Source: Acidobacteriaceae bacterium
Lineage (GTDB): Bacteria; Acidobacteriota; Terriglobia; Bryobacterales; Bryobacteraceae
Direction: 5' to 3'
NCBI GenBank assembly: GCA_019233755.1
Contig: JAFAMD010000052.1
Coordinates: forward strand, 1-64,000
DNA: 64,000 bases
Shown here: piece by piece, positions 1-64,000 of the stretch
Layout: every line of letters starts with the position of its first letter
Position numbering within the stretch: position 1 is the first letter of the stretch
Made by a program: the position numbers and the translations under genes
Notes under the pieces: generated by a model
The model's database searches: none
Seen by the model: the letters and a program-made list of their open reading frames with translations, nothing else
What the model was told of the DNA's origin: nothing

Positions 1-185
1 TCGGCCGGAAGCGCATTGTTCCGCCCGATGTATAAGTAGCTCGGTGGCAGCCCGCGATCCCCCAAAAGTCTTACCCGGTATTCGAAGGATCCAGCTAATC
101 CGCCGGTTGACTAAATAGCGTTTGCGCAAAAGCGAAGGGCCTTCACAATCGATTCAAAGCCAGATTAAGCAGGAAGGAGGGTTAT

Positions 186-621
186 ATGTCAGCCGTCGCA
201 ACAGCCTAGCGCATCGAACAGGAGCAGAAGGAGCGCCGGTTCGAAGAAATCATCGGTGAGGGCCCCGCTCTGGGACAGGTGCTCGAGCACGTGGAACTCG
301 TGGCTCCTACGGACGCGAGCGTTCTCAGTCTCGGAGAGACGGGTACCGGCAAAGAGTTGATCGCGCGTGCCATTCACAAAGCCAGCTTGCGCATGGGACG
401 GTCGTTTATCAAAGTTATTGCGCGTCCGCGGATCTCGATCTCAGTTCTCTGCTCACCGCCGCCGGACAGGAACTGGCGCGCTCGCCGAAGGCGAAGAGCA
501 GTACGCCGGCGTTTCGCGTGGTCGTGGAGGGATCACGCGGCCGCTCGTCCCACATTCCCCTTGGTATGCGGCGCTCGCGAAACACAAGTATGCTAATGGC
601 GCCAGCATTGTGGAATCGTAG
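186..621 (+). pseudogene. Decayed sigma-54 activator joined to a histidine-kinase remnant
   Basis: A good ribosome site (AGGAGG at about 175-180) precedes an ATG at 186, but codon 8 is TAG (207-209). The same frame then reads on as the start of a sigma-54 AAA+ domain (FEEIIGEGPALGQVLEHV, then Walker A GETGTGKELIARAIHK at about 337-384). Just after SFIKV one A appears to be missing from the usual VNCA codons. From about 424 the sequence is no longer activator: another frame (431-535) reads DLDLSSLLTAAGQELARS and then AFRVVVEG. This matches the segment before the ATPase domain in the two kinases at 21.3-27.6 kb. Nothing recognisable follows. I infer a deletion fusing two unrelated regulators, then decay. 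A 10-bp palindrome (TTTGCGCAAA, 121-130) lies upstream. Confidence 0.75.
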
Positions 622-649
622 TGCCGGGGGATGATCCCAAGTTCATGCC

Positions 650-3600
650 TCACCCAAGCACGCCGGAAGTTCCAGCCGTCGCCGGTTGTAGTTCCGGAGT
701 TGCAGAAGCCGGTTTTTCTTCTCGCTCCCACTTGATCAGCTTCAGATCCAGCACGACAAACGAGTACAGAACCGGAACCAACCCAAGTGTTACGAAAGTG
801 GCGATCGTCAGGCCTCCGATTTGCGCATAACAAAGCGGCTCCCACAGGGGACCGCCGTGCGCTGCCAGCGGAAATAGTGCAATCACGGTGGCCGCAACCG
901 TGATCATCACTGGCCGCAAACGCAGAATGCCGGCATCGGCCAGCGCCAGTTCCAAGTCCTCGCCTTCTTCTCTTCGCTCCTCGATAAATTCAAACAGAAC
1001 GATGATATGACTTACGATCACGCCGATCAGGCTGATGACTCCAAGAAACGCCATGAAGCCGAATGGCTGCCCCATAATGGCGAGGGAAATAATGGCTCCG
1101 GTAGCTCCGTAAGGAATGGCCGCAAAAACGATCAGCGGCTTGACTGCATGTCTGAATTGCGCCAGTAATGCAAGGTAGAGCGAAAAGACGCAAATGACCA
1201 GCACCGTCGTAAGATCCTGGAATCCGCTTACCTGCTCTTTGTGTTCGCCGGCAAAACGGAAGATGAACCCGCTAGGGAGCTGCTTCTGGAACGCTTGCAG
1301 CTTGGGCATAGCCGCCGAGATCACCTCCGAAGGCAGATGTCCTACCGCCGGCCAGCACTGTACGGTCACTGTCCGGTATTGATCAAAGCGCTTGGTCTTC
1401 GGCCTTTGCGGTTGCCACGAAATCGTCGCGATTTGCTCCAATGGAACGGGCGCCGCGTCCTGGCTCGAGAAGATATATAAACTGCGCAAGTCTGAGAGCT
1501 GTGCCCGCTCGTCCATTCGCAAACGTCCTACAATTGGAATCTGTTTGTCGCCCTCTCTCAACACTCCGGACGTGACTCCGTAAAGCGCGGCTTGGGTGGA
1601 TTCGGCAACATCGGCGTTGGTGATGTGCGCGAGGTTGGCGCGGTCTACATCTACGTGTACCACTGCCTTGGGACTTGGCTCGCCCCAATCGTCTCGAACT
1701 CTGGCAGCAACCGGGATCTCACGGAAGATTCGCTTCAGTTTCTCCGCCTCCGCCTGGAGTACCCGGACGTCTTCTCCTGAAACTCTGACCTGCACGGCGA
1801 CGCCAATCGGTTTGCCTGTTTCGAGGCTCCGCGTATCAATGATCGCCCCTGGAATCTTGGTATCAAACTCCGGCTGCAAACGGGCCAGCAGCGGCGTGGT
1901 GTCGTGGGGATCGTTAGTTCGCAGAATCACTTCCGCGTAGTTGGTTTGTCTATCCTCAGGCGTGGCGCTACTCCAGAAACGCGGACCGCCGCCCCCCACA
2001 AAAGCCGTCATAGACAGCAAGACATCTTTTGGACGGCCGTGCTCGGAATGAGCTTTTCCGTAATCCTCGGACACACGCTGCACAATCGACTCCACCTGTC
2101 GCGTGACTTCTCCCGTAGCACTCACCGGGGAATTCTCGGGTAACCAAACGTCAATGTAAGAAAAATATTGAAGATCTTTTGGAAAGAACTGCGGCTTGAG
2201 CGTGGAGAATACAACCCCGCCCACCACCAGCAGAACGAGCGAGCTTGCCAGGCACAGCTTTCTGTGCTGGATAGCCTTCCTCGAGATGCGGAAATACCAG
2301 CCCGTGAATCCACGCTTCCGCCTTTCTTCGATGGGAGTCTCGAGCCTACTCTGCAGCAAAAACGAGCTGATGAGCGGGACGAACGTCATCGATACCAACA
2401 ACGCGGCCAAGAGCGAGCAACTAATCACCACTGGCAGGCTGTACAGAAACTTGCCTGTATCTCCCGGCAAGAGCAGGAACGGCAGATACGAAGCGATATT
2501 CGTTATGGTGGCGAACGCCATGACCTTAAACAGCTTCGTGGGTCCAAGCCACGCCGCAACCGATCTTGGCTTGCCCGTGCCCAGCTCGCGCACAATCGCG
2601 TCGCCCGACACTACTGGCACGTCAACCAGCAGCCCTAGCGCGATAATCAGCGACGCGATCGAGACCTGTTGCAGATCGATGCCGAGCGTGTTCATGACAC
2701 CGAATGTGATGGCGAGTGTAATCGGCATTGCCGCCGCAACCAGTATGGCTGTCCGCCAACTCCAAAAACCGATAAGCGCCACAATGACAACCAGGACGAC
2801 CGCTTCGATCAAACTATGGGTGAAAAGCTCGATCTTGTCGCGTACTTGTAAAGGCTGGTCCGAGGTTCTCGCCAGGACTAAGTCGCCCGGCAGGGATTTC
2901 CGGATATTCTGCAGATTTGTGTCTACCAGCTTTCCAAAGACATTAATCTGTTCTCCCTTGCGCATCTGGATGGATAGCGTGACGGCGCGTGTGGTGATCC
3001 ATTTGCCGTTCTCGTCGCGGCGCGTAAAGGTATTCAGATATGAGGGCGGGCTTTCATAACCTCTGTCGACGTCCACCAGGTCGCGGAGATACAGCGGTGT
3101 CCCGTTCGGCGATTTGCCAATGATCACATTGCGGAGATCGTCCGGAGTCTTGAACTCGCCGGTTGTATTGATATTGATGGTGCGTCCGCGTGCGTTGAGT
3201 GGCTCACCGGTATCCGGGAGGTTCCGAGCCATGAGAAGCTTCGACAGATCTGCCGGTTTCAGTTTGTACTGGGCAAGGCGTTCTTGTGAGAAGTTCAAGA
3301 ATACCTTCTCATCCAGGACGCCCGATCGTTCGACCTTCGATACGATCGGCAGGGTTTTCAGACTTCGCTGAATGGTATCGGTGAAGTCGTCCAAATCGCG
3401 GTATGTGTACTTGTCACCTGCCACGGCCTGTAGCGCCGAGGCAGTTGTCGACGGGTCGCCAATGATCGCGGGTTTCCAGGCATCGGGGTGAAACTCGTCT
3501 GCTTGCAGTTTCTCATTGACCAGTTTTCTGAACGCACTTTGCAGATCGGAGTTGCTCAGGTTACTGGTGAAATCTAACCCGGCAAAACCTGCTCCCGAGA

Positions 3601-4288
3601 ATGGCTTTGTATCGGAAATCAAATGCTGGCTTACAAGCTGTGGAGCCGCCCAGGCGATCCCGCGCTCCACTTGCGCAGAATCGATGGACTTCGGATAGAC
3701 AATAACAAGCGAAAATCGGCGCTGGCCTTGTGCAGCCAAGCCAGCCCGAACCTGCCGGACACGCTCCTCAACCAGCTTGCTCATCCACGCGACCTGAGCT
3801 GGATCTGCCGGTGGGCTCGCCACCGTCAGCATCAACGCTGAAGTGTCGCCGAAGTCTTTGATATAGAGGATCGGGCCGGCGCCCAGTGGCAGATCGTGGA
3901 TGGCATCCAACCGGATCTTGACGTCGTCCAGTTCCTTGTCCCTGTCGTATCTTCCTTTTTCCGCCAGCTCGAATTGAACCATCGCCGAACCCGTTCTGGA
4001 AGCGCTCTTGATCTCGGTGACCCATTGATTCAGCGCAATGGCCTGCTCTATCTTCCTGGTAACCAGTTGCTCCACCTCTTCGGCAGACGTTCCTTGCCAC
4101 GGAACGATGATCATCGCCTGGCGCACCGGAATATCCGGGTCCTTGCGCTGCGGCATGTTGCTCAATCCGTAGATTCCCCACAGCAGCGCAACACCAAGCG
4201 CAACCCAGGCAATGTGCTTTTGCTCCGTAAAGAAGCGCGCCAGGTTGTGTGTATTCTGGATGGACTGATCGTTATCTGCGTGTGCCAT
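650..4288 (-). CDS. RND-family efflux pump inner-membrane permease (1212 aa)
   Basis: The protein has the AcrB/CusA plan. A first membrane helix lies near residues 26-45, a porter domain begins with the typical RKDPDIPVR and SAEEVEQLVTRKIEQAI, a block of helices follows near 490-660, and the second half repeats this. It should use the proton gradient to drive export through the adaptor and outer-membrane channel encoded just upstream. At about 1210 residues it is longer than the usual 1030-1050. In the fourth helix the AcrB Asp-Asp pair reads LVDVPVVSGDAI (about residue 555), so the second acidic residue is Val, with another Asp further along. The substrate cannot be told. It starts 11 nt after the adaptor stop and is the last gene of a five-gene minus-strand operon. 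Confidence 0.93.
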   Translation of the reverse strand: MAHADNDQSIQNTHNLARFFTEQKHIAWVALGVALLWGIYGLSNMPQRKDPDIPVRQAMIIVPWQGTSAEEVEQLVTRKIEQAIALNQWVTEIKSASRTGSAMVQFELAEKGRYDRDKELDDVKIRLDAIHDLPLGAGPILYIKDFGDTSALMLTVASPPADPAQVAWMSKLVEERVRQVRAGLAAQGQRRFSLVIVYPKSIDSAQVERGIAWAAPQLVSQHLISDTKPFSGAGFAGLDFTSNLSNSDLQSAFRKLVNEKLQADEFHPDAWKPAIIGDPSTTASALQAVAGDKYTYRDLDDFTDTIQRSLKTLPIVSKVERSGVLDEKVFLNFSQERLAQYKLKPADLSKLLMARNLPDTGEPLNARGRTININTTGEFKTPDDLRNVIIGKSPNGTPLYLRDLVDVDRGYESPPSYLNTFTRRDENGKWITTRAVTLSIQMRKGEQINVFGKLVDTNLQNIRKSLPGDLVLARTSDQPLQVRDKIELFTHSLIEAVVLVVIVALIGFWSWRTAILVAAAMPITLAITFGVMNTLGIDLQQVSIASLIIALGLLVDVPVVSGDAIVRELGTGKPRSVAAWLGPTKLFKVMAFATITNIASYLPFLLLPGDTGKFLYSLPVVISCSLLAALLVSMTFVPLISSFLLQSRLETPIEERRKRGFTGWYFRISRKAIQHRKLCLASSLVLLVVGGVVFSTLKPQFFPKDLQYFSYIDVWLPENSPVSATGEVTRQVESIVQRVSEDYGKAHSEHGRPKDVLLSMTAFVGGGGPRFWSSATPEDRQTNYAEVILRTNDPHDTTPLLARLQPEFDTKIPGAIIDTRSLETGKPIGVAVQVRVSGEDVRVLQAEAEKLKRIFREIPVAARVRDDWGEPSPKAVVHVDVDRANLAHITNADVAESTQAALYGVTSGVLREGDKQIPIVGRLRMDERAQLSDLRSLYIFSSQDAAPVPLEQIATISWQPQRPKTKRFDQYRTVTVQCWPAVGHLPSEVISAAMPKLQAFQKQLPSGFIFRFAGEHKEQVSGFQDLTTVLVICVFSLYLALLAQFRHAVKPLIVFAAIPYGATGAIISLAIMGQPFGFMAFLGVISLIGVIVSHIIVLFEFIEERREEGEDLELALADAGILRLRPVMITVAATVIALFPLAAHGGPLWEPLCYAQIGGLTIATFVTLGLVPVLYSFVVLDLKLIKWEREEKPASATPELQPATAGTSGVLG

Positions 4289-4299
4289 CGCTTCGCCTC

Positions 4300-5496
4300 T
4301 TAATTGACAACCCGCACTAGGCTTCCGTCGGCCAGCTGGTTTGTCCGGTTTACTATGATTCGTTCGCCAGACAAGAGGCCTTCATTTATCACAACCGACT
4401 TGCCAACGGGTTCCCCAATCCGCACGCTCTTTAGCTGCGCAAACTGCTTCCCATCACGTTCTTGAATGGTGAAGACCGAATAGTTGTTTGATCCCGATTC
4501 CGCCGTGATCAAAGCCGTCATGGGTACCACGGGAACAGTCTGCGGATTCGCTTGGTCAATGCTGACACTGGCGATCATCCCCACTTTGAGCGAGCGATCG
4601 GCGTTCGGCAGAGTGACCTCAATGTTGAAAACCCGCGACTCACGATTGGCGGACGGGGCAATCTCCGTAATGCGGCCCGTGAAAGTCCGCCCCAACGCGT
4701 CGACTTCCACCGGAATCGGAGATCCCATCCGGAAGCGCGCGATCATGTTGTCGGGAACGCCGAAGTTTACCTTCACGGCGCGAATATCATCGAGGATAAA
4801 TGCCCGTGTTCCGGCAGCAACCAGATCGCCACGCTCCACATCCTTTTCGACGATTACTCCGGGCATAGGCGCGATCAGGTTCGTATCACCCAGGTTGATT
4901 TTCGCGGAGACGATGTCCGATTGCGCGGCATGTAGTTGCCCCTGGCGTGCCTCGATTTGGCGGATGGCAGCCTGCACGTTGGCAGTGGTAGCGTCATGGT
5001 GCGCCACTGCCGCGTCGTAATCCGGACGAGTCATTGCCTTCACGCCATACAACGCTTGCGCGCGCTCAAAATCCTGATCGGCTTTCTTTTGGTCGGCTTT
5101 GGCCTGATCGAGTTCAGCTTCAGACGCATGGAGCAAGCCCTGTGTCTGCGCCTCCTGCCCCACCGCCGTGTTGAGTGACGCTTCGTAATCGGACCGGCGC
5201 AGGTGCGCTAATGCGGCTCCGGCAGAAATCTCGTCACCCACTTGTATATCGCGCAGCCGTCCATCGGCGTCCTTCACTTGATGGAGAGCAGCGATATAGC
5301 CCGGTACCTTGAATGCCATTTGTACTTCCGTATCCGGACGGATCTCGCCGGAGTAACGCCAGGCAGGCCGAACTTCCTGAGTGGCCACGACTTCAACCTT
5401 CACCGGAACCGGCTCCGGCGCGGCCGCCTGTTCTTTTTCGCAGCCCGCCAGAATCATCATCATTGTCAGAGCGAAAACCCAGACTAAAACACGCAT
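4300..5496 (-). CDS. RND efflux periplasmic adaptor lipoprotein (HlyD/AcrA type, 398 aa)
   Basis: This membrane-fusion protein would link the RND permease to the outer-membrane channel. The frame is open 15 codons further upstream, but the ATG at 5496 is preferred. It shares one base with the TAA of the upstream gene (TAATG), and the protein then starts with a lipoprotein signal, with LAGC placing the lipidated Cys at residue 19. A biotinyl-lipoyl-like part (YSGEIRPDTEVQMAFKVPGY), an alpha-helical hairpin rich in Ala/Gln/Glu (about 90-200), and the beta-barrel part (GVIVEKDVERGDLV, then GRITEIAPSANRESR) follow in the usual order. The one-base overlap suggests translational coupling with the TolC-like gene. 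Confidence 0.93.
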   Translation of the reverse strand: MRVLVWVFALTMMMILAGCEKEQAAAPEPVPVKVEVVATQEVRPAWRYSGEIRPDTEVQMAFKVPGYIAALHQVKDADGRLRDIQVGDEISAGAALAHLRRSDYEASLNTAVGQEAQTQGLLHASEAELDQAKADQKKADQDFERAQALYGVKAMTRPDYDAAVAHHDATTANVQAAIRQIEARQGQLHAAQSDIVSAKINLGDTNLIAPMPGVIVEKDVERGDLVAAGTRAFILDDIRAVKVNFGVPDNMIARFRMGSPIPVEVDALGRTFTGRITEIAPSANRESRVFNIEVTLPNADRSLKVGMIASVSIDQANPQTVPVVPMTALITAESGSNNYSVFTIQERDGKQFAQLKSVRIGEPVGKSVVINEGLLSGERIIVNRTNQLADGSLVRVVN

Positions 5497-6848
5497 TATT
5501 GTTCTCCAATCGCTTTCTTTAAATCCGCTCTGGCCTGCCAAAATGCTGCGAGAGCCTGCTGCTGACGGTCATCGGCCGAAGCCAGATCTGACTGTGCTCG
5601 AAACAGGACTTTGGTTAATACCGCTTCCCGTTTCACCTGCTCCTGAGTCTCTTTGAGCGTCTGCCGCGCCGTACGTTCTGTGGCATCGCTCAACTCCAGT
5701 TGCCTGCGAGTGTTTTCCAGTTGCCGCAATGCATTTCTCACCTCGATGAGGATGGCCCGTTCCGTAGAATTCACTGCAACTTTGGCCTGCTCCTCTTTCA
5801 CACGTTTTTCCGCCGCCTCTTGTTTCCTGCGCCCCCAGTCCCACGGTTCCCAAGTGAGTTGGAAACCCGCGACCGCGATGTTGCGTGGCAAAGCATTCTC
5901 TAAATTCGCTGTCGTGTAGTAAAACAATCCCGCGCTTACATCGGGGATATATTCGGCCTTCTTCGCGCGTGCTTCATAATCCGCTTGCCGCACTTCGAAC
6001 TTCGCCTTCTTCAACTCCGGCCGGTTTTGAAGCGCGCGAGCCTCCAATGCTTCAGATGTCTCGACTTCGGTGTCCGCGCTGCGAAGGCTTACAACCCGAA
6101 ATTGGGTGTGTATGTCCCGGCCCATCAGGTCATTTAACTTCTCGCTCGCGGTCGCGACCTGGTCCTTCGCATCACCAACGGCATTCTGCGTTTTCAAGAG
6201 CTGTGCATCGGCGCCCAACAAATCGGATTCGAGAACTGTTTCCCGGGTCAGGTTCTCGCGTGCCAGCCGCTTCGATTCCTTGTAAAACGGCAGCGACGCC
6301 TCGAGACTCTCCAACGCGCTCTGCGCCTGCACAACGGTGTAGTAAGCGCGCCGGACCTGATCGATGACTTCCAAACGCGTTTTTTCCTGTTCTTCGCGCG
6401 TCGCCTGCAATCCAAACGAGAGCGCTGTCAGGTGCAGGTGTATCCGGTATAGCGTTGAAAGTGGCTGCGAGATGGAACCAAACACCGCCGCGGCCGGTTT
6501 TCGCGGAATCTCAATTTTCTGGTTAGTTGCCGGAATTGGACCCGTCGACGGATACACCCCGAGTGACCCTTGTTGGAACGTGACCGATGGTTTCGTTAAT
6601 AACTGGCCTCCAAGCGCACCGATCTGCGTATTCGCAAACCGTTTGGTTTTGTTCGCCGCCAGATCATCAGCCGCCCGGACCGTCTCCAGGCTGGCGATCT
6701 TCAGCGAACTATTGTTTGCAAGAGCTTGCTGAATCGCTTCGCTGAGCGTCAGTTCAGGCGGATTGGATTCCTGGGCCAGTCCTGTCGCCGCGGTCGCAAA
6801 CGCCGCGAGCACAATTTGGAGAAGTCGCGCTTGAATCCGAGTGCTCAT
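5496..6848 (-). CDS. TolC-family outer-membrane efflux channel (450 aa)
   Basis: A signal peptide (about residues 1-25, ending near TGLAQ) is followed by two TolC-type repeats of long helices. Typical phrases are LTLSEAIQQALANNSSLKI near the N-terminus and LEARALQNRPELKKAKFEVRQA at the start of the second repeat. The product should form the trimeric outer-membrane tunnel of the pump. The start ATG overlaps the preceding stop by one base (TAATG at 6846-6850), and its own stop overlaps the adaptor start in the same way, so three successive genes look translationally coupled. Length is normal for the family. Confidence 0.92.
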   Translation of the reverse strand: MSTRIQARLLQIVLAAFATAATGLAQESNPPELTLSEAIQQALANNSSLKIASLETVRAADDLAANKTKRFANTQIGALGGQLLTKPSVTFQQGSLGVYPSTGPIPATNQKIEIPRKPAAAVFGSISQPLSTLYRIHLHLTALSFGLQATREEQEKTRLEVIDQVRRAYYTVVQAQSALESLEASLPFYKESKRLARENLTRETVLESDLLGADAQLLKTQNAVGDAKDQVATASEKLNDLMGRDIHTQFRVVSLRSADTEVETSEALEARALQNRPELKKAKFEVRQADYEARAKKAEYIPDVSAGLFYYTTANLENALPRNIAVAGFQLTWEPWDWGRRKQEAAEKRVKEEQAKVAVNSTERAILIEVRNALRQLENTRRQLELSDATERTARQTLKETQEQVKREAVLTKVLFRAQSDLASADDRQQQALAAFWQARADLKKAIGEQ

Positions 6849-7708
6849 TATTCGCCCACCTTGTACTTGATGCTTGTCACTGCCGCGCTCCTCTCGACGA
6901 CGGCTTTGCGCGTCTCATCAAGCGACGTCGCCAGCGTCGACCTCGACACTCGCTTGATAATCGGGTACACCGGCGGGTGCAGCGCCAGCGGGACGTCGCG
7001 GCTTAGGGCTACCGCTTCCATCTCGACATACACGCCGCCATCGCGCTCTTCAAACCGCGACATGTTAAAAACGCTCCAGACATACCCGGTGCCCTCGCCC
7101 GCCGGCAGCTTATGTTGATTTGGAGTCCCGTACTGTGCCCATTCCTGTACGCGAATGGTGCGAGACTGCGAGTACCAGCGGCAGGCATCAAGCCGCGTGT
7201 AACTCGAGGTGTTCTCGCACTCTAACGCGTGCTTCGAAAAGAAATGCTTGTTAGCGAACGTCAAGATGAAATGATCAGAAGCTTGCGTCGGATCCGCACT
7301 CTGCTCGATCACCTGCGCGCCGATTACGGTGGGGGTATAGAACTTAGCGTATTGATCATATTCGCGGACTGTTACGATGACGTCCTCTATATGTGTTCCT
7401 CGAATGAACGCTGTCCCGATCCAGTGATGCACCAATCCGTGAGGAATAGATATCGGCATTTTGGGCTGTATGGGAGCTACCACAATCTCCCCGGAACTTA
7501 CGCGTTGTAACCGCTGCTCGGATTCATCCGCCCAGAGAAAATTGCGCTGCATGCGGTCCATCATGCGCGCGTTAGCTTGAACCAGATAGTCCTCCCACTC
7601 GTGCGCTGTCTCCGGCTTCAATTCAGCTCCATTCGCCGCGACCGAAAATATCGCGGCAAACGCTACTGCACTCTTAATTGCCCAGTTCATTTTTATTGCC
7701 CAGTTCAT
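6848..7708 (-). CDS. Secreted protein of an acidobacterial family, possibly SRPBCC-like (286 aa)
   Basis: The frame extends further upstream, but the most likely starts are the ATG at 7708 or its duplicate at 7690. Either gives a signal peptide ending near AANGAEL. The N-terminus reads MNWAIK twice because of an 18-bp tandem duplication. The core has a recognisable order: GLVHHWIGTAFIRG, then VREYDQYAKFY, CRWYSQSRTIRVQEW, and SRFEERDGGVYVEMEAVALSRD. From memory this resembles a family of predicted START/SRPBCC-like secreted proteins common in Acidobacteriota. The function is unknown. It overlaps the 3' end of the upstream gene and is fused by TAATG to the tolC-like gene, so a role in the envelope linked to the pump is inferred only from position. 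Confidence 0.75.
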   Translation of the reverse strand: MNWAIKMNWAIKSAVAFAAIFSVAANGAELKPETAHEWEDYLVQANARMMDRMQRNFLWADESEQRLQRVSSGEIVVAPIQPKMPISIPHGLVHHWIGTAFIRGTHIEDVIVTVREYDQYAKFYTPTVIGAQVIEQSADPTQASDHFILTFANKHFFSKHALECENTSSYTRLDACRWYSQSRTIRVQEWAQYGTPNQHKLPAGEGTGYVWSVFNMSRFEERDGGVYVEMEAVALSRDVPLALHPPVYPIIKRVSRSTLATSLDETRKAVVERSAAVTSIKYKVGE

Positions 7709-8714
7709 TTTTGTTTCCAATTCGAGCCAGTGGGGGTTTTGGCAATTTAACTCCGAGGCGCTCTGCGATGATCTCGGGTGCTTCCAGGGATGAAGACACG
7801 GGAAACCCCTGTTCACGCCACGTCTTGAGGCCCCCTTCAAGTACCCATACTTTGTCCACGCCTATTCGGTTCAATGCCATCGCGGCCCGCGCGCTTACGA
7901 TGTCTTCTCCCGACGAAGAATAGAGAATGGTGTCTACATCATCCGGAACACTGATCCGTGGGAAGTTGCGCAAGCGAGATGGCTCTATTCTCATGGCGCC
8001 CGGAATGGCCTCCAAGCTGTCAGTGTCGGCTTCGCCTTCGAAGTTCAACAGATCTATCACCGCGACCCTTTTGTTGGATTTCAGTTTGCGATTGAGCATC
8101 GCCGGACTGATACGGCGCAGCCGAAGCCGGTGGATCATTCGCACCAGAGTCAGTCCACGCCAGCCGACATAGAGGCCGATCGGGACTGCAATCGCGACAC
8201 CAAGAGCCGTCCCTAAATGCTTGACCCAACCAATCGCAACGTCAATTTGGTTGGAAAAGATGTAGCCCACAGCTACATAGAAACTTGACCAGAGGAAGCC
8301 ACCGACTGCATCGAAGGCGAAGAAACCAACTGGCGATGCTCCTTGGGCACCAACAAGTGGCGGCATGACAATATCCAGTCCGGGAACAAACTTCGCCACA
8401 CACAATACAGGGAGACCATAATGGCGAAACCTTTCATGCGCATTCTCGGCACAACCTCGCGGATCGCCGGAAAAGCGGCAGAGCCGGCGCACGACCTGAG
8501 AACCCCACCGGCGCCCGAAGCTGAACCATAGTCCATCCGCTGCGAGACAAGCTAATACAGCTACCGAGACAACGATGCCGGTCTGCATCCCGCCTTTTGC
8601 GGAAAGAGCACCGGCGGTAATCAGAAAAACGACTGACGGAATAGGGAGGCAGATCTGCTGGGCAAAAACTGCAAGCAGAACTCCGGTATAGGTCAGCTGT
8701 GAAGAGGCGGTCAT
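7674..8714 (-). CDS. VTT/DedA-like membrane protein fused to a C-terminal rhodanese-like domain (346 aa)
   Basis: The N-terminal ~200 residues are a VTT (DedA/SNARE-associated) membrane domain with several helices and the family-like stretch FRHYGLPVLCVAKFVPGLD. Residues ~220-320 are a rhodanese-like domain (VAVIDLLNFEGEAD, then VWVLEGGLKTWREQGFPV). The position of the catalytic Cys reads ILYSSSGED, so the Cys is replaced by Ser and sulfur transfer is unlikely. The domain may instead bind or sense. VTT proteins are linked to lipid scrambling or transport and envelope homeostasis. It heads the minus-strand pump operon, its start faces the DUF4136 gene, and TTACGG repeats lie between the two. 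Confidence 0.88.
   Translation of the reverse strand: MTASSQLTYTGVLLAVFAQQICLPIPSVVFLITAGALSAKGGMQTGIVVSVAVLACLAADGLWFSFGRRWGSQVVRRLCRFSGDPRGCAENAHERFRHYGLPVLCVAKFVPGLDIVMPPLVGAQGASPVGFFAFDAVGGFLWSSFYVAVGYIFSNQIDVAIGWVKHLGTALGVAIAVPIGLYVGWRGLTLVRMIHRLRLRRISPAMLNRKLKSNKRVAVIDLLNFEGEADTDSLEAIPGAMRIEPSRLRNFPRISVPDDVDTILYSSSGEDIVSARAAMALNRIGVDKVWVLEGGLKTWREQGFPVSSSLEAPEIIAERLGVKLPKPPLARIGNKNELGNKNELGN
7677..7712. repeat. 18-bp perfect tandem duplication in a gene overlap
   Basis: The unit attgcccagttcattttt occurs at 7677-7694 and again at 7695-7712. It lies where the end of the VTT-rhodanese gene overlaps the start of the next gene. In one minus-strand frame it doubles the C-terminal NKNELG, and in the other it doubles the N-terminal MNWAIK, so each copy carries a start codon (7690 and 7708). 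Being a multiple of three, the duplication keeps both frames. Confidence 0.95.
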
Positions 8715-8786
8715 AAGTGGATAAGCGGCTGCTGTTGCATCTCACTCAATGTTGTCTCGCCTGCATGCATCGATGGCAGTAATCAG

Positions 8787-8826
8787 CCGTAACTTTACGG
8801 CGGTTTACGGCAGATTTACGGCAATT
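8787..8826. promoter_or_regulatory. Iterated TTACGG box, copy set 1
   Basis: Three direct copies of TTACGG start at 8795, 8805 and 8816, one helical turn apart. An inverted copy (CCGTAA, 8787-8792) precedes them. The last copy continues as TTACGGCAATT. The set lies between the divergent starts at 8714 and 8895, and a CTGCCC/GGGCAG dyad follows just downstream. Helically phased direct repeats are typical of OmpR/PhoB-type winged-helix regulators. Similar sets occur at 13491 and 13970. Confidence 0.6.
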
Positions 8827-8894
8827 GGAGCCTGCCCTGGGGCAGCATGGAATTGAGCTCTTGCTGTGTCAAGGCGAAGCAAGGAAAAACGATC

Positions 8895-9581
8895 ATGAAG
8901 AAAACATCTCGAAGCTGGACGGCAGTGTTTAGTCCCGCATTGCTGCTAACCCTTATCGCGTGTCCCGTCGTACACGGCCAGGAGGTGAGAACGAACTATT
9001 TGCCAGGAACCGACTTTTCGAACTATCGTACGTACAGTTGGGTAACTATCCCGGGAGCTGGTGTTCCCAACCAGATCCTTGACACCGAGATCAAGGAATC
9101 AATAGATTCCCAACTAAGAGCTAGGGGTTTCACAAAGGTGGACAGCGGTACGCCAGATCCCCCGCAGACGACTGATTTTCCCCAACCGCCGGGTCTCCCG
9201 CAACTGCCGGCCGGTCTCCAGCAACCGCCCGATCTGCCCCGTACGGCCGATTCCGCTTCTAAGGGCAATTCCGCCAATAAAGCCGATCTCGTCATTGACT
9301 ACCAGGTGGCTATCAATCACGAGAGGCAGTGGAACGCTTACGGCATGGGCGACGGCTTCCCCTGGGCTGGCATGCGTACTGCAACCGCTACTGCGACAAG
9401 TTCAACCATCGAGGTCGGGACTCTCGTCCTAGATATGTATGACCCTGCTACCAAGCGGCTTGTTTGGACAGGTTCTGCAACGAAGACGATTAATCTCAGC
9501 AAAGATCAGCAGAAGAACCAGAAGAACCTTGACAAGGCAATGCAAAAACTGCTCAAGGACTTCCCGCCCAGAGGGAGATAG
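8895..9581 (+). CDS. DUF4136 family secreted protein (228 aa)
   Basis: The ATG at 8895 is preferred over one at 8847 because it is followed directly by a signal peptide (MKKTSRSWTAVFSP, cleavage near VHGQ). The mature part has the DUF4136 pattern: GTDFSNYRTYSWV, a helix with IKESIDSQLRARGFTKV, then DLVIDYQVAIN, and GTLVLDMYDPATKRLVWTG near the end. A Pro/Gln/Leu-rich insert (about residues 95-130) separates the two halves and is probably disordered. Such proteins are usually outer-membrane lipoproteins of unknown role. No lipobox is evident here, so this one may be periplasmic. It is co-directional with the HtrA-type gene 40 bp downstream. Confidence 0.85.
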   Translation: MKKTSRSWTAVFSPALLLTLIACPVVHGQEVRTNYLPGTDFSNYRTYSWVTIPGAGVPNQILDTEIKESIDSQLRARGFTKVDSGTPDPPQTTDFPQPPGLPQLPAGLQQPPDLPRTADSASKGNSANKADLVIDYQVAINHERQWNAYGMGDGFPWAGMRTATATATSSTIEVGTLVLDMYDPATKRLVWTGSATKTINLSKDQQKNQKNLDKAMQKLLKDFPPRGR

Positions 9582-9621
9582 ACATTTCGCCAGATGAAGC
9601 TCATCACTGAAGATATCATCC

Positions 9622-11115
9622 ATGAACCGATACCTACTACGTCCCCTTATGGCTGCAGTTTGCGCCGCAACTTTGCCGGCGAGTGGTTTTTACCAACAAC
9701 CCAGTGCTAACCCGGCGGCTGAGGCCGGTACGGGGCACAAGGTGGTCTCACGTCTTCCAGGAGATATGCTGGCCCAGTTCAGCGACTCGCTGGAACAACT
9801 GGCGAGTAAAGCTTCTCGCGCCGTCGTTCAGATCGAGGTAAGCGGATTCGGGCCAGCCGAGGAGGGCGGTAGCGAGGCGGATCCGCGCAGCGAACGTGGT
9901 CGGAAGAATACGGCGGTTATCGTACGGCAGCACGCCATTGGCTCTGGGGTGATCGTGGATCCTGACGGTTACATCATGACCAACGCCCACGTGGTCGAAG
10001 GTGCGCAGCGAATCCGTGTGGCTCTGTGGCTGCCGCCGGCTACTTTCGATCCTGTGACCAGTCCCGGGAACGTACAGGTGCTGAACGCGAAGGTAATCGG
10101 GTTGCAAAAGGAAGTTGACCTGGCGTTGCTGAAGGTGGAGGCCAGCAGTTTGCCCACGCTGCATTTCAGGCTGGATGCTGCGCAACCGGGAGAACTCGTA
10201 TTCGCGATCGGCAGCCCGGGCGGTCTGCAGAATTCCGTGTCTATGGGCGTGATCAGTTCGGCCTGGCGGCAGCCCAATCCCGATAACCCGATGGTATACC
10301 TGCAAACCGATGCGCCCATTAACCCCGGCAATAGCGGAGGGCCTCTGGTGGACGTCACAGGTGCTGTTGTCGGGCTGAACACGTTCATCCTGAGCAGCAG
10401 CGGAGGCAGCGAAGGACTAGGGTTTGCTATCCCGGCGCGCGTCGTGGATTTCGTTTACCAAAGCCTGAGGAAGTACGGCCACGTATACCGTACTGAAATT
10501 GGGGCAGTGGCGCAAACGATTACGCCCGCGATTGCAGAGGGCCTTGGGCTAGCGCAGAAATGGGGCGTGGTGATCGCAGACGTCGCACCCCATGGACCGG
10601 CAGATACAGCCGGCATAAGACCCGAGGACGTGCTTTTGGCTATCGACGGGCACCCGGTGCTCACTCTTCTTGCATTTACCGCTGCGCTCTATCAGCACTC
10701 GCCCGATCAGGTGCTGAGAATCGATGTGCTGCGGGGAGCGCAGAAGGTATCGTTCATTGTTCCCGCCATGCTGGCGCGCGACCACATGAGCCAGCTCGCC
10801 GATGTCGCCGATCCGATGAAGAGCCACATCGGGCCGCTGGGCATTTTAGGTCTGGATTTCAATGATGAACTGCGTTCCCTGCTTCCTGATGTGCGCATTG
10901 CCACGGGCGTCATCGTGATTGGCCAGGCGCCTGGCTTCAATTCCGTCAATACCGGCCTGCAGGTAGGGGATGTTATCCATTCGCTGAATCGCACAACCGT
11001 GGAATCCGTCGATCAACTAAAGTCATCGGTAGCTCAGCTCAAACCGGGCGACGCGGCGGTCCTGCGGATCGAACGTCGCGGACAGTTCCAATATCTCGCC
11101 TTCGAGATGGAGTAA
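9622..11115 (+). CDS. HtrA/Deg-type periplasmic serine protease with two PDZ domains (497 aa)
   Basis: A signal peptide (about 1-22) leads to a trypsin-like domain with a complete catalytic triad: His123 in TNAHVVEGA, Asp166 in EVDLALLKVE and Ser238 in NPGNSGGPLVD. Two PDZ domains follow. The first is near residues 285-375 (ADVAPHGPADTAGIRPEDVLLAIDG) and the second near 400-490 (VIVIGQAPGFNSVNTGLQVGDVIHSLN). It should degrade or refold damaged envelope proteins. A loop rich in Gly, Ser and charged residues (about 76-96) before the protease core matches the LA loop position of DegP/DegQ. It follows the DUF4136 gene, and both could be driven from the promoter region that carries the TTACGG repeats. 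Confidence 0.95.
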   Translation: MNRYLLRPLMAAVCAATLPASGFYQQPSANPAAEAGTGHKVVSRLPGDMLAQFSDSLEQLASKASRAVVQIEVSGFGPAEEGGSEADPRSERGRKNTAVIVRQHAIGSGVIVDPDGYIMTNAHVVEGAQRIRVALWLPPATFDPVTSPGNVQVLNAKVIGLQKEVDLALLKVEASSLPTLHFRLDAAQPGELVFAIGSPGGLQNSVSMGVISSAWRQPNPDNPMVYLQTDAPINPGNSGGPLVDVTGAVVGLNTFILSSSGGSEGLGFAIPARVVDFVYQSLRKYGHVYRTEIGAVAQTITPAIAEGLGLAQKWGVVIADVAPHGPADTAGIRPEDVLLAIDGHPVLTLLAFTAALYQHSPDQVLRIDVLRGAQKVSFIVPAMLARDHMSQLADVADPMKSHIGPLGILGLDFNDELRSLLPDVRIATGVIVIGQAPGFNSVNTGLQVGDVIHSLNRTTVESVDQLKSSVAQLKPGDAAVLRIERRGQFQYLAFEME

Positions 11116-11128
11116 GGGAATCAGTATT

Positions 11129-11488
11129 ATGAAATTAGAGTATCTCTCAAAGGCTGCGCTCATTGTAATTGTTGCGCTGCTTGCAATGCATATTTTCCAT
11201 GAGTTCAGGGCGCCTAGAACCGCTTATGCTCAAAGTTCCGGATCGCCATATCCTGTCTATATTGAACCTGGCGTGACAATGTTGAGAGCGCCTGACGGGA
11301 GCAGGCAAGTTCTTGGCAAAGTGGTCGTTGATCTAACTAACGGGAAAATCTGGGGCTTCCCTACCGACACCGCGAGCCCATATCCGATCGATACGACATA
11401 CCGGGTCAGCACGAGTAATGTAGAACCGCCTGTTTCAACCCCAATTTTCCTGGGTAAGTTTGATTTTTCCAAGATGACCACAAACTAA
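11129..11488 (+). CDS. Small secreted or membrane-anchored hypothetical protein (119 aa)
   Basis: I do not recognise a family. An N-terminal hydrophobic segment (ALIVIVALLAMHIFHEF, residues 9-25) ends near TAYAQSS, which looks like a signal peptidase site. The short mature part is rich in Pro, Ser and Thr and contains ITMLRAPDGSRQVLG-like beta-strand sequence and a second DLTNGKIWGFP stretch. There are no Cys residues and no metal motif. It starts 13 nt after the protease gene and is probably co-transcribed. Similar short periplasmic proteins are common in Acidobacteriota, but no function is offered. Confidence 0.65.
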   Translation: MKLEYLSKAALIVIVALLAMHIFHEFRAPRTAYAQSSGSPYPVYIEPGVTMLRAPDGSRQVLGKVVVDLTNGKIWGFPTDTASPYPIDTTYRVSTSNVEPPVSTPIFLGKFDFSKMTTN

Positions 11489-11503
11489 ACGCGCGGTCGA
11501 ATT

Positions 11504-13267
11504 TTACTGAGAGAGATTCAACCTTTCTAACAACCTGGCGAACCTTGGGTCGCCGCGAAGCGGGTCAAAAAACGGCTCGACTGCCAGCATGTTGATGAAA
11601 TTTGTCTTGTGGTCGATTGCTTCATCCAGGCGTTGGAATGCCAGATCGATATGTTCCATTCCGATCGCAGCAAAAGCTTCTGCGAGGGGAGTCACGTATT
11701 GGCTCTCCGCCAGTCGACTAAGCTTTTCAACGCACTCCAGGGCTAGCGACCTGCAACCTTTTCGTGCATAAGCGGCCGAGAGTAGTCCGATATCCAACGG
11801 AAAGTCCGAGGCCGAGAGACACTGTAGGACACAGTCATAATTTTGCTGCCGGAAGTGCGAAAGTCCCGAGTAAAATCGCGCTTCCGGGTAATCGCGATCC
11901 AGGTCGAAAGATTTTTGGAGATGCTCTGCGGCTGATCGATAGTCGCCTTTTATGTAATGAAGATAGGCCATGCGCGCGCAGTCACCCGCGGAAAGGGGAT
12001 CGAGTTCGGTAGAACGGCGGAGCGCTGACTCTGCCCCGTTGATGTTTCCCTGACACAGCCAGGCCATGGCACGAACCAGGTAGGCTGTAGCAATTCCCGG
12101 TTGTACTTTCAAAGCGCGCTCGCATAGTGCCTGTGTCTCGTCCCAGCGATGCTCAAAGCCTGAACGAACCGCAGCCAGCATGGTACATGTGTCTGCTAAA
12201 TCGGGGTCGAGAGCATATCCGCACTCGGCGCTCGCCTTTGCTTCGGGATATACGTCGCGCCCGGAAACGAACCCAAATAAGGCGAGGAAGCAGTTCACGG
12301 CAGCAATGCCGCTGTGGGCAAGAGCGTAATCGGGAAATGCTTCAACGAGGTCGCGTAGCTGTTTCAGTGCAGCCCGCAGCGTTTCAGGAGATTGTTGAAG
12401 GAACAGGACCCGAGCTCTCAGGTACCTCGTATAGGCTTCGAGATTCCGGGAGGCGGGCACTCGGGTCCGCCCCTCTGGCATATGAACTCGGAGCAAGCCG
12501 GCAACAGATTGCGCAATCTGTTCCTGTATCGCAAATACGTCCTTTACTTCCCGCCGGAAGGTTTCCGACCAGAGGTGGCAGCCGGATTCGGTCTGAACGG
12601 CCTGGGCCGTAATTCTTAGTTGCTCGCCGGCCTTTCTGACGCTGCCTTCAATGACAAGGTCTGCACCAAGACGCTGGCCTACTTCTCGGATATCGACTGA
12701 TGCACGCTTGAACTGGAACGCCGACGTCCGTGCAATCACCTTCAATCCCGGCACGTGTGTGAGGGCGCTGATGATTTCTTCGCTGATCCCATCGCAGAAA
12801 TAGTCCTGCTCCGGATCCGGACTCATGTTCACAAACGGCAAGACGGCGACGCACGCACCCTCCGCTTGTATTTTTGGGCCTGCTTCCTGCAGGTGATTCT
12901 GTGGGTGTGGGTCCAGCCAGCGGAAAATCGGGACATAACTGCCAGGGCGCAGGGCGATGAGGACTGGATCGTTCTTGCCAGTACCCTCGTCGTAATACGC
13001 CTTCAACTTCGTCCTGAGGCGCCCAGCCTGAACGCGGACAATTGCGTCGATATTGGGATCGTAATCAGAGCTACGATCGAAGACCTCCATTGCGACCGAA
13101 AACTCCTTAAGACAGTCGAGATCTCCGTCGAGGGTCCGATTGACGATGTGCGTTAGGAACCGGGATAACCGAGCGGAGGAAATAAACCCCGGGCTATTGA
13201 CGATCCGCGCTAATTGTTCTCGGACAGCCGTGGCCGGCACGGCATCCAATACAGTGTTGTCGGACAT
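11504..13267 (-). CDS. TPR regulator with N-terminal DNA-binding-like and TolB-like domains (587 aa)
   Basis: The frame is open to 13522, but the ATG at 13267 is preferred because the extension looks unlike protein. Residues ~10-115 match a domain often found ahead of TPR adenylate-cyclase-like regulators (VREQLARIVNSPGF, LKEFSVAMEVFDR, IVRVQAGRLRTKLKAYYD, GSYVPIF). Residues ~145-270 are the TolB-N/FlgO-like domain (VAVLPFVNMSPDPEQDYF, DGISEEIISAL, GADLVIEGSVRKAG). The rest is TPR helices, for example AVRSGFEHRWDETQALCERAL and YLHYIKGDYRSAAEHLQKSF. No cyclase domain is present. I infer a cytoplasmic signalling or transcription protein. Its upstream region (13268-13557) carries TTACGG repeats shared with the divergent receiver-like gene. 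Confidence 0.8.
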   Translation of the reverse strand: MSDNTVLDAVPATAVREQLARIVNSPGFISSARLSRFLTHIVNRTLDGDLDCLKEFSVAMEVFDRSSDYDPNIDAIVRVQAGRLRTKLKAYYDEGTGKNDPVLIALRPGSYVPIFRWLDPHPQNHLQEAGPKIQAEGACVAVLPFVNMSPDPEQDYFCDGISEEIISALTHVPGLKVIARTSAFQFKRASVDIREVGQRLGADLVIEGSVRKAGEQLRITAQAVQTESGCHLWSETFRREVKDVFAIQEQIAQSVAGLLRVHMPEGRTRVPASRNLEAYTRYLRARVLFLQQSPETLRAALKQLRDLVEAFPDYALAHSGIAAVNCFLALFGFVSGRDVYPEAKASAECGYALDPDLADTCTMLAAVRSGFEHRWDETQALCERALKVQPGIATAYLVRAMAWLCQGNINGAESALRRSTELDPLSAGDCARMAYLHYIKGDYRSAAEHLQKSFDLDRDYPEARFYSGLSHFRQQNYDCVLQCLSASDFPLDIGLLSAAYARKGCRSLALECVEKLSRLAESQYVTPLAEAFAAIGMEHIDLAFQRLDEAIDHKTNFINMLAVEPFFDPLRGDPRFARLLERLNLSQ

Positions 13268-13490
13268 TTGAACTGATAAAGCGGACGACACTCTCGATCG
13301 GCCTCCAGCGTCCGAATTGTACGATATCTTACTGAACGGTTCGGACGACGTATTATGGATCCCTAGAGAGCACTCCAACAGCCACGATACTGCGATGGAG
13401 AACGAATGACTTACCTCAGCCGGGGCACGTGGGGTCGAGTCGAGATTTCGGTAATCAACCACATTTTCGGCAGCTGGAAATGCAGGGAGG

Positions 13491-13511
13491 TTACGGCAGG
13501 TTACGGCAATT
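13491..13511. promoter_or_regulatory. Iterated TTACGG box, copy set 2
   Basis: Two TTACGGCA copies start at 13491 and 13501, exactly 10 bp apart, and the second continues as TTACGGCAATT as in set 1. Two weaker TTTCGG copies (13446 and 13465) lie just upstream. The set is 47 bp before the receiver-like gene and about 220 bp before the divergent TPR regulator, so it could control either. Confidence 0.6.
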
Positions 13512-13557
13512 CGGACGCACACTCGGTTAGCGTAAAGTCAAGCGGACTAGGATATTG

Positions 13558-13944
13558 ATGCGCATCGAACAATCAACAAAGACGATCATCGTGGTCGGCA
13601 CAAAAAGACCAGAGCCGAGCCTCGAGAAAGAGATGGAAGCGCACGGTATCGAAGTGCGCTGGGCGCGGACCATTAAGGAGGCCGCCGCGTTGCTGCATTC
13701 GGCGGTCAATAGAACCGTTGTCATTACGGAACTGGCTCTCAAAGATGGCAATTGGAGGGACTTGCTCGAAACGGTCATACGTCGATCCATTCCGGTTCTG
13801 CTCGTGAGTTCTACCAGGACGGCCGAACTCTGGTGGGACGCACTTGACTGTGGCGTGGACGACATTCTGTTGCCTTCGCTATCGACTCCCGATTTGTGCG
13901 AATACCTCCAGAAGCAGTTCTCAACAGAGAGTGATGGATGGTAA
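13558..13944 (+). CDS. Receiver-like protein lacking the phospho-acceptor Asp (128 aa)
   Basis: The fold pattern is that of a response-regulator receiver: TIIVVGTKRPEPSLEKEME, then VVITELALKDGNWRDLLE, PVLLVSSTRTAE and ALDCGVDDILLPSLS. The position where the phosphorylated Asp should sit reads ITEL, so Glu replaces Asp, and the first acidic pair is missing too. The switch Thr/Ser is present but the conserved Lys after it is replaced. I infer a pseudo-receiver that does not take up phosphate. It is a stand-alone domain, divergent from the TPR regulator and upstream of a sigma-54 activator without its own receiver, so it may act as a partner protein. Confidence 0.7.
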   Translation: MRIEQSTKTIIVVGTKRPEPSLEKEMEAHGIEVRWARTIKEAAALLHSAVNRTVVITELALKDGNWRDLLETVIRRSIPVLLVSSTRTAELWWDALDCGVDDILLPSLSTPDLCEYLQKQFSTESDGW

Positions 13945-13969
13945 CTGGTTCAGCCCTCAAGACGAGAAG

Positions 13970-14002
13970 TTACGGTCGAGGTTACGCAAGCTTACGGCAA
14001 TT
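13970..14002. promoter_or_regulatory. Iterated TTACGG box, copy set 3
   Basis: TTACGG at 13970, TTACGC at 13982 and TTACGG at 13992 form direct repeats 12 and 10 bp apart, the last again continuing as TTACGGCAATT. An inverted repeat (ATTCCA ... TGGAAT, 14001-14020) follows. The set is 100 bp before the start of the sigma-54 activator at 14102. Confidence 0.6.
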
Positions 14003-14101
14003 CCAATGTGCACTGGAATAGGCTGACGATAGTCGCCACCCACGAAGATACGGAATGTTGCCGAAGGGCGAATGTCGAGTATGTGGCCGGAGAGAGTTAT
14101 T

Positions 14102-15196
14102 ATGAGTAGCGCACCACAACTCGTATTCGATGAAGTTCGTAGAACTGGCGCAAGCTTTGAAGGCCTAGTGGGCTGTTCGCAACCACTGCTGCGCGCTTTG
14201 CGCGAAATCGCGCAAGTTGCGCCGACACGCTCAACCGTTTTGATTGTTGGGGAGACCGGCACCGGGAAAGAACTTGTAGCACGAGCCATACACAAACGTT
14301 CGGGGCGAGCGCATCGTTCCTTCATAACCGTCAACTGTGCGGCCATTCCGCAAGGTTTGATTGCTTCCGAGCTTTTCGGACATGAGAAAGGAGCCTTTAC
14401 CGGTGCGACTTACCGCCGCCTTGGCCGTTTTGAACTTGCAAATGGCGGCACACTCTTTTTAGACGAAATTGGCGACATTGCTCCTGATACGCAGGTGGCA
14501 CTTTTGCGCGTGCTGCAAGAGCGTGAGTTCGAGCGGGTAGGCGGCTGTCGCGCCATAGCAGCAGATGTGCGGGTAGTCGCGGCTACCAACCACGATCTGG
14601 AACGTGCGGTAGACGCCGGCACATTCCGCAAGGATTTGTTTTATCGTCTGAATGTCTTTCCTATTCGGGTGCCATCACTTCGGGAACGAGCGGACGACGT
14701 ACCGCTGCTGGCGAAGTACTTCGCCGACCGTTATGCGGCTGCTGCCGGCAAGACAATCAGAAGAATTGACAAGCGAACGCTGGATTTGTTGCAGGCGTAT
14801 CATTGGCCCGGAAATGTTCGCGAGTTGCAAAACGTGATTGAGAGAGCGGTGATTCTGTGCGACGGCGAAACGCTGTCGATCAGTGAAAGCTGGATTCGCA
14901 GCAGAACAGCGACTCATGTCGTCCCTCTGAATCAGACGCTTGTCGACCGTGAAAGGCAAATGATCGAAGCTGCACTGCAGGAGAGCCGTGGAAGAGTCTT
15001 CGGCCCCAGGGGCGCCGCCGCGAAGCTTGGAATTCCAAGATCCACGCTCGAGTCGAAGATCCGAACCCTGCGAATCGACAAGTATTTCTTTAAATCTGCA
15101 GCGCGCAAACACAGCAACCGGACTTTGTTTGGAAAAAACGTGAGCCATCGGAGTCAAGGCCCTTACCCCTCAGTCGCGCGTGCAAAAGCCGGGTAG
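14102..15196 (+). CDS. Sigma-54 activator, AAA+ domain plus Fis-type HTH, no sensor domain (364 aa)
   Basis: The ATG at 14102 is chosen over 14072 because GGAGAG (14089-14094) lies 7 nt before it. The AAA+ domain has Walker A GETGTGKE (about residue 50), the sigma-54 contact loop GAFTGA (about 97-102), Walker B GGTLFLDEIGD and WPGNVRELQNVIERAV. A Fis-type helix-turn-helix (AAAKLGIPRSTLESKIRTL) is followed by a basic tail of about 35 residues. There is only a short N-terminus, so control must come from expression or a partner, as in PspF-type activators. It activates transcription by sigma-54 polymerase from promoters not identified here. Its 3' end overlaps the next gene by 17 nt if that gene starts at 15180. 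Confidence 0.92.
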   Translation: MSSAPQLVFDEVRRTGASFEGLVGCSQPLLRALREIAQVAPTRSTVLIVGETGTGKELVARAIHKRSGRAHRSFITVNCAAIPQGLIASELFGHEKGAFTGATYRRLGRFELANGGTLFLDEIGDIAPDTQVALLRVLQEREFERVGGCRAIAADVRVVAATNHDLERAVDAGTFRKDLFYRLNVFPIRVPSLRERADDVPLLAKYFADRYAAAAGKTIRRIDKRTLDLLQAYHWPGNVRELQNVIERAVILCDGETLSISESWIRSRTATHVVPLNQTLVDRERQMIEAALQESRGRVFGPRGAAAKLGIPRSTLESKIRTLRIDKYFFKSAARKHSNRTLFGKNVSHRSQGPYPSVARAKAG

Positions 15197-16556
15197 TCAC
15201 ACATCCCCGAAACCGGAGCGTGAACACTTGAGAGTGAGAGATCTGTCAGGTCCAGTGGTTTTGGCCGGCAGTTGTGTTGCCGTGCTTTTGACTGGGCAAG
15301 CTTGCAGACAGTCGCGTAACCCGGGCGCCACAACCCTCACCCTTATCGATCAAAACTGGGCAGATAAGGAATCCCAGAACCGGCTGAACGAAGAGCTGCG
15401 GCAGTTCACACATTCGAGTGGCATTCGGGTTGAGGTGCTTCCCGCACCCGAAGCCGCCGTGGAGCAGTTAGCGACTTGGCGCAAGCTGCTGGACAGTCGA
15501 GTGACGGTCCCGGATGTATATGCGATTGACGTAATCTGGCCCAGACTTCTTGCAAACGAGCTATTGGACCTGAAACCGTACATCCCGGCACAGGAGATCG
15601 CAGCGCACTTTCCCGACCTTATCGCGAACAACACCGTGGACGGCAGACTGGTTGCGCTGCCATATATCGTAAGCACCGGGCTGTTGTATTACCGAGCCGA
15701 TCTGCTCCATGAATACGGCTACCGCGCGCCGCCGCAGACATGGGAGGAGCTTCAAGTGATGGCCGCGCGAATTCAGAGCGGTGAGCGTGCCAAGGGACTT
15801 CCGGACTTTTGGGGTTACGTCTGGCAAGGCGCGCGTTCTGAGGCTCTTACCTGCGATGGACTTGAATGGCAAGTCTCTGAGGGTGGTGGCACGATTATTG
15901 GAAACGGAACCGTCACCGTAGATAATCCGCAGACAATATACGCATGGCAGAGAGCGGCGAACTGGGTAGGTTCTATTTCACCGCCGGGCGTAACCGCCTA
16001 TAAGGAATGGGATGCATTCAATATCTGGCAAGGAGGCCGAGCCGCCTTCATGCGGAACTGGACGAATCCGTACATTCCCGCCGCTGCACCAGGGTCGCCG
16101 ACGAGAGGCAGATTCGAAATAGCGCCGCTACCCAGAGGTCGGGCCGGAAGTGCTGCAACCTTGGGCGGCAACGGGTTCGGCGTTTCCCGGCATTCCCGCT
16201 ACCCGCGTGAGGCGGCGGCGCTGGTGCGATTTTTATGCGGGCGCGAGGAGCAGCGCAGGCGGTGCCTGAATCCTGCTCAGCCACCGACCATTCCCGAGCT
16301 ATACAATGACGCCCAGGTGCTATCCGCAAATCCGTATTTCTCAACCGTTTTGAAAATATATCGGAATGGGCTGACGTGGCGGCCGGCCGCAGCAACAGGA
16401 AAGCTTTACCCGGAGATTTCTCGCGCGTACTACGACTCAGTTCACGAGGTGCTCACCGGCAAAAAGAGCGCGGCCGAAGCAGCAGACGCGCTGCAGCGGA
16501 AACTTGTGCAAATCACTGACCTGAAATCTCCGGTTGTTACTGGGAGTGCACGATAG
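15180..16556 (+). CDS. Extracellular solute-binding lipoprotein, family 1 (sugar ABC type; 458 aa)
   Basis: This is a type I periplasmic binding protein of the maltose/trehalose group (DQNWADKESQNRLNEELRQF, PDVYAIDVIWPRLLANELL, VALPYIVSTGLLYYRADLL, GGRAAFMRNWTNPYI). The GTG at 15180 gives a long N-terminus. TTG 15228 or GTG 15234 would place the signal peptide nearer the start, with a lipobox-like end at GQAC. No permease or ATPase gene is nearby, so it is unlikely to serve an ABC importer encoded here. It is sandwiched between two sigma-54 activators, and the second has a membrane-spanning sensor part. I infer that it may present a ligand to that sensor, as sugar-binding proteins do for some chemoreceptors and kinases. 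Confidence 0.87.
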   Translation: MQKPGSHTSPKPEREHLRVRDLSGPVVLAGSCVAVLLTGQACRQSRNPGATTLTLIDQNWADKESQNRLNEELRQFTHSSGIRVEVLPAPEAAVEQLATWRKLLDSRVTVPDVYAIDVIWPRLLANELLDLKPYIPAQEIAAHFPDLIANNTVDGRLVALPYIVSTGLLYYRADLLHEYGYRAPPQTWEELQVMAARIQSGERAKGLPDFWGYVWQGARSEALTCDGLEWQVSEGGGTIIGNGTVTVDNPQTIYAWQRAANWVGSISPPGVTAYKEWDAFNIWQGGRAAFMRNWTNPYIPAAAPGSPTRGRFEIAPLPRGRAGSAATLGGNGFGVSRHSRYPREAAALVRFLCGREEQRRRCLNPAQPPTIPELYNDAQVLSANPYFSTVLKIYRNGLTWRPAAATGKLYPEISRAYYDSVHEVLTGKKSAAEAADALQRKLVQITDLKSPVVTGSAR

Positions 16557-16675
16557 TGAGCTGCGCCAGTGATACCAGCACTGAACTGCAATCGCTTCAC
16601 ATCGCTCCGATAGCGCAATCAGAGCTGCGAGCGAAGCAACCGGAGCACTAAAGACATGACCGGAACAGGGTAATA

Positions 16676-19600
16676 GTGTTGAACAATCCCTTTCGGCTCG
16701 GTCGCGCGAACATAGGGGCGCGCCTAACAGCTTGCTTTGTGGCGATCGTCCTGTCGATGATGGCGGCCGATGCCATTGCAATTTGGCAATTTACCCGGAC
16801 TGCAGCGCCCAACAGGCGATTGGCGCAGGCAGACCAGACTTCACTGTCCGTCCTCCGCGTCCAGCTCGATCTGAGCATTTTCCGGGAGAGCTTGACCGCA
16901 TTGGCGAGCACTCATGGCATTCGCCAGTTCACCATCGAAGCCACCGCAGTGAGGCAGAAGTTTGTAGAAGATGTTGCGCGGTCCGCGGAATTGCTTGGCT
17001 CGGCGAGTGATACCGAACAGGACCCGGCGATCCGAAGTGCACTGGAAACACTCCGGATCATGTTGCCGTCTCAGCTCGATACTGCCGTGGAACTGGCGTC
17101 CGCCGGCGACTGGGCTGCGGTCAGCCTGCGGCTCCGGGACCAGGTGCAAGACCTCGTCGACGTGAGTTCATTGCTGGTGGAAAAAGTCGACCGCGAAGTC
17201 TCCCAGCAGCGGGCGGCCGCTATCGAGAGCGGTCGTCGAGCGCAGCGGCAGCTCACGCTCGTGCTTCCTATTACCGCCTTGCTGACGTTGCTTGTCGCCG
17301 TCGCGCTTGGATGGTATGCCACTCAATCGATTACCCACCCTCTTTCGAAACTCGAGGCAGCCGCCCGTGCCCTGGCGCAAGGCGATTTTCAGCATCAAGT
17401 CGCGATCCGCGGCGAAGACGAGCTCGCGCAACTCGGGCAGGTGTTCAACGATACAACGCAGCGGCTCGCAGCTCTGTACGAGACGCTACGAACCAATGAA
17501 GCCCGGTTGCGACTTACGATCGACACCATCCCGGCATACGTGTGGAGTGCTTTGCCGGATGGCTCGGTCGATTTCATCAACCAGCGGTGGCTGGAATTCA
17601 GTGGTCTTTCTCTGGAACAGGGACTCGGGTGGGGCTGGGAAGCCGCCATTCACCCGGAGGACCGCGCTGATTTTGTCGAGAAATGGCGCGAGGCCATTGA
17701 GTCCGGGAAAGCCATGGAAACTGAAGCGCGGGTACGCAGGGCGGACGGGCAGTATCGCTGGCTCTTGATCCGCAACGTGCCGCTGCGCGATGAAACGGGA
17801 AAGATCGTCAAGTGGTACGGCAAGAGCAGTGACATCGATGATCGAAAGCGCGCCGAGGAAGAGTTGCGCGCAGCCGAAACACGCTTCCGCGCCTTTGTAG
17901 ACCACGCGACCGATGCCTTGTTTGTGCACGACGAGCAAGGGCTTATCGTGGACGTTAACCGGCGGGCGTGCGAAAGCCTCGGCTACACTCGCGAGGAGCT
18001 CATCGGCATGTCCCCCTTCCAGTTCGATGCAGCTTTGGATGAAGTGGCTGTGCAGCGGCTGGTCGAGCGCAGCAGGTCTGGCGAAAACGTCGCGTTCGAG
18101 TCTCTGCATCGCCGAAAGGACGGGATCATTTTCCCGGTAGAGGTCAACTCGCGTTCGTTCTGGTTTGGCGACCGCCGATTCGCTTTGTCTTTGGCACGCG
18201 ACATCACCGACCGCAAGCGCGCAGAGGAGGCCCTGCATCGGAGCGAATCCTATCTCGCCGAAGCGCAAAGGCTAAGCCATACGGGCAGTTGGGCGTTAAA
18301 CCCCAGGACACAACAATACTCCTACTGGTCCGACGAAATGCATCGTATTTGGGGCCTTAATCCGCGGAATGGTGTTCCGGATTTCGAAACAGTAAGGGAA
18401 CGTCTTCATCCGGAGGATCGCGAACGAGTGCTCGAATCCTTGAATAGGACCCTGCGCGAGGAAAAGGATACCGCGGACGAATACCGCATTGTGCTGCCCG
18501 ATGGCGCCGTGAAACATATCTATACCCGCCGTCATCCCGTCTTCAATTCGACAGGCCAGCTCGTTGAGTACGTCGGTACAACAATGGATGTAACGGAGCA
18601 GTACCGGAGTAGAGCCGCCCTGGAGAAAGCTTTCGAGGAGATCCAAGAACTCAAGGATCAACTCTACAAAGAGAACCTGGCGCTGCGGGAAGAAGTCGTC
18701 CGGGCCTCGATGTTCGAGGAGATTGTCGGCGCCTCGAAGCCGCTCGAAACGGTGCTTTCCCAGGTCGCCAAAGTGGCGCCGACAGACTCCACGGTCCTGA
18801 TCACGGGAGAGACAGGCACCGGCAAGGAACTCATTGCGCGCGCCATTCACAAGAGGTCCCAAAGATCTGGACGCGCTTTTGTCAGCGTAAACTGTGCTGC
18901 GCTCGCACCGTCGCTGATTTCTTCAGAACTGTTCGGTTACGAAAAAGGAGCGTTTACCGGAGCCACCCAGCGCCATATCGGTCGCTTCGAATTGGCGGAC
19001 GGCGGGACTATTTTTCTCGATGAGGTCGGCGAACTGCCGCCCGAAACGCAAGTCTCGCTCTTGAGAGTCTTGCAGGAACGGGAATTCGAGCGAGTGGGGG
19101 GCACGCAGTCCATTCGTGTCGACGTTCGCGTGATCGCGGCTACCAATCGCGATCTTACAACCGCTATAGCGAACAGAAGCTTTCGACAGGATTTGTTTTA
19201 CCGTTTCAATGTATTCCCGATTGCGGTGCCGCCACTTCGGGATCGTAAGGAAGACGTCTTAATGCTGGTCGAATACTTTGTCCAGCGCTATGCGATTCGG
19301 GCAAATAAAAACATTCGTTCGATTGGCCAGAAAACATTGGACTTGTTCCAGTCGTATGACTGGCCCGGCAATGTCCGTGAGTTGCAGAATGTGGTGGAGC
19401 GGTCAGTGATTCTGACTACCGGTGACGTTTTGCGGGTGGATGAATCCTGGTTTTCCCAAGAATCCTCAGAACCGCCATTTGCCGTTCAAGCGCCCTCCCC
19501 GCTTGCGGCTGGGCAACGCCAAGAACGGGAGATCATCGAGGCAGCACTGGCTGAGAGTAGAGGGCGGGTGTCGGGACCCTCAGGCGCGGCTGCGAGGCTT

Positions 19601-19690
19601 CGAGTGCCGCGCTCGACGCTTGAATCCAGGATTCGAGCACTCAAGATCAACAAGAGTCAATTCAAGTTCGGCAGCCGAAATTCGTCGTAA
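16676..19690 (+). CDS. Membrane-bound sigma-54 activator: sensor-HAMP-PAS(3)-AAA+-HTH (1004 aa)
   Basis: The GTG start at 16676 follows GGAACAGGG. Order: TM1 about 16-38, an extracytoplasmic helical segment to about 190, TM2 about 192-215, HAMP about 213-268, three PAS domains (about 275-390, 395-515, 520-640), a coiled coil (FEEIQELKDQLYKENLALRE), an AAA+ domain with GETGTGKE (about 710) and GAFTGA (about 760), and a Fis-type HTH (GAAARLRVPRSTLESRIRAL). No histidine-kinase module is present, so it is a one-component system passing a periplasmic or PAS-sensed signal straight to sigma-54 transcription. Membrane-anchored activators of this size are uncommon. The upstream sugar-binding lipoprotein is a natural candidate input. 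Confidence 0.92.
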   Translation: MLNNPFRLGRANIGARLTACFVAIVLSMMAADAIAIWQFTRTAAPNRRLAQADQTSLSVLRVQLDLSIFRESLTALASTHGIRQFTIEATAVRQKFVEDVARSAELLGSASDTEQDPAIRSALETLRIMLPSQLDTAVELASAGDWAAVSLRLRDQVQDLVDVSSLLVEKVDREVSQQRAAAIESGRRAQRQLTLVLPITALLTLLVAVALGWYATQSITHPLSKLEAAARALAQGDFQHQVAIRGEDELAQLGQVFNDTTQRLAALYETLRTNEARLRLTIDTIPAYVWSALPDGSVDFINQRWLEFSGLSLEQGLGWGWEAAIHPEDRADFVEKWREAIESGKAMETEARVRRADGQYRWLLIRNVPLRDETGKIVKWYGKSSDIDDRKRAEEELRAAETRFRAFVDHATDALFVHDEQGLIVDVNRRACESLGYTREELIGMSPFQFDAALDEVAVQRLVERSRSGENVAFESLHRRKDGIIFPVEVNSRSFWFGDRRFALSLARDITDRKRAEEALHRSESYLAEAQRLSHTGSWALNPRTQQYSYWSDEMHRIWGLNPRNGVPDFETVRERLHPEDRERVLESLNRTLREEKDTADEYRIVLPDGAVKHIYTRRHPVFNSTGQLVEYVGTTMDVTEQYRSRAALEKAFEEIQELKDQLYKENLALREEVVRASMFEEIVGASKPLETVLSQVAKVAPTDSTVLITGETGTGKELIARAIHKRSQRSGRAFVSVNCAALAPSLISSELFGYEKGAFTGATQRHIGRFELADGGTIFLDEVGELPPETQVSLLRVLQEREFERVGGTQSIRVDVRVIAATNRDLTTAIANRSFRQDLFYRFNVFPIAVPPLRDRKEDVLMLVEYFVQRYAIRANKNIRSIGQKTLDLFQSYDWPGNVRELQNVVERSVILTTGDVLRVDESWFSQESSEPPFAVQAPSPLAAGQRQEREIIEAALAESRGRVSGPSGAAARLRVPRSTLESRIRALKINKSQFKFGSRNSS

Positions 19691-19704
19691 GCACCGGTCA
19701 CGGC

Positions 19705-19749
19705 ATTGTCGAAATTGGCGAAATTGCCGAGATCGGCGAATTTGCCGAC
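19705..19749. repeat. Tandem 9-bp repeat (five units), candidate enhancer site
   Basis: Five consecutive 9-mers follow the pattern ATTGsCGAA with small changes: 19705, 19714, 19723, 19732, 19741. Within them two near-palindromes of the form GGCGAAwTTGCC occur at 19717-19728 and 19735-19746, exactly 18 bp apart. They sit 45-90 bp upstream of a sigma-54 promoter match, the usual place for activator binding. The array could also be read as a degenerate Ile-Gly-Glu coding repeat, but no gene is evident. Confidence 0.55.
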
Positions 19750-19793
19750 GCTCCTTTTGTCCCGACCTTCTTGAAACACAAGTGCTTATCGGT

Positions 19794-19809
19794 TGGCCGG
19801 CGTCTTGCT
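19794..19809 (+). promoter_or_regulatory. Sigma-54 type -24/-12 promoter match
   Basis: TGGCCGGCGTCTTGCT matches the consensus TGGCACGnnnnTTGCw at 10 of 12 defined positions, with the invariant GG and GC at the correct 10-bp spacing. Transcription would begin near 19820, just before the STAS gene at 19834. A tandem repeat suited to activator binding lies upstream. It probably drives the STAS and activator pair. Confidence 0.6.
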
Positions 19810-19833
19810 TCCTAGACAGCCAGGTCCGGCGCT

Positions 19834-20118
19834 ATGAGCTGCAAAATCGAACGACTTCTTAATTCGAACAATTCGGTGGTTTTGCGGGTGAGTGGCCGGA
19901 TCGAGGGAGAGCATGTGGACACCCTCAGAGAAGTTCTCGGACGGGAGGAGCAAGGCGTGGCGCTCGATTTGACTGAGGTCAACCTCGTTGACCGGCAAGG
20001 TGTAAAGCTTCTCGCCGCGAGCGAGGCGAACGGAATCGAACTTCGAAATTGTCCTGCCTATGTGCGCGAGTGGGTCTCGCGTATGAACCGTAATGCGAAT
20101 TCAGGAAGGGAGCCCTAA
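19834..20118 (+). CDS. STAS-domain protein (94 aa)
   Basis: A small single-domain STAS protein of the anti-sigma-antagonist fold: VVLRVSGRIEGEHVDTL, GVALDLTEVNLVDRQGVKLLAASEANGIELRNC. In SpoIIAA-type proteins a Ser sits in a D-S-x-G motif and is phosphorylated. Here the place reads VDRQGVK, so the phospho-Ser is replaced by Arg-Gln and classic partner switching is doubtful. The stop is 4 nt before the next activator start (20123), and the pair follows a sigma-54 promoter match, so it may modulate that activator. Confidence 0.75.
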   Translation: MSCKIERLLNSNNSVVLRVSGRIEGEHVDTLREVLGREEQGVALDLTEVNLVDRQGVKLLAASEANGIELRNCPAYVREWVSRMNRNANSGREP

Positions 20119-20122
20119 GATC

Positions 20123-21262
20123 ATGTTGGACGTTGTCGACACGGGAGCATCACTGGAGTCGTTCAAAAGCCCAGTAGCTCTTACAGAGATCTGCGCGCTA
20201 GACGAGGGGGTCGCCCGGGAACCCATGGCTCCAACTCGGGCGACGCGCGACGAATGCCACTTCGACGAAATCGTCGGGAACAGCGAAGCTCTACGTGCGG
20301 TTTTGTGGGAAATCGAGACAGTCGCGCCAGCAGATTCCACCGTATTGATCTACGGAGAGACTGGCACCGGAAAGGAACTGGTTGCGCGCGCCGTGCACAA
20401 TCTCAGTCCGCGAAAATCGCGGGCCTTTGTCAAGCTCAATTGTGCGGCGATCCCAACAGGCTTGCTGGAAAGCGAGCTCTTCGGCCACGAGAAAGGCGCC
20501 TTCACCGGCGCCGTTACACAGCGGGTAGGGCGGTTCGAGTTGGCCCATTGCGGAACCATATTCCTTGACGAAATTGGCGAAATTCCGCTGGAGTTGCAGC
20601 CGAAGCTTCTACGCGTTCTGCAGGAGCGCGAATTCGAGCGCTTGGGCAGTACGCGGACCATTCACACAGAGGCTCGTCTCATTGCGGCAACCAATCGCGA
20701 TCTGAAGTCAATGGTCGAAGAGAGAAAATTTCGAGCAGATTTGTACTACCGGCTAAACGTCTTCCCGATCAGGGTTCCGGCGTTACGCGAGCGCCCCGAA
20801 GACACTCCCATGCTGGTCTGGCACTTCGTTCAGGAATTCAGCCGCCGGTACGGGCGCGCGATTGAGAGTATCCCTTCGCAGACTATGAAGGCGCTGGTTC
20901 GTCATGAATGGCCCGGCAACATTCGAGAACTTCAAAATGTGATTGAAAGGGCCGTGATCCTATCGAAGGGCCCGCTGCTGACCGTCGACCTCGCCGAACT
21001 CATTCTTGATGATGACGCGACATGCAGTCGACACACTCACGAAAGCCTTGACGATGTGCTGCACGATGCGGAACGGGCTGGAATCCTCCGTGCGCTTGAG
21101 GCGGCAAACTGGATTGTGGCGGGTCCAAGCGGAGCGGCCGCTCGCTTGAGAATCAAGCGGTCGACACTTGTGAGCCGTATGCAGAGGCTCGGAATTCGCC
21201 GCTCCCGCAGCTACACTACTTCCGGTCAACGCGATGTAAACCATCTAGCGGCGTCGGCTTGA
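20123..21262 (+). CDS. Sigma-54 activator without sensor domain (379 aa)
   Basis: The ATG at 20123 is chosen because AGGAAGGGAG lies at about 20103-20112. It encodes an N-terminal stretch of about 55 residues without a known domain, the AAA+ core (Walker A GETGTGKELVARA, GAFTGA, GTIFLDEIGEIP, WPGNIRELQNVIERAV), and a C-terminal Fis-type HTH (AAARLRIKRSTLVSRMQRLGI). It is a close paralogue of the protein encoded at 28992, with most of the AAA+ domain identical by eye. The two copies flank the beta-propeller kinase operon. Its own promoter region may contain sigma-54 and enhancer sites (19705-19809), which suggests autoregulation or a cascade. Confidence 0.92.
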   Translation: MLDVVDTGASLESFKSPVALTEICALDEGVAREPMAPTRATRDECHFDEIVGNSEALRAVLWEIETVAPADSTVLIYGETGTGKELVARAVHNLSPRKSRAFVKLNCAAIPTGLLESELFGHEKGAFTGAVTQRVGRFELAHCGTIFLDEIGEIPLELQPKLLRVLQEREFERLGSTRTIHTEARLIAATNRDLKSMVEERKFRADLYYRLNVFPIRVPALRERPEDTPMLVWHFVQEFSRRYGRAIESIPSQTMKALVRHEWPGNIRELQNVIERAVILSKGPLLTVDLAELILDDDATCSRHTHESLDDVLHDAERAGILRALEAANWIVAGPSGAAARLRIKRSTLVSRMQRLGIRRSRSYTTSGQRDVNHLAASA

Positions 21263-21325
21263 TACGAATACTGAGCACGCCCGAAGCGTAGTATCGTACA
21301 AACAACAACCTGAAAAAGAGATCCG

Positions 21326-24300
21326 GTGTTGCGACGAGTTGTCATCGTGCTGAGCTTTCTCGTGGCGGGCTGCGATTGCAGCTTCGCGTTGAATCGCGAG
21401 CGCTTTGAAAATTCCCAGGCTCAGGGCGGCGATGCTCCCGTGAGGCATCTCAGATTCACTCATCTCACCACGAACGATGGCCTATCTCAAGGCTATGTCA
21501 CTGCCATTCTGCAGGATCGCCGGGGTTTCATGTGGTTTGCCACCCGAGACGGCCTCAATCGCTATGACGGTAATACCTTCGTCGTGTACAAGCACAACCC
21601 GAACGATCCTGGCAGCTTAAGCTCCAACTTTATCCAAGATCTGATGGAAGATGATCGCGGCTATCTGTGGATTGCTACCAACACTGGGGTGAACAAATTC
21701 GACCCCACCACCGAACGATGCACCCGCTATCTTCATGACCCCAACAACCCTAATACCATCGGTGGTGCCTACGTTACAAGCATCGCCCGAGATAGCCGGA
21801 GTTATATTTGGCTTGGCACCGAAGCCAGCGGCCTCGACAAGTTGGATCCAACCACCGGAGCCTTTACTCATTATAGAAATGACAGCGATGGCCAGTTTGT
21901 CGGGAGGATCAGCCACGTTATCGCGGATAGTCATGGGAATATCTGGTTTGTTGGCGAGCGCGGCCTGTTCCATTTAAACCAACAGACGGGACAGATTACT
22001 CGCCCTCCTGCTATCAGGGATGGGCTCAGCGCAGAGAATGTTTATGAAGACGATGCCGGCAATTTATGGATGCTGGCCAATACTCCGATTCCCGCGCTCG
22101 TGAAATATGATCAACCGGCAGAGCGCGTCACGAGATACCCGCTTAGCGTTGGTGCTGCCGGCGTTCTGGCTTCCACGACAAACGGGGGTTCGGTTAACAG
22201 CAACCTTGTGTCTGACGGACAGAATGGATTATGGGTGCCTTCGAGCGAGGGTCTGTATTACTTTGACCGGCGAAGTGAACGTTTCACGTACCGGTTTCAG
22301 CATGATGAAAGCAGCTCGGATAGCCTTGACAGTAATGCCATTCTCTCGGTCTTTCAGGATGGGGGTGGCGTGCTGTGGGTGGGAACTGAGAATGCGGGGC
22401 TCAACATTCTCAATTTCCGCCAAGAACAGTTCGTCCTCTATAGGCATCGCCCCGCCGACCCCAATAGCCTCTCACCCGGCAGGGTCAAGGCGATTTATCA
22501 GGATCCCAACGGCGTTCTGTGGGCAGGCCTGTTTCCTCGCGCCCTGGAAAGATTGGATCGAAAGACGGGAAAAATCACCCATTACGTTCACAAACCGGGC
22601 GATGAAAATACACTCGGTAAAGGCACTAACGTCGATAGTATTTACAAAGATGCAGCGGGTTATCTCTGGGTAGGTGGCGGCGGCTGCGGTCTTGACCGGT
22701 TCGATGAACGCACTGGGCGTTTCAAGCATTACCGGCACAACCCTGATGATCCCAACAGCTTAATCTCTGATAACGTTTTCACGATCTATGGGGACCGAAA
22801 CGGCCACATGTGGGTGGGCCAGCAGTACGGTATAAGCCGCTACGATCCAGCGACGGACAGGTTTACGAATTACCGGCCTGTTCCCAATAATCCGGCCAGC
22901 TTAGTAAATTGGGTCTGGGTCATTTATCAAGATCGTTCCGGCACGTTGTGGTTAGGGACGTTTGGCGGCGCGCTAATCCGTTTCGATGACAAGGCGAAGA
23001 CTTTTGTGAAGTACATGCCCGACTCGCGTGACCTTCACAGACTCAACGGCGGCGGCATCACCACCATCCACGAAGACCGGACTGGAACACTGTGGGTGGG
23101 AGGATTTGACGGACTGTACCGGTATAAGCGGCAAAGCGGAGCGTTCACCCGCTACACCGAAAACCAGGGGCTGCCGAGCAGCACGATTCGCTGCATTCGG
23201 GAAGATGAAGTAGGCAAACTTTGGCTCAGCACTCAGAAGGGCATATCCCGCTTCGATCCTAAGACGGAGACGTTTCGAAACTACGATGTATCCGATGGCT
23301 TGCAGAGCAATGAGTTCAGTGATGGTTGTTATCAAAGCTCAGATGGGGAGATATTCTTTGGCGGGAGCAACGGGTTCAATGCATTTTTTCCTGAAAATGT
23401 CCGCGACAATCCCTACGTGCCGCCGGTAGTAATCACCAGCTTCAGAATCTTCAACAAACCTGTGTCCATTGGCGTTCAGTCGGTACTTAACAAAGCCATT
23501 CCATACGTCGATTCCTTGACTCTCTCCCACCGGGACAATGTATTCTCGTTTGAATTTGCGGCCTTGAGCTACGCAAATTCGCACAAGAACCGCTATCGAT
23601 ATAAGCTCGACGGATTCGAACCTGGCTGGAACGAGGTGGGCAGCAAGCAGCGCCTGGCTACTTACACGAACCTGGACCCCGGAAAATATGTTTTTCGCGT
23701 GCAGGGATCAAACAGCGATGGCGTATGGAATGAACAAGGAGTGTCGTTGCCCATTCTCATCACGCCGCCCTGGTGGAATACGAATTGGTTCCGTGCCTTC
23801 TGCGCGGCCCTATTTGTTGTGTTGCTGTGGGCGGCCTACCAGCTGCGTGTCCGGCAATTGCACCGTCAGTTTGACATGACGCTGGAGGCGCGTGTCGCCG
23901 AGCGTATGCGTATCGCACGCGAGTTGCACGATAACTTGCTGCAGACGGTTCAGGGATTTATGCTGCGCCTCCAGGCAGTCATTGAGACCATGCCTGCGGG
24001 GGCAGTAAAGAATGAGCTCGAAGAGGCTCTTGAGATCGGAGACCGCGCAATTGTCGAGGGCCGTCAAACAGTGCAGGATTTGCGCTCAGCATCCACCACA
24101 AACGATCTGGCGCAGGCTGTAGGCACGCTCGGAGAGGAACTCGCGAGCCGGGACAGCGCGACCTTCCGTCTGGTTGTGGAAGGTCCGGAGCGGCAGCTGC
24201 ATCCCATCGTTCGGGACGAAATCTGCAGCATTGCCCGCGAGGCCCTGCGAAATGCCTTCATCCACGCTTCTGCAAACCATATCGAAGCGGAAATCACCTT

Positions 24301-24577
24301 CGAGGAGCGGTGGCTGCATTTGAGAATCCGCGACAATGGCAAAGGGATCGCTCCTGAAATTGCGGAACAGGGGCGCGCAGGCCATTATGGTCTGGTAGGC
24401 ATGCGAGAGCGGGCGCGTCAGATCGGTTCGAAGTTGCTTATCCTGAGCGGGGCCGGAACCGGGACTGAGATCGAATTGAGTGTTCCGGGTTCGACGGCGT
24501 ACGCCAAGTCGCCGGAAAGATCTCGCTTCGGGCAGCTGCCTGAAAAGTCACTGGAGCGCACGGAGGACAGCGGATAA
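21326..24577 (+). CDS. Two-component sensor kinase with beta-propeller input (1083 aa)
   Basis: GTG start at 21326. An N-terminal export signal (ending near SFALN) leads to 'two-component regulator propeller' repeats covering residues ~35-700 (TNDGLSQGYVTAILQDRRG, MWFATRDGLNRYDGNT and many similar blades). A Y_Y_Y domain follows (NRYRYKLDGFEPGWNEVG, about 750-810), then one membrane helix (about 821-842). The cytoplasmic part is a NarX/DesK-type kinase: HisKA_3 with ARELHDNLLQTVQGFMLRLQ (phospho-His about 865) and a HATPase domain (EALRNAFIHASANH, IRDNGKGIAPEI, GAGTGTEIEL). Such sensors often detect polysaccharides or similar large ligands. Its stop overlaps the next kinase start (TAATG). Confidence 0.94.
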   Translation: MLRRVVIVLSFLVAGCDCSFALNRERFENSQAQGGDAPVRHLRFTHLTTNDGLSQGYVTAILQDRRGFMWFATRDGLNRYDGNTFVVYKHNPNDPGSLSSNFIQDLMEDDRGYLWIATNTGVNKFDPTTERCTRYLHDPNNPNTIGGAYVTSIARDSRSYIWLGTEASGLDKLDPTTGAFTHYRNDSDGQFVGRISHVIADSHGNIWFVGERGLFHLNQQTGQITRPPAIRDGLSAENVYEDDAGNLWMLANTPIPALVKYDQPAERVTRYPLSVGAAGVLASTTNGGSVNSNLVSDGQNGLWVPSSEGLYYFDRRSERFTYRFQHDESSSDSLDSNAILSVFQDGGGVLWVGTENAGLNILNFRQEQFVLYRHRPADPNSLSPGRVKAIYQDPNGVLWAGLFPRALERLDRKTGKITHYVHKPGDENTLGKGTNVDSIYKDAAGYLWVGGGGCGLDRFDERTGRFKHYRHNPDDPNSLISDNVFTIYGDRNGHMWVGQQYGISRYDPATDRFTNYRPVPNNPASLVNWVWVIYQDRSGTLWLGTFGGALIRFDDKAKTFVKYMPDSRDLHRLNGGGITTIHEDRTGTLWVGGFDGLYRYKRQSGAFTRYTENQGLPSSTIRCIREDEVGKLWLSTQKGISRFDPKTETFRNYDVSDGLQSNEFSDGCYQSSDGEIFFGGSNGFNAFFPENVRDNPYVPPVVITSFRIFNKPVSIGVQSVLNKAIPYVDSLTLSHRDNVFSFEFAALSYANSHKNRYRYKLDGFEPGWNEVGSKQRLATYTNLDPGKYVFRVQGSNSDGVWNEQGVSLPILITPPWWNTNWFRAFCAALFVVLLWAAYQLRVRQLHRQFDMTLEARVAERMRIARELHDNLLQTVQGFMLRLQAVIETMPAGAVKNELEEALEIGDRAIVEGRQTVQDLRSASTTNDLAQAVGTLGEELASRDSATFRLVVEGPERQLHPIVRDEICSIAREALRNAFIHASANHIEAEITFEERWLHLRIRDNGKGIAPEIAEQGRAGHYGLVGMRERARQIGSKLLILSGAGTGTEIELSVPGSTAYAKSPERSRFGQLPEKSLERTEDSG

Positions 24578-27500
24578 TGCCACGAGTTGCCTTCGTGCTG
24601 GGCGTTATCGTGACAGGCTGCGGATGCGGCTTCGCGTTGAATCCGCATCTGGATATTAGCCAATATGCGCACACGGCGTGGACCCGGGACGGTTTATCCC
24701 TGGGCAATATCTACGCAATGACCCAGACACCCGATGGCTATCTCTGGCTCGGCACGGAATTCGGCTTGTTCCGGTTCGATGGCATTCGGAGCATGCCTTG
24801 GCAACCACCTGCGGGTCAGCTCCTCCCTGACAAGAACATCAGCAGACTGCTCGTGGCGCGCGACGGCACTCTTTGGATTGGCACGTTTGCCGGCCTTGTG
24901 ACCTGGACTGGCGGCAAGCTGACCTGGCGGCAGGAGCTTGGTAGAGAATTTGTGAAATCGCTGTTCGAGGACCGCGAAGGAACGGTATGGGCCGGCACGC
25001 AGGGGAATCCTACTGGACGGCTCTGCGCAATGCGAAGCGGCAGCGCTCAATGCTACGGAGAGGATGGCGCCTTTGGCTCATACGTTTCGGCTTTGGCGGA
25101 GGACAGCTCAGGCAGTTTATGGGCTGCTGCTCAGTCCGGGCTTTGGCGATGGAAGCCAGGCCCTCCACGGCGATACGAAACACCGCCAACGCGGTCCAGC
25201 GCCCTAATCAAAGCCGAGGACGGACGGCTGTTAATTGCGATGTACGGCGCAGAACTGTTGCAGTTCGTCGGCGATAGAGTCGAACCGTATCCCATTCGAG
25301 ACGCAAATAACCCGAACAGGCTGCTCCGTGCGCGCAATGTCAATTCGAATAAACTGCTCCGGGACCGCGATGGAGGTCTCTGGATCGGAACTGTAGAGCG
25401 GGGGCTCATCCATATACATCAGGGCCGTACAGATGTATTTTCGCGATCTGACGGCCTCTCAGGCGACATCGTCCTCAGTCTTTTCGAGGATCGTGAAGGC
25501 AACGTCTGGGCCGCCAGCACTGGAGGACTCGACCGGTTTCGAGAGCTCCCCGTTACTACGATTTCTGTGAAGCAGGGTTTATCGAGCGATGCTACAGGGT
25601 CCGTGCTTGCAGCCACAGATGGGAGCATTTGGATTGGCGCTCACGATGGTTTGACCAGGTGGAAGAATGGACAAACCAGAATCTTCCGGAAAGCAACGGG
25701 ACTCCCGGATGATTTCGTACAGTCTCTGTTTCAGGACTCGCGAGGGCGAATCTGGGTGTCCACCGCTCGCGGACTAGCTTATTTCAACGAGCGCAGGTTT
25801 GTTGGCATACCCGCCGTACCTGGCGGAGAAGTACATTCCATGGCTGGGGATAACGCGGGCAACCTCTGGCTTTCAGAGGGCAACGATCTCTTGCACTTTG
25901 TGGACGGGCGTTTGGTCGAACATTTCCCCTGGTCGGAACTAGGACGTCACGAACAAGCTAGCGTTGTACTCTGTGACCATGGCGGAGTTTGGCTTTCTTT
26001 CTGGACCGATGGAGGCGTGTCGTATTTCAGGGATCGCCGGCTCCGTGCTTCGTACACAGCCGCTAATGGGCTCGGCCAGGGGCATGTCGTAGGTCTTCAG
26101 CTCGGTCGGGACGGAGCACTGTGGGCCGCAACCCAGGATGGTGGCCTAAGCCGGCTTAAAGACGGCCGCATCGCTACGCTCACAACCAGGAACGGATTAC
26201 CGTGCGATACGATTCACTGGGCGATAGAGGACGACGATCGTTCTTGCTGGTTGTATACCGCCTGCGGCCTCGTGCGGATCCAGCGGAGCGAACTGGATGC
26301 CTGGATTGCCAACCCGCAGCGCAGGATTGAAACGACGGTTTGGGACGCGGCGGATGGTGTCAGGCTGCGCTCGAATGCGGCTACCGCCTACGGTCCTCGC
26401 GTTACGAAGTCTACTGATGGCAAACTGTGGTTCTTGACGGGAGAAGGCGTCCAGGTGGTCGATCCCCGTCATCTTGCTACCAACAAACTCCCTCCGCCGG
26501 TGCATATTGAGCAAATCGTCGCCGACCACAAAACCCATTGGCAGAACTTACCTGGCGCCGCAGTTTCGAACGTGACTCTGCCGCCGCTGATTCGCGATCT
26601 GTCGATCGATTACACCGCTCTCAGCCTCGTTGCGCCGGAGAAGGTGCATTTCAAGTACAAGCTGGAAGGGCAGGATAGCGACTGGAGAGAGGTCGTCAAC
26701 GACCGCCAGGTGCAGTATTCAAACCTTTCTCCCCGTCATTACCGGTTTCGCGTGGTCGCGAGCAACAACAGCCGCGTGTGGAACGAGCAAGGCGATACGC
26801 TTGAGTTCTCCGTGGCCCGGGCATATTACCAGACGAGCTGGTTCCGTGCCTTTTGCGTGGCGATTTTTCTCGCGTTGCTGTGGGCGGCCTATCAGTTTCG
26901 AGTCCGACAACTTCACATGGCCAGCGAGGCGCGCCTAAACGAGCGTATGCGTATTGCACGCGAGTTGCATGATCATTTCTTGCAGACCGTTCAGGGATTT
27001 ATGCTGCGCCTCCAGGCGGTCAACGAGATGATGCCTCCAGGGAGGGCAAAGAACGAACTCGAAGATACTCTCGAAATCGGGGACCGCGCAATCATCGAGG
27101 GCCGTCAAACCGTGCAGGATTTGCGCTCAGCCCCCACCACGAACGATCTGGCGCAGACTGTACGCGCGCTTGGAGACGAGCTTGCGAGCGGGGATGGCGC
27201 GACCTTCCGTCTGGTCGTGGAAGGTCCGGGCCGGGAGTTGCATCCGATCGTTCGGGACGAAATCTACGGCATCGCCCGCGAGGCGCTGCGAAATGCCTTC
27301 ACTCATGCTTGCGCAACCCATATAGAAGCGGAAATCACGTTCGATGAGCGGTTGCTCCGGCTGCGAATCCTGGATGATGGCAAAGGGATCGCTCCCGAGA
27401 CTGCCGAACAGGGACGCGTGGGCCATTACGGTCTCCCGGGGATGCGGGAGCGGGCACGTCAGATCGGTTCGAGGCTGGTTATCCTCAGCGGGGCCGGAAC

Positions 27501-27606
27501 GGGAACGGAGATCGATTTGATTGTTCCGGGTTCGATGGCGTACGCCAAGCCGGCGGGACGCTCTCGGTTCCTGTCGTTCCGTCGGCATGGCGGGGTGAAA
27601 GTGTGA
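24577..27606 (+). CDS. Second beta-propeller sensor kinase in tandem (1009 aa)
   Basis: Same plan as the kinase upstream: export signal (ending near GFALN), propeller blades (DGLSLGNIYAMTQTPDGYLW, LWLGTEFGLFRFDG), a Y_Y_Y domain (about 685-740), a membrane helix (about 754-776), HisKA_3 with ARELHDHFLQTVQGFMLRLQ (phospho-His about 795) and a complete HATPase domain (ILDDGKGIAPETAEQ). The blades differ strongly from those of the first kinase while the transmitter is nearly identical: 29 consecutive bases are the same at 23947-23975 and 26989-27017. It begins in the overlap TAATG and ends overlapping the response regulator by 4 nt (GTGA). Confidence 0.94.
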   Translation: MPRVAFVLGVIVTGCGCGFALNPHLDISQYAHTAWTRDGLSLGNIYAMTQTPDGYLWLGTEFGLFRFDGIRSMPWQPPAGQLLPDKNISRLLVARDGTLWIGTFAGLVTWTGGKLTWRQELGREFVKSLFEDREGTVWAGTQGNPTGRLCAMRSGSAQCYGEDGAFGSYVSALAEDSSGSLWAAAQSGLWRWKPGPPRRYETPPTRSSALIKAEDGRLLIAMYGAELLQFVGDRVEPYPIRDANNPNRLLRARNVNSNKLLRDRDGGLWIGTVERGLIHIHQGRTDVFSRSDGLSGDIVLSLFEDREGNVWAASTGGLDRFRELPVTTISVKQGLSSDATGSVLAATDGSIWIGAHDGLTRWKNGQTRIFRKATGLPDDFVQSLFQDSRGRIWVSTARGLAYFNERRFVGIPAVPGGEVHSMAGDNAGNLWLSEGNDLLHFVDGRLVEHFPWSELGRHEQASVVLCDHGGVWLSFWTDGGVSYFRDRRLRASYTAANGLGQGHVVGLQLGRDGALWAATQDGGLSRLKDGRIATLTTRNGLPCDTIHWAIEDDDRSCWLYTACGLVRIQRSELDAWIANPQRRIETTVWDAADGVRLRSNAATAYGPRVTKSTDGKLWFLTGEGVQVVDPRHLATNKLPPPVHIEQIVADHKTHWQNLPGAAVSNVTLPPLIRDLSIDYTALSLVAPEKVHFKYKLEGQDSDWREVVNDRQVQYSNLSPRHYRFRVVASNNSRVWNEQGDTLEFSVARAYYQTSWFRAFCVAIFLALLWAAYQFRVRQLHMASEARLNERMRIARELHDHFLQTVQGFMLRLQAVNEMMPPGRAKNELEDTLEIGDRAIIEGRQTVQDLRSAPTTNDLAQTVRALGDELASGDGATFRLVVEGPGRELHPIVRDEIYGIAREALRNAFTHACATHIEAEITFDERLLRLRILDDGKGIAPETAEQGRVGHYGLPGMRERARQIGSRLVILSGAGTGTEIDLIVPGSMAYAKPAGRSRFLSFRRHGGVKV

Positions 27607-28220
27607 TTCGAGTTCTCGCTGTAGACGATCACGAGATTGTCCGCGACGGCATCGCCCGCCTGATTGGAACCCAATCGGATATGGAACTGGTCGCGGAGGC
27701 GGCCGATGGCCGGGAAGCGGTCGAGCAGTTCCGAAAACACGAGCCGGACGTCACGCTCATGGATCTGCAAATGCCGAACATGTGCGGCATCGACGCGATC
27801 AACGCGATTCGCAGCGAGTTTCCGGAAGCGCGCATCATTGTGTTGACGACGTATGCCGGCGATGTCCAGGTTAAGCGCGCCCTTCAGGCCGGCGCACAGG
27901 GCTACCTCCTGAAAGGCTTGCTGCGAAAAGAACTGCTGGAAACTATCCGCGCTGTCTATGGTGGTCTAAAACGCGTGAGTCCTGAAATCGCCGCCGAGAT
28001 CGCCCAGCATGCCATGGATAGTGCATTAACGCCACGCGAAATCAGCGTGCTGAAACTGATTGCTAGTGGAAACGCCAACAAGGAGATTGCGGCTGAACTG
28101 CACATCTCCGAGGAGAGCGTAAAGGGTTACGTCAAGAATATCCTGTTCAAGCTCGACGCCAACGACCGGACCCACGCAGCTATCATCGGGCTGAAGCGCG
28201 GAATCATCGATCTTCAGTAG
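27603..28220 (+). CDS. NarL/FixJ-type response regulator (205 aa)
   Basis: A receiver domain with the phospho-acceptor Asp in VTLMDLQMPNM, acidic residues in LAVDDHE and Lys in GYLLKG is joined to a LuxR-type HTH (LTPREISVLKLIASGNANKEIAAELHISEESVK begins near residue 142). The GTG start lies inside the stop of the kinase (GTGA), so the two kinases and this regulator form one translationally linked unit. It is the only intact receiver near the two kinases, so both probably phosphorylate it. Targets are unknown. Confidence 0.95.
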   Translation: MIRVLAVDDHEIVRDGIARLIGTQSDMELVAEAADGREAVEQFRKHEPDVTLMDLQMPNMCGIDAINAIRSEFPEARIIVLTTYAGDVQVKRALQAGAQGYLLKGLLRKELLETIRAVYGGLKRVSPEIAAEIAQHAMDSALTPREISVLKLIASGNANKEIAAELHISEESVKGYVKNILFKLDANDRTHAAIIGLKRGIIDLQ

Positions 28221-28365
28221 CGCAAAGTGCGCGGACGCGGCGCCACGTGTCAGTGAGCGAAAAGCTATGTCTTGGCGCGGCGCGACGAGCGCACAGGGTG
28301 TTTTGTGCCCGTTGTGCGCAATACGACAGCGCCCCTGCGCCCGCTTTGCACGGTTCGCCCACTAA

Positions 28366-28384
28366 GCCCCCCGAAATAGGGGGC
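28366..28384. terminator. GC-rich hairpin downstream of the response regulator
   Basis: GCCCCC (28366-28371) pairs with GGGGGC (28379-28384) around a 7-nt loop. There is no T-run, so it would be a poor intrinsic terminator. It may be an mRNA end stabiliser or a leader element for the following gene. Confidence 0.3.
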
Positions 28385-28421
28385 GCGTTGCGCTCGTCCG
28401 GGGTGTTCATCAGCGGCCCGG

Positions 28422-28844
28422 ATGCGACACCATCAGGATGGGATGACCCGGCGGCGTTCGTTCTCAGCTTTTCCTGACGGTTGGCCCGGTTACGGGCTCC
28501 TGCTCCTGCGCGTAACGCTGGGCTTGCCGTTAATTTACTGGGGGACCATCGATCTGGCTGCCCCCAACTTGACCGCAATTCCGGAGTTGGCCGCAGCCGC
28601 CGCGGGGATTCTTCTCATCTCGGGGCTCTTCACGCCCGCCGCCGGAGCGATTATCGTGCTGGCGCAAGCGTGGATGGCCTTCTCCCCCGCATTCACAGGT
28701 GACGGCGAAAGGTCGATTCGCTTGTTCGTAGCCGCAGTCAGCGCTAGCGTGGCAATGCTTGGTCCCGGAGCGTGGTCGGTGGATGCTCGCCGTTTTGGAA
28801 GGAAGGTCTTCGAAATCGGCGAACCTCGTCGCCCCCACAATTAG
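28422..28844 (+). CDS. DoxX-like small membrane protein (140 aa)
   Basis: After about 25 charged residues there are three to four hydrophobic segments: LLLLRVTLGLPLIYWGTIDL, ELAAAAAGILLISGLFTPAA, AAGAIIVLAQAWMAF and a helix near LFVAAVSASVAMLGPGAWSVDA. The order (RVTLG, ISGLFTP, LGPGAWSVDARRFGR) is that of the DoxX/DoxD family of quinone-related or stress-linked membrane proteins. ATG 28443 is an alternative start. It is co-directional with, but about 200 bp from, the response regulator. The exact function is unknown. Confidence 0.75.
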   Translation: MRHHQDGMTRRRSFSAFPDGWPGYGLLLLRVTLGLPLIYWGTIDLAAPNLTAIPELAAAAAGILLISGLFTPAAGAIIVLAQAWMAFSPAFTGDGERSIRLFVAAVSASVAMLGPGAWSVDARRFGRKVFEIGEPRRPHN

Positions 28845-28847
28845 CCT

Positions 28848-28861
28848 CCCCCTTAAGGGGG
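28848..28861. repeat. Perfect 14-bp palindrome after the DoxX-like gene
   Basis: CCCCCTTAAGGGGG lies 4 nt after the stop at 28844. It could form a hairpin only with a small loop and no T-run follows, so a role as terminator is weak. A binding site is possible. Confidence 0.35.
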
Positions 28862-28991
28862 GCCTGTCCCGCAGATATATAGGGGGCTGATAGGACTCCA
28901 ACTGGCCTTGGCGGAATTTAGTTCTTGCTCCAGAATCGAAACAGAATTCAAGTGAGTGCGGAACGGACTTCGCAGGAAGGAGAACTAGACA

Positions 28992-30125
28992 ATGATGGAA
29001 GTTGCCGGCATACAAGACTCTCGCCCGGCGGGAGCATTACTGGAACCATTCGAAAGCCCAGTCGCTTTTGCACAGACCTACGTACCGAATGATGGATTCC
29101 AGCTTGAACCCATTCCTCTGATGAGGGAGACGCGCAACGAAGTCCACTTCGATGAAATCGTCGGGAAGAGCGAATCCCTTCGTATGGTTCTGGCACAGGT
29201 TGAGGCCGTCGCGCCGGTCGACTCCACCGTCTTGATCTACGGCGAGACGGGCACCGGCAAAGAACTGATTGCACGTGCCGTGCACAACCTTAGTTCGCGA
29301 AACTCGCGTGCGTTCGTCAAGTTCAATTGTGCGGCCATGCCAACTGGATTGCTGGAGAGCGAGCTGTTCGGCCACGAGAAAGGCGCCTTCACTGGCGCCA
29401 TCAGCCAGCGCATGGGGCGGTTCGAACTAGCCCATCGCGGAACCATATTCCTGGACGAAATTGGCGAGATTCCGCTGGAACTGCAGCCAAAGCTTTTACG
29501 CGTTCTGCAGGAACGCGAATTCGAGCGTTTGGGTAGCACTCGGACCATCCAAACAGACGCCCGTCTTATCGCGGCAACCAATCGCGATCTGAAGGCCATG
29601 GTCAGAGACAAGGAATTTCGATCGGACTTATACTACCGGCTGAATGTCTTCCCAATCAGAGTGCCGGCCTTACGCGAGCGCCCGGAAGACATTCCTTTGC
29701 TGGTCTGGCACTTCGTCCAGGAATTCAGCCGCCGAAACAGCCGCCCGATTGAGAGCATCCCCACCTTAACCATGAAAACCCTGGTTCGTTATCAATGGCC
29801 CGGTAACATTCGAGAACTTCAAAACGTGATTGAGAGGGCGGTCATCCGATCAAAGGGCTCGGTGCTGACCGTTGACGTGGCTGAGCTCAACATTGATAAC
29901 GATGCGAAACGCTGTGACCACGATCACGAAAGCCTTGACGATATGCTGGAGGAGGCGGAACGAACTCAGATTCTGCGCGCGCTTGAACTAGCGGATGGGG
30001 TCGTGTCGGGACCCGACGGAGCGGCCGCTCGTTTGAGAATAAAGCGATCAACGCTTTTGAGCCGTATGGAGAGGCTGGGTATTCGTGCATCGCGCGATTT
30101 CATCGTGTGTGATCAAGCCAAATAA
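28992..30125 (+). CDS. Sigma-54 activator without sensor domain, paralogue of the 20123 gene (377 aa)
   Basis: ATG 28992 follows AAGGAG (28977-28982). Domain order is as in the 20123 gene: a short, different N-terminus (about 55 residues), an AAA+ core with GETGTGKELIARAVHNL, GAFTGA and GTIFLDEIGEIPLELQPKLL, and a Fis-type HTH (AAARLRIKRSTLLSRMERLGI). The two proteins are close to identical through the core and differ in the N-terminus and just before the HTH. It lies beyond the kinase operon, so the kinases are flanked by twin activators. A loose hairpin (TTCCGCT ... AGCGGAA, 30140-30162) follows. Confidence 0.92.
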   Translation: MMEVAGIQDSRPAGALLEPFESPVAFAQTYVPNDGFQLEPIPLMRETRNEVHFDEIVGKSESLRMVLAQVEAVAPVDSTVLIYGETGTGKELIARAVHNLSSRNSRAFVKFNCAAMPTGLLESELFGHEKGAFTGAISQRMGRFELAHRGTIFLDEIGEIPLELQPKLLRVLQEREFERLGSTRTIQTDARLIAATNRDLKAMVRDKEFRSDLYYRLNVFPIRVPALRERPEDIPLLVWHFVQEFSRRNSRPIESIPTLTMKTLVRYQWPGNIRELQNVIERAVIRSKGSVLTVDVAELNIDNDAKRCDHDHESLDDMLEEAERTQILRALELADGVVSGPDGAAARLRIKRSTLLSRMERLGIRASRDFIVCDQAK

Positions 30126-30631
30126 AGCCGGAGAGCAGTTTCCGCTGAGAGAGATAGCGGAACCTGAGGCCAAAAGAATCTGGCGTTCGCTCAGCATCTT
30201 CGCTTGCGTCATTTCTCCTTCTGGCTTCCCGCGTTCATTGTCTCGGTCACAACCGAGAATTGACTAACATCTCAACCACGTACGTCCACTGCTTCCTCTT
30301 CAAACGGGACGCGGTCCTTGGGCCGAACACAAGAAGGTCAGCGCCGTCCCAAGCGGACTTCCGGGCGGCAAAGCGATGCCTGCGCAATGGTACGCAATGC
30401 CTTGCCGGATGCGATCATTGCGGAGTCTCTTTTTTGGGCCCGGCTCAGTGTTTCTAACCGAGCGGACCTCAATAGGGGTACGACTGAGCCTGGAGTTTCA
30501 GGGCAACGCTTTCATCCTCAAACGTGTAGACTTCGCGCCTGAGCGGCATGTCGGCGACCCAGCGTTCGGCATTATCTCGAGCATAACCACGTCGCCCGTG
30601 TTCGGTAATTAGCTCTTAAGACTTCTTAGTT
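30126..30631. other. 506-bp stretch without a recognised gene
   Basis: The only clear element is the hairpin at 30140-30162 (7-bp stem, 9-nt loop) after the activator gene. Short open frames exist (for example 30376-30612 on the plus strand), but none has a ribosome site or resembles a known protein. It may contain gene remnants. Confidence 0.6.
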
Positions 30632-31279
30632 TTACTTGTCGTCGGGATGGTAATGGTGACCATTGTGTGTGTAACCGGGGTCCGCGGCTAAGTGCAAGGG
30701 CTGCTGCAATTGGAATGTCAGGACGGATTCAGCCGGCACGTGCACCCGGCTACCTCGCGTTGCTGTTTGACCAATTGCACCTGCCGCGCCGCCTGCCAGA
30801 GCGCCGATCCCAGCACCTTTCCCACCTCCTGCCACTGCACCGAGGATAGTCCCGAACAGAGCGCCTCCACCCACAAACTTCGCGGTCCGGCCATTCGCGC
30901 CGACGCCGTCCTTCTGGTCTCCGGTGCGGGTGACATCGTAAGTGGTGACGCTATACCGCTTGCCATGCACCACGATTGCGTCAAGATCGAGCGCCAGCGT
31001 GTGATTTCCGATGTCGCGTACCATCAATTCCACATCAGATCCGCGTGGGATTGCGATCCGGTTGTTGCCATCGAGGACGTCACTGTCCACTTCGGCTGAA
31101 TAGACGCGGCCATTGCCGGTACCCTTGGCATCGATGATGTCATTCGTGCGAACGGAAATAACCGTTCCTGCCGCAATAGTCTCGGCGTGAACGGCGGTGA
31201 CCATGCCCAGAGCGAGGCACAGCCTGAGTAGAACTACTTTAGACAAGGATTTTCTCCAGTATTTGCGAACGGCCCTCAT
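30632..31279 (-). CDS. Secreted protein with a glycine-zipper segment (215 aa)
   Basis: A signal peptide (about 1-32, ending near VHAET) is followed by a beta-rich part (TIAAGTVISVRTNDIIDAKG, IAIPRGSDVELMVRDIG) and a strongly Gly/Ala-rich segment (VGGGALFGTILGAVAGGGKG, then AGIGALAGGAAGAIGQ). It ends in a conserved-looking strand (RVHVPAESVLTFQLQQPLHL) and a His-rich tail (HNGHHYHPDDK). The arrangement is known from many Acidobacteriota proteins of unknown role. The glycine zipper suggests membrane insertion or oligomerisation. The start ATG overlaps the stop of a small upstream open frame (TAATG at 31277-31281). Confidence 0.82.
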   Translation of the reverse strand: MRAVRKYWRKSLSKVVLLRLCLALGMVTAVHAETIAAGTVISVRTNDIIDAKGTGNGRVYSAEVDSDVLDGNNRIAIPRGSDVELMVRDIGNHTLALDLDAIVVHGKRYSVTTYDVTRTGDQKDGVGANGRTAKFVGGGALFGTILGAVAGGGKGAGIGALAGGAAGAIGQTATRGSRVHVPAESVLTFQLQQPLHLAADPGYTHNGHHYHPDDK

Positions 31280-31482
31280 TAGGCCTCCAAAGAAAGAGAG
31301 CCGTTAACCTCGGATCCTGTTGGGAACGCCAACCTGGCAGGAGCGCTCGGCCGGAGTTCTTCTATGTTCAGCGGCGCGTGCGTCGCCGATCTGCTGCTCC
31401 GGCGAGACGTGCCCAACCGAATACTCGCCGGCTGCGCAAACTGCTGAACGGCGAAGACAACGAGCAGGAATAGGATCCTAAT
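31279..31482 (-). CDS. Candidate small secreted protein (67 aa) with non-canonical ATT start
   Basis: An uninterrupted frame reads a typical signal sequence, IRILFLLVVFAVQQFAQPAS, then about 47 polar residues ending EVNGSLSLEA. Its TAA overlaps the ATG of the glycine-zipper gene by one base. No ATG, GTG or TTG lies between an in-frame stop just upstream and the signal sequence. The best start is ATT at 31482 preceded by GGGAG at a good distance, and a CTG further up is also possible. ATT starts are known but rare (infC). It could instead be a remnant of a gene that lost its start. Confidence 0.5.
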   Translation of the reverse strand: MRILFLLVVFAVQQFAQPASIRLGTSRRSSRSATHAPLNIEELRPSAPARLAFPTGSEVNGSLSLEA

Positions 31483-31517
31483 CGTGTCTCCCGCCGTTCT
31501 ACAGATAGCGCAAACTC

Positions 31518-31913
31518 TCAGAAGGAATCCATCCCGTCATCGTCCTGCCTGTGGCTCATTTCTTTGCTGCACTGATCCGCAGCTTCCTGACACACGAGAC
31601 AGAGCGATGCCCATGGAATAGCGGCAAGGCGCTTTGGATGAATCTCTTCTTCGCATTCCGCGCAGATTCCAAATGTGCCCTCCTGGATTCGGAGCAGCGC
31701 GGCGCGAGCATTGCGAAGTTGACTCGATTCGCGGTCGAGTCTAGAGATCTCGAGAGCTCTCTCCGAGGCGCGCTGGATTTCCTCGCCCTGGTCAGGATTC
31801 TGCTCCACCGCTATCGCATCGCGCCGGCCAAGAACATCCTTTAATTCGGCAATCCGTGATTCCAGCTTTGCTTTAAACGTGTTCAAGTCGTAATTACTGG
31901 ATGATGTGTACAT
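31518..31913 (-). CDS. DksA/TraR-type zinc-finger protein (131 aa)
   Basis: The frame is open to 32066, but ATG 31913 fits the family length. A helical N-terminal hairpin (NTFKAKLESRIAELKDVLGRR, then IQRASERALEISRLDRES) leads to a zinc finger with Cys pairs CAEC and CLVC, spaced as in TraR/DksA proteins. It presumably binds RNA polymerase through the secondary channel. The Asp pair at the coiled-coil tip of true DksA is not obvious (QNPDQGEEIQ). The last residues are acidic (RQDDDGMDSF). It is divergent from the ATP synthase operon with about 250 bp between starts. Confidence 0.85.
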   Translation of the reverse strand: MYTSSSNYDLNTFKAKLESRIAELKDVLGRRDAIAVEQNPDQGEEIQRASERALEISRLDRESSQLRNARAALLRIQEGTFGICAECEEEIHPKRLAAIPWASLCLVCQEAADQCSKEMSHRQDDDGMDSF

Positions 31914-32163
31914 CACGCTTCGCATGTCGCAATCCAATGGCCATTGGCTGCGCGTGTGGATCGCGCTGAAAACGAGAGAGGGCACGGCGCTCTTGTCCAA
32001 TAAACACCGAGCCACTTGCTGCCCAGATGCCGTCATTTGACGAGGTGTGATCATTTGCTTCAGCAACGCTGAACTACCTCCGCGTGGCCTCCAACAAACA
32101 AAGGCGTTCAGCGGCTCCTATCGTATGAAGGCAGGAATTCGCCGTAAGTGCGAGAGAAGCTGA

Positions 32164-32892
32164 GTGGAACATCTCTGGATCACAGACATCTTTAATCGCG
32201 TCTTGGCTGGTCCGGCCAACGCACTTCTGAACGCCTTAGGCACTCCGTCGAAGGACCCCGCCCGGCCCTGGACGGATTGGATGGTCTGCGAAATAGTCGT
32301 CGCACTCTTGCTAATCATAATCTGCGCGACGCTTCGACCGCGCTTATCCTTACACAATCCTGGCAAACTGCAACACCTGGCAGAAATCACCTATGATTTC
32401 GTCCACGCTTCCGCTGAGGAAATAGTCGGGCCAAACGGTGTGCGGTATCTGCCCTACTTTGGGGCCCTGTTCCTCTTCATCCTTGCCATGAACCTAATCG
32501 GCTTAATTCCCGGATTCGAATCGCCGACGATGCATACGATGGTGCCGCTCGGATTAGCCGTTGCGACGTTCGTGTTCTATCACTACGCAGGTATTCGTCA
32601 ACAGGGCTTCGCTTACATCAAGCAGTTCCTTGGACCGTTCTGGTGGCTTTCCTGGCTTATGCTGCCGATCGAGGTCATCAGCCAACTTGCGCGACCGTTG
32701 TCGCTCACGGTTCGACTCTTCGCAAATATGTTTGCGGGCGAGCAGGTTTACCTGACCTTCGTCGCCCTCACAAAAATCATTATTCCAGTCATCTTTATTG
32801 GTTTACACTTTTTCGTCGGTTTCTTGCAGGCTTATATTTTCATGTTGCTTGCAATGGTTTACGTCGGAGGAGCCGTCGCGAAAGAGGAATAA
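32164..32892 (+). CDS. atpB: ATP synthase Fo subunit a (242 aa)
   Basis: GTG start at 32164, first gene of the ATP synthase operon. The protein has the usual membrane helices. It carries the essential Arg in the conserved fourth-helix motif (ARPLSLTVRLFANMFAGEQ) and the C-terminal helix pair (FIGLHFFVGFLQAYIFMLL). It forms the ion half-channels against the c-ring. Length is normal. An ATG further downstream is less likely because it would cut the first helix region. Confidence 0.96.
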   Translation: MEHLWITDIFNRVLAGPANALLNALGTPSKDPARPWTDWMVCEIVVALLLIIICATLRPRLSLHNPGKLQHLAEITYDFVHASAEEIVGPNGVRYLPYFGALFLFILAMNLIGLIPGFESPTMHTMVPLGLAVATFVFYHYAGIRQQGFAYIKQFLGPFWWLSWLMLPIEVISQLARPLSLTVRLFANMFAGEQVYLTFVALTKIIIPVIFIGLHFFVGFLQAYIFMLLAMVYVGGAVAKEE

Positions 32893-32979
32893 GAACTCAT
32901 CAGGCCCTCAGTGTGAGCGCCCGGCGTCCCAACGTACGGTGTCGAACCACCTACTGAAAGCAACTTATTAGGAGACACA

Positions 32980-33282
32980 ATGAAAAACAAACTTGTCCTG
33001 CTCGTCATCAGCATGCTTGCTCTGGCGGGTCCTATGCTCGCCCAAGGTGCTGGTGCCGGCAATCCGACTGATGCTAACCGGCGGGCCGCTGCTTACATCG
33101 CAATGGGTATCGCCTCTGGTCTCTGTGGTCTCGGCCAGGGCCGGGCTACCGCGTCCGCAGCGGAAGCCATGGCGCGAAACCCTGGGGCCGTTGCAGCCAT
33201 ACGAGTGGCACTCATCCTTGGTCTGGTCTTAATTGAGTCGCTCGCGTTGTACACGCTTGTAATTACATTTATTGCGCAGTAA
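32980..33282 (+). CDS. atpE: ATP synthase Fo subunit c with N-terminal signal-like extension (100 aa)
   Basis: AGGAG at about 32970 precedes ATG 32980. The two-helix hairpin (MGIASGLCGLGQGRATASAA, polar loop EAMARNP, VALILGLVLIESLALYTLVI) is preceded by about 25 residues resembling a cleavable signal (LVLLVISMLALAGPMLAQ). The ion-binding Glu is in IESLALY. Comparison with known Na+ c-rings (Ilyobacter: Gln32, Glu65, Ser66, Thr67, Tyr70) shows Gln, Glu, Ser and Tyr conserved but Thr replaced by Leu. Sodium use is therefore possible but not settled. Confidence 0.95.
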   Translation: MKNKLVLLVISMLALAGPMLAQGAGAGNPTDANRRAAAYIAMGIASGLCGLGQGRATASAAEAMARNPGAVAAIRVALILGLVLIESLALYTLVITFIAQ

Positions 33283-33297
33283 GAACGCCTAAATCAA

Positions 33298-33750
33298 ATG
33301 ATGCAGTCTACCGTCAATAACCTTCTTGAGCTCTTGATAACGTCGGTACCGACCATCGTCCTCTTTGTCTTCTTGACCGTCTACCTGAATATTATGCTTT
33401 TCAGGCCGATCGGAAAGATTCTCGAGGAGCGCAAGAAGGCTACGGAAGGCGTACGCGAGCTCGCCCAGCGTGCTTACGATGCAGCGAAACAGAAAGCCTC
33501 CGAGTACGACCGTGCTCTGGAGGCTGCCCGCGCGGCAATGCATGCGGAACAGGACGCCGCGCGGCAGAAGTGGTTGGAGGAGCAGGCGGCAGCCATTGCA
33601 AAAGCTCGGGCCGAGGCGGAGGAGCAGATCCGCAACGCCAAACTCGACATCGCTGCCCGGCTGGAGCGAGAACAACCCGCTTTGCAAAAGGCGGCTGAGT
33701 CTCTCAGCGAATCGGTCGTCAACACTTTGCTTGAACGGAGAGCGGCCTGA
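33298..33750 (+). CDS. atpF: ATP synthase Fo subunit b-type, first copy (b', 150 aa)
   Basis: One membrane helix (SVPTIVLFVFLTVYLNIML) followed by a charged coiled coil (residues ~40-150) is the b/b' peripheral-stalk plan. It is followed directly by a second b-type gene whose ATG overlaps its TGA (TGATG at 33748-33752), so the stalk is likely a b/b' heterodimer. The starting ATG at 33298 or the next one at 33301 are both possible. Confidence 0.93.
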   Translation: MMQSTVNNLLELLITSVPTIVLFVFLTVYLNIMLFRPIGKILEERKKATEGVRELAQRAYDAAKQKASEYDRALEAARAAMHAEQDAARQKWLEEQAAAIAKARAEAEEQIRNAKLDIAARLEREQPALQKAAESLSESVVNTLLERRAA

Positions 33751-34316
33751 TGCTCTGCCGTTGTTTTCTATTCGGTGCCCTCCTGCTGGTGATCGCTGGG
33801 TCCAGGGCGGTCGCACAGCAGACCGCCGGTCCCGGACAAGACGCTTCTGAACTCTGGAAAATTGCGAACTTCGTCATCTTCGCCGTTGGTCTTGGTTGGA
33901 TTATCGCTCGCTACGGCCCGCGGTTCTTCAACGCGCGCTCCGCCGATATCCAGAAGGCCATCAAAGACGCAACCGGGCTCAAGATGGATGCTGATCTTCG
34001 CTATTCGGAAATTGACAAGAAGATAGCTGCTCTGGCTGAAGAGATCAAGCGCTTGCGCGGCCAGAATGCGCTCCAAATGGAAGAGCTGCACGGAAACATC
34101 CTTCGTGAGACAGAGCAGCAGATTCAGCACATTGACGAAACCGCAGCCGTCGAAATCGAAGCGTTGCGCGGCGAAGCTATGCAACGAGCGAGACGTCAAA
34201 CCGCCCACCGTTCTTTATCTTTAGCCGAACAGCGCCTGGAGGAACTTCTCGCCGATTCCGAGCCAGACTACCTGTTTCACGAATTCTTAAAGACATTACA
34301 CCGGGGAGTGAATTAG
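33750..34316 (+). CDS. atpF: ATP synthase Fo subunit b, second copy with signal-like N-terminus (188 aa)
   Basis: The N-terminus looks like a cleavable signal (LFGALLLVIAGSRAVAQQ). A membrane helix (ELWKIANFVIFAVGLGWIIA) and a long coiled coil follow. Signal-bearing b subunits next to signal-bearing c subunits are known in some deltaproteobacterial and acidobacterial operons. The start overlaps the b' stop, and the stop directly abuts the delta ATG (TAGATG). Confidence 0.92.
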   Translation: MLCRCFLFGALLLVIAGSRAVAQQTAGPGQDASELWKIANFVIFAVGLGWIIARYGPRFFNARSADIQKAIKDATGLKMDADLRYSEIDKKIAALAEEIKRLRGQNALQMEELHGNILRETEQQIQHIDETAAVEIEALRGEAMQRARRQTAHRSLSLAEQRLEELLADSEPDYLFHEFLKTLHRGVN

Positions 34317-34868
34317 ATGACTGGTGCTTCGGCCTCGCACTACGCTCGGGCATTGGCGGACGCCGTTATGTCGCCTGATTCAGGGTTAGATCCGCGAAAA
34401 GCGATCGAACAGTTGCACGCCGTCGAGCGACTCCTCGCTTCATCGAAGGATTTGCAGCTGGTGCTTGTATCGCCGATGATCAACAAAGCGGAGAAATTCA
34501 ACGTGCTCCGCCGGCTTGCCGGCCAGCTCGAACTGCACGCTACAGTACGAAATTTCTGGCTCCTCGTAGCATCGCACCGGCGCACGGGCGAAATTCGGCG
34601 TATGGTCACGCAGTTCGAGCAAATCGTGAATGAGCGTCTCCGTTTGACTGCTATCGAAGTGACCTCGAGGCGGGAGTTGACCGGCAATCAGAAAGAAGAG
34701 ATCGAACGTGTGCTCGTCGACAAGCTCGGCAAAGCCATTGAAGTCCACTACAAGCTAGATCCTTCTCTTCTGGGCGGCATCAAGGCATTGATCACCTCCA
34801 AGGAATACGACGCAACCATCCGTGGCGGTCTGGAACGGCTCCGGGCCCAATTACTAGCAACCGTTTAA
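34317..34868 (+). CDS. atpH: ATP synthase F1 subunit delta (183 aa)
   Basis: The OSCP/delta pattern is clear: [14 protein letters not shown] at the N-terminus, a helical N-domain, and the C-terminal signature [19 protein letters not shown] ending [14 protein letters not shown]. It connects the peripheral stalk to the top of F1. It begins right after the b stop without a gap and ends 16 nt before the alpha gene, which has its own AAGGAG site. Confidence 0.95.
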
Positions 34869-34884
34869 AAGGAGTAAATCGACG

Positions 34885-36543
34885 ATGGCAGATATCAAAG
34901 CAGACGAGATATCTAAGGTCCTGTTAGCTCAAATAAGTAACTTCGATTCCGCGACTGATGTATCAGAGACGGGCTCCGTCATCAGCGTCGGTGATGGAAT
35001 CGCAAGAATCTATGGCCTGCAGAATGTTATGGCAGGAGAGCTGCTCGATTTCGGGCCGGACAGTGCGGGAATTGCCTTGAATCTCGAACAGGACCAGGTT
35101 GGCGCAGTGCTTCTCGGCAACTTCGGCAGAGTGCGCGAGGGCGCGCAGGTTCGCCGCACCGGGCGCATCATGTCGATTCCGGTCGGCGAAGCCATGATCG
35201 GAAGAGTTGTGAACGCTCTCGGTGAGCCCATAGATGACAAAGGCCCGATCGCAACAAAGGAATTCAGTGATCTCGAGCGACTCGCTCCTGGAGTAGTGGA
35301 TCGCCAGCCGGTGAAAGAACCTCTCCAGACCGGCATCAAAGCCATAGACTCAATGGTTCCTATCGGTCGTGGGCAACGTGAGCTTGTCATAGGCGACCGG
35401 CAGACGGGCAAGACGACGATCGCAATCGACACCATCATCAACCAAAATAATCAGGACGTTATCTGCATCTACATCGCAATCGGACAAAAGCGATCCACAG
35501 TCGCTCAGGTCGTAAAGGCGCTAGAAGAACACGGGGCGATGAAATACACGATTGTTGTTGCTGCTACGGCGTCAGATCCGGCGCCCATGCAATACATCGC
35601 CCCATATGCAGGCTGCGCGATCGGCGAATACTTTAGGGACTCGAAGCGTCACGCTCTTTGCATTTACGACGATCTTTCCAAGCACGCCGCAGCGTACAGA
35701 GAGATCTCGTTGCTGCTCCGCAGGCCGCCCGGGCGTGAAGCGTTTCCGGGGGACGTGTTCTATCTTCACAGCCGGCTGCTTGAACGTGCCGCGAAACTTT
35801 CAGACGAAAAAGGTGGCGGCTCCCTCACTGCCTTGCCGTTTATCGAGACGCAGGCTGGTGATGTTTCTGCGTATATCCCGACCAACGTCATTTCTATCAC
35901 CGACGGCCAGATCTATCTCGAAGGCGACCTCTTCAATTCGAATACGCGTCCGGCGATCAACGTCGGTTTATCCGTAAGTCGGGTCGGCGGCAGCGCTCAA
36001 ATTAAGGCGATGCGATCCGTTGCCGGAACATTACGCCTCGATCTCGCTCAATACCGCGAATTGGCCGCCTTCGCACAGTTCGGCTCAGACCTCGATAAAG
36101 CCTCGCAGGCACAGCTAAATCGCGGTAAGCGGTGGGTCGAGGTCTTAAAGCAAGGCCCCTATTCCCCGATTCCGGTAGAAAAGCAGATCGCAATCATCTT
36201 TGCCGGTGGCCAAGGTTTGTTGGACGATGTCAAGATTCCGGATATTCGTCGCTTCGAGGCAGAACTGTATCGCTATCTTGACGAGAGCAAAGCGCAGTTG
36301 CTGCAATCGATTCGCGAAAAGCGCGTACTTAACGAGGACATCAAGAAGCAGTTGAAGGACGCCATAATCGACTTCAAGCATCGCTTCCAGACTGTCCCCA
36401 GAGGCACTGCCGCATCAGCAACCAACTGGGACGCTCCAACGAAAGACGCAGACCGGCAGAACTCCCCCCAAATTACGAGCTCGAACGGGGCTCATCCGTT
36501 ACACGCGGAGACCGAAACCGAGCACGCCGAAGCCAGGGCTTAG
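34885..36543 (+). CDS. atpA: ATP synthase F1 subunit alpha with a C-terminal tail (552 aa)
   Basis: The nucleotide-binding fold has Walker [14 protein letters not shown], and the alpha signature [17 protein letters not shown] is intact. The core ends near residue 505 ([14 protein letters not shown]). About 45 further residues, rich in Ala, Thr, Asn, His and Glu ([10 protein letters not shown] at the end), exceed the usual length (E. coli alpha 513 aa) and look disordered. The subunit is non-catalytic but needed for nucleotide binding. AAGGAG lies just before ATG 34885. Confidence 0.97.
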
Positions 36544-36547
36544 AACA

Positions 36548-38865
<2,318 letters not shown>

Positions 38866-38872
38866 CGCCAGC

Positions 38873-39136
38873 ATGGCGAAGACGATTCAACTAAAAGTCG
38901 CCACCGCCGAGCGCCTTCTGATAGACAGCGAGGTGTCGGCTGCCGAGTGCCCGTGTACAACCGGCTACATCGGCGTGCTCCCTGGTCACGCGCCTCTCGT
39001 CGGCGTCCTCGGAACTGGCACGCTCACCTACACGCCAACTAGAGGCAATGGAAAATCTCTAAAGTTAAGTGGCGGCTTCATTCAAATCGTAGATAATTGT
39101 GTCCGCGTGCTAGCCGACTCTGCTGAGATCTTATGA
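38873..39136 (+). CDS. atpC: ATP synthase F1 subunit epsilon, N-terminal domain only (87 aa)
   Basis: The beta-sandwich domain is complete (QLKVATAERLLIDSEVSAAE, then GYIGVLPGHAPLVGVLGTG and GGFIQIVDNCVRVLADSAE). The protein stops there, at 87 residues against about 130-140 in typical bacterial epsilon, so the C-terminal two-helix domain that inhibits ATP hydrolysis is absent. The TGA overlaps the ATG of acetate kinase (ATGA, 39133-39136). There is no sign of a frameshift. The short form looks genuine, since the next gene starts in the overlap. Confidence 0.93.
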   Translation: MAKTIQLKVATAERLLIDSEVSAAECPCTTGYIGVLPGHAPLVGVLGTGTLTYTPTRGNGKSLKLSGGFIQIVDNCVRVLADSAEIL

Positions 39137-40377
39137 ACGTACTCGTATTGAACGCCGGCAGTTCGAGCCTAAAGTTCCAGGTCATCGCCACTGATCTTGA
39201 CCGGATCAAGCAGAATGCCGACGAACGCCTGTGTCGCGGCCAGGTCGAACGCATTGGCGGCCAGGCGATCGTTACGCTTCAGAGCGGCCAGGGCGAGCGG
39301 CAGAAATCAGCCGCGCCGCTGCGTGATATCGGTGCGGCGCTTGGTTATGTGCTGCAATGGCTCGCCTCCGCTAACTCCGGAATCCCCAATATCAACAGCA
39401 TCGACGACATACACGCCGTGGGCAATCGCGTTGTGCACGGCGGTGAGTTGTTTTCCGAGTCGGCTCTTATTACTGATCAGGTGTTGAAAGGAATCGAGGA
39501 TTGTATTGACCTCGCTCCGCTGCACAATCCAAGTAATATCAAAGGCATTCTGGCAGCTCGCAAGGTGTTTGGTTCGAAGGTGCCTCAGGTCGCGGTATTC
39601 GATACCGCCTTTTACTCCTCGCTCCCGGACCACGCTTATTTATACGCCATTCCGTACCACCTGTATCAACGGCACCGAATCCGCCGTTATGGGTTTCACG
39701 GCACTTCTCATCGCTATGTCGCGCATCATTATCGTATTTTGCGTCAACTCACTCGCGAGCAGACCAACATCATCACGCTTCATCTTGGCAACGGCTGCTC
39801 TGCAGCGGCCATTCGCGCGGGAAAGCCCATCGATACCTCTATGGGAATGACCCCACTGGAGGGTCTGGTTATGGGCACACGGTCTGGCGACCTCGACCCC
39901 TCCATCGTCAATCTGATCGCAACGAAGGAGGGCCTTTCCACGCAGGAAGTGGACACGCTTCTTAATACTCAGTCGGGCTTGCTTGGCATCTCAGGGCTTT
40001 CGAACGACATGCGTGTCCTCTGTGACGAACTTCGTCAGCATGACGATCGGCGCGTGCGACTGGCCATCGAGATTTTTTGCTGGCGGGCCCGAAAATACAT
40101 CGGTGCCTATCTCGCCTGCATGAATGGCGCCGACGCAATCGTTTTTACCGGCGGCATTGGCGAAAACTCGGCCGCCATCCGCACACGCATCTGCGCCGGT
40201 TTCGAGTGGGCAGGACTGCAGTTAGACGAACAACAGAATCAGAAACTGATCGGGACCCAGGGTGAAATTTCCGCCGCGGGCTCCAGCCTTCGCGCATATG
40301 TCATCCCCACAGACGAAGAACTCCTGATCGCGCGCGACACCGCACGCGTCATTCTGGGCGAACCTCACCCTTCCTGA
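39133..40377 (+). CDS. ackA: Acetate kinase (414 aa)
   Basis: It catalyses acetyl phosphate + ADP <-> acetate + ATP. Both family signatures are present: VLNAGSSSLKFQ at the N-terminus and RRYGFHGTSHRYVA (about residues 175-190). TSMGMTPLEGLVMGTRSGDLDP and VFTGGIGENSAAIR follow in order. It begins inside the epsilon stop codon region, so it is read as the last gene of the ATP synthase operon. The phosphoketolase that supplies acetyl phosphate faces it 100 bp downstream. Confidence 0.97.
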   Translation: MNVLVLNAGSSSLKFQVIATDLDRIKQNADERLCRGQVERIGGQAIVTLQSGQGERQKSAAPLRDIGAALGYVLQWLASANSGIPNINSIDDIHAVGNRVVHGGELFSESALITDQVLKGIEDCIDLAPLHNPSNIKGILAARKVFGSKVPQVAVFDTAFYSSLPDHAYLYAIPYHLYQRHRIRRYGFHGTSHRYVAHHYRILRQLTREQTNIITLHLGNGCSAAAIRAGKPIDTSMGMTPLEGLVMGTRSGDLDPSIVNLIATKEGLSTQEVDTLLNTQSGLLGISGLSNDMRVLCDELRQHDDRRVRLAIEIFCWRARKYIGAYLACMNGADAIVFTGGIGENSAAIRTRICAGFEWAGLQLDEQQNQKLIGTQGEISAAGSSLRAYVIPTDEELLIARDTARVILGEPHPS

Positions 40378-40426
40378 TATTATCGAAAACGCCGAACTCG
40401 AGCCGGAATTTGTAACGCGCTAAAGA

Positions 40427-40454
40427 AGAGGCGGGATCATCTGATCCCGCCTCT
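40427..40454. terminator. Strong two-way hairpin between ackA and xfp
   Basis: AGAGGCGGGATCA (40427-40439) and TGATCCCGCCTCT (40442-40454) are perfect complements and fold with a 4-nt loop and a 12-bp stem. It lies between convergent genes. Read on the minus strand it is followed by a short T-rich stretch (CTTCTTT), so termination is most convincing for xfp. Confidence 0.8.
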
Positions 40455-40477
40455 CACTTGGTTCAGCTTCGGACTAG

Positions 40478-42916
40478 TCAGTAAGGCCACCTCCATCCCG
40501 AAACCTCGGGCAAATCGATACCGTATTTGTAAGCGTGGTTCCGGCATGCGATCTGCATGTTCCGAAACTTCTCTTTTGCGTGCGCGCCGATCTTCTGCAG
40601 CTTTGGTGTCCGGTCGATAGCATCAATAGCCAGGCTGAACCGATCCGTCTCATTGTTGATCGCCAGCTCCATCGGTGTATTGATGTTGCCCTTTTCTTTG
40701 TACCCGCGGACGTGAATGTTGGGGTTACTCTTCCGGCGATACGTCAACTGATGCACCAGGAACGGATATCCGTGGAAGTTAAAGATCACCGGCTTATCCA
40801 CGGTGAAGAGAGATTCGAAATCTTGTTCGGTCAATCCATGTGGATGCTCAGTGCTCGGCTGCAATTTGAAAAGATCCACAACATTCACAAAGCGGATTTT
40901 CAGGTCCGGAAATTCTTCCCGAAGGAGCGCCGTTGCAGCCAATGCCTCTTGTGTAGGGATATCGCCGGCCGAAGCCATCACCACGTCTGGCTCTACGCCC
41001 TGGTCGGTTGAGGCCCAGTCCCAGATCCCGATTCCCTTTGTACAGTGCTCGATCGCGGCATCCATGTTCAGGTACTGCAAATGTAACTGCTTATCGGAGA
41101 CAATCACATTTACATAGTTCTGACTCCTGAGGCAATGATCGGCAACTGATAAGAGGCAATTCACGTCCGGTGGCAGATAGACGCGGGTAACAGCGGCGCT
41201 CTTATTCACAACCACATTCAGGAAACCAGGATCCTGATGTGTAAAGCCGTTGTGGTCCTGCCGCCACACCGTGGATGTGATCAGGAGGTTCAGTGAAGAA
41301 ATATCCTGACGCCAGGAGAGATGGTTGCAGATAGACAGCCACTTGGCGTGCTGATTAAACATAGAGTCGATCACATGGACAAACGCCTCATAGGAGCTGA
41401 TGAACCCGTGCCGTCCTGTTAGCAGATAGCCTTCGAGCATGCCTTCGACGGTATGCTCGCTGAGCATCTCCACAACCCGGCCATCAGTAGCGATTTCCGT
41501 TCCGTCTCTGTCTTCGGGGAAATACTCTGCGATCCAGAATTTCTTGGCAGCCTGATAAACAGCCTGCAATTTGTTTGATGTTGTCTCATCAGGGCCGAAG
41601 ACACGGAAATTATTCATGTTGGCCTTCATAACATCGCGAAGGAAGGTACCCAAAGGCGGCTCATTCTCCACTTCGAGCGTCCCTGGTTTTTCAAACTTCA
41701 GTGCGTAATCCTGGAAATGAGGCAAACGGAGCGCCTTCCTAACAATGCCACCGTTCGCATGAGGGTTAGCGCTCATCCGCCGCAGACCGGTCGGCGCAAT
41801 TGCCTTCAGTTCGGGGACTAGCTTCCCGGTTTCGTCGAATAGCTCCTCCGGCTTTTGAGCGTGCATCCAACCTTCGAGAATTCGAAGCTGTTCCGGATCT
41901 TTCTTGACATCGGTCAAGGGAACTTGGTGCGCGCGCCAGAAGCCCTCCAGCCTATGGCCCTCAACCTCCAGCGGAGCACCCCAGCCTTTAGGAGACCGCA
42001 GTACGATCATCGGCCATCGCGGCCGCGTCGCTACTCCAGTCTCTCTGCACTTGCGCTGGTGTTCGCGAATTTCGAGGACGCAATGCTCAACGGTCGCGGC
42101 CATCGCCTGGTGCATGCTCTCAGGATCAGACCCTTCTACGAAGTACGGCTTCCAGCCGTATCCGCGCAATAGATCCTCCAGTTCCTCATGGCTGATGCGG
42201 GCCAGAAGAGTCGGATTGTTGATCTTGTAACCGTTCAGGTGAAGAACAGGGAGGACGGCGCCATCACGAATCGGATTCAGGAACTTACTGATGTGCCACG
42301 AAGTCGCAAGTGGCCCTGTTTCAGATTCTCCGTCGCCAACGACCGCGGTTACGATTAAGTCAGGGTTATCGAATGCCGCGCCGCAAGCATGAGAGAGCAC
42401 ATATCCCAGTTCTCCGCCCTCGTGAATGGAACCTGGTGTCTCTGGCGTACAATGGCTGCCTATGCCTCCGGGAAACGAGAACTGTTTGAAGAACGCGCAC
42501 ATGCCTTCTTCGTCCTCGCTCTTCTCCGGGTAGATCTCCGAGTAAGTTCCTTCCAGATACACCGGGCCCAGAACGCCCGGCGCACCGTGCCCGGGACCCG
42601 CCATGAAAATCGCATCTAGGTCATATTTCTTAATAAGCCGGTTCAGGTGGATGTAAAGGAACGCCAAGCCGGGACTCGAGCCCCAGTGCCCGAGCAGCCG
42701 GTTCTTAATGTGTTCCGGCTTCAACGGCTGTTTCAGTAACGGGTTGTCCTGCAAGTAGATCATGCCGAGTGCAAGGTACTTGCAGGCCCGCCAATACGCA
42801 TCAATCTTCTTGACATCTGCCGCACTCAGCGGCGCTCCCTGTACCGTGGACCTTGCGACGCCATAGGCGCTTAGATCCGAAGCCACTTGTTCATCTACGA
42901 TCTCTACGCTTGCCAT
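40478..42916 (-). CDS. xfp: Xylulose-5-phosphate/fructose-6-phosphate phosphoketolase (812 aa)
   Basis: This thiamine-diphosphate enzyme cleaves xylulose-5-P (and often fructose-6-P) with phosphate to acetyl phosphate plus glyceraldehyde-3-P (or erythrose-4-P). The N-terminal XFP_N domain has [20 protein letters not shown] and [20 protein letters not shown]. The TPP-binding motif is [17 protein letters not shown], with a Mg/TPP motif near [16 protein letters not shown]-terminal parts include [17 protein letters not shown] and [18 protein letters not shown] lies 11 nt before ATG 42916. It converges on the ATP synthase-ackA operon, which supplies the next step. Confidence 0.97.
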
Positions 42917-43484
42917 CTATATAAACTCCTTTCAGACGCAGCTTTACCTCGATAAATAGTGCATGTAGTTCACCAACGGCGAATTTCAGCGAATTCTTGC
43001 TAAGTTGGTTGATTATTATCTTGACGAAAGGCCGGCAAAGCATTTCGAGCGGCTTAACGACGACGTCCGCAGGCAGATCCTTCCTGCGCCAGTTCACGCC
43101 AATGCTGCGCATTCAGGCGCAGCGAGCTCCCTCTACACCCGCAACCGCTTCCTCGAAACGATGCAGCGGTCCGAGTTCGCGCCCAATCGTGATGCCGCCT
43201 TCAGAAAGGCCTCGGGATCGGGCTTGCCTCGTTCCACGTCCGCGGCGTCCGACTGACGTGAACTAGTAGTTTCACCTATTATTTCTCCTACTGGATGCTT
43301 TTGAGATGTCGCTTGCCACTCCGTTTGGCTTCCCGGTCTACCCTCATCAGAATATGAGCCTCATTCGAATCGATTTGTTGGTTTCACGGCATCTTTCATT
43401 TGAATTGGCGAGTGTCCAACAAAATCAGGTCCACGATGCTCCTATACTCTGACAGGTGACCTGGAAGGTCTGCGCGTCAACAGT
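42917..43484. other. 568-bp stretch upstream of xfp and of the lipoprotein gene
   Basis: It should hold the xfp promoter (minus strand) and the promoter for the 43485 operon. An open frame, about 42980-43256 plus, reads GEFQRILAKLVDYYLDERPA and continues for some 80 residues, but it lacks a convincing start and I recognise no family. It may be a remnant. A weak sigma-54-like match (42960-42975, minus) is not convincing. Confidence 0.5.
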
Positions 43485-44150
43485 ATGAGCCACGCGAAAC
43501 TGGTCGGCTTCGTCTACGTTATCGGCTTTATCGGCGCGGTCGTCGGGCTCGCCGGCTGTGGTGGTAAAGTTCGCTACCCGAGCTATTACGTTCTCAACGT
43601 TCCGCCGCCGGCGCCCCAACCAGCGCCGCCCAAACCCATAACCGGGTCGGCAGCCGTCCGGGAGTTTTCCGCTCCCAGGTTTCTGCGCGCCGGACCGATC
43701 GTATACCGCCAGTCACCCGAGCAACTCGGTTTCTATAACTATGACCGGTGGGCAGTCGATCCCAGGAGTACCGTCACTACTGCATTTCTGGCAACTCTGC
43801 AGTCTCGCGGAGTCTTTCAGTCCGTGCACCTGTTCGACGCTCGCAGCTCATCGGACTATCTGGTCACAGGAACCCTGGATCACTTGGAAGAAGTCGACCA
43901 GGGTAAACAGGTCTTTATTAATGTTGCTGTCTCAGCACAGTTGTCGGACTTGAAAGCCGGCAGTGTGATCTGGAGCGATACTTCTTCCGAGACAGCCAAG
44001 CTAGAAAACCGTGCGATGCCGGGCCTCGTGGCGGGAATGTCTCGTGCAACGAATCAAGCCATTACCCAGCTTGTCTCCTCGATGCAAAACCGGCTCCTCC
44101 AGCTTCAGTCTTCGGCATCGTCCGGCATCGGGGAACTACGGCCTGAATGA
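43485..44150 (+). CDS. PqiC/YmbA-like lipoprotein, transport auxiliary (221 aa)
   Basis: A lipoprotein signal ends in the lipobox GLAGC (Cys25). The mature protein reads YYVLNVPPPAP, VREFSAPRFLRAGPIVYRQS, LGFYNYDRWAVDPRSTVTTA and SSDYLVTGTLDHLEE, which is the pattern of the ABC-type transport auxiliary (PqiC/LptE-like) family that supports MCE lipid transporters. The MCE genes lie 2.5 kb away on the other strand (46632-49619). Its stop overlaps the start of the channel gene (ATGA at 44147-44150). Confidence 0.82.
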   Translation: MSHAKLVGFVYVIGFIGAVVGLAGCGGKVRYPSYYVLNVPPPAPQPAPPKPITGSAAVREFSAPRFLRAGPIVYRQSPEQLGFYNYDRWAVDPRSTVTTAFLATLQSRGVFQSVHLFDARSSSDYLVTGTLDHLEEVDQGKQVFINVAVSAQLSDLKAGSVIWSDTSSETAKLENRAMPGLVAGMSRATNQAITQLVSSMQNRLLQLQSSASSGIGELRPE

Positions 44151-44638
44151 CTCTAAACAATGACGTTATCCGGGAGGTCGCCGCGGCATTGATTTTGGTA
44201 CCGCTCACATTATCCATGCAAAGTGCCGGCATGGCGATCCTCATTGTATGGCAGAGAGCGTATTTTGCGCGCCACACGTTCCACTTTGGCCTGTTTCGTT
44301 GCGGCGAGCTCACTGTGCGATGCACCACCGCCCTGTTGATATTACACACTCTTCAAATTCTGCTCTGGACGGCATTTTACAGATGGAAGTGTTTTCCGGA
44401 CTTAGAGCGAGCCTTTTACTTCTCGGCCACCAGCTACTCGACTGTCGGCTATGGCGACGTGGTCCTTCCGCCGAACTGGCGACTGTTGGGGCCGATCGAA
44501 AGCATTACCGGTGTTCTGATGTGCGGGCTCTCGGCCAGCCTTGTGTTTGCTCTTGTCACGCGGCTCGTCGGGCATGAGGATCGATTTGAGTCTTCGAGAG
44601 ATCCAGCTCAGCTTACCGTGACCGAACCTGGTGTCTAG
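44147..44638 (+). CDS. Two-pore-domain-type potassium channel protein (163 aa)
   Basis: Hydrophobic segments near residues 12-34 and 60-80 and a third near 120-140 surround a pore loop with the K+ selectivity filter in SYSTVGYGDVVLP. This is the Ion_trans_2 pattern. There is no regulatory domain, and the C-terminal tail is short. It starts in the stop of the lipoprotein gene, and the Usp gene begins within 5 nt of its stop, so the three are one transcript. K+ flux control together with Usp suggests a stress setting. Confidence 0.9.
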   Translation: MTLNNDVIREVAAALILVPLTLSMQSAGMAILIVWQRAYFARHTFHFGLFRCGELTVRCTTALLILHTLQILLWTAFYRWKCFPDLERAFYFSATSYSTVGYGDVVLPPNWRLLGPIESITGVLMCGLSASLVFALVTRLVGHEDRFESSRDPAQLTVTEPGV

Positions 44639-44642
44639 CGTC

Positions 44643-45473
44643 ATGTTTGAAAATATTCTCTTCCCGGTAGACTTCTCACCGCGTTGCGTCGCCATCGCTC
44701 CATTTGTAAGCGGAGCCGCTGAAATATTCGGCTCTCGTGTGACGTTGCTACACGTCTGCGATCTCGCCAGCCACAACGGATTTGAGCTCTACGTCCGCAG
44801 TCCACAGGAGATTGCGGAGGAGCACGTGAATGTAGCACAGCGAAGAATCGATTCGTTCCTGGAATCGGAATTTCCACTTTCTACTTGTCCCCGAGTCGTC
44901 TGCTCGGGCGACCCCGGGGAACAGATCGCGAACGCCGCCGTCTCAGGCCGGTTCGATCTAATCGTCATGCCGACTCACGCAGGTCGATTCCGGCGCATGC
45001 TGCTGGGATCCAACACCGCGAAGGTACTCGACAGCGTCGATTGTCCGGTACTGACTACCGGACACTCAGAAACGATCGAACCGAGACCGCTTGAACATCG
45101 GCATTGGCTCTGTGCACTTGCGCTCGACGACGATTCCACGCGCGTGCTCCAGCTAGCTACGCAGGCTGCAACTGCCGCTGGCGCCAAGCTGTCATTGATT
45201 CACGTAATTCAAACGTCCCGGCGGTCGGCAGAGTACGGGAGTGACGAAGAAGAGGCGTTTCGACGCATTCGCGAACTTCAAAAGTGTGTTGACTGCGACG
45301 CAGTCGCTCGTGTAGCTCGAGGGCACGTTAAGGATGCGGTGCTTGAGGCAGCACAGCTTTTCGACGCTGACGTGCTCATCGTCGGAAGGCCCAAATCTGA
45401 ATCGCACGGGCGCATGCGTGAACTCACTTACGGTCTCGTGCGCGACGCCCCATGCCCTGTTATAAGCGTGTAA
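44643..45473 (+). CDS. Tandem universal stress protein (276 aa)
   Basis: The ATG at 44643 fits the family (MFENILFPVDFSPRC). Two Usp domains follow each other: residues ~1-140, ending LIVMPTHAGRFRRMLLGSN and VDCPVLTTG, and ~150-276, ending DVLIVGRPKSESHGRMRELT and APCPVISV. The first domain keeps a G-rich ATP-binding-like stretch, and the second is less typical. Usp proteins are induced in growth arrest and low oxygen. It is the last gene of a three-gene plus-strand unit with the lipoprotein and the channel. Confidence 0.92.
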   Translation: MFENILFPVDFSPRCVAIAPFVSGAAEIFGSRVTLLHVCDLASHNGFELYVRSPQEIAEEHVNVAQRRIDSFLESEFPLSTCPRVVCSGDPGEQIANAAVSGRFDLIVMPTHAGRFRRMLLGSNTAKVLDSVDCPVLTTGHSETIEPRPLEHRHWLCALALDDDSTRVLQLATQAATAAGAKLSLIHVIQTSRRSAEYGSDEEEAFRRIRELQKCVDCDAVARVARGHVKDAVLEAAQLFDADVLIVGRPKSESHGRMRELTYGLVRDAPCPVISV

Positions 45474-45659
45474 TCCCTGCATTTGGAGAAAGGCACGTCG
45501 AAACTAAGTGACTGGGTGAGCTGCACTAGGCAATGGTCAGTTCCTGGTCAGCTTAGTGCTGGCGGCAGCCATCTGGTCATCCGTAACGGGCACGTGAATG
45601 CGGACAGCCAAAAACAGATGACGCGTACATTCGCTCGGACTTGAAATAGCTCTCGTGCG

Positions 45660-46427
45660 TTACTCATTGGGGGTGACGCTCATGTCGGTGTGATGCTTTC
45701 GCCTGAATTTCCGTTCGATATCGGGCCAGAATTCCTTCAGGATATTGGCCGCCATATCGACTCCGAGTTGCGTGCCCAGTCTGGATACGGCATCGGAAGC
45801 GGTCCGGCCATTCGAATAATATGCGTTTGAGATTGCTACCGCGGTTGAGTTGCCAAGGATTTCCGAATAGTTAAATTGTGCAGTTCCTGAATCGGTGTGC
45901 GTAAAGAAGATCTGACCGGCGGCATAGCGGAATCGCGACCAGCGGCTGCCGGTGCCTTGCCGGAAATATCGTGGGTCTTGGTGCAGCAGGCTCGGGTAAA
46001 TCGCCTCTGTCATGTAATCGCCAATTACAAAGTCAGCAAATGACGCGCCATAATACTTTGCATAACCAGCTACTCCCTGCCCAAACGATCGGTTTGAGTT
46101 GGTGACCTGTCCAAGTCCGCCAAAGATTGCAGCGAGCGCAAACGTACCGCGGTCGAAAGAGTCCTCGGTCGCGATTGTGAACTTCTCACGGGCGCTTAGG
46201 GTTTCGAAGTTATTTATTGTCGGACAGGTTCTGTAATTAGGAATGATCCAAAATATTCGCTTGCTCTCCGATTCCGCGGGCACGGGGCTTTCGCTCGTAG
46301 CCATAATTCCCGGTTGCGCGGGATTTACAGAGGAAAGTTGTTGGCAGAACGATGTGTACGCCATGGTAATCAAGCCAATGCAGGCAAATGAGATATGGTA
46401 AAACACTTTCTCTATTTTCCTTTGCAT
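45660..46427 (-). CDS. Secreted hypothetical protein of an acidobacterial family (255 aa)
   Basis: A signal peptide (about 1-29, ending TSFCQQ) precedes a conserved-looking sequence: IPNYRTCPTINNFETLSARE, FTIATEDSFDRGTFALAAIF, DFVIGDYMTEAIYPSLLHQD, PRYFRQGTGSRWSRFRYAAG, and FNYSEILGNSTAVAISNAYY. I have seen this combination in Acidobacteriota proteins but know no function. The Gly/aromatic content could fit an envelope-associated helical protein. It is a single gene with clear space on both sides. Confidence 0.72.
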   Translation of the reverse strand: MQRKIEKVFYHISFACIGLITMAYTSFCQQLSSVNPAQPGIMATSESPVPAESESKRIFWIIPNYRTCPTINNFETLSAREKFTIATEDSFDRGTFALAAIFGGLGQVTNSNRSFGQGVAGYAKYYGASFADFVIGDYMTEAIYPSLLHQDPRYFRQGTGSRWSRFRYAAGQIFFTHTDSGTAQFNYSEILGNSTAVAISNAYYSNGRTASDAVSRLGTQLGVDMAANILKEFWPDIERKFRRKHHTDMSVTPNE

Positions 46428-46631
46428 TTATTTTTCTGACCTTGCTCACTCACTCAAGCAAACTTCACTTCATGTCGAAGCCTGCTCTCGATCTTCGGGC
46501 ATTGCCCACGATGATGACGATCACCCCGGCTGTGTTACTAGATTAGGGGCACTGAAGACCCGACCTCGACAAGCCTACACTCAGAAGGAGGCCGCACGCA
46601 TCGTTTTTGTTGGGCGCGGCCGGCCGAGCTG

Positions 46632-47597
46632 TCATTGCGGTATTTTGCGATCTTTGGGCTGTCTGATGCGGACAAGGCTCCATGGCTCCTGCTTCACCTG
46701 GTCAGTCAATTGGTCCAGGTTCTCGGTAGCGACACGCAGGTTCTCTACTGTCTCGCGGATGTTGTAATCGTTCGCTTGAACAAGAGTTTGAATCGCGGCC
46801 ATCATGCTTTTGGCCTGTTTCATAGTTGCCTGCAGTTGTGCCAAGTCCTCAGTCATTGGTCCGCGCAGTTGATCGATTGTGAGATTGGCATTTGAGATGG
46901 TCGCGTCGGTGTGATCAACCAGCGGCCCAACCTTCTGGATAACGGAATCGGCATGGTTGCTGACCGAGGTTATCTGGTCAGCGATGCGGTCGATCTTTGG
47001 AGATTCCGTGGCGATCAGTGAGTTCACCTGCTGCAACAGACGCGCAACCTCCTTTCGGTTTGCCGGACCAGTGACTTCGTTCAAGTTGGTCAGTAGGGTG
47101 CCGGCTTTAGCTGTAACATCCTTCAGTTCGCCTCTGACTTCCGAGATCAGCCCGTCCGCGCTATCGGTCAGTGCGGAGAGTTTGCGGGTCATATCGTCTA
47201 CGCTCACTGTCTCCTGAGACCGGATGACTTGCCAAGGTTCGAGGCGCTGCGCGTCCCGACTTCCGGTGGTGATCGAAAGCGCCGGGCTGCTCATGAGACT
47301 AACTGAGCCGAGCTTGGCCACCGACTTCTCGTTCACGGGCGTGCCTTGCTTGACCTGCAATAGAATTTCTATACGCGTCGGATCGTCGCCAGAGGGACGT
47401 ACCGCTGTTACTCTCCCAGCGGTAATTCCGCCGAACAATACGCTTGCTCCGGGAGCCATGCCGCCGGCATACCGAAGGTAGGTTTTGTAGGGCGTCACGT
47501 GGCTGCCCCACTGATGGTGGCCGACGTAGTAAATGGTAACGGTCAGGAGGAGCAGACATGCAAGCACAAACGTTCCGACTTTTGCTTCTACGGTCAC
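46632..47597 (-). CDS. mlaD: MCE-domain lipid-transport protein (MlaD-like, 321 aa)
   Basis: GTG start at 47597 overlaps the MlaF stop (GTGA). One N-terminal membrane helix (FVLACLLLLTVTIYYVG) anchors a single MCE domain (about 35-120: YKTYLRYAGGMAPGASVLFG, RVTAVRPSGDDPTRIEILLQ). About 190 residues of Leu/Ser/Thr-rich helices follow, likely a long coiled coil that spans the periplasm. It should bind phospholipid as a hexamer with MlaE and MlaF. It is the last gene of the Mla-type operon. No MlaC or MlaA gene follows. Confidence 0.92.
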   Translation of the reverse strand: MTVEAKVGTFVLACLLLLTVTIYYVGHHQWGSHVTPYKTYLRYAGGMAPGASVLFGGITAGRVTAVRPSGDDPTRIEILLQVKQGTPVNEKSVAKLGSVSLMSSPALSITTGSRDAQRLEPWQVIRSQETVSVDDMTRKLSALTDSADGLISEVRGELKDVTAKAGTLLTNLNEVTGPANRKEVARLLQQVNSLIATESPKIDRIADQITSVSNHADSVIQKVGPLVDHTDATISNANLTIDQLRGPMTEDLAQLQATMKQAKSMMAAIQTLVQANDYNIRETVENLRVATENLDQLTDQVKQEPWSLVRIRQPKDRKIPQ

Positions 47598-48409
47598 TCG
47601 AAATCTCCCTTTAGATAATGGTCGAAATATGTTTGGATTACGCTCGGGTCGAGAACTCGATCCGGCACTCGATCAAAAAACTGACGAATACGCGGATGCT
47701 GATTGTTCCGGAGTTCCTCCGGGCGCCCGACGGCAATGAGTGATCCGTTGTAGAGCATGGCCATGCGGTCGGCAATACGAAAGGCACTCGCCATTTCATG
47801 CGTTACGACCACAACGGTTATGCTGAACGCGCGCTTCAGTGCAAGGATCAGCTCGTCTAACTCGGCCGCGATGATGGGATCAAGGCCGGCTGAGGGTTCG
47901 TCCAACACGAGGATTTCCGGATCCAGCGAGAGCGCCCTCGCGACAGCGGCACGCTTCTTCATGCCTCCCGAAAGCTCACGAGGGTTATGCTTTCCGAAGT
48001 CAGCGAGCCCCACCACAGACAGCTTCATCCATGTCATCAGCCGGATGGTCGATTCGGCGAGCCGGGTATGCTCACGAAGCGGAAGGGCAACGTTTTCTTC
48101 AACCGACATAGAGTTGAACAGCGCGGCACTCTGGAATGTGACGCCGATTGAACGCCGTATTTTTGCCAGGTTTTTCTTCGAGACGGTTGCGAGATCAACG
48201 CCGTTAATCACTACATGGCCGGATTGCGGCTGTTCGAGGGCGATGATCTGACGCAGAAGGGTACTTTTGCCGGATCCGCTGCCGCCGATCAGGACCATTG
48301 TTTCCCCACGCGCGACATCAAGGTTTATGCCATCGAGGACGCGACGTCGACCGTAAGTGACTACGACGTCGCGCACGGAAATTGCGGGTTCGACTGTTGT
48401 CCCCGGCAC
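47594..48409 (-). CDS. mlaF: Lipid-transport ABC ATPase (MlaF-like, 271 aa)
   Basis: The frame is open to 48568, overlapping mlaE, but the GTG at 48409, 5 nt after the mlaE stop, is the likely start since the ABC fold begins right there (AISVRDVVVTYGRRRVLDG). Walker A GGSGSGKST, signature LSGGMKKRAAVARAL, and Walker B EILVLDEPSAGLDP are intact. Phrases such as TFQSAALFNSMSVEENVALP are typical of the Mla/Ttg2 group. It drives lipid transfer by the MCE complex. Confidence 0.95.
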   Translation of the reverse strand: MPGTTVEPAISVRDVVVTYGRRRVLDGINLDVARGETMVLIGGSGSGKSTLLRQIIALEQPQSGHVVINGVDLATVSKKNLAKIRRSIGVTFQSAALFNSMSVEENVALPLREHTRLAESTIRLMTWMKLSVVGLADFGKHNPRELSGGMKKRAAVARALSLDPEILVLDEPSAGLDPIIAAELDELILALKRAFSITVVVVTHEMASAFRIADRMAMLYNGSLIAVGRPEELRNNQHPRIRQFFDRVPDRVLDPSVIQTYFDHYLKGDFE

Positions 48410-48413
48410 TCTG

Positions 48414-49220
48414 TTATTGCCTTTCCAGGAGATAAAAAATGGCGGTGAATCCGAGGTCGGCCAGAATGACGAGGAAGGTGGATTTAACGACGGCAGCCGT
48501 AGCTGAACGGCCGACGGCGTCGGGGCCACCGCGAACGCGGAAGCCCTCCAGGCAGCCGACCTGGACAATGATGGTGGCGAATGCCACGCTTTTCAACAAT
48601 CCGGTCATTACGTCGCGCAGCACGATGGAATCAGCGACGTAGCGCAGATACACGCCGAGAGTCATCTGTGTGCTCAGCTGCATGAAAAGGCCTCCGGCGA
48701 GGATGCCGCAAATGTTGCTCAGAATAGTCAGGCAAGGAAGCATGACGAGCATCGCCAGATACTTCGGCGCCAACAGAAATTCGATCGGGTCAAGAGCCAT
48801 CGTTCGCAAGGCATCGATCTCCTCGGTGACGATCATGCTGCCGATCTCGGCGGAAAACGCGGATCCTGAGCGTCCACTGACGGCTATGGCCGCCAGCAGC
48901 GGTCCCAGTTCGCGTGTAAAACCGAGGCTGACCAGATCAATGACCAGGTTCATGGCGCCAAACTTCCGCAACTCTGAAGCCCCCTGCATGGCGAGGATGA
49001 AACCTGTGCAGAGTGCCATAATGCCCACCATCGGACACGCATCTACGCCGACGGCCAGCATCTGCCTCAAAGCATAATGCCAGCGGTTTCGATTTCCGAC
49101 TACAGGTAAAGTCCGTCCTAGTGAGCCGAGCGCCGCTCGCAGCTGCAGGGCGAGGCCGCCCACATATTCGACGTGACGAAGAGTTGCCCTGCCCACATAT
49201 TCGACCGCCAAGCCGATCAT
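48414..49220 (-). CDS. mlaE: Lipid-transport permease (MlaE-like, 268 aa)
   Basis: The MlaE family pattern is clear: GIMALCTGFILAMQGASELR, the LVSLGFTRELGPLLAAIAVS motif, GRSGSAFSAEIGSMIVTEEI, and the C-terminal KSTFLVILADLGFTAIF. Five to six membrane helices are expected. It starts 24 nt after the STAS gene stop. Function: inner-membrane part of an MCE transporter moving phospholipids between inner and outer membranes. Confidence 0.95.
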   Translation of the reverse strand: MIGLAVEYVGRATLRHVEYVGGLALQLRAALGSLGRTLPVVGNRNRWHYALRQMLAVGVDACPMVGIMALCTGFILAMQGASELRKFGAMNLVIDLVSLGFTRELGPLLAAIAVSGRSGSAFSAEIGSMIVTEEIDALRTMALDPIEFLLAPKYLAMLVMLPCLTILSNICGILAGGLFMQLSTQMTLGVYLRYVADSIVLRDVMTGLLKSVAFATIIVQVGCLEGFRVRGGPDAVGRSATAAVVKSTFLVILADLGFTAIFYLLERQ

Positions 49221-49244
49221 AATGCGCCTCCGGCCGACAAACGG

Positions 49245-49619
49245 TCAGGCAGATTGTCCATTCGCGTCTTCATTAAAGAGCTGCCGTATGTGGGTAGCTT
49301 CCAGCAGATATCGCGGGTGCTCCCCGAGACCACCCAAGCGGAAGTGTTTGTTCAATTTGCGTGCTGATCTGAGGACTTCGAGAAGCACTGCAAGAGCGGA
49401 CGTGTCCACGTAGTCGACACCAGTGAGATCGACAGTCAAGCTTTCGCAATTTGGCATTGTGATGCGCTGCAGTAAGAGCGTACGTAGGTCAGGAGAGGAA
49501 TCGATAGTGATTCGTCCTGAAACCACGGCCACGCAATTGCCGGCAGACGGACCGAAAGTAACCTGCATACCCGTTTGCAGCCGCGATGGAGCTGTTGTTT
49601 TTCGGCTGAAAAGTCTCAA
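49245..49619 (-). CDS. STAS-domain protein (MlaB-like, 124 aa)
   Basis: A single STAS domain (CVAVVSGRITIDSSPDLRTL, LTVDLTGVDYVDTSALAVLL) heads the operon with mlaE, mlaF and mlaD. MlaB is a STAS subunit that stabilises the MlaF-MlaE complex. Here the protein is at the right place and size, with Thr-Ser in the exposed VDTSAL loop. About 18 N-terminal basic residues are extra compared with typical MlaB. Confidence 0.82.
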   Translation of the reverse strand: MRLFSRKTTAPSRLQTGMQVTFGPSAGNCVAVVSGRITIDSSPDLRTLLLQRITMPNCESLTVDLTGVDYVDTSALAVLLEVLRSARKLNKHFRLGGLGEHPRYLLEATHIRQLFNEDANGQSA

Positions 49620-49694
49620 CTGAGTTCAGGAGACAAGAGCGCGGGCAGAGCCTGTTTGTTGGGCTACCCCCAATGAATCATCAAACAAACCGCA

Positions 49695-50300
49695 ATGCCT
49701 CTTCATCCTGTCGAAAAGGACAGCAATATTTTTCAGGATGACGCAATCGCCCTTAACACTCAAAGACCACGCGCTGGTCAAACTGGCGCTAGCAGGCCAA
49801 AAGAGTGCTTCTCAGTTTTGATAGAGCGTCATGCAGCGACAGTGAAAAACTACGTCAGCGCGTTAGTACGAAACCGCTCAGATCTGGAGGATGTAATTCA
49901 AGATACATTTATGAAGGCTTGGGCGCGGCTTTCCGCGTTTCGTTTTGAAGCCACATTCCGGACCTGGCTTATATCGATTGCCTTGAATGAGGCATTTGCG
50001 TTACATCGACGCCGGAAGTGCCGCGTATCCTGTATCGCGATTCCAACCCTGGACAGGTTTCCCTCGCACGCTGGAACCCCGCATCAAGTTTTCGCGCGTT
50101 CCGAAACGCGCGCAAGAGTCCGCACCGCGATTTCAAAGCTTCCTGCCAAATACCGCGAGGTGGTGGTGCTGTGCGAGTTGGAACAGCTCACTGCGCGAGA
50201 AACAGCGCGGCGGATGAAAGCAAGTATTCCGCTCGTAAAGACCAGATTGCTGCGCGCGCGCCACATGCTCTCTGCGGCCCTGAACGAGGACGCAGCTTAA
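49695..50300 (+). CDS. ECF-type RNA polymerase sigma factor (201 aa)
   Basis: Region 2 (RHAATVKNYVSALVRNRSDL, EDVIQDTFMKAWARL, TFRTWLISIALNEAF) and region 4 (ISKLPAKYREVVVLCELEQL, then ARRMKASIPLVKTRLLRARH) are both present, with the linker as usual for ECF factors. No anti-sigma gene is adjacent on the same strand, so its control is not evident. The last codon overlaps the convergent gene at 50297. Confidence 0.9.
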   Translation: MPLHPVEKDSNIFQDDAIALNTQRPRAGQTGASRPKECFSVLIERHAATVKNYVSALVRNRSDLEDVIQDTFMKAWARLSAFRFEATFRTWLISIALNEAFALHRRRKCRVSCIAIPTLDRFPSHAGTPHQVFARSETRARVRTAISKLPAKYREVVVLCELEQLTARETARRMKASIPLVKTRLLRARHMLSAALNEDAA

Positions 50301-51103
50301 ATACCGGCGCTCGGGACTCTGCCGTCACTAGAAAGCCCGCAGAACGGCTCCAGCGTCGCCGGGGCGGTTGTCAGCCCGGCAGCGCCGGATACGAGCGGGG
50401 CATGTGCAGGCGCCGCATGTGCGAGCGGGGAAGGAAACGCTTCGAAATGGGGCACTTTCTCATTGAGCGGCACAGTTGCAAATTCGAACCCAATTTCTTC
50501 GGGCATCTGACTAGCGCGTTCGCGGCGTTCCTGCTGAAGGCGCTGCAACTCATCGTAATCGGTTTGGCGTTGACGTCGAAGCCGGTTTTCCTGGGTGGTG
50601 AGGTTCTTAAGCTGTCGTTCGTAGGCGACGAAGATCTGCGCCTCAATGAGTGACCGGCGCAGAACTTCGTCGGATTCCTGGTTGAAAGTCTCGGCGAATT
50701 CGCGGCGGCCGAGAGCGAAAATACCGGCTTCGAGGCCGGGGATGCGCATCAGCCGCCATTCCGTATCAACCAGCGACTGAACGAGGCGCTGTTCTTCCTC
50801 GCCGACCGGCTGCCACTTGGCGATGAATGCTGCAATTAGCCGGGAGTAGGCTTCGGCTTCATCGGTGGGGAGCAGGATGGTGCGGCCGGTAAGCCCTGTG
50901 AGCACTTGAGTTTCCGGCAAACTGAGAGGCGATTTTGTTTCGCAAGTTTCGGATCTTGGATCAGCGCTGACCTGCGCATTCGGGCGATCCGCAACGAGTT
51001 GGGTTTGAGACATTCCTTGCGCCTTTGCGCGCATAACTGCGGCTTTGCGCGCTTGTTTGGCAGTTCGACGCTCCTGTGCGCGGCGGATTGATCTAGCGTT
51101 CAT
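50297..51103 (-). CDS. Hypothetical protein of a lineage-expanded family (268 aa)
   Basis: ATG 51103, preceded by GGGAG, is preferred over 51133. The N-terminus is very basic (MNARSIRRAQERRTAKQARK), followed by an Asn/Ala/Gln segment, LTGRTILLPTDEAEAYSRLI, and LVQSLVDTEWRLMRIPGLEAGI. From memory this matches a family of multi-copy proteins in Acidobacteriota and Planctomycetes that are often near mobile or variable regions. Function is unknown. A C-terminal Pro/Ala-rich tail follows a helical part. The 3' end overlaps the sigma factor gene by 4 nt, tail to tail. Confidence 0.72.
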   Translation of the reverse strand: MNARSIRRAQERRTAKQARKAAVMRAKAQGMSQTQLVADRPNAQVSADPRSETCETKSPLSLPETQVLTGLTGRTILLPTDEAEAYSRLIAAFIAKWQPVGEEEQRLVQSLVDTEWRLMRIPGLEAGIFALGRREFAETFNQESDEVLRRSLIEAQIFVAYERQLKNLTTQENRLRRQRQTDYDELQRLQQERRERASQMPEEIGFEFATVPLNEKVPHFEAFPSPLAHAAPAHAPLVSGAAGLTTAPATLEPFCGLSSDGRVPSAGI

Positions 51104-51436
51104 GGGCAACTCCCAAAAAATGATACGGCCCACAACCAGCGGGTCTCCGGAGAAGGCCTGATGGACAGTAGCACGGCGAACGCAAAAAATCGGATTGACG
51201 TCAGGCTGCCGGCGAAGTGTAACGAGTTGTGGGAGCAGGAGAAAACTTTATTTCGAAGAGGCGTGACCGGCGTCATCAGCAGACATCAGCTAACTCAACA
51301 AATGTCGAGAAGTCGCCAATCGAATCAGTTTACAACGCGCCACTGCGGCGGGAACTCTGTGGAAATAAAGGACGAGCGCTTTGGACAGGCGAATGCCTTT
51401 TCCCGAGGTGTAGCCACATGAGCTGCTCTGTTCCTA
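51104..51436. other. 333-bp stretch before the second ECF sigma gene
   Basis: An 86-codon frame (51161-51421 plus) is open and polar, without a recognised family or clear ribosome site. I see no strong promoter or hairpin. It should contain the promoters for the divergent pair. Confidence 0.5.
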
Positions 51437-52096
51437 ATGACCAATCAAACAGTTTGCTACGAAAAACAAATGCAAGAAGGGGCCGTGACCAATCAGTTTC
51501 TGGACGATCCTTGCGAGGGCTCGTTCACGGCTCTGTTTAACGTCTTTGCTCCCCAGCTTGTATCCTTCTTCCAAGCGCGAAGCCGAGAACGTGAGCTGGC
51601 CGAAGATCTGACACAGGAAGTAATGCTGACGGTTTATCGCAAAGCGAGCCAAGTTCGCGACCGGGCATTGTTCCGCGCATGGCTATTTAAGATTGCCCGA
51701 AACGCACTCCGGCGACACTATGGCCGGTTAACACGGGAGGTGGAAACCATTGATCTGGCGGACGTGGCCAATCGTCTGGAAACAGCCAGCCAGCCCCCCG
51801 CGGGCACACCAGCCTTCGAGTTCCGGGATTGGATGACTTTCCTGGATGCGCGAGAACGCGACCTGATGATGCTGCGTTTTGTTGAGCAATGGGAGTATCA
51901 CGAAATCGCGGCGGCCCGCGCAACACCGATCGGCACCGTCCAGTGGAAAATCTTTAATTCGAAGAAGAAACTTGCGGAATACCTGATGCCGCGGCATTCG
52001 ATGTGCAGCACATCCACCAAACCCAAGCATGCAAAGGAGCAACGAAATGCGGCGTCCTATAGTATTGGATCCGAACCGGCCCGGAAAGCAAGCTGA
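51437..52096 (+). CDS. ECF-type sigma factor overlapping a Clp-like AAA+ gene (219 aa)
   Basis: Region 2 (FTALFNVFAPQLVSFFQARS, ELAEDLTQEVMLTVYRKAS, LFRAWLFKIARNALRRHYG) and region 4 (FLDARERDLMMLRFVEQWEY, HEIAAARATPIGTVQWKIF) are present. Starts at 51437, 51470 or GTG 51485 are possible, and the last has AAGGGG near it. The C-terminus carries a Lys/Ser/Thr tail with two Cys. The final 50 nt overlap the start of the AAA+ gene, so they are probably coupled. Confidence 0.88.
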   Translation: MTNQTVCYEKQMQEGAVTNQFLDDPCEGSFTALFNVFAPQLVSFFQARSRERELAEDLTQEVMLTVYRKASQVRDRALFRAWLFKIARNALRRHYGRLTREVETIDLADVANRLETASQPPAGTPAFEFRDWMTFLDARERDLMMLRFVEQWEYHEIAAARATPIGTVQWKIFNSKKKLAEYLMPRHSMCSTSTKPKHAKEQRNAASYSIGSEPARKAS

Positions 52097-53162
52097 GACC
52101 TTACAGAAGAAACTTCGCCGCTTGATTATCGGCCAGGATGACGCCATCACTGAGATCGTTGATCTTTATCAGACGTACCTGGCAGGTTTGACCGCACAAG
52201 GACGCCCGATTGGAAATCTCCTCTTTCTGGGACCCACGGGTTCCGGCAAGACGCGGACCGTTGAGGCGACGGCCGAAGTACTGACAGGAAATCCGCGTGC
52301 TGTGATCAAAATCGACTGCGCCGAATTCCAGCAAAGTCACGAAATCGCAAAGTTGATCGGGTCGCCTCCCGGGTATCTGGGCCATCGGGAGACGCATCCC
52401 GCCCTAAGCCAGGAGGTTATCGATCGGCACCATACCGAGTCGGTCAAGATCAGCTTTATCCTCTTTGACGAGATTGAGAAGGCGAGTGACTCGTTGTGGA
52501 ACCTGCTGCTGGGGATTCTTGATAAGGCGAGCCTGACTCTGGGAGATAACCGCCGTGTCGACTTTTCGCGCGCGATGATCTTCATGACGAGCAACCTCGG
52601 TGCAAGCGAGATGAGCGACTTGATGGCGCCGAGACTCGGATTCCAGGCGCGGAGGATCGAAGAAACAGCGGAACTCGGTGAGAAGCTCACTTCCAAGATG
52701 ACCGAAGTCAGCATGCAAGCGGCTCGCCGCAAGTTTCCGCCCGAGTTTATAAATCGAATCGATAAGATTGCAGTGTTTCGCCCGCTTGGACAAGCCGAGT
52801 TGCGAAGCATTCTAAGCCTGGAACTAAGACGATTGCAACAGCGTATTCTGAGCACGCCGGGGAAACCGTTCGCGTTTCGTACGACCGCCAAAGCGAAGAC
52901 ATATTTACTGTCGCAGGGGACCGACATGAAATACGGCGCGCGATATTTGAAGCGTGCCATTGAGCGCTTGGTGGTGTGTCCACTCTCTAATCTGATCGCC
53001 ACGGGGCAAGTCAATGCCGGGGACTGGATCGAACTCGATTTTGATCGGGCAACACAATCGCTCACCTTTGAAAAGATCGGGGAGGGGCGCGCCGTCGAAA
53101 CGATGACCAGTGTGGTTGAGAGCGCAGCCCTTTCACAGGCAACTGCCGCTCAGGCAGCGTAG
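52047..53162 (+). CDS. Single-ring AAA+ ATPase of the ClpA/ClpB D2 type (371 aa)
   Basis: ATG 52047 follows AAAGGAG. It encodes one AAA+ module resembling the second ring of ClpB/ClpA: Walker A GPTGSGKT, pore loop GSPPGYLG, Walker B SFILFDEIEKA, sensor 1 IFMTSNLGASE, arginine finger FPPEFINRID, and the D2-small/sensor-2 GARYLKRAIERLV. There is no N-domain, no first AAA ring, no zinc-binding domain and no tripeptide for ClpP docking that I can see. It might remodel or unfold a partner, such as the sigma factor encoded upstream or its inhibitor. That is an inference from overlap only. Confidence 0.88.
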   Translation: MRRPIVLDPNRPGKQAETLQKKLRRLIIGQDDAITEIVDLYQTYLAGLTAQGRPIGNLLFLGPTGSGKTRTVEATAEVLTGNPRAVIKIDCAEFQQSHEIAKLIGSPPGYLGHRETHPALSQEVIDRHHTESVKISFILFDEIEKASDSLWNLLLGILDKASLTLGDNRRVDFSRAMIFMTSNLGASEMSDLMAPRLGFQARRIEETAELGEKLTSKMTEVSMQAARRKFPPEFINRIDKIAVFRPLGQAELRSILSLELRRLQQRILSTPGKPFAFRTTAKAKTYLLSQGTDMKYGARYLKRAIERLVVCPLSNLIATGQVNAGDWIELDFDRATQSLTFEKIGEGRAVETMTSVVESAALSQATAAQAA

Positions 53163-53594
53163 CATGTCCGAAATTCCTTGATGGCGTCTCTCGGGCAAAA
53201 TGAGGATGCGGTGAACGCGCGGGCGACTTTATTAAGCGAATCGATAGCGAGCGCGGCGGGGAACACGTTGAGGAGTTGGGTGGAAAACTGCGGCCACTAT
53301 GTCGCTGGCCGCTCAGATGTCGAAGCGAGTGCGGGCCTCGAGTAACTTTCCCTGAAAATCTCCTTGCGGAACTCATCGGCTCTATCGAATTGCTGGATGC
53401 CACGAGAGGCCATGGGCCCTCGAAGTTCGGGACCTATCCGGGTTACTCGCAGTCAGCGGGCGAGCGCGAAACACCTTTCCGCAAATGACGACAGTCAGTC
53501 AACTGGATGCGATTGTGTAGCCCGCGGAACATAGTACCCACTTGATATTCAGGAGGCCCGGCGTCGCTTCGGTCCCTCCCGATAGACGGTACGT
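53163..53594. other. 432-bp stretch after the AAA+ gene
   Basis: A 70-codon frame (53276-53488 plus) reads VTFPENLLAELIGSIELLDA and then GPSKFGTYPGYSQSAGERE. I could not place it, and it may be a degraded gene. No repeat, hairpin or other feature was seen. Confidence 0.45.
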
Positions 53595-53882
53595 TTAGAC
53601 ATCGCGGCGGCCGTTCTTATCTGAGAACTTTTGCCGGTGTTTTCTGACATAAACCAGTGCCGCGTCCAGATCGACAGCCTCGACAATACTGTCACGGGCA
53701 CTCGCGGCTTCTAGATCCTGCTGCATCGCTTCCAACCAGGCCTCCCATTGCTCATCAGCCCATCGGGCGATTTGGCAGCAGCTATATAAGCCGTTGCTAA
53801 AGTCTTCCTCCAAGCCGAGTGCGCGAGCGTCGGCTATCACCCTGGACTTATCGTAGCCACAAACTGTGCAGATTTTACTCAT
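53595..53882 (-). CDS. Small Cys-rich hypothetical protein (95 aa)
   Basis: ATG 53882 with AAGGTGGG upstream is preferred over 53894. The N-terminus has CTVCGYD and later SCCQIARWADEQWEAWLEAM, so four Cys residues could bind zinc. The rest is helical and acidic (QQDLEAASARDSIVEAVDLD) with a basic end (KHRQKFSDKNGRRDV). I do not recognise the family. It stands alone on the minus strand. Confidence 0.6.
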   Translation of the reverse strand: MSKICTVCGYDKSRVIADARALGLEEDFSNGLYSCCQIARWADEQWEAWLEAMQQDLEAASARDSIVEAVDLDAALVYVRKHRQKFSDKNGRRDV

Positions 53883-54319
53883 TTCAGTTCCCACCTTTCT
53901 ATAGTCTTTTTCTACGCCATGGGTGCCCTATTTTCGAAGCCCTTGGTTTGGCTGTTGAGAATTTGATGAATGGCGCCTCCACAAACGATCAAGCATTTCA
54001 GTCACCACAGCCGCACCCACGGAGATCGGTTCTTACAGATTTCTATAGTCACTCGTTTTTTCTACTTCTATAAGCCGACTCGGCCAGTCGTGTGCCCTCA
54101 CTTCTTGTCTGAACTCAGGGTGTGTGTGCTGCGGATCCCTCCGTAGAATGTCGAGATCCCGTCAATTGCCATGATGATAAAACCACGACCAGACAGCGCG
54201 AGTCGCTAAGTGATTGTACAAGCATGATTACTCGCAAGACATAGCTTGGGCAGTGAAGTGCCCTAGCATGATGCGATGATGCGCAACCACAATTTGGGTT
54301 ACTCGCGAAAGAGCATACC
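53883..54319. other. 437-bp stretch between the Cys-rich protein and the TonB-receptor-like gene
   Basis: An 11-bp direct repeat TTTCTATAGTC occurs at 53896-53906 and 54040-54050, each followed shortly by a T-rich run and CTAC. An inverted repeat (GGGCA ... TGCCC, 54248-54263) lies 57 bp before the GTG at 54320. Neither can be assigned. No gene is evident. Confidence 0.5.
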
Positions 54320-56827
54320 GTGGACTACGCGAACGGCGTGACCAAGATCCCTAACAAGAGAAGGGCGTTCGTCCTCATCTGCCTATTAATGAACCAGTTC
54401 TGCTGGTTCGCGAGCGTTGCTGTACAGACTGGGCTAGCAGCAGACGCTAACAGCGAGTTGCACGGAACGGTATTCACTCTCGGGGCAGATGGAAAGCAAT
54501 TTGTGGTTCCGGGTGCGAACGTGACACTCACCGGACAAGTTTTTTCCAAACAGACGATCACTGATGAGCAAGGAACGTATCGCTTCACTAATGTACCGCC
54601 CGGAACTTATCAAATTGAAGCGAAGGCTCCGGGTCTTACCGGTTCCAGCGCAGTGACGGTTGTCTCAGGGAGAACGGTTGAGTCTGCCGTTTGGCTGAAA
54701 GTCGAGACCATCAAGGAATCGGTCACAGTGAACGGAGGCGATACGCCGGCGATTCAAAAAGAGCCCTCTGACCAGACTGTCATAGCCAGGCCTACGGTTC
54801 TCCTTGCGCCGAATAAATACGAGCGTTTTGACAGCTTATTGCCCTTGATCCCAGGAGTGGTTCGCGGGCCGGACGGCCTCATCAATATGAAGGGCGCCAG
54901 ATCGTCACAGGGCGGCTCGTTGTTGAACAGTGCGAATGTGACTGATCCAGTGACCGGAAACACGGCAATGAATCTGCCGATTGATGTTGTCGAGTCGGTA
55001 AAGGTGATTGCCAACCCGTACGATCCCGAGTACGGTAGACTTGCCGGCGCGGTTTCGAGTGTCTCAACCGTGACCAGTAACTTTAACGCTTTCCACTTTT
55101 CCATTCAGAACATGCTCCCTCGTCCGCGGAAACGCAACGGGGATTTCATCGGCATTGAAGCGGCGACACCGCGACTCACTCTCACGGGGCCGCTGGTCAA
55201 GGACAAGGTTGCCTTCACCTCGTCATTTGAATATCGGTTTCTCAGAACACCCGTTTCGAGCCTGCCTCCACTGGAGCGCGACATGAAGCTGGAAGGTATT
55301 AACTCATACAACCAGCTTGATGTGAATTTGACGGAGCGGCAATCGTTAACCGCGTCGTTCGCGCTTTATCCGCAGAAGGTGAACTATTTGGGACTAAATA
55401 CCTTCACTCCACAGCCTTCAACGCCGGACTTTCACCAGCGCGGCGACATGACTTCGATCCAGCATCGCTACACGACCGGGCCGGATTCCTTGCTGCTCTC
55501 ACAGTTCACTTATAAGCATTACGACGCAGATCTTACGGCGAACAGCGGTACGCCGTATGGACTATTTGTAGAGACTACCGAAGGGGGTTTTTTCAACCGT
55601 CAACGGCGCGATACGTATCGCACTGAGTGGCAAGAGACCTATCAATTTGGAAGACGACACTTTTTCGGAACGCATAACGTAAAGGCGGGTCTCGACGTTG
55701 CGCATAGCAATTACGACGGTCGAATCGCCTTTCTGCCGGTCAGCATTCTGGGCACGACCCATTCATTACTCGAGAGCATGACGTTTAGCGCACCTGCGCG
55801 TTTTGATATCCGCCAGAATGAAACTTCCGGGTTCATAGCGGATAACTGGACACCGTGGAGCCGCATAACGATTGATCTCGGCCTGCGCTTCGACCGCGAT
55901 TCCATCACCAGCGCGGCACATGCGGCACCAAGGGCCGGCTTCGCGCTCATGTTAACGAAGGATGCAAAGACTTTACTTAAGGGCGGAGCGGGTATTTTCT
56001 ATGACCGCGTACCGCTAAATGTCGCTTCCTTTCCGCTGCTGCCCGACCGTACCGTGACCCAACTCGACCCGCAGGGTCAGACTCTCAATTCCGTCGCGTA
56101 CGTAAACACGATCGCCGGTAATTTGCGGAATCCCCGCAGCATCGGTTGGAACGTAGAGCTTGACAGAGAAGTCACCTCCGCGTTGGCCCTGAGAGCCGGG
56201 TTCCTGCAGCGCAATACATCGTGGGATTTTGCCTTGAATCCGGAAAGCGAGTTAGACCACGGAATCCTGTCGCTTTCGAACACCGGCCACAGTTTTTACC
56301 GGGAATTTCAAGTAAGCGGCCGCTATAAGATTCGCCAGGATGTTCTGAACGCATCGTATGTGCGATCAAAGGCATACGGTGACCTGAATGATTTCAATCA
56401 GTTCTTCGGTAACAACCCGACGGCAGTTATCAACCCGAACGCCAGCGCGAGGCTTCCATTCGATGCTCCCAATCGCGTGTTGTTTTGGGGGCAGTTCCAC
56501 GCTCCGCTCAAGCTCACGCTTATGCCAGTGTTCGATGTACATACCGGGTTTCCATATTCCGTTATCGACCAGTCGCGCGATTTTGTCGGGGCTCGTGACG
56601 CAGTACGACTCCCTCGATTCAATTCGCTCGATCTCATGGTGACCAGACCCATTACGCTGCCCATTCCAAACAAGGACATTAAAGCTCGGATCGGTTTCAG
56701 CGTATACAACATACTCAATCATTTCAACCCCCGGGACGTGCAAAACGACATTGACAGCTACCGTTTCGGCGCGCTGTTTAACGGCGTGGGCCGTACGTTC
56801 CGCGGGAAATTTGTTCTGGAGTTCTGA
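54320..56827 (+). CDS. TonB-dependent-receptor-like outer-membrane protein with N-terminal Ig-like domain (835 aa)
   Basis: GTG start. An export signal (about 1-42) precedes a carboxypeptidase-regulatory-like domain (about 45-135: LHGTVFTLGADGKQFVVPGA, YRFTNVPPGTYQIEAKAPGL). A plug-like part follows (about 150-260: LLPLIPGVVRGPDGLINMKG, PIDVVESVKVIANPYDPEYG), then a beta-barrel ending in a C-terminal Phe (GRTFRGKFVLEF), as outer-membrane barrels do. No TonB box is evident. This architecture is greatly expanded in Acidobacteriota and usually linked to uptake of glycans or peptides; here the substrate is unknown. A LolA-like gene starts 3 nt downstream. Confidence 0.92.
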   Translation: MDYANGVTKIPNKRRAFVLICLLMNQFCWFASVAVQTGLAADANSELHGTVFTLGADGKQFVVPGANVTLTGQVFSKQTITDEQGTYRFTNVPPGTYQIEAKAPGLTGSSAVTVVSGRTVESAVWLKVETIKESVTVNGGDTPAIQKEPSDQTVIARPTVLLAPNKYERFDSLLPLIPGVVRGPDGLINMKGARSSQGGSLLNSANVTDPVTGNTAMNLPIDVVESVKVIANPYDPEYGRLAGAVSSVSTVTSNFNAFHFSIQNMLPRPRKRNGDFIGIEAATPRLTLTGPLVKDKVAFTSSFEYRFLRTPVSSLPPLERDMKLEGINSYNQLDVNLTERQSLTASFALYPQKVNYLGLNTFTPQPSTPDFHQRGDMTSIQHRYTTGPDSLLLSQFTYKHYDADLTANSGTPYGLFVETTEGGFFNRQRRDTYRTEWQETYQFGRRHFFGTHNVKAGLDVAHSNYDGRIAFLPVSILGTTHSLLESMTFSAPARFDIRQNETSGFIADNWTPWSRITIDLGLRFDRDSITSAAHAAPRAGFALMLTKDAKTLLKGGAGIFYDRVPLNVASFPLLPDRTVTQLDPQGQTLNSVAYVNTIAGNLRNPRSIGWNVELDREVTSALALRAGFLQRNTSWDFALNPESELDHGILSLSNTGHSFYREFQVSGRYKIRQDVLNASYVRSKAYGDLNDFNQFFGNNPTAVINPNASARLPFDAPNRVLFWGQFHAPLKLTLMPVFDVHTGFPYSVIDQSRDFVGARDAVRLPRFNSLDLMVTRPITLPIPNKDIKARIGFSVYNILNHFNPRDVQNDIDSYRFGALFNGVGRTFRGKFVLEF

Positions 56828-56829
56828 CC

Positions 56830-57546
56830 GTGAAACTACTCTTATCTCTATTGCTTTGCGGCGTCGCCCTGGCTGGGCTAGGTTCCAGCCAGTCGCTTCC
56901 AACCGCCGATGAAGTCGTGTCCAGAATGATGGAACACGAAAGTCAACGCCAAGCAGCTCTACATAGGTATAGCGGCTTTCGACGCTACGTGCTGGAAAAC
57001 CAACGCCACCACAAGCGAGCGGAGATGCTTGTCCGGATGAACTGCCTCGACGACGGATCGAAAGAATTCAATACCGTGTCTGAGACCGGGTGGGGCGGAG
57101 CACGCCGCCATGTGTTCCCACGCCTGCTTGAGACTGAAAGAGAAGCGTCACTGCCGGACAATCGCGAACGGTCGCGTATCACCCCCGGCAATTATTCGTT
57201 CCGGATGATCGGAGAACATATGGCGGCGGGCCGTCGGGTTTATGGGCTCGCAATCACTCCCAAAACAGAAAACAAATATCTTATTCGAGGCGAAATTTGG
57301 ATCGATGCGGAAGAATACGCGATTGTGCGCATCGAGGGTGAGCCCGCTAAGAACCCATCGTTTTGGATCAAAAGCGTTCACTTTGTTCACACCTACCAGA
57401 AGAACGGGCCGCTATGGCTGCCGGCTTCCGACCATTCGGTAACCGAGGCCCGCATTTTCGGACCGACCGACATCACGATTGATTACTTCAGTTACGTCAC
57501 AAATATGCCGATGCTATCGAGTTCACAATATGGCTCAAATAACTAA
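56830..57546 (+). CDS. Secreted LolA-like protein (238 aa)
   Basis: GTG at 56830, 3 nt after the receptor stop. Signal peptide about 1-20 (LLCGVALAGLGSSQS). The body follows a LolA/LppX-like pattern: PTADEVVSRMMEHESQRQAA, a strand-rich part with GGARRHVFPRLLETE, YSFRMIGEHMAAGRRVYGLA, and EIWIDAEEYAIVRIEGEPAK. This fold carries lipids or lipoproteins. The gene overlaps the next one by 17 nt, so it links the receptor to the head-group module downstream. Confidence 0.8.
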   Translation: MKLLLSLLLCGVALAGLGSSQSLPTADEVVSRMMEHESQRQAALHRYSGFRRYVLENQRHHKRAEMLVRMNCLDDGSKEFNTVSETGWGGARRHVFPRLLETEREASLPDNRERSRITPGNYSFRMIGEHMAAGRRVYGLAITPKTENKYLIRGEIWIDAEEYAIVRIEGEPAKNPSFWIKSVHFVHTYQKNGPLWLPASDHSVTEARIFGPTDITIDYFSYVTNMPMLSSSQYGSNN

Positions 57547-58294
57547 TCAATGTCTTATTCTTGCTGCCGGAAACGGCAGCCGGTTGGTATCGCAATCCGG
57601 CGGCCTTCCGAAGCCGCTAGTGCCGCTGCACGGCGTTCCGCTTCTTGCACATGTGCTGCTCAGCGCCTGCGAAGCCGGGGTGGATGAGTTTGTCATTGTC
57701 GTGGGCTATCGCGGCCAGATGATTCGTGACTGGTTTGCGAATCACTGGGTTCATAATGCGCGGATCACTTTTGTGGAGAACAGTGAGTACGAGAAGGGTA
57801 ACGGCAGCTCTGTACTGAAGGCGAGGCAAAAGCTGTACGGTCCGTTCTTGCTCCTGATGGCAGACCATATCTTTGAACCTTGCACTGCCCGGATGCTGCT
57901 GAACCAGGCGCTTGCGCCGGGTGAGGTAATCCTTGCTACTGATCAAAAGATCGATGCCGTTTTCGACCTGGACGATGCAACGAAGGTCAGCTGCGAAGGA
58001 CGTGGAATCGCCGATATAGGAAAGGAGCTTACTAGCTACAATGCCCTGGATACGGGGATGTTTCTTTGCGGACCCGCGGTATTTAGAGTACTTGATCTGG
58101 CTGCAAAGAAAGGGGCCTGTTCTTTGTCCGACGGCATGCGTCTTTTAGCGAGGGATGGTAAATTATTGAGCTTCGATATCGGCGGTTCGCACTGGCAAGA
58201 TGTTGATACGCCCGAAGCCTTGGCCTACGCCGAACGCATCTTTGATCGTCATTTCAGCCGAACACCGGTGGCGGAGCAGTTGGCCCATGCGTAG
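57530..58294 (+). CDS. NTP-transferase, inositol-1-phosphate cytidylyltransferase-like (254 aa)
   Basis: ATG 57530 is preferred over 57479. A nucleotidyltransferase core shows LILAAGNGSRL, GGLPKPLVPLHGVPLLAHVL, EKGNGSSVLKARQKLYG, and FLLLMADHIFEP. Together with SGSRL-PKPL this resembles IPCT/phosphocholine cytidylyltransferase proteins, which make CDP-inositol or CDP-choline-type donors. It ends with YNALDTGMFLCGP and HWQDVDTPEALAYAE, typical of the family. It overlaps the receptor-linked LolA gene upstream and the fusion gene downstream by 8 nt. The exact alcohol is not shown. Confidence 0.85.
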   Translation: MAQITNQCLILAAGNGSRLVSQSGGLPKPLVPLHGVPLLAHVLLSACEAGVDEFVIVVGYRGQMIRDWFANHWVHNARITFVENSEYEKGNGSSVLKARQKLYGPFLLLMADHIFEPCTARMLLNQALAPGEVILATDQKIDAVFDLDDATKVSCEGRGIADIGKELTSYNALDTGMFLCGPAVFRVLDLAAKKGACSLSDGMRLLARDGKLLSFDIGGSHWQDVDTPEALAYAERIFDRHFSRTPVAEQLAHA

Positions 58295-60650
58295 ATTGAT
58301 TGCCAGAGAACGGATTCCATTCCGGGTATTTGCCGCGACCGCCGGTGTGGTGTTACTCGCGTTCCTTATCCGGCAATTTCAACCGCATCAACTCTCGGCA
58401 GAGATCGCCACAGTCGGGTCGGGGTTGGTGGTGGTGATCTTTCTCGCGGGCGTATCTCATGTTCTAAAAACGTGGGCGTGGCGACTGACACTGACCGGCG
58501 AAAACACTTCGTTTTGGCGGTTATTCGGACTGCGATTGGCCTCGGAGGCGGGCGGTCAACTTGGAATTATCGGCCAGATATTCGGGGACGGAATGCGCAT
58601 TTCGCTTCTGAACAAAAGCCTGCCGGCGGACGCGGTCATTTCGTCAGTGGCGCTGGAACGCGGACTATTCATGATTGCCGGCGTCGTGACGAGTATAGTA
58701 GGCATCGCGGCGGGATTGCTGGTGCTTCCGCTTTCGCATCGATTACAGTTATCAGCCTTGCTTTTTCTCGCTGTCTTGATGGGACTACTTGTTTTGCTTG
58801 CCCTCGCCGTACGCAACCGCTGGCCGGTCTTCTCGAGAACGGCACAAATCGCGAGCCATTTCGCATCATTGAGGCGCTGGATAGACGCAAAGCAATCGAT
58901 AGTCGAATCGATCGAAACCAAACTCCTCGATTTCCATCATGACATGCCAGGGGCATTTTGGGCCTGCTTCGGATTGAATTTCGTGTGTCATCTCATGGCT
59001 GTGTTCGAAGTGTTCCTTATTCTGTGGTGCATGGGGGCCAGCGTCGGCCTGTTCGGGGCTCTTCTGATCGAAGCGCTTACGAAAGTTCTGAATGCGGTAG
59101 GCGCGTTCAATCCAGGAAACATCGGGACTTATGAGGGAGGAAACGTCCTTCTTGTTAAGATGTTCGGGCTTGGCGGCGCGGCTGGGTTGGCCTTGGGAAT
59201 CGCGAGACGTATTCGATCACTTTTCTGGGCGGCTGTGGGAGCTATTTGTATGACCATACTCTCTAAATCGAAAAAGCAAGAAACCGCCGGCGGCATTTCC
59301 CAGCGGAAACTGCAGGTCGTAAATCCTGAGCCGACGGCTGTTGTGATCGCCAACAGCATATATAGTAATGATGAGTCAGTGCCCCCGCTGATGCGAGTAG
59401 GGGGCATTCCCATTCTGCTCCGAGCCGTCTTGCGGGCTCGGAAAGCTGGTGCAGCGCGCATCATTGTGTTAGTAAACCCAGTGAGCGGTCCCAGGGTTCA
59501 ACATGACTTATTGCGGACTGGACGCGTCCCAAACGGTCTCGAATGGGTGACTGTTGAGCCAGACGCCTGCTTATGGACCACTCTGAAGGATATCGCCGGC
59601 CAGGCAGGCGGCAAGCACCTGCTTCTCATTGCTGGGGACAGGACTTACCATTCCTCATTGTTTCGGAAAGCCGTTGAGTGGACCGATGAAAGCTGCGGGT
59701 TGGCGCTGGCCACGGGTGAGCGGGTGGTGGGCATTTGCGCAATTCCTCTTGCTATGATGCTCAGCGCTGTAACGGACGATGCAGTTCGAGCCAACAACCT
59801 TGAAGAGCTGTATGTCCAGGTCACATCGCAGTATTTTCTGCAATGCATGCAAGTCGAAGATGACCTTTGGCAGCATGTGATTAGCGGCGCGGATCGCGCA
59901 CCTGCGGAGCGCAAACTCGACCGCTGGTTGGTAAAACCAACAGACGGTTTCTTCGCGCAAATGAATAGGAAGATATCGATAAGGATTAGCCGGCAGCTGG
60001 TGAAGCTTCCGATCACCCCGAACATGGTGACGTTATTCACACTGAGCGTCAGCATTACTTCTGCTGCGTTCTTCGCAACCGGAGGTTACTTGAATGTTCT
60101 TTGGGGCGCGAGTCTGTCGCTGGCGGCCAGCATTCTTGATGGATGTGATGGAGAAGTTGCCCGGTTGACGCTGCGGGAATCTGACTTTGGCTGCTGGCTC
60201 GAGACAATTTGCGATTATCTGTATTACGTGCTTATCTTCTGCGGGCTAACGATGGGCCTGACCAGGAGCTCAGGAACCGGAACATGGCTCATTTGGGGTT
60301 CTGCGCTTCTTTTTGGAACAATCCTGAGTTTGGTGGCTACGGGTTTCTCGCGCCGATGGCTCGCGCGCGACCGTCCCGAGCAATTGCTGCAGATCTGGCA
60401 TGCACATGCGGACCGAAAACGATCGAACCCGCTGGTTTATATCAGCAGGCACACTGAGTTCATGACACGGCGTTGCTTCCTTCCCTATGCGCTGCTGTTC
60501 TTCGCCCTTGTCAACCTGACGAAGGTTGTCTTTATCTTGTCAGCGATCGGAGCGAATATCGTCTGGATACTGGCTCTTTACTCGTATTGGCTTATCGCGA
60601 GGTCGGGAAGTTCGCGTGCGGCCGGTGCACCACAGTCTGTTGCAGCGTGA
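58287..60650 (+). CDS. Fusion: flippase-like membrane domain, nucleotidyltransferase-like domain, CDP-alcohol phosphotransferase (787 aa)
   Basis: ATG 58287 is preferred over 58200 (overlap 8 nt with the upstream gene). Residues ~10-330 are an LPG-synthase-TM/UPF0104-type membrane domain (SHVLKTWAWRLTLTGENTSF, EAGGQLGIIGQIFGDGMRIS, NAVGAFNPGNIGTYEGGNVL). Residues ~345-530 resemble a degenerate NTP-transferase (VVIANSIYSNDESVPPLMRV, ILLRAVLRARKAGAARIIVL). Residues ~575-787 are a CDP-alcohol phosphotransferase with DGCDGEVAR at about 618. The usual third Asp reads Glu (FGCWLETICD), the fourth is present. Putting synthesis and a possible flip function in one chain is unusual. Confidence 0.85.
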   Translation: MRRLIARERIPFRVFAATAGVVLLAFLIRQFQPHQLSAEIATVGSGLVVVIFLAGVSHVLKTWAWRLTLTGENTSFWRLFGLRLASEAGGQLGIIGQIFGDGMRISLLNKSLPADAVISSVALERGLFMIAGVVTSIVGIAAGLLVLPLSHRLQLSALLFLAVLMGLLVLLALAVRNRWPVFSRTAQIASHFASLRRWIDAKQSIVESIETKLLDFHHDMPGAFWACFGLNFVCHLMAVFEVFLILWCMGASVGLFGALLIEALTKVLNAVGAFNPGNIGTYEGGNVLLVKMFGLGGAAGLALGIARRIRSLFWAAVGAICMTILSKSKKQETAGGISQRKLQVVNPEPTAVVIANSIYSNDESVPPLMRVGGIPILLRAVLRARKAGAARIIVLVNPVSGPRVQHDLLRTGRVPNGLEWVTVEPDACLWTTLKDIAGQAGGKHLLLIAGDRTYHSSLFRKAVEWTDESCGLALATGERVVGICAIPLAMMLSAVTDDAVRANNLEELYVQVTSQYFLQCMQVEDDLWQHVISGADRAPAERKLDRWLVKPTDGFFAQMNRKISIRISRQLVKLPITPNMVTLFTLSVSITSAAFFATGGYLNVLWGASLSLAASILDGCDGEVARLTLRESDFGCWLETICDYLYYVLIFCGLTMGLTRSSGTGTWLIWGSALLFGTILSLVATGFSRRWLARDRPEQLLQIWHAHADRKRSNPLVYISRHTEFMTRRCFLPYALLFFALVNLTKVVFILSAIGANIVWILALYSYWLIARSGSSRAAGAPQSVAA

Positions 60651-60657
60651 TATCGTG

Positions 60658-61512
60658 GTGAACGAGATCTTATGCGGTAATTTCGCAGGTCGCCCGTCAC
60701 TATTCGAGCCGTCGCAAACCATCAGAGTCATTAACTGGAACATTAATCGAGGGCTCCGCTTGACGGAGATCCTTGAATTCCTCAAATCTCAGTCACCTGA
60801 CCTTCTGATCCTTCAAGAGGTCGATCTGAACGCGCATCGGACTCGGTATCTGAACGTTGCAGAGGAACTTGCCCGCAATCTTGCAATGAACTACGCTTTC
60901 GGGCGTGAATTTCAGGAACTGGCAGAGGGGTCACGCGCCGCGGCGGCTTATCATGGGCAAGCTACATTGTCTCGATGGGATGTGGTGAACCCTCGCGTGC
61001 TGCGGTTCCGGCGGCAGTCCAATTTTTGGCGTCCGCGATGGTTTGTCCCATCCACGAAGCCTTTCCAAAAGCGTCTTGGCGGGCGTATTGCGCTTGTGAC
61101 AGATATAGGTTTGACGCCAACACGGTTGACCGTCTACAACGTCCACCTGGAGAGCCGAGGAAACAACGATCTACGGCGCTCTCAGTTACAGGAGATACTG
61201 GAGAACGCCACCAAAAGCAGTACACAGGGGCCGTGCATAGTAGCTGGCGATCTGAATTTTGATGTGTCGAGCGGCGGTGCGCTGTGTGCAATTGAAGGCG
61301 TTGGCTTTCGAAGTGTACTCGGGACACGCAGGCCGCACACAACAGCGGGAAATGGAATGTTTTGGCGTCCGCGCGCAATTGATTGGACGTTCGTGTCAGG
61401 ACCGCTGGAGGTCGCATCGGCGCGGGTACATTCGGACGTTGACGCGTCCGATCACTATCCGATCTCGGTTACGCTGCGAGTTTCTCGGAGTACGCATCAG
61501 ATCGGCGCGTAG
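60658..61512 (+). CDS. Endonuclease/exonuclease/phosphatase-family hydrolase (284 aa)
   Basis: A GTG at 60658 (or 60655) gives the protein without the overlap that a longer frame would need. The EEP fold shows IRVINWNINRGLRLTEILEF, LLILQEVDLNAHRTRYLNVA, VYNVHLESRGNND, CIVAGDLNFD, AIDWTFVSGPL and DVDASDHYPISV, the residues of the metal-dependent phosphodiester hydrolase centre. Relatives include sphingomyelinase-like enzymes and inositol phosphatases. It directly follows the fusion gene (7 nt) and may act on the same head-group pathway. The 3' end overlaps glgX by 16 nt, tail to tail. Confidence 0.9.
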   Translation: MNEILCGNFAGRPSLFEPSQTIRVINWNINRGLRLTEILEFLKSQSPDLLILQEVDLNAHRTRYLNVAEELARNLAMNYAFGREFQELAEGSRAAAAYHGQATLSRWDVVNPRVLRFRRQSNFWRPRWFVPSTKPFQKRLGGRIALVTDIGLTPTRLTVYNVHLESRGNNDLRRSQLQEILENATKSSTQGPCIVAGDLNFDVSSGGALCAIEGVGFRSVLGTRRPHTTAGNGMFWRPRAIDWTFVSGPLEVASARVHSDVDASDHYPISVTLRVSRSTHQIGA

Positions 61513-63635
61513 AGGACTACGACCGAGCGCGGGCCAACGGAGTACTTCGAGTCTGTTACGGGAGGCGCGTTTTGCCATTCAACGATGTCATGCGGCGAGT
61601 CCAGCGAAGTGTCGATCCAACGCCGCCACAGGGTTCCGCCGTTGTGAGTCAGAGTGGGCAATTCAAACTCAAGCGGCTCCCAATACGCATTCAAGATGAC
61701 GTGGCCAATTTGCTTTTCGTCCTTTAACTCCGTACTGAAGGCAATACTGTGTGAGCAACTTCTCCAATCGGGCTGAAAGACCCTGATCCCGTGCCAGGCT
61801 TTGTTCGACTCACTAAGGAGCTGGTTGAGGCTTCGGTGATGGCTCTCGGCGTGGACATCGCGCAAAAGGCGTCGCACGATGAGAAGCTTGACGAAGCGAT
61901 GCACATCGGCGTGTTTTGAAAGGAGCGTCCAATCAAACCAACTGGTTTCATTGTCCTGGCAATAAGCGTTATTGTTGCCCAGTTGCGTGCGGCGGACTTC
62001 GTCGCCCATCAGGATCATGGGCATGCCTAAAGAAAGCATCGCGCAAGTCAAGAAATTCTTGATCTGGCGGTTTCGAAGTTTCTCCACAACAGGATCATCC
62101 GTCGGACCTTCAACCCCGCAGTTCCAACTCCGATTGTCATTACAGCCGTCTCGATTGCCCTCGCCATTCGCATCATTGCGTTTTTCGTTATAAGACACGA
62201 GGTCGTTCAGCGTGAATCCGTCGTGACAAGTTACAAAGTTGACGCTCTCTTCGGGTTCGCGTTCCTTGTAACCGTAGATCTGAGGGCTGCCGAGGAGTCG
62301 GTCGGCCATTTTGCCCACGAAACCCTCGTCGCCGCGAAAAAAGCTGCGGACATCATCGCGGAAGCGCCCGTTCCACTCCCGCCAGCTATCGCCAACAAAG
62401 CTGCCGACCTGATACAGGCCGCCTGCATCCCACGCCTCCGCGATCATTTTCGTGCCCGCAAGTGCGGGGTCGGAGTCAATATCCCAAAGCACGGGCGGAT
62501 TCGACATTGGCTGGCCCGAAGAGTCGCGAGCAAGAATGGATGCGAGATCAAAACGAAAGCCATCGACATGCATTTCCTGCACCCAGTAATGGAGGCTGTC
62601 GAGTATCATGCGCCGGACGATCGGATGATTGGCGTTGAGCGTATTTCCCGTCCCGCTGTAATTGGCGTAGCGGGATCGGTCTTGTTCCAGTATGTAATAG
62701 CAGCTGTTATCGAGGCCGCGGAAGCTTAAGGTTGGGCCGTTGTGGTCACCTTCGGCCGTGTGATTGTAAACAACGTCCAAAATGACTTCGATGCCGACGC
62801 GGTGCAAAGCTTTCACCATGTCGCGAAACTCATCCACCGGTCCGGCCGGATCCTGGCGCGAGCTGTAAGCACGGTGCGGGGCAAAGAAAGAGACAGGCGC
62901 GTAGCCCCAATAGTTGACTTGGCCGGCGGGCGCATCCTGCGCATCAAATTGAAAGATCGGCAGAAGCTCGACCGCCGTGATGCCGAGGTCCTGCAGGTAT
63001 GGAATCTTCTGAATTAAGCCAGCGTAGGTGCCGCGCAGATCTTCGGCGAGACCGGAACTGGGATCGCGCGTGAAGCCTCGCACGTGCAGCTCATAGATGA
63101 TGGTTCGCGCGCATGGCCGCTTCGGAGGCGCATCGCGCGCCCAGTCAAACACGGCATCACGTTCCCAATCGTAAGCCTGAGTGTCTACGACAACACTCTT
63201 CATCGCAGCCGCGGTATTCTCCTCATTTACACGAATCGCGTCCCGCCTGTATTTCTTCGGCACAACGACACTTCGGCCGTACGGATCGAGGAGCACTTTC
63301 GTGGGATCAAAGCGCATGCCATTTGCCGGGTCCCAGGGGCCGTACACTCGATAACCGTAAATTTGACCGGGCTGCACTCCCGGCACAAAAGCGTGCCAGT
63401 AGTGATAAGTGAGGCTTGTTGCAGGATCGAGCGAGATGATGCGAGCCGGGCGTGCATCGTCCTCGCGATCGAACAGCAGCAATTCGACGGCAGATGCGCC
63501 ACGCGAGAAGATGCTGAAATTGACGCCGTCGTGCAGGATTCTGGTGCCTAGGGGATAGGTCCGGCCGGCGGTGTGGGGACGAAGATCCGGGGCGGTTAGA
63601 CTTTGGACGGCAGCACGATCAAGGATGGTACTCAT
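61497..63635 (-). CDS. glgX: Glycogen debranching enzyme GlgX (712 aa)
   Basis: It hydrolyses alpha-1,6 branches of limit dextrins. The N-terminal CBM48-like part (YPLGTRILHDGVNFSIFSRG, VYGPWDPANGMRFDPTKVLL) is followed by the GH13 barrel with ELHVRGFT, DVVYNHTAEGD, the nucleophile Asp in VDGFRFDLAS, the acid Glu in MIAEAWDAGG and the third Asp in FVTCHDGFTLNDLVSYNEK. The C-terminal domain is all-beta. The gene is preceded on the minus strand by the transketolase/phosphoglucomutase scar, so a sugar operon was probably shortened here. Confidence 0.96.
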   Translation of the reverse strand: MSTILDRAAVQSLTAPDLRPHTAGRTYPLGTRILHDGVNFSIFSRGASAVELLLFDREDDARPARIISLDPATSLTYHYWHAFVPGVQPGQIYGYRVYGPWDPANGMRFDPTKVLLDPYGRSVVVPKKYRRDAIRVNEENTAAAMKSVVVDTQAYDWERDAVFDWARDAPPKRPCARTIIYELHVRGFTRDPSSGLAEDLRGTYAGLIQKIPYLQDLGITAVELLPIFQFDAQDAPAGQVNYWGYAPVSFFAPHRAYSSRQDPAGPVDEFRDMVKALHRVGIEVILDVVYNHTAEGDHNGPTLSFRGLDNSCYYILEQDRSRYANYSGTGNTLNANHPIVRRMILDSLHYWVQEMHVDGFRFDLASILARDSSGQPMSNPPVLWDIDSDPALAGTKMIAEAWDAGGLYQVGSFVGDSWREWNGRFRDDVRSFFRGDEGFVGKMADRLLGSPQIYGYKEREPEESVNFVTCHDGFTLNDLVSYNEKRNDANGEGNRDGCNDNRSWNCGVEGPTDDPVVEKLRNRQIKNFLTCAMLSLGMPMILMGDEVRRTQLGNNNAYCQDNETSWFDWTLLSKHADVHRFVKLLIVRRLLRDVHAESHHRSLNQLLSESNKAWHGIRVFQPDWRSCSHSIAFSTELKDEKQIGHVILNAYWEPLEFELPTLTHNGGTLWRRWIDTSLDSPHDIVEWQNAPPVTDSKYSVGPRSVVVLYAPI

Positions 63636-63643
63636 TCAATTAA

Positions 63644-63823
63644 TTACCGAGCGGACGCCTTAGCCGATGCTCCAAATGTCTTCATACCGATGATGCGGCC
63701 GGAATGGCCGACGTAACGCTCCCATCCGAACGTCGAAGCTTGTTCAACAGCAACGCGAGCAGTGATATGCGCGGGCAGCACGCTTTCGCGGTATTCGGGC
63801 GTTTGTTGTTCGAACAGTTCCCA
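63644..63823 (-). pseudogene. 3' end fragment of transketolase
   Basis: Read from 63823 to the stop at 63644, this gives 59 residues matching the C-terminus of transketolase: [55 protein letters not shown]. The remaining N-terminal ~600 residues are gone. The reading frame is shifted relative to the phosphoglucomutase fragment that precedes it, so it is not expressed from that gene. The stop lies 8 nt before the GlgX start. Confidence 0.85.
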
Positions 63824-64000
63824 GTATCCTTGCCTATAGATAAGGGGTCATCTGTTCCATGCGCGAGCCGGAAATCGCAGATGGCTTGCGTGATAGCCAG
63901 AATGTGCGATTCCGTGAAGGTGCCTGTGAGCGGTGAACCCCTGTGGCCACTGGTTCCGAAGATCACCATCTGGTTGAGGTCGCTTATATCCGGGCGTCGC
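63824..64000 (-). pseudogene. pgm: 5' part of phosphoglucomutase, broken at its 3' side; runs off the window
   Basis: The frame, open to the window edge (DISDLNQ before the internal Met), reads VIFGTSGHRGSPLTGTFTES, HILAITQAICDFRLAHG and [10 protein letters not shown]. This is the N-terminal substrate-binding segment of alpha-D-glucose phosphate-specific phosphoglucomutase. After GKDT the match stops abruptly and the sequence switches to transketolase at 63823. The catalytic phospho-Ser part is lost. If transcribed, the frame continues out of phase to a stop at 63682. Confidence 0.85.

Follow-up and report, generated by a model that had tools for sequence, protein, structure and literature searches.

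The 64,000-nucleotide stretch analysed here (the window) contains nine atp genes in a row, all on the + strand (32164-39136), which run into the acetate kinase gene ackA and are followed by a convergent phosphoketolase gene, xfp. A genome search placed the housekeeping F1Fo genes on two other contigs of this draft assembly (71 contigs), and the operon in the window is thus the genome's second F1Fo. We propose, and give the proposal an even chance, that it encodes a dedicated F1Fo that works mostly as an ion pump driven by ATP, which Xfp-AckA fermentation of storage sugar would supply. The proposal draws on features read from the sequences: gene content, order, overlap, second copy, selection, epsilon truncation, and recurrent clusters of F-type ATPases with xfp. 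Why some bacteria possess a second rotary ATPase is an unsettled question, and the repeated proximity of its genes to those for phosphoketolase, acetate kinase and glycogen/polyphosphate enzymes suggests a concrete, testable fuel for it. The present genome makes a clean case, in that it encodes two paralogous F1Fo: one has the epsilon regulatory domain, while the other lacks it and is tied to substrate-level ATP formation.

The atp-ackA-xfp gene row

The sequence-only reading of this DNA, whose open reading frame coordinates are used here, had described the nine atp genes, an ackA start inside the atpC stop codon (ATGA) and the convergent xfp; the open reading frames and family models bear out all three, and the nearby K+ channel and Usp genes that it named are real as well. 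The features are as follows.

32164-32892, +: atpB, Fo subunit a (242 aa, GTG start; TIGR01131 137 bits, above cut-off)
32980-33282, +: atpE, Fo subunit c (100 aa; match below NCBIfam cut-off)
33298-33750, +: atpF', Fo subunit b' (match below NCBIfam cut-off)
33750-34316, +: atpF, Fo subunit b (match below NCBIfam cut-off)
34317-34868, +: atpH, F1 subunit delta (TIGR01145 87 bits, above cut-off)
34885-36543, +: atpA, F1 subunit alpha (TIGR00962 839 bits, above cut-off)
36548-37408, +: atpG, F1 subunit gamma (TIGR01146 305 bits, above cut-off)
37420-38865, +: atpD, F1 subunit beta (TIGR01039 811 bits, above cut-off)
38873-39136, +: atpC, F1 subunit epsilon, N-terminal domain only (87 aa; match below cut-off)
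39133-40377, +: ackA, acetate kinase (TIGR00016 450 bits, cut-off 293.4; start overlaps the atpC stop, ATGA)
40427-40454, no strand: inverted repeat between ackA and xfp (without a T run)
40478-42916, -: xfp, phosphoketolase (812 aa; XFP_N, XFP and XFP_C domains; convergent with ackA)
43485-44150, +: ABC transport auxiliary lipoprotein-like (PF03886)
44147-44638, +: K+ channel-like protein, kch (PF07885)
44631-45473, +: universal stress protein, two Usp stretches (PF00582)
61497-63635, -: glgX, glycogen debranching enzyme (TIGR02100 730 bits)
about 63808-64065: pgm-like match adjoining glgX (50% match in L255)
L044 98-2686: glgP, past the window end on the same contig (TIGR02093 1058 bits)

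Curated F-type ATP synthase models are matched above cut-off by alpha, beta, gamma, delta and a. The c, b, b' and epsilon subunits give clear matches, yet under every NCBIfam cut-off compared; these scores, which cover the extra copies and not the full-length housekeeping ones, are no argument against F-type identity, and that of epsilon is likely due to its absent second domain. Among the window's open reading frames there is no atpI-like one before atpB, and an Rfam scan gave no match at gathering thresholds.

Spacing and the ATGA overlap suggest that atpB to ackA would be cotranscribed. Within 30000-46000, scans returned 3 promoter-like sites (7.0 expected, thus below chance) and 12 terminator-like sites (14.9 expected). 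The pattern that we take to be the sigma-54 -24/-12 consensus matched 30 times against 32 expected, with no match directly upstream of atpB. The hairpin that ackA and xfp had been said to share is present as an inverted repeat, and a similar one, with paired changes as judged by eye, recurs in a relative (G004, contig L077); however, it is missing from the terminator scan's list, and it is possibly a shared terminator of both genes.

The ATGA overlap of atpC and ackA is kept in G010 (L078) and in G004, where contig L077 opens within the final 15 nt of this short atpC. In the window and in L078 the 80 nt 5' of ackA are atpC code, unlike at 20 other loci, none of which has an atp match within 3 kb upstream of ackA; ackA here has therefore lost its own leader, and from this arrangement it probably depends on atp transcription. 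The fusion had been called other than textbook, and it is indeed rare: only 1 of 71 AckA loci has atp genes upstream, plus the one contig that starts within the same short atpC. By comparison, ackA often has xfp nearby where there is no atp operon: at 18 of 33 close AckA loci the two lie no more than 3 kb apart. Whether the arrangement is common and unrelated to xfp was looked at, and this was not what we found.

The second F1Fo and its epsilon subunit

The presence of a second F1Fo operon, raised as a question by the sequence-only reading, is confirmed. That the window holds the additional copy, that its epsilon has only 87 aa and that the contig also carries glgX, pgm and glgP are observations beyond that reading. 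Gene by gene, the extra and housekeeping copies are 46-88% identical (atpB 67%, b' 50%, b 46%, alpha 78%, beta 84%, c 88%), and the housekeeping epsilon has 141 aa. The genome also has another ackA and another xfp, the latter in a glgP-glgX-xfp row. The ion-site region of c (GLGQG, LIESLALY) is identical in both atpE genes, and with c subunits this alike, bearing the same site residues, an ion switch between the two enzymes finds no support. To the c subunit we applied what we take to be the Na+ ligand motif: it has the Gln in GLGQG, and Glu-Ser with a Tyr four residues on. A c chain from a chloroplast (22vl), with GQG and ESLTIY, aligns here as well.

Of the 130 positions of model TIGR01216, the window epsilon matches just 1-82 and, as its sequence reads, is without the regulatory C-terminal domain. 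PDB entry 8yh8 contains an 87-aa epsilon chain, presumably engineered. In one review, engineered truncations ending at residues 90-94 raised ATPase activity in three species, and two of the enzymes covered also made more ATP with a truncated epsilon, whereas for B. subtilis a decrease in both ATPase and pumping is described on the same truncation (PMC6692558); another source gives no significant effect in P. denitrificans (PMC9317440). The end at residue 87, close to the activating truncations, counts for a pump. However, the only F1Fo detected in G009, a genome of the same genus, has an epsilon of 87 aa too, and nothing remains of a second domain. This weakens truncation as a mark of the extra operon; since a housekeeping epsilon can be short, truncation does not mark a pump, and the argument about direction is weakened too.

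The extra operon was found in 3 of 17 same-genus genomes and is intact in two; in the atpB survey of these 17, G003, G013 and G015 had no atpB match, and in an F1Fo survey of 60 genomes, own included, 8 had no gamma match. In an alpha+gamma+beta tree (21 rows) the extra copies fall inside the genus, beside the housekeeping copies of G002 and G003 (100/98) and apart from those of their own genomes. This position fits a duplication or transfer within the genus, as far as the tree goes; import from a distant lineage is not supported by it. The window atpB is 92% identical to the extra copy of G010, and between these two operons dN/dS is 0.01-0.27 for all ten genes from atpB to ackA (dS 0.49-1.37 for the atp genes). 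By this measure the operon looks to be under purifying selection throughout its nine atp genes. In G010 cytochrome-like genes follow ackA (by eye) and xfp lies on other contigs, with the lipoprotein-like gene, kch and usp kept near it (L212). The G004 locus retains ackA and xfp but has atpB fused to the end of atpD, which means either a dispensable pump in G004 or an error of assembly.

N-ATPase loci and phosphoketolase

An independent comparison is offered by N-ATPases, which, according to two papers, are presumed ion pumps (PMC11738941, PMC5376962). Among 15 acidobacterial N-ATPase loci, xfp directly adjoins atpD in 5; at 10 loci it lies no more than 10 kb away, and at 11 no more than 15 kb, a distance for which copy number gives an expectation of about 0.16. 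Glucan, PPK2 or aldolase genes occur at 9 of the 15. The housekeeping atp loci were taken from 11 of these genomes as well, and none has xfp, ackA, glucan, PPK2 or aldolase genes. Thirteen of the N-ATPase loci come from even samples (10 of 399 class genomes and 6 of 396 phylum genomes, with three in common), and another two, G006 and G012, came up in the 60-genome F1Fo survey; not all are independent, three being from genus g104 and two from the window's genus. The housekeeping loci represent 11 of the first 12 genomes (the G012 contig was too short), with G712, G776 and G804 left out. Flanks around the ATPase loci were 7 to 20 kb, bounded by contig ends, and L236, an 8.2-kb contig, has little flank. 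In the data, the xfp genes of G012, G804 and G189 are truncated or fail to form a single open frame. Proximity to a Usp gene carries little weight, because the housekeeping atp genes of G009 have a Usp match nearby as well.

Plasmids were taken by cover, not by N-ATPase model score: 108 records had at least 80% cover, and 10 were hand-picked from the 40 listed, one of them unannotated. Among the nine annotated regions, xfp occurs in one, ackA in two (one being the same region), glucan phosphorylase with pgm in one, aldolase alone in two, and none of these in four. These cases come from outside the phylum: on a Polymorphobacter plasmid the neighbours of the ATPase are xfp, ackA and a group of pentose phosphate genes; pta-ackA is near the ATPase in Sphingobium, and pgm-glucan phosphorylase in Hymenobacter.

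By analogy, the acidobacterial N-ATPase clusters are the best support, independent of the window, for a functional link between an ATPase and fermentation. The sequence-only reading had made xfp part of an energy module. In favour of this, other second F-type ATPases are often near xfp, once (G712) with ackA, xfp and N-ATPase in one same-strand row; against it, xfp is in a different transcript in the window, and the ackA of G010 does not adjoin xfp. Listings of open-licence papers on the ATPase-phosphoketolase link named PMC10365998, PMC11212195, one paper on mycoplasmas and three in which phosphoketolase does not occur; that nothing more came up there is weak evidence.

Function, alternatives and known systems

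In the proposed scheme, a paralogue of the acidobacterial housekeeping F1Fo would have been kept as a nine-gene operon and joined to ackA, such that the products may be made together. Storage glucan, through glgX, pgm and glgP, could yield sugar phosphates; Xfp would convert fructose 6-phosphate or xylulose 5-phosphate to acetyl phosphate, and AckA would convert acetyl phosphate and ADP to acetate and ATP. The extra F1Fo may then spend this ATP on ion export, holding the membrane potential when respiration stalls. We infer the running direction, the ion, the condition of use (no respiration) and cotranscription, and the N-ATPase evidence would bear on the window's F1Fo by analogy. Against a pump count the cytochrome-like genes behind ackA and the separate xfp in G010, the retention of ackA and xfp in G004 without most of the operon, the lowered or unchanged activity on epsilon truncation in B. 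subtilis and P. denitrificans, the shared c ion site, the other ackA and xfp of the genome, and the four of nine plasmid regions without the counted sugar and acetate genes.

The operon could instead encode a spare ATP synthase, running in the normal direction under another regulator (e.g. for another pH or oxygen level), with ackA joined only because both make ATP. We consider this unlikely, if still a serious contender: the catalytic subunits differ little from their housekeeping counterparts, the two enzymes have an identical c ion site, the short epsilon is shared with the single F1Fo detected in G009, and truncation raised synthesis as well in the two reviewed enzymes, but a spare synthase leaves unexplained why presumed pumps gather xfp and glucan genes and housekeeping atp loci do not. 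Promoter capture, in which recombination put ackA under a duplicated atp promoter, the benefit being acetate kinase dosage and the ATPase a passenger, appears improbable. The lost ackA leader and the G004 locus favour it, yet purifying selection on the nine atp genes argues that the ATPase itself is kept. It is hardly credible that the operon or the ackA junction is an assembly chimera: the genome is a draft and the G004 junction is odd, but two genomes assembled independently have the same atpC-ackA junction, with short epsilon and ATGA, and a third has the final 15 nt of that atpC. Returning to the fermentation-fed pump, we suggest, somewhat more tentatively than for the window itself, that bacteria may repeatedly have built such pumps by placing a spare rotary ATPase (N-ATPase or epsilon-truncated F1Fo copy) beside xfp and ackA, with stored glucan paying for the anoxic membrane potential; the window would be the one case seen here in which an ordinary F1Fo was recruited and welded to ackA.

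The window operon has the subunit set and order of the standard F1Fo operon (B-E-F-H-A-G-D-C), from which it differs in being a second copy, in lacking an atpI-like frame and the epsilon C-terminal domain, and in its junction with ackA. Paired b' and b genes are shared with other acidobacterial F1Fo, whose atp loci, like the housekeeping copy here, are split between c and b, as one source describes (PMC4154653), whereas the window operon is unsplit. The N-ATPases of this phylum are likewise second F-type ATPases, situated near xfp and at some loci near ackA and glucan genes. An assignment of the window operon to them was nevertheless rejected: all five alternate-F1F0 models scored below cut-off, delta has a separate gene (atpH), the order is canonical instead of beta-epsilon-X-X-a-c-b-alpha-gamma, and the enzyme groups with the genus's own F-type. 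The low-oxygen-activated (lxa) locus of Burkholderia cenocepacia is alike in being described as a low-oxygen region with a studied Usp gene. Finally, the window shares with many Xfp-AckA acetate pathway loci (the 18 of 33 above) an xfp within 3 kb of ackA, but differs from the usual ones in that ackA stands tenth in an atp operon.

The second F1Fo and its gene neighbourhood

The window is part of contig C5 in a draft genome (4.95 Mb, 71 contigs), and every gene assignment of its atp-ackA-xfp locus (first three lines below) is backed by family scans.

32164-39136, forward strand: nine atp genes, order B, E, F', F, H, A, G, D, C
start at 39133, forward strand: acetate kinase gene ackA, its start overlapping the atpC stop (ATGA)
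40478-42916, reverse strand: phosphoketolase gene xfp, convergent with ackA, an inverted repeat between them
61497-63635: glycogen debranching gene glgX

Gaps between the atp genes are 0 to 16 nt, apart from 87 nt between atpB and atpE and a 1-nt overlap of atpF' with atpF. No atpI-like ORF precedes atpB among the window's ORFs; the gene upstream is divergent, with a dksA/traR zinc finger. Four window genes (14072, 16676, 20093 and 28992, all within the 16 kb of 14072-30125) contain a sigma-54 activator domain, and a pattern scan of the window gave -24/-12 sites at no more than chance frequency. Two adjoining long ORFs at 21326-27606 (1083 and 1009 aa) share 16-mers that are nearly identical and lie 3041 bp apart (23913/26954, 24337/27378), which suggests a tandem duplication.

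The window's atp operon is the second F1Fo of its genome. The housekeeping set is divided between contigs C20 (atpB, atpE) and C27 (atpF'FHAGDC), with the break between c and b as described for acidobacteria in passages of PMC4154653. Identity of extra versus housekeeping subunits is 67% for a, 88% for c, 50% for b', 46% for b, 49% for delta, 78% for alpha, 70% for gamma, 84% for beta and 50% for epsilon. In a tree of alpha, gamma and beta (21 rows), the extra copies of the window and of a same-genus genome, G010, join (100/100) and group with G002 and G003 housekeeping copies (100/98), while the housekeeping copies of the window and G010 pair elsewhere within the genus (100/99). This placement argues that the extra operon probably arose by duplication or transfer inside the genus. 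Between the window and G010, dN/dS is 0.01 to 0.27 across ten genes.

The window's epsilon is short, at 87 aa (88 aa in the extra copy of G010), against 141 aa in its own housekeeping enzyme and about 133-141 aa in 18 of 19 housekeeping epsilons examined, its own included. The exception is G009 (87 aa; L218 3142-3405, G009:C139), where no remnant of the second domain adjoins epsilon in any frame and a single gamma was found in the genome. According to parts of PMC6692558, the E. coli enzyme and two Bacillus-type enzymes gain ATPase activity and pumping when epsilon is cut near the same point, whereas in B. subtilis both fall; passages of PMC9317440 give the effect in P. denitrificans as not significant. 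Since such cuts differ in effect between species, the running direction of the window's F1Fo is a reasoned guess.

Distribution of the atp-ackA fusion

An atpB at least 80% identical to the window's occurs in three of 17 same-genus genomes, namely the window's own, G010 (92%) and G004 (80% over 205 residues, with one stop). The remaining matches listed in a 237-genome family search reach at most 69%, and three same-genus genomes gave no atpB match. G010 (stretches L078 and L202) has the complete operon with its 88-aa epsilon and ackA; by eye, from translations, a NiFe hydrogenase-like ORF set adjoins an xfp 3' end in the same genome (L213 425-4504, G010:C252). In G004, the beginning of atpB runs directly into the final part of atpD on one contig, about 5.7 kb being missing (L198 7370-8447, G004:C557), either a deletion or a misassembly, and another (L077) begins with the last 15 nt of a short atpC, followed by ackA and a convergent xfp.

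Across the genome collection, atp genes lie upstream of ackA at one of 71 AckA loci (L078), to which L077 adds its 15-nt trace. The pair of ackA and xfp is common without atp genes: xfp falls inside the fetched stretch at 21 of the 71 loci and within 3 kb of ackA at 18 of the 33 whose AckA identity is at least 57%, these 18 being labelled as Acidobacteria or groups within them. In the window and L078, atpC code fills the 80 nt before ackA; at 20 other loci, searched up to 3 kb upstream, no atp match was found, and their leaders look unlike atpC code by eye. Because the pair is common without atp genes and atpC code occupies the leader site, the simplest reading is that ackA acquired the atp operon on its upstream side, in place of its own leader.

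N-ATPase loci beside phosphoketolase

The phylum also carries N-ATPases, second F-type ATPases of a separate class, which parts of PMC11738941 and PMC5376962 presume to pump ions. At E <= 1e-200, TIGR03305 matched 10 of 399 class genomes and six of 396 phylum genomes, three common to both; with G006 and G012 these make 15 loci. Distances to xfp were derived from coordinates in fetched stretches and a whole-genome xfp search. At five loci xfp adjoins atpD (G027, G109, G006, G012, G712); it lies within 10 kb at ten (adding G189, G024, G405, G804 and G369) and within 15 kb at 11 (adding G408), against about 0.16 expected from copy number, the 15 loci not all being independent. The xfp genes of G012 and G804 are cut by a contig end, that of G804 also lying in two frames, and the open frame in G189 ends after 637 codons. 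G085 retains a 36-codon xfp remnant adjoining atpD, G043 carries xfp elsewhere in its genome, and the whole-genome search gave none above cut-off in G232 and G776.

G712 has an independent acetate kinase-phosphoketolase-ATPase cluster: ackA, xfp and the N-ATPase, from beta onward, follow one another on a single strand, their matches about 20-33 nt apart (L263 6561-15958, G712:C34). The G006 locus has an ackA match some 6 kb past xfp. Glucan phosphorylase, pgm, glgX, PPK2 or aldolase matches occur at nine of the 15 loci. None of the housekeeping atp loci in 11 N-ATPase-bearing genomes has xfp, ackA, glucan, PPK2 or aldolase genes, nor do 11 further genus atp stretches (three of them pieces of the window's own genome; a Usp match lies near another, in G009). 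The N-ATPase neighbourhoods offer independent evidence for a link of ATPase, xfp and ackA.

Outside the phylum, nine annotated plasmid regions with N-ATPase gene order were compared. One, on Polymorphobacter plasmid p29334-1 (L265), combines xfp and ackA with pentose phosphate genes, the N-ATPase-type operon there having xfp, rpiA, pgi, tal, gnd, ackA, rpe, zwf and tkt as neighbours; a Sphingobium region has pta-ackA, a Hymenobacter region pgm and glucan phosphorylase, two have aldolase only, and in four the annotation holds no sugar or acetate genes of this set.

A proposed fermentation-fed rotary ATPase

Our preferred account of the extra F1Fo with ackA and xfp is a rotary ATPase fed by fermentation. 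The reactions catalysed by Xfp, AckA and F1Fo are established. Glucan would yield sugar phosphate, from which Xfp would make acetyl phosphate; AckA would turn this into ATP, and the extra F1Fo would spend the ATP on an ion gradient. The gene content on which the account draws is directly observed; cotranscription of atp with ackA, the direction of the F1Fo, its ion and its condition of use we infer. Glycogen genes on the window's contig fit the fermentation theme: a pgm-like match adjoins glgX, with the glucan phosphorylase gene glgP just past it. The genome's other xfp stands on contig C44, in a glgP-glgX-xfp row (L214 1950-9261, G000:C44).

Among the open-licence papers that our searches listed, none was seen to report the ATPase-xfp-ackA link. 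Following up the atp-ackA locus, which the sequence-only reading had taken for an apparent energy module, revealed a pattern both wider and stronger than first proposed. As a gene arrangement, the atp-ackA fusion is well supported as a rare variant, and it falls short of being a new kind of system.
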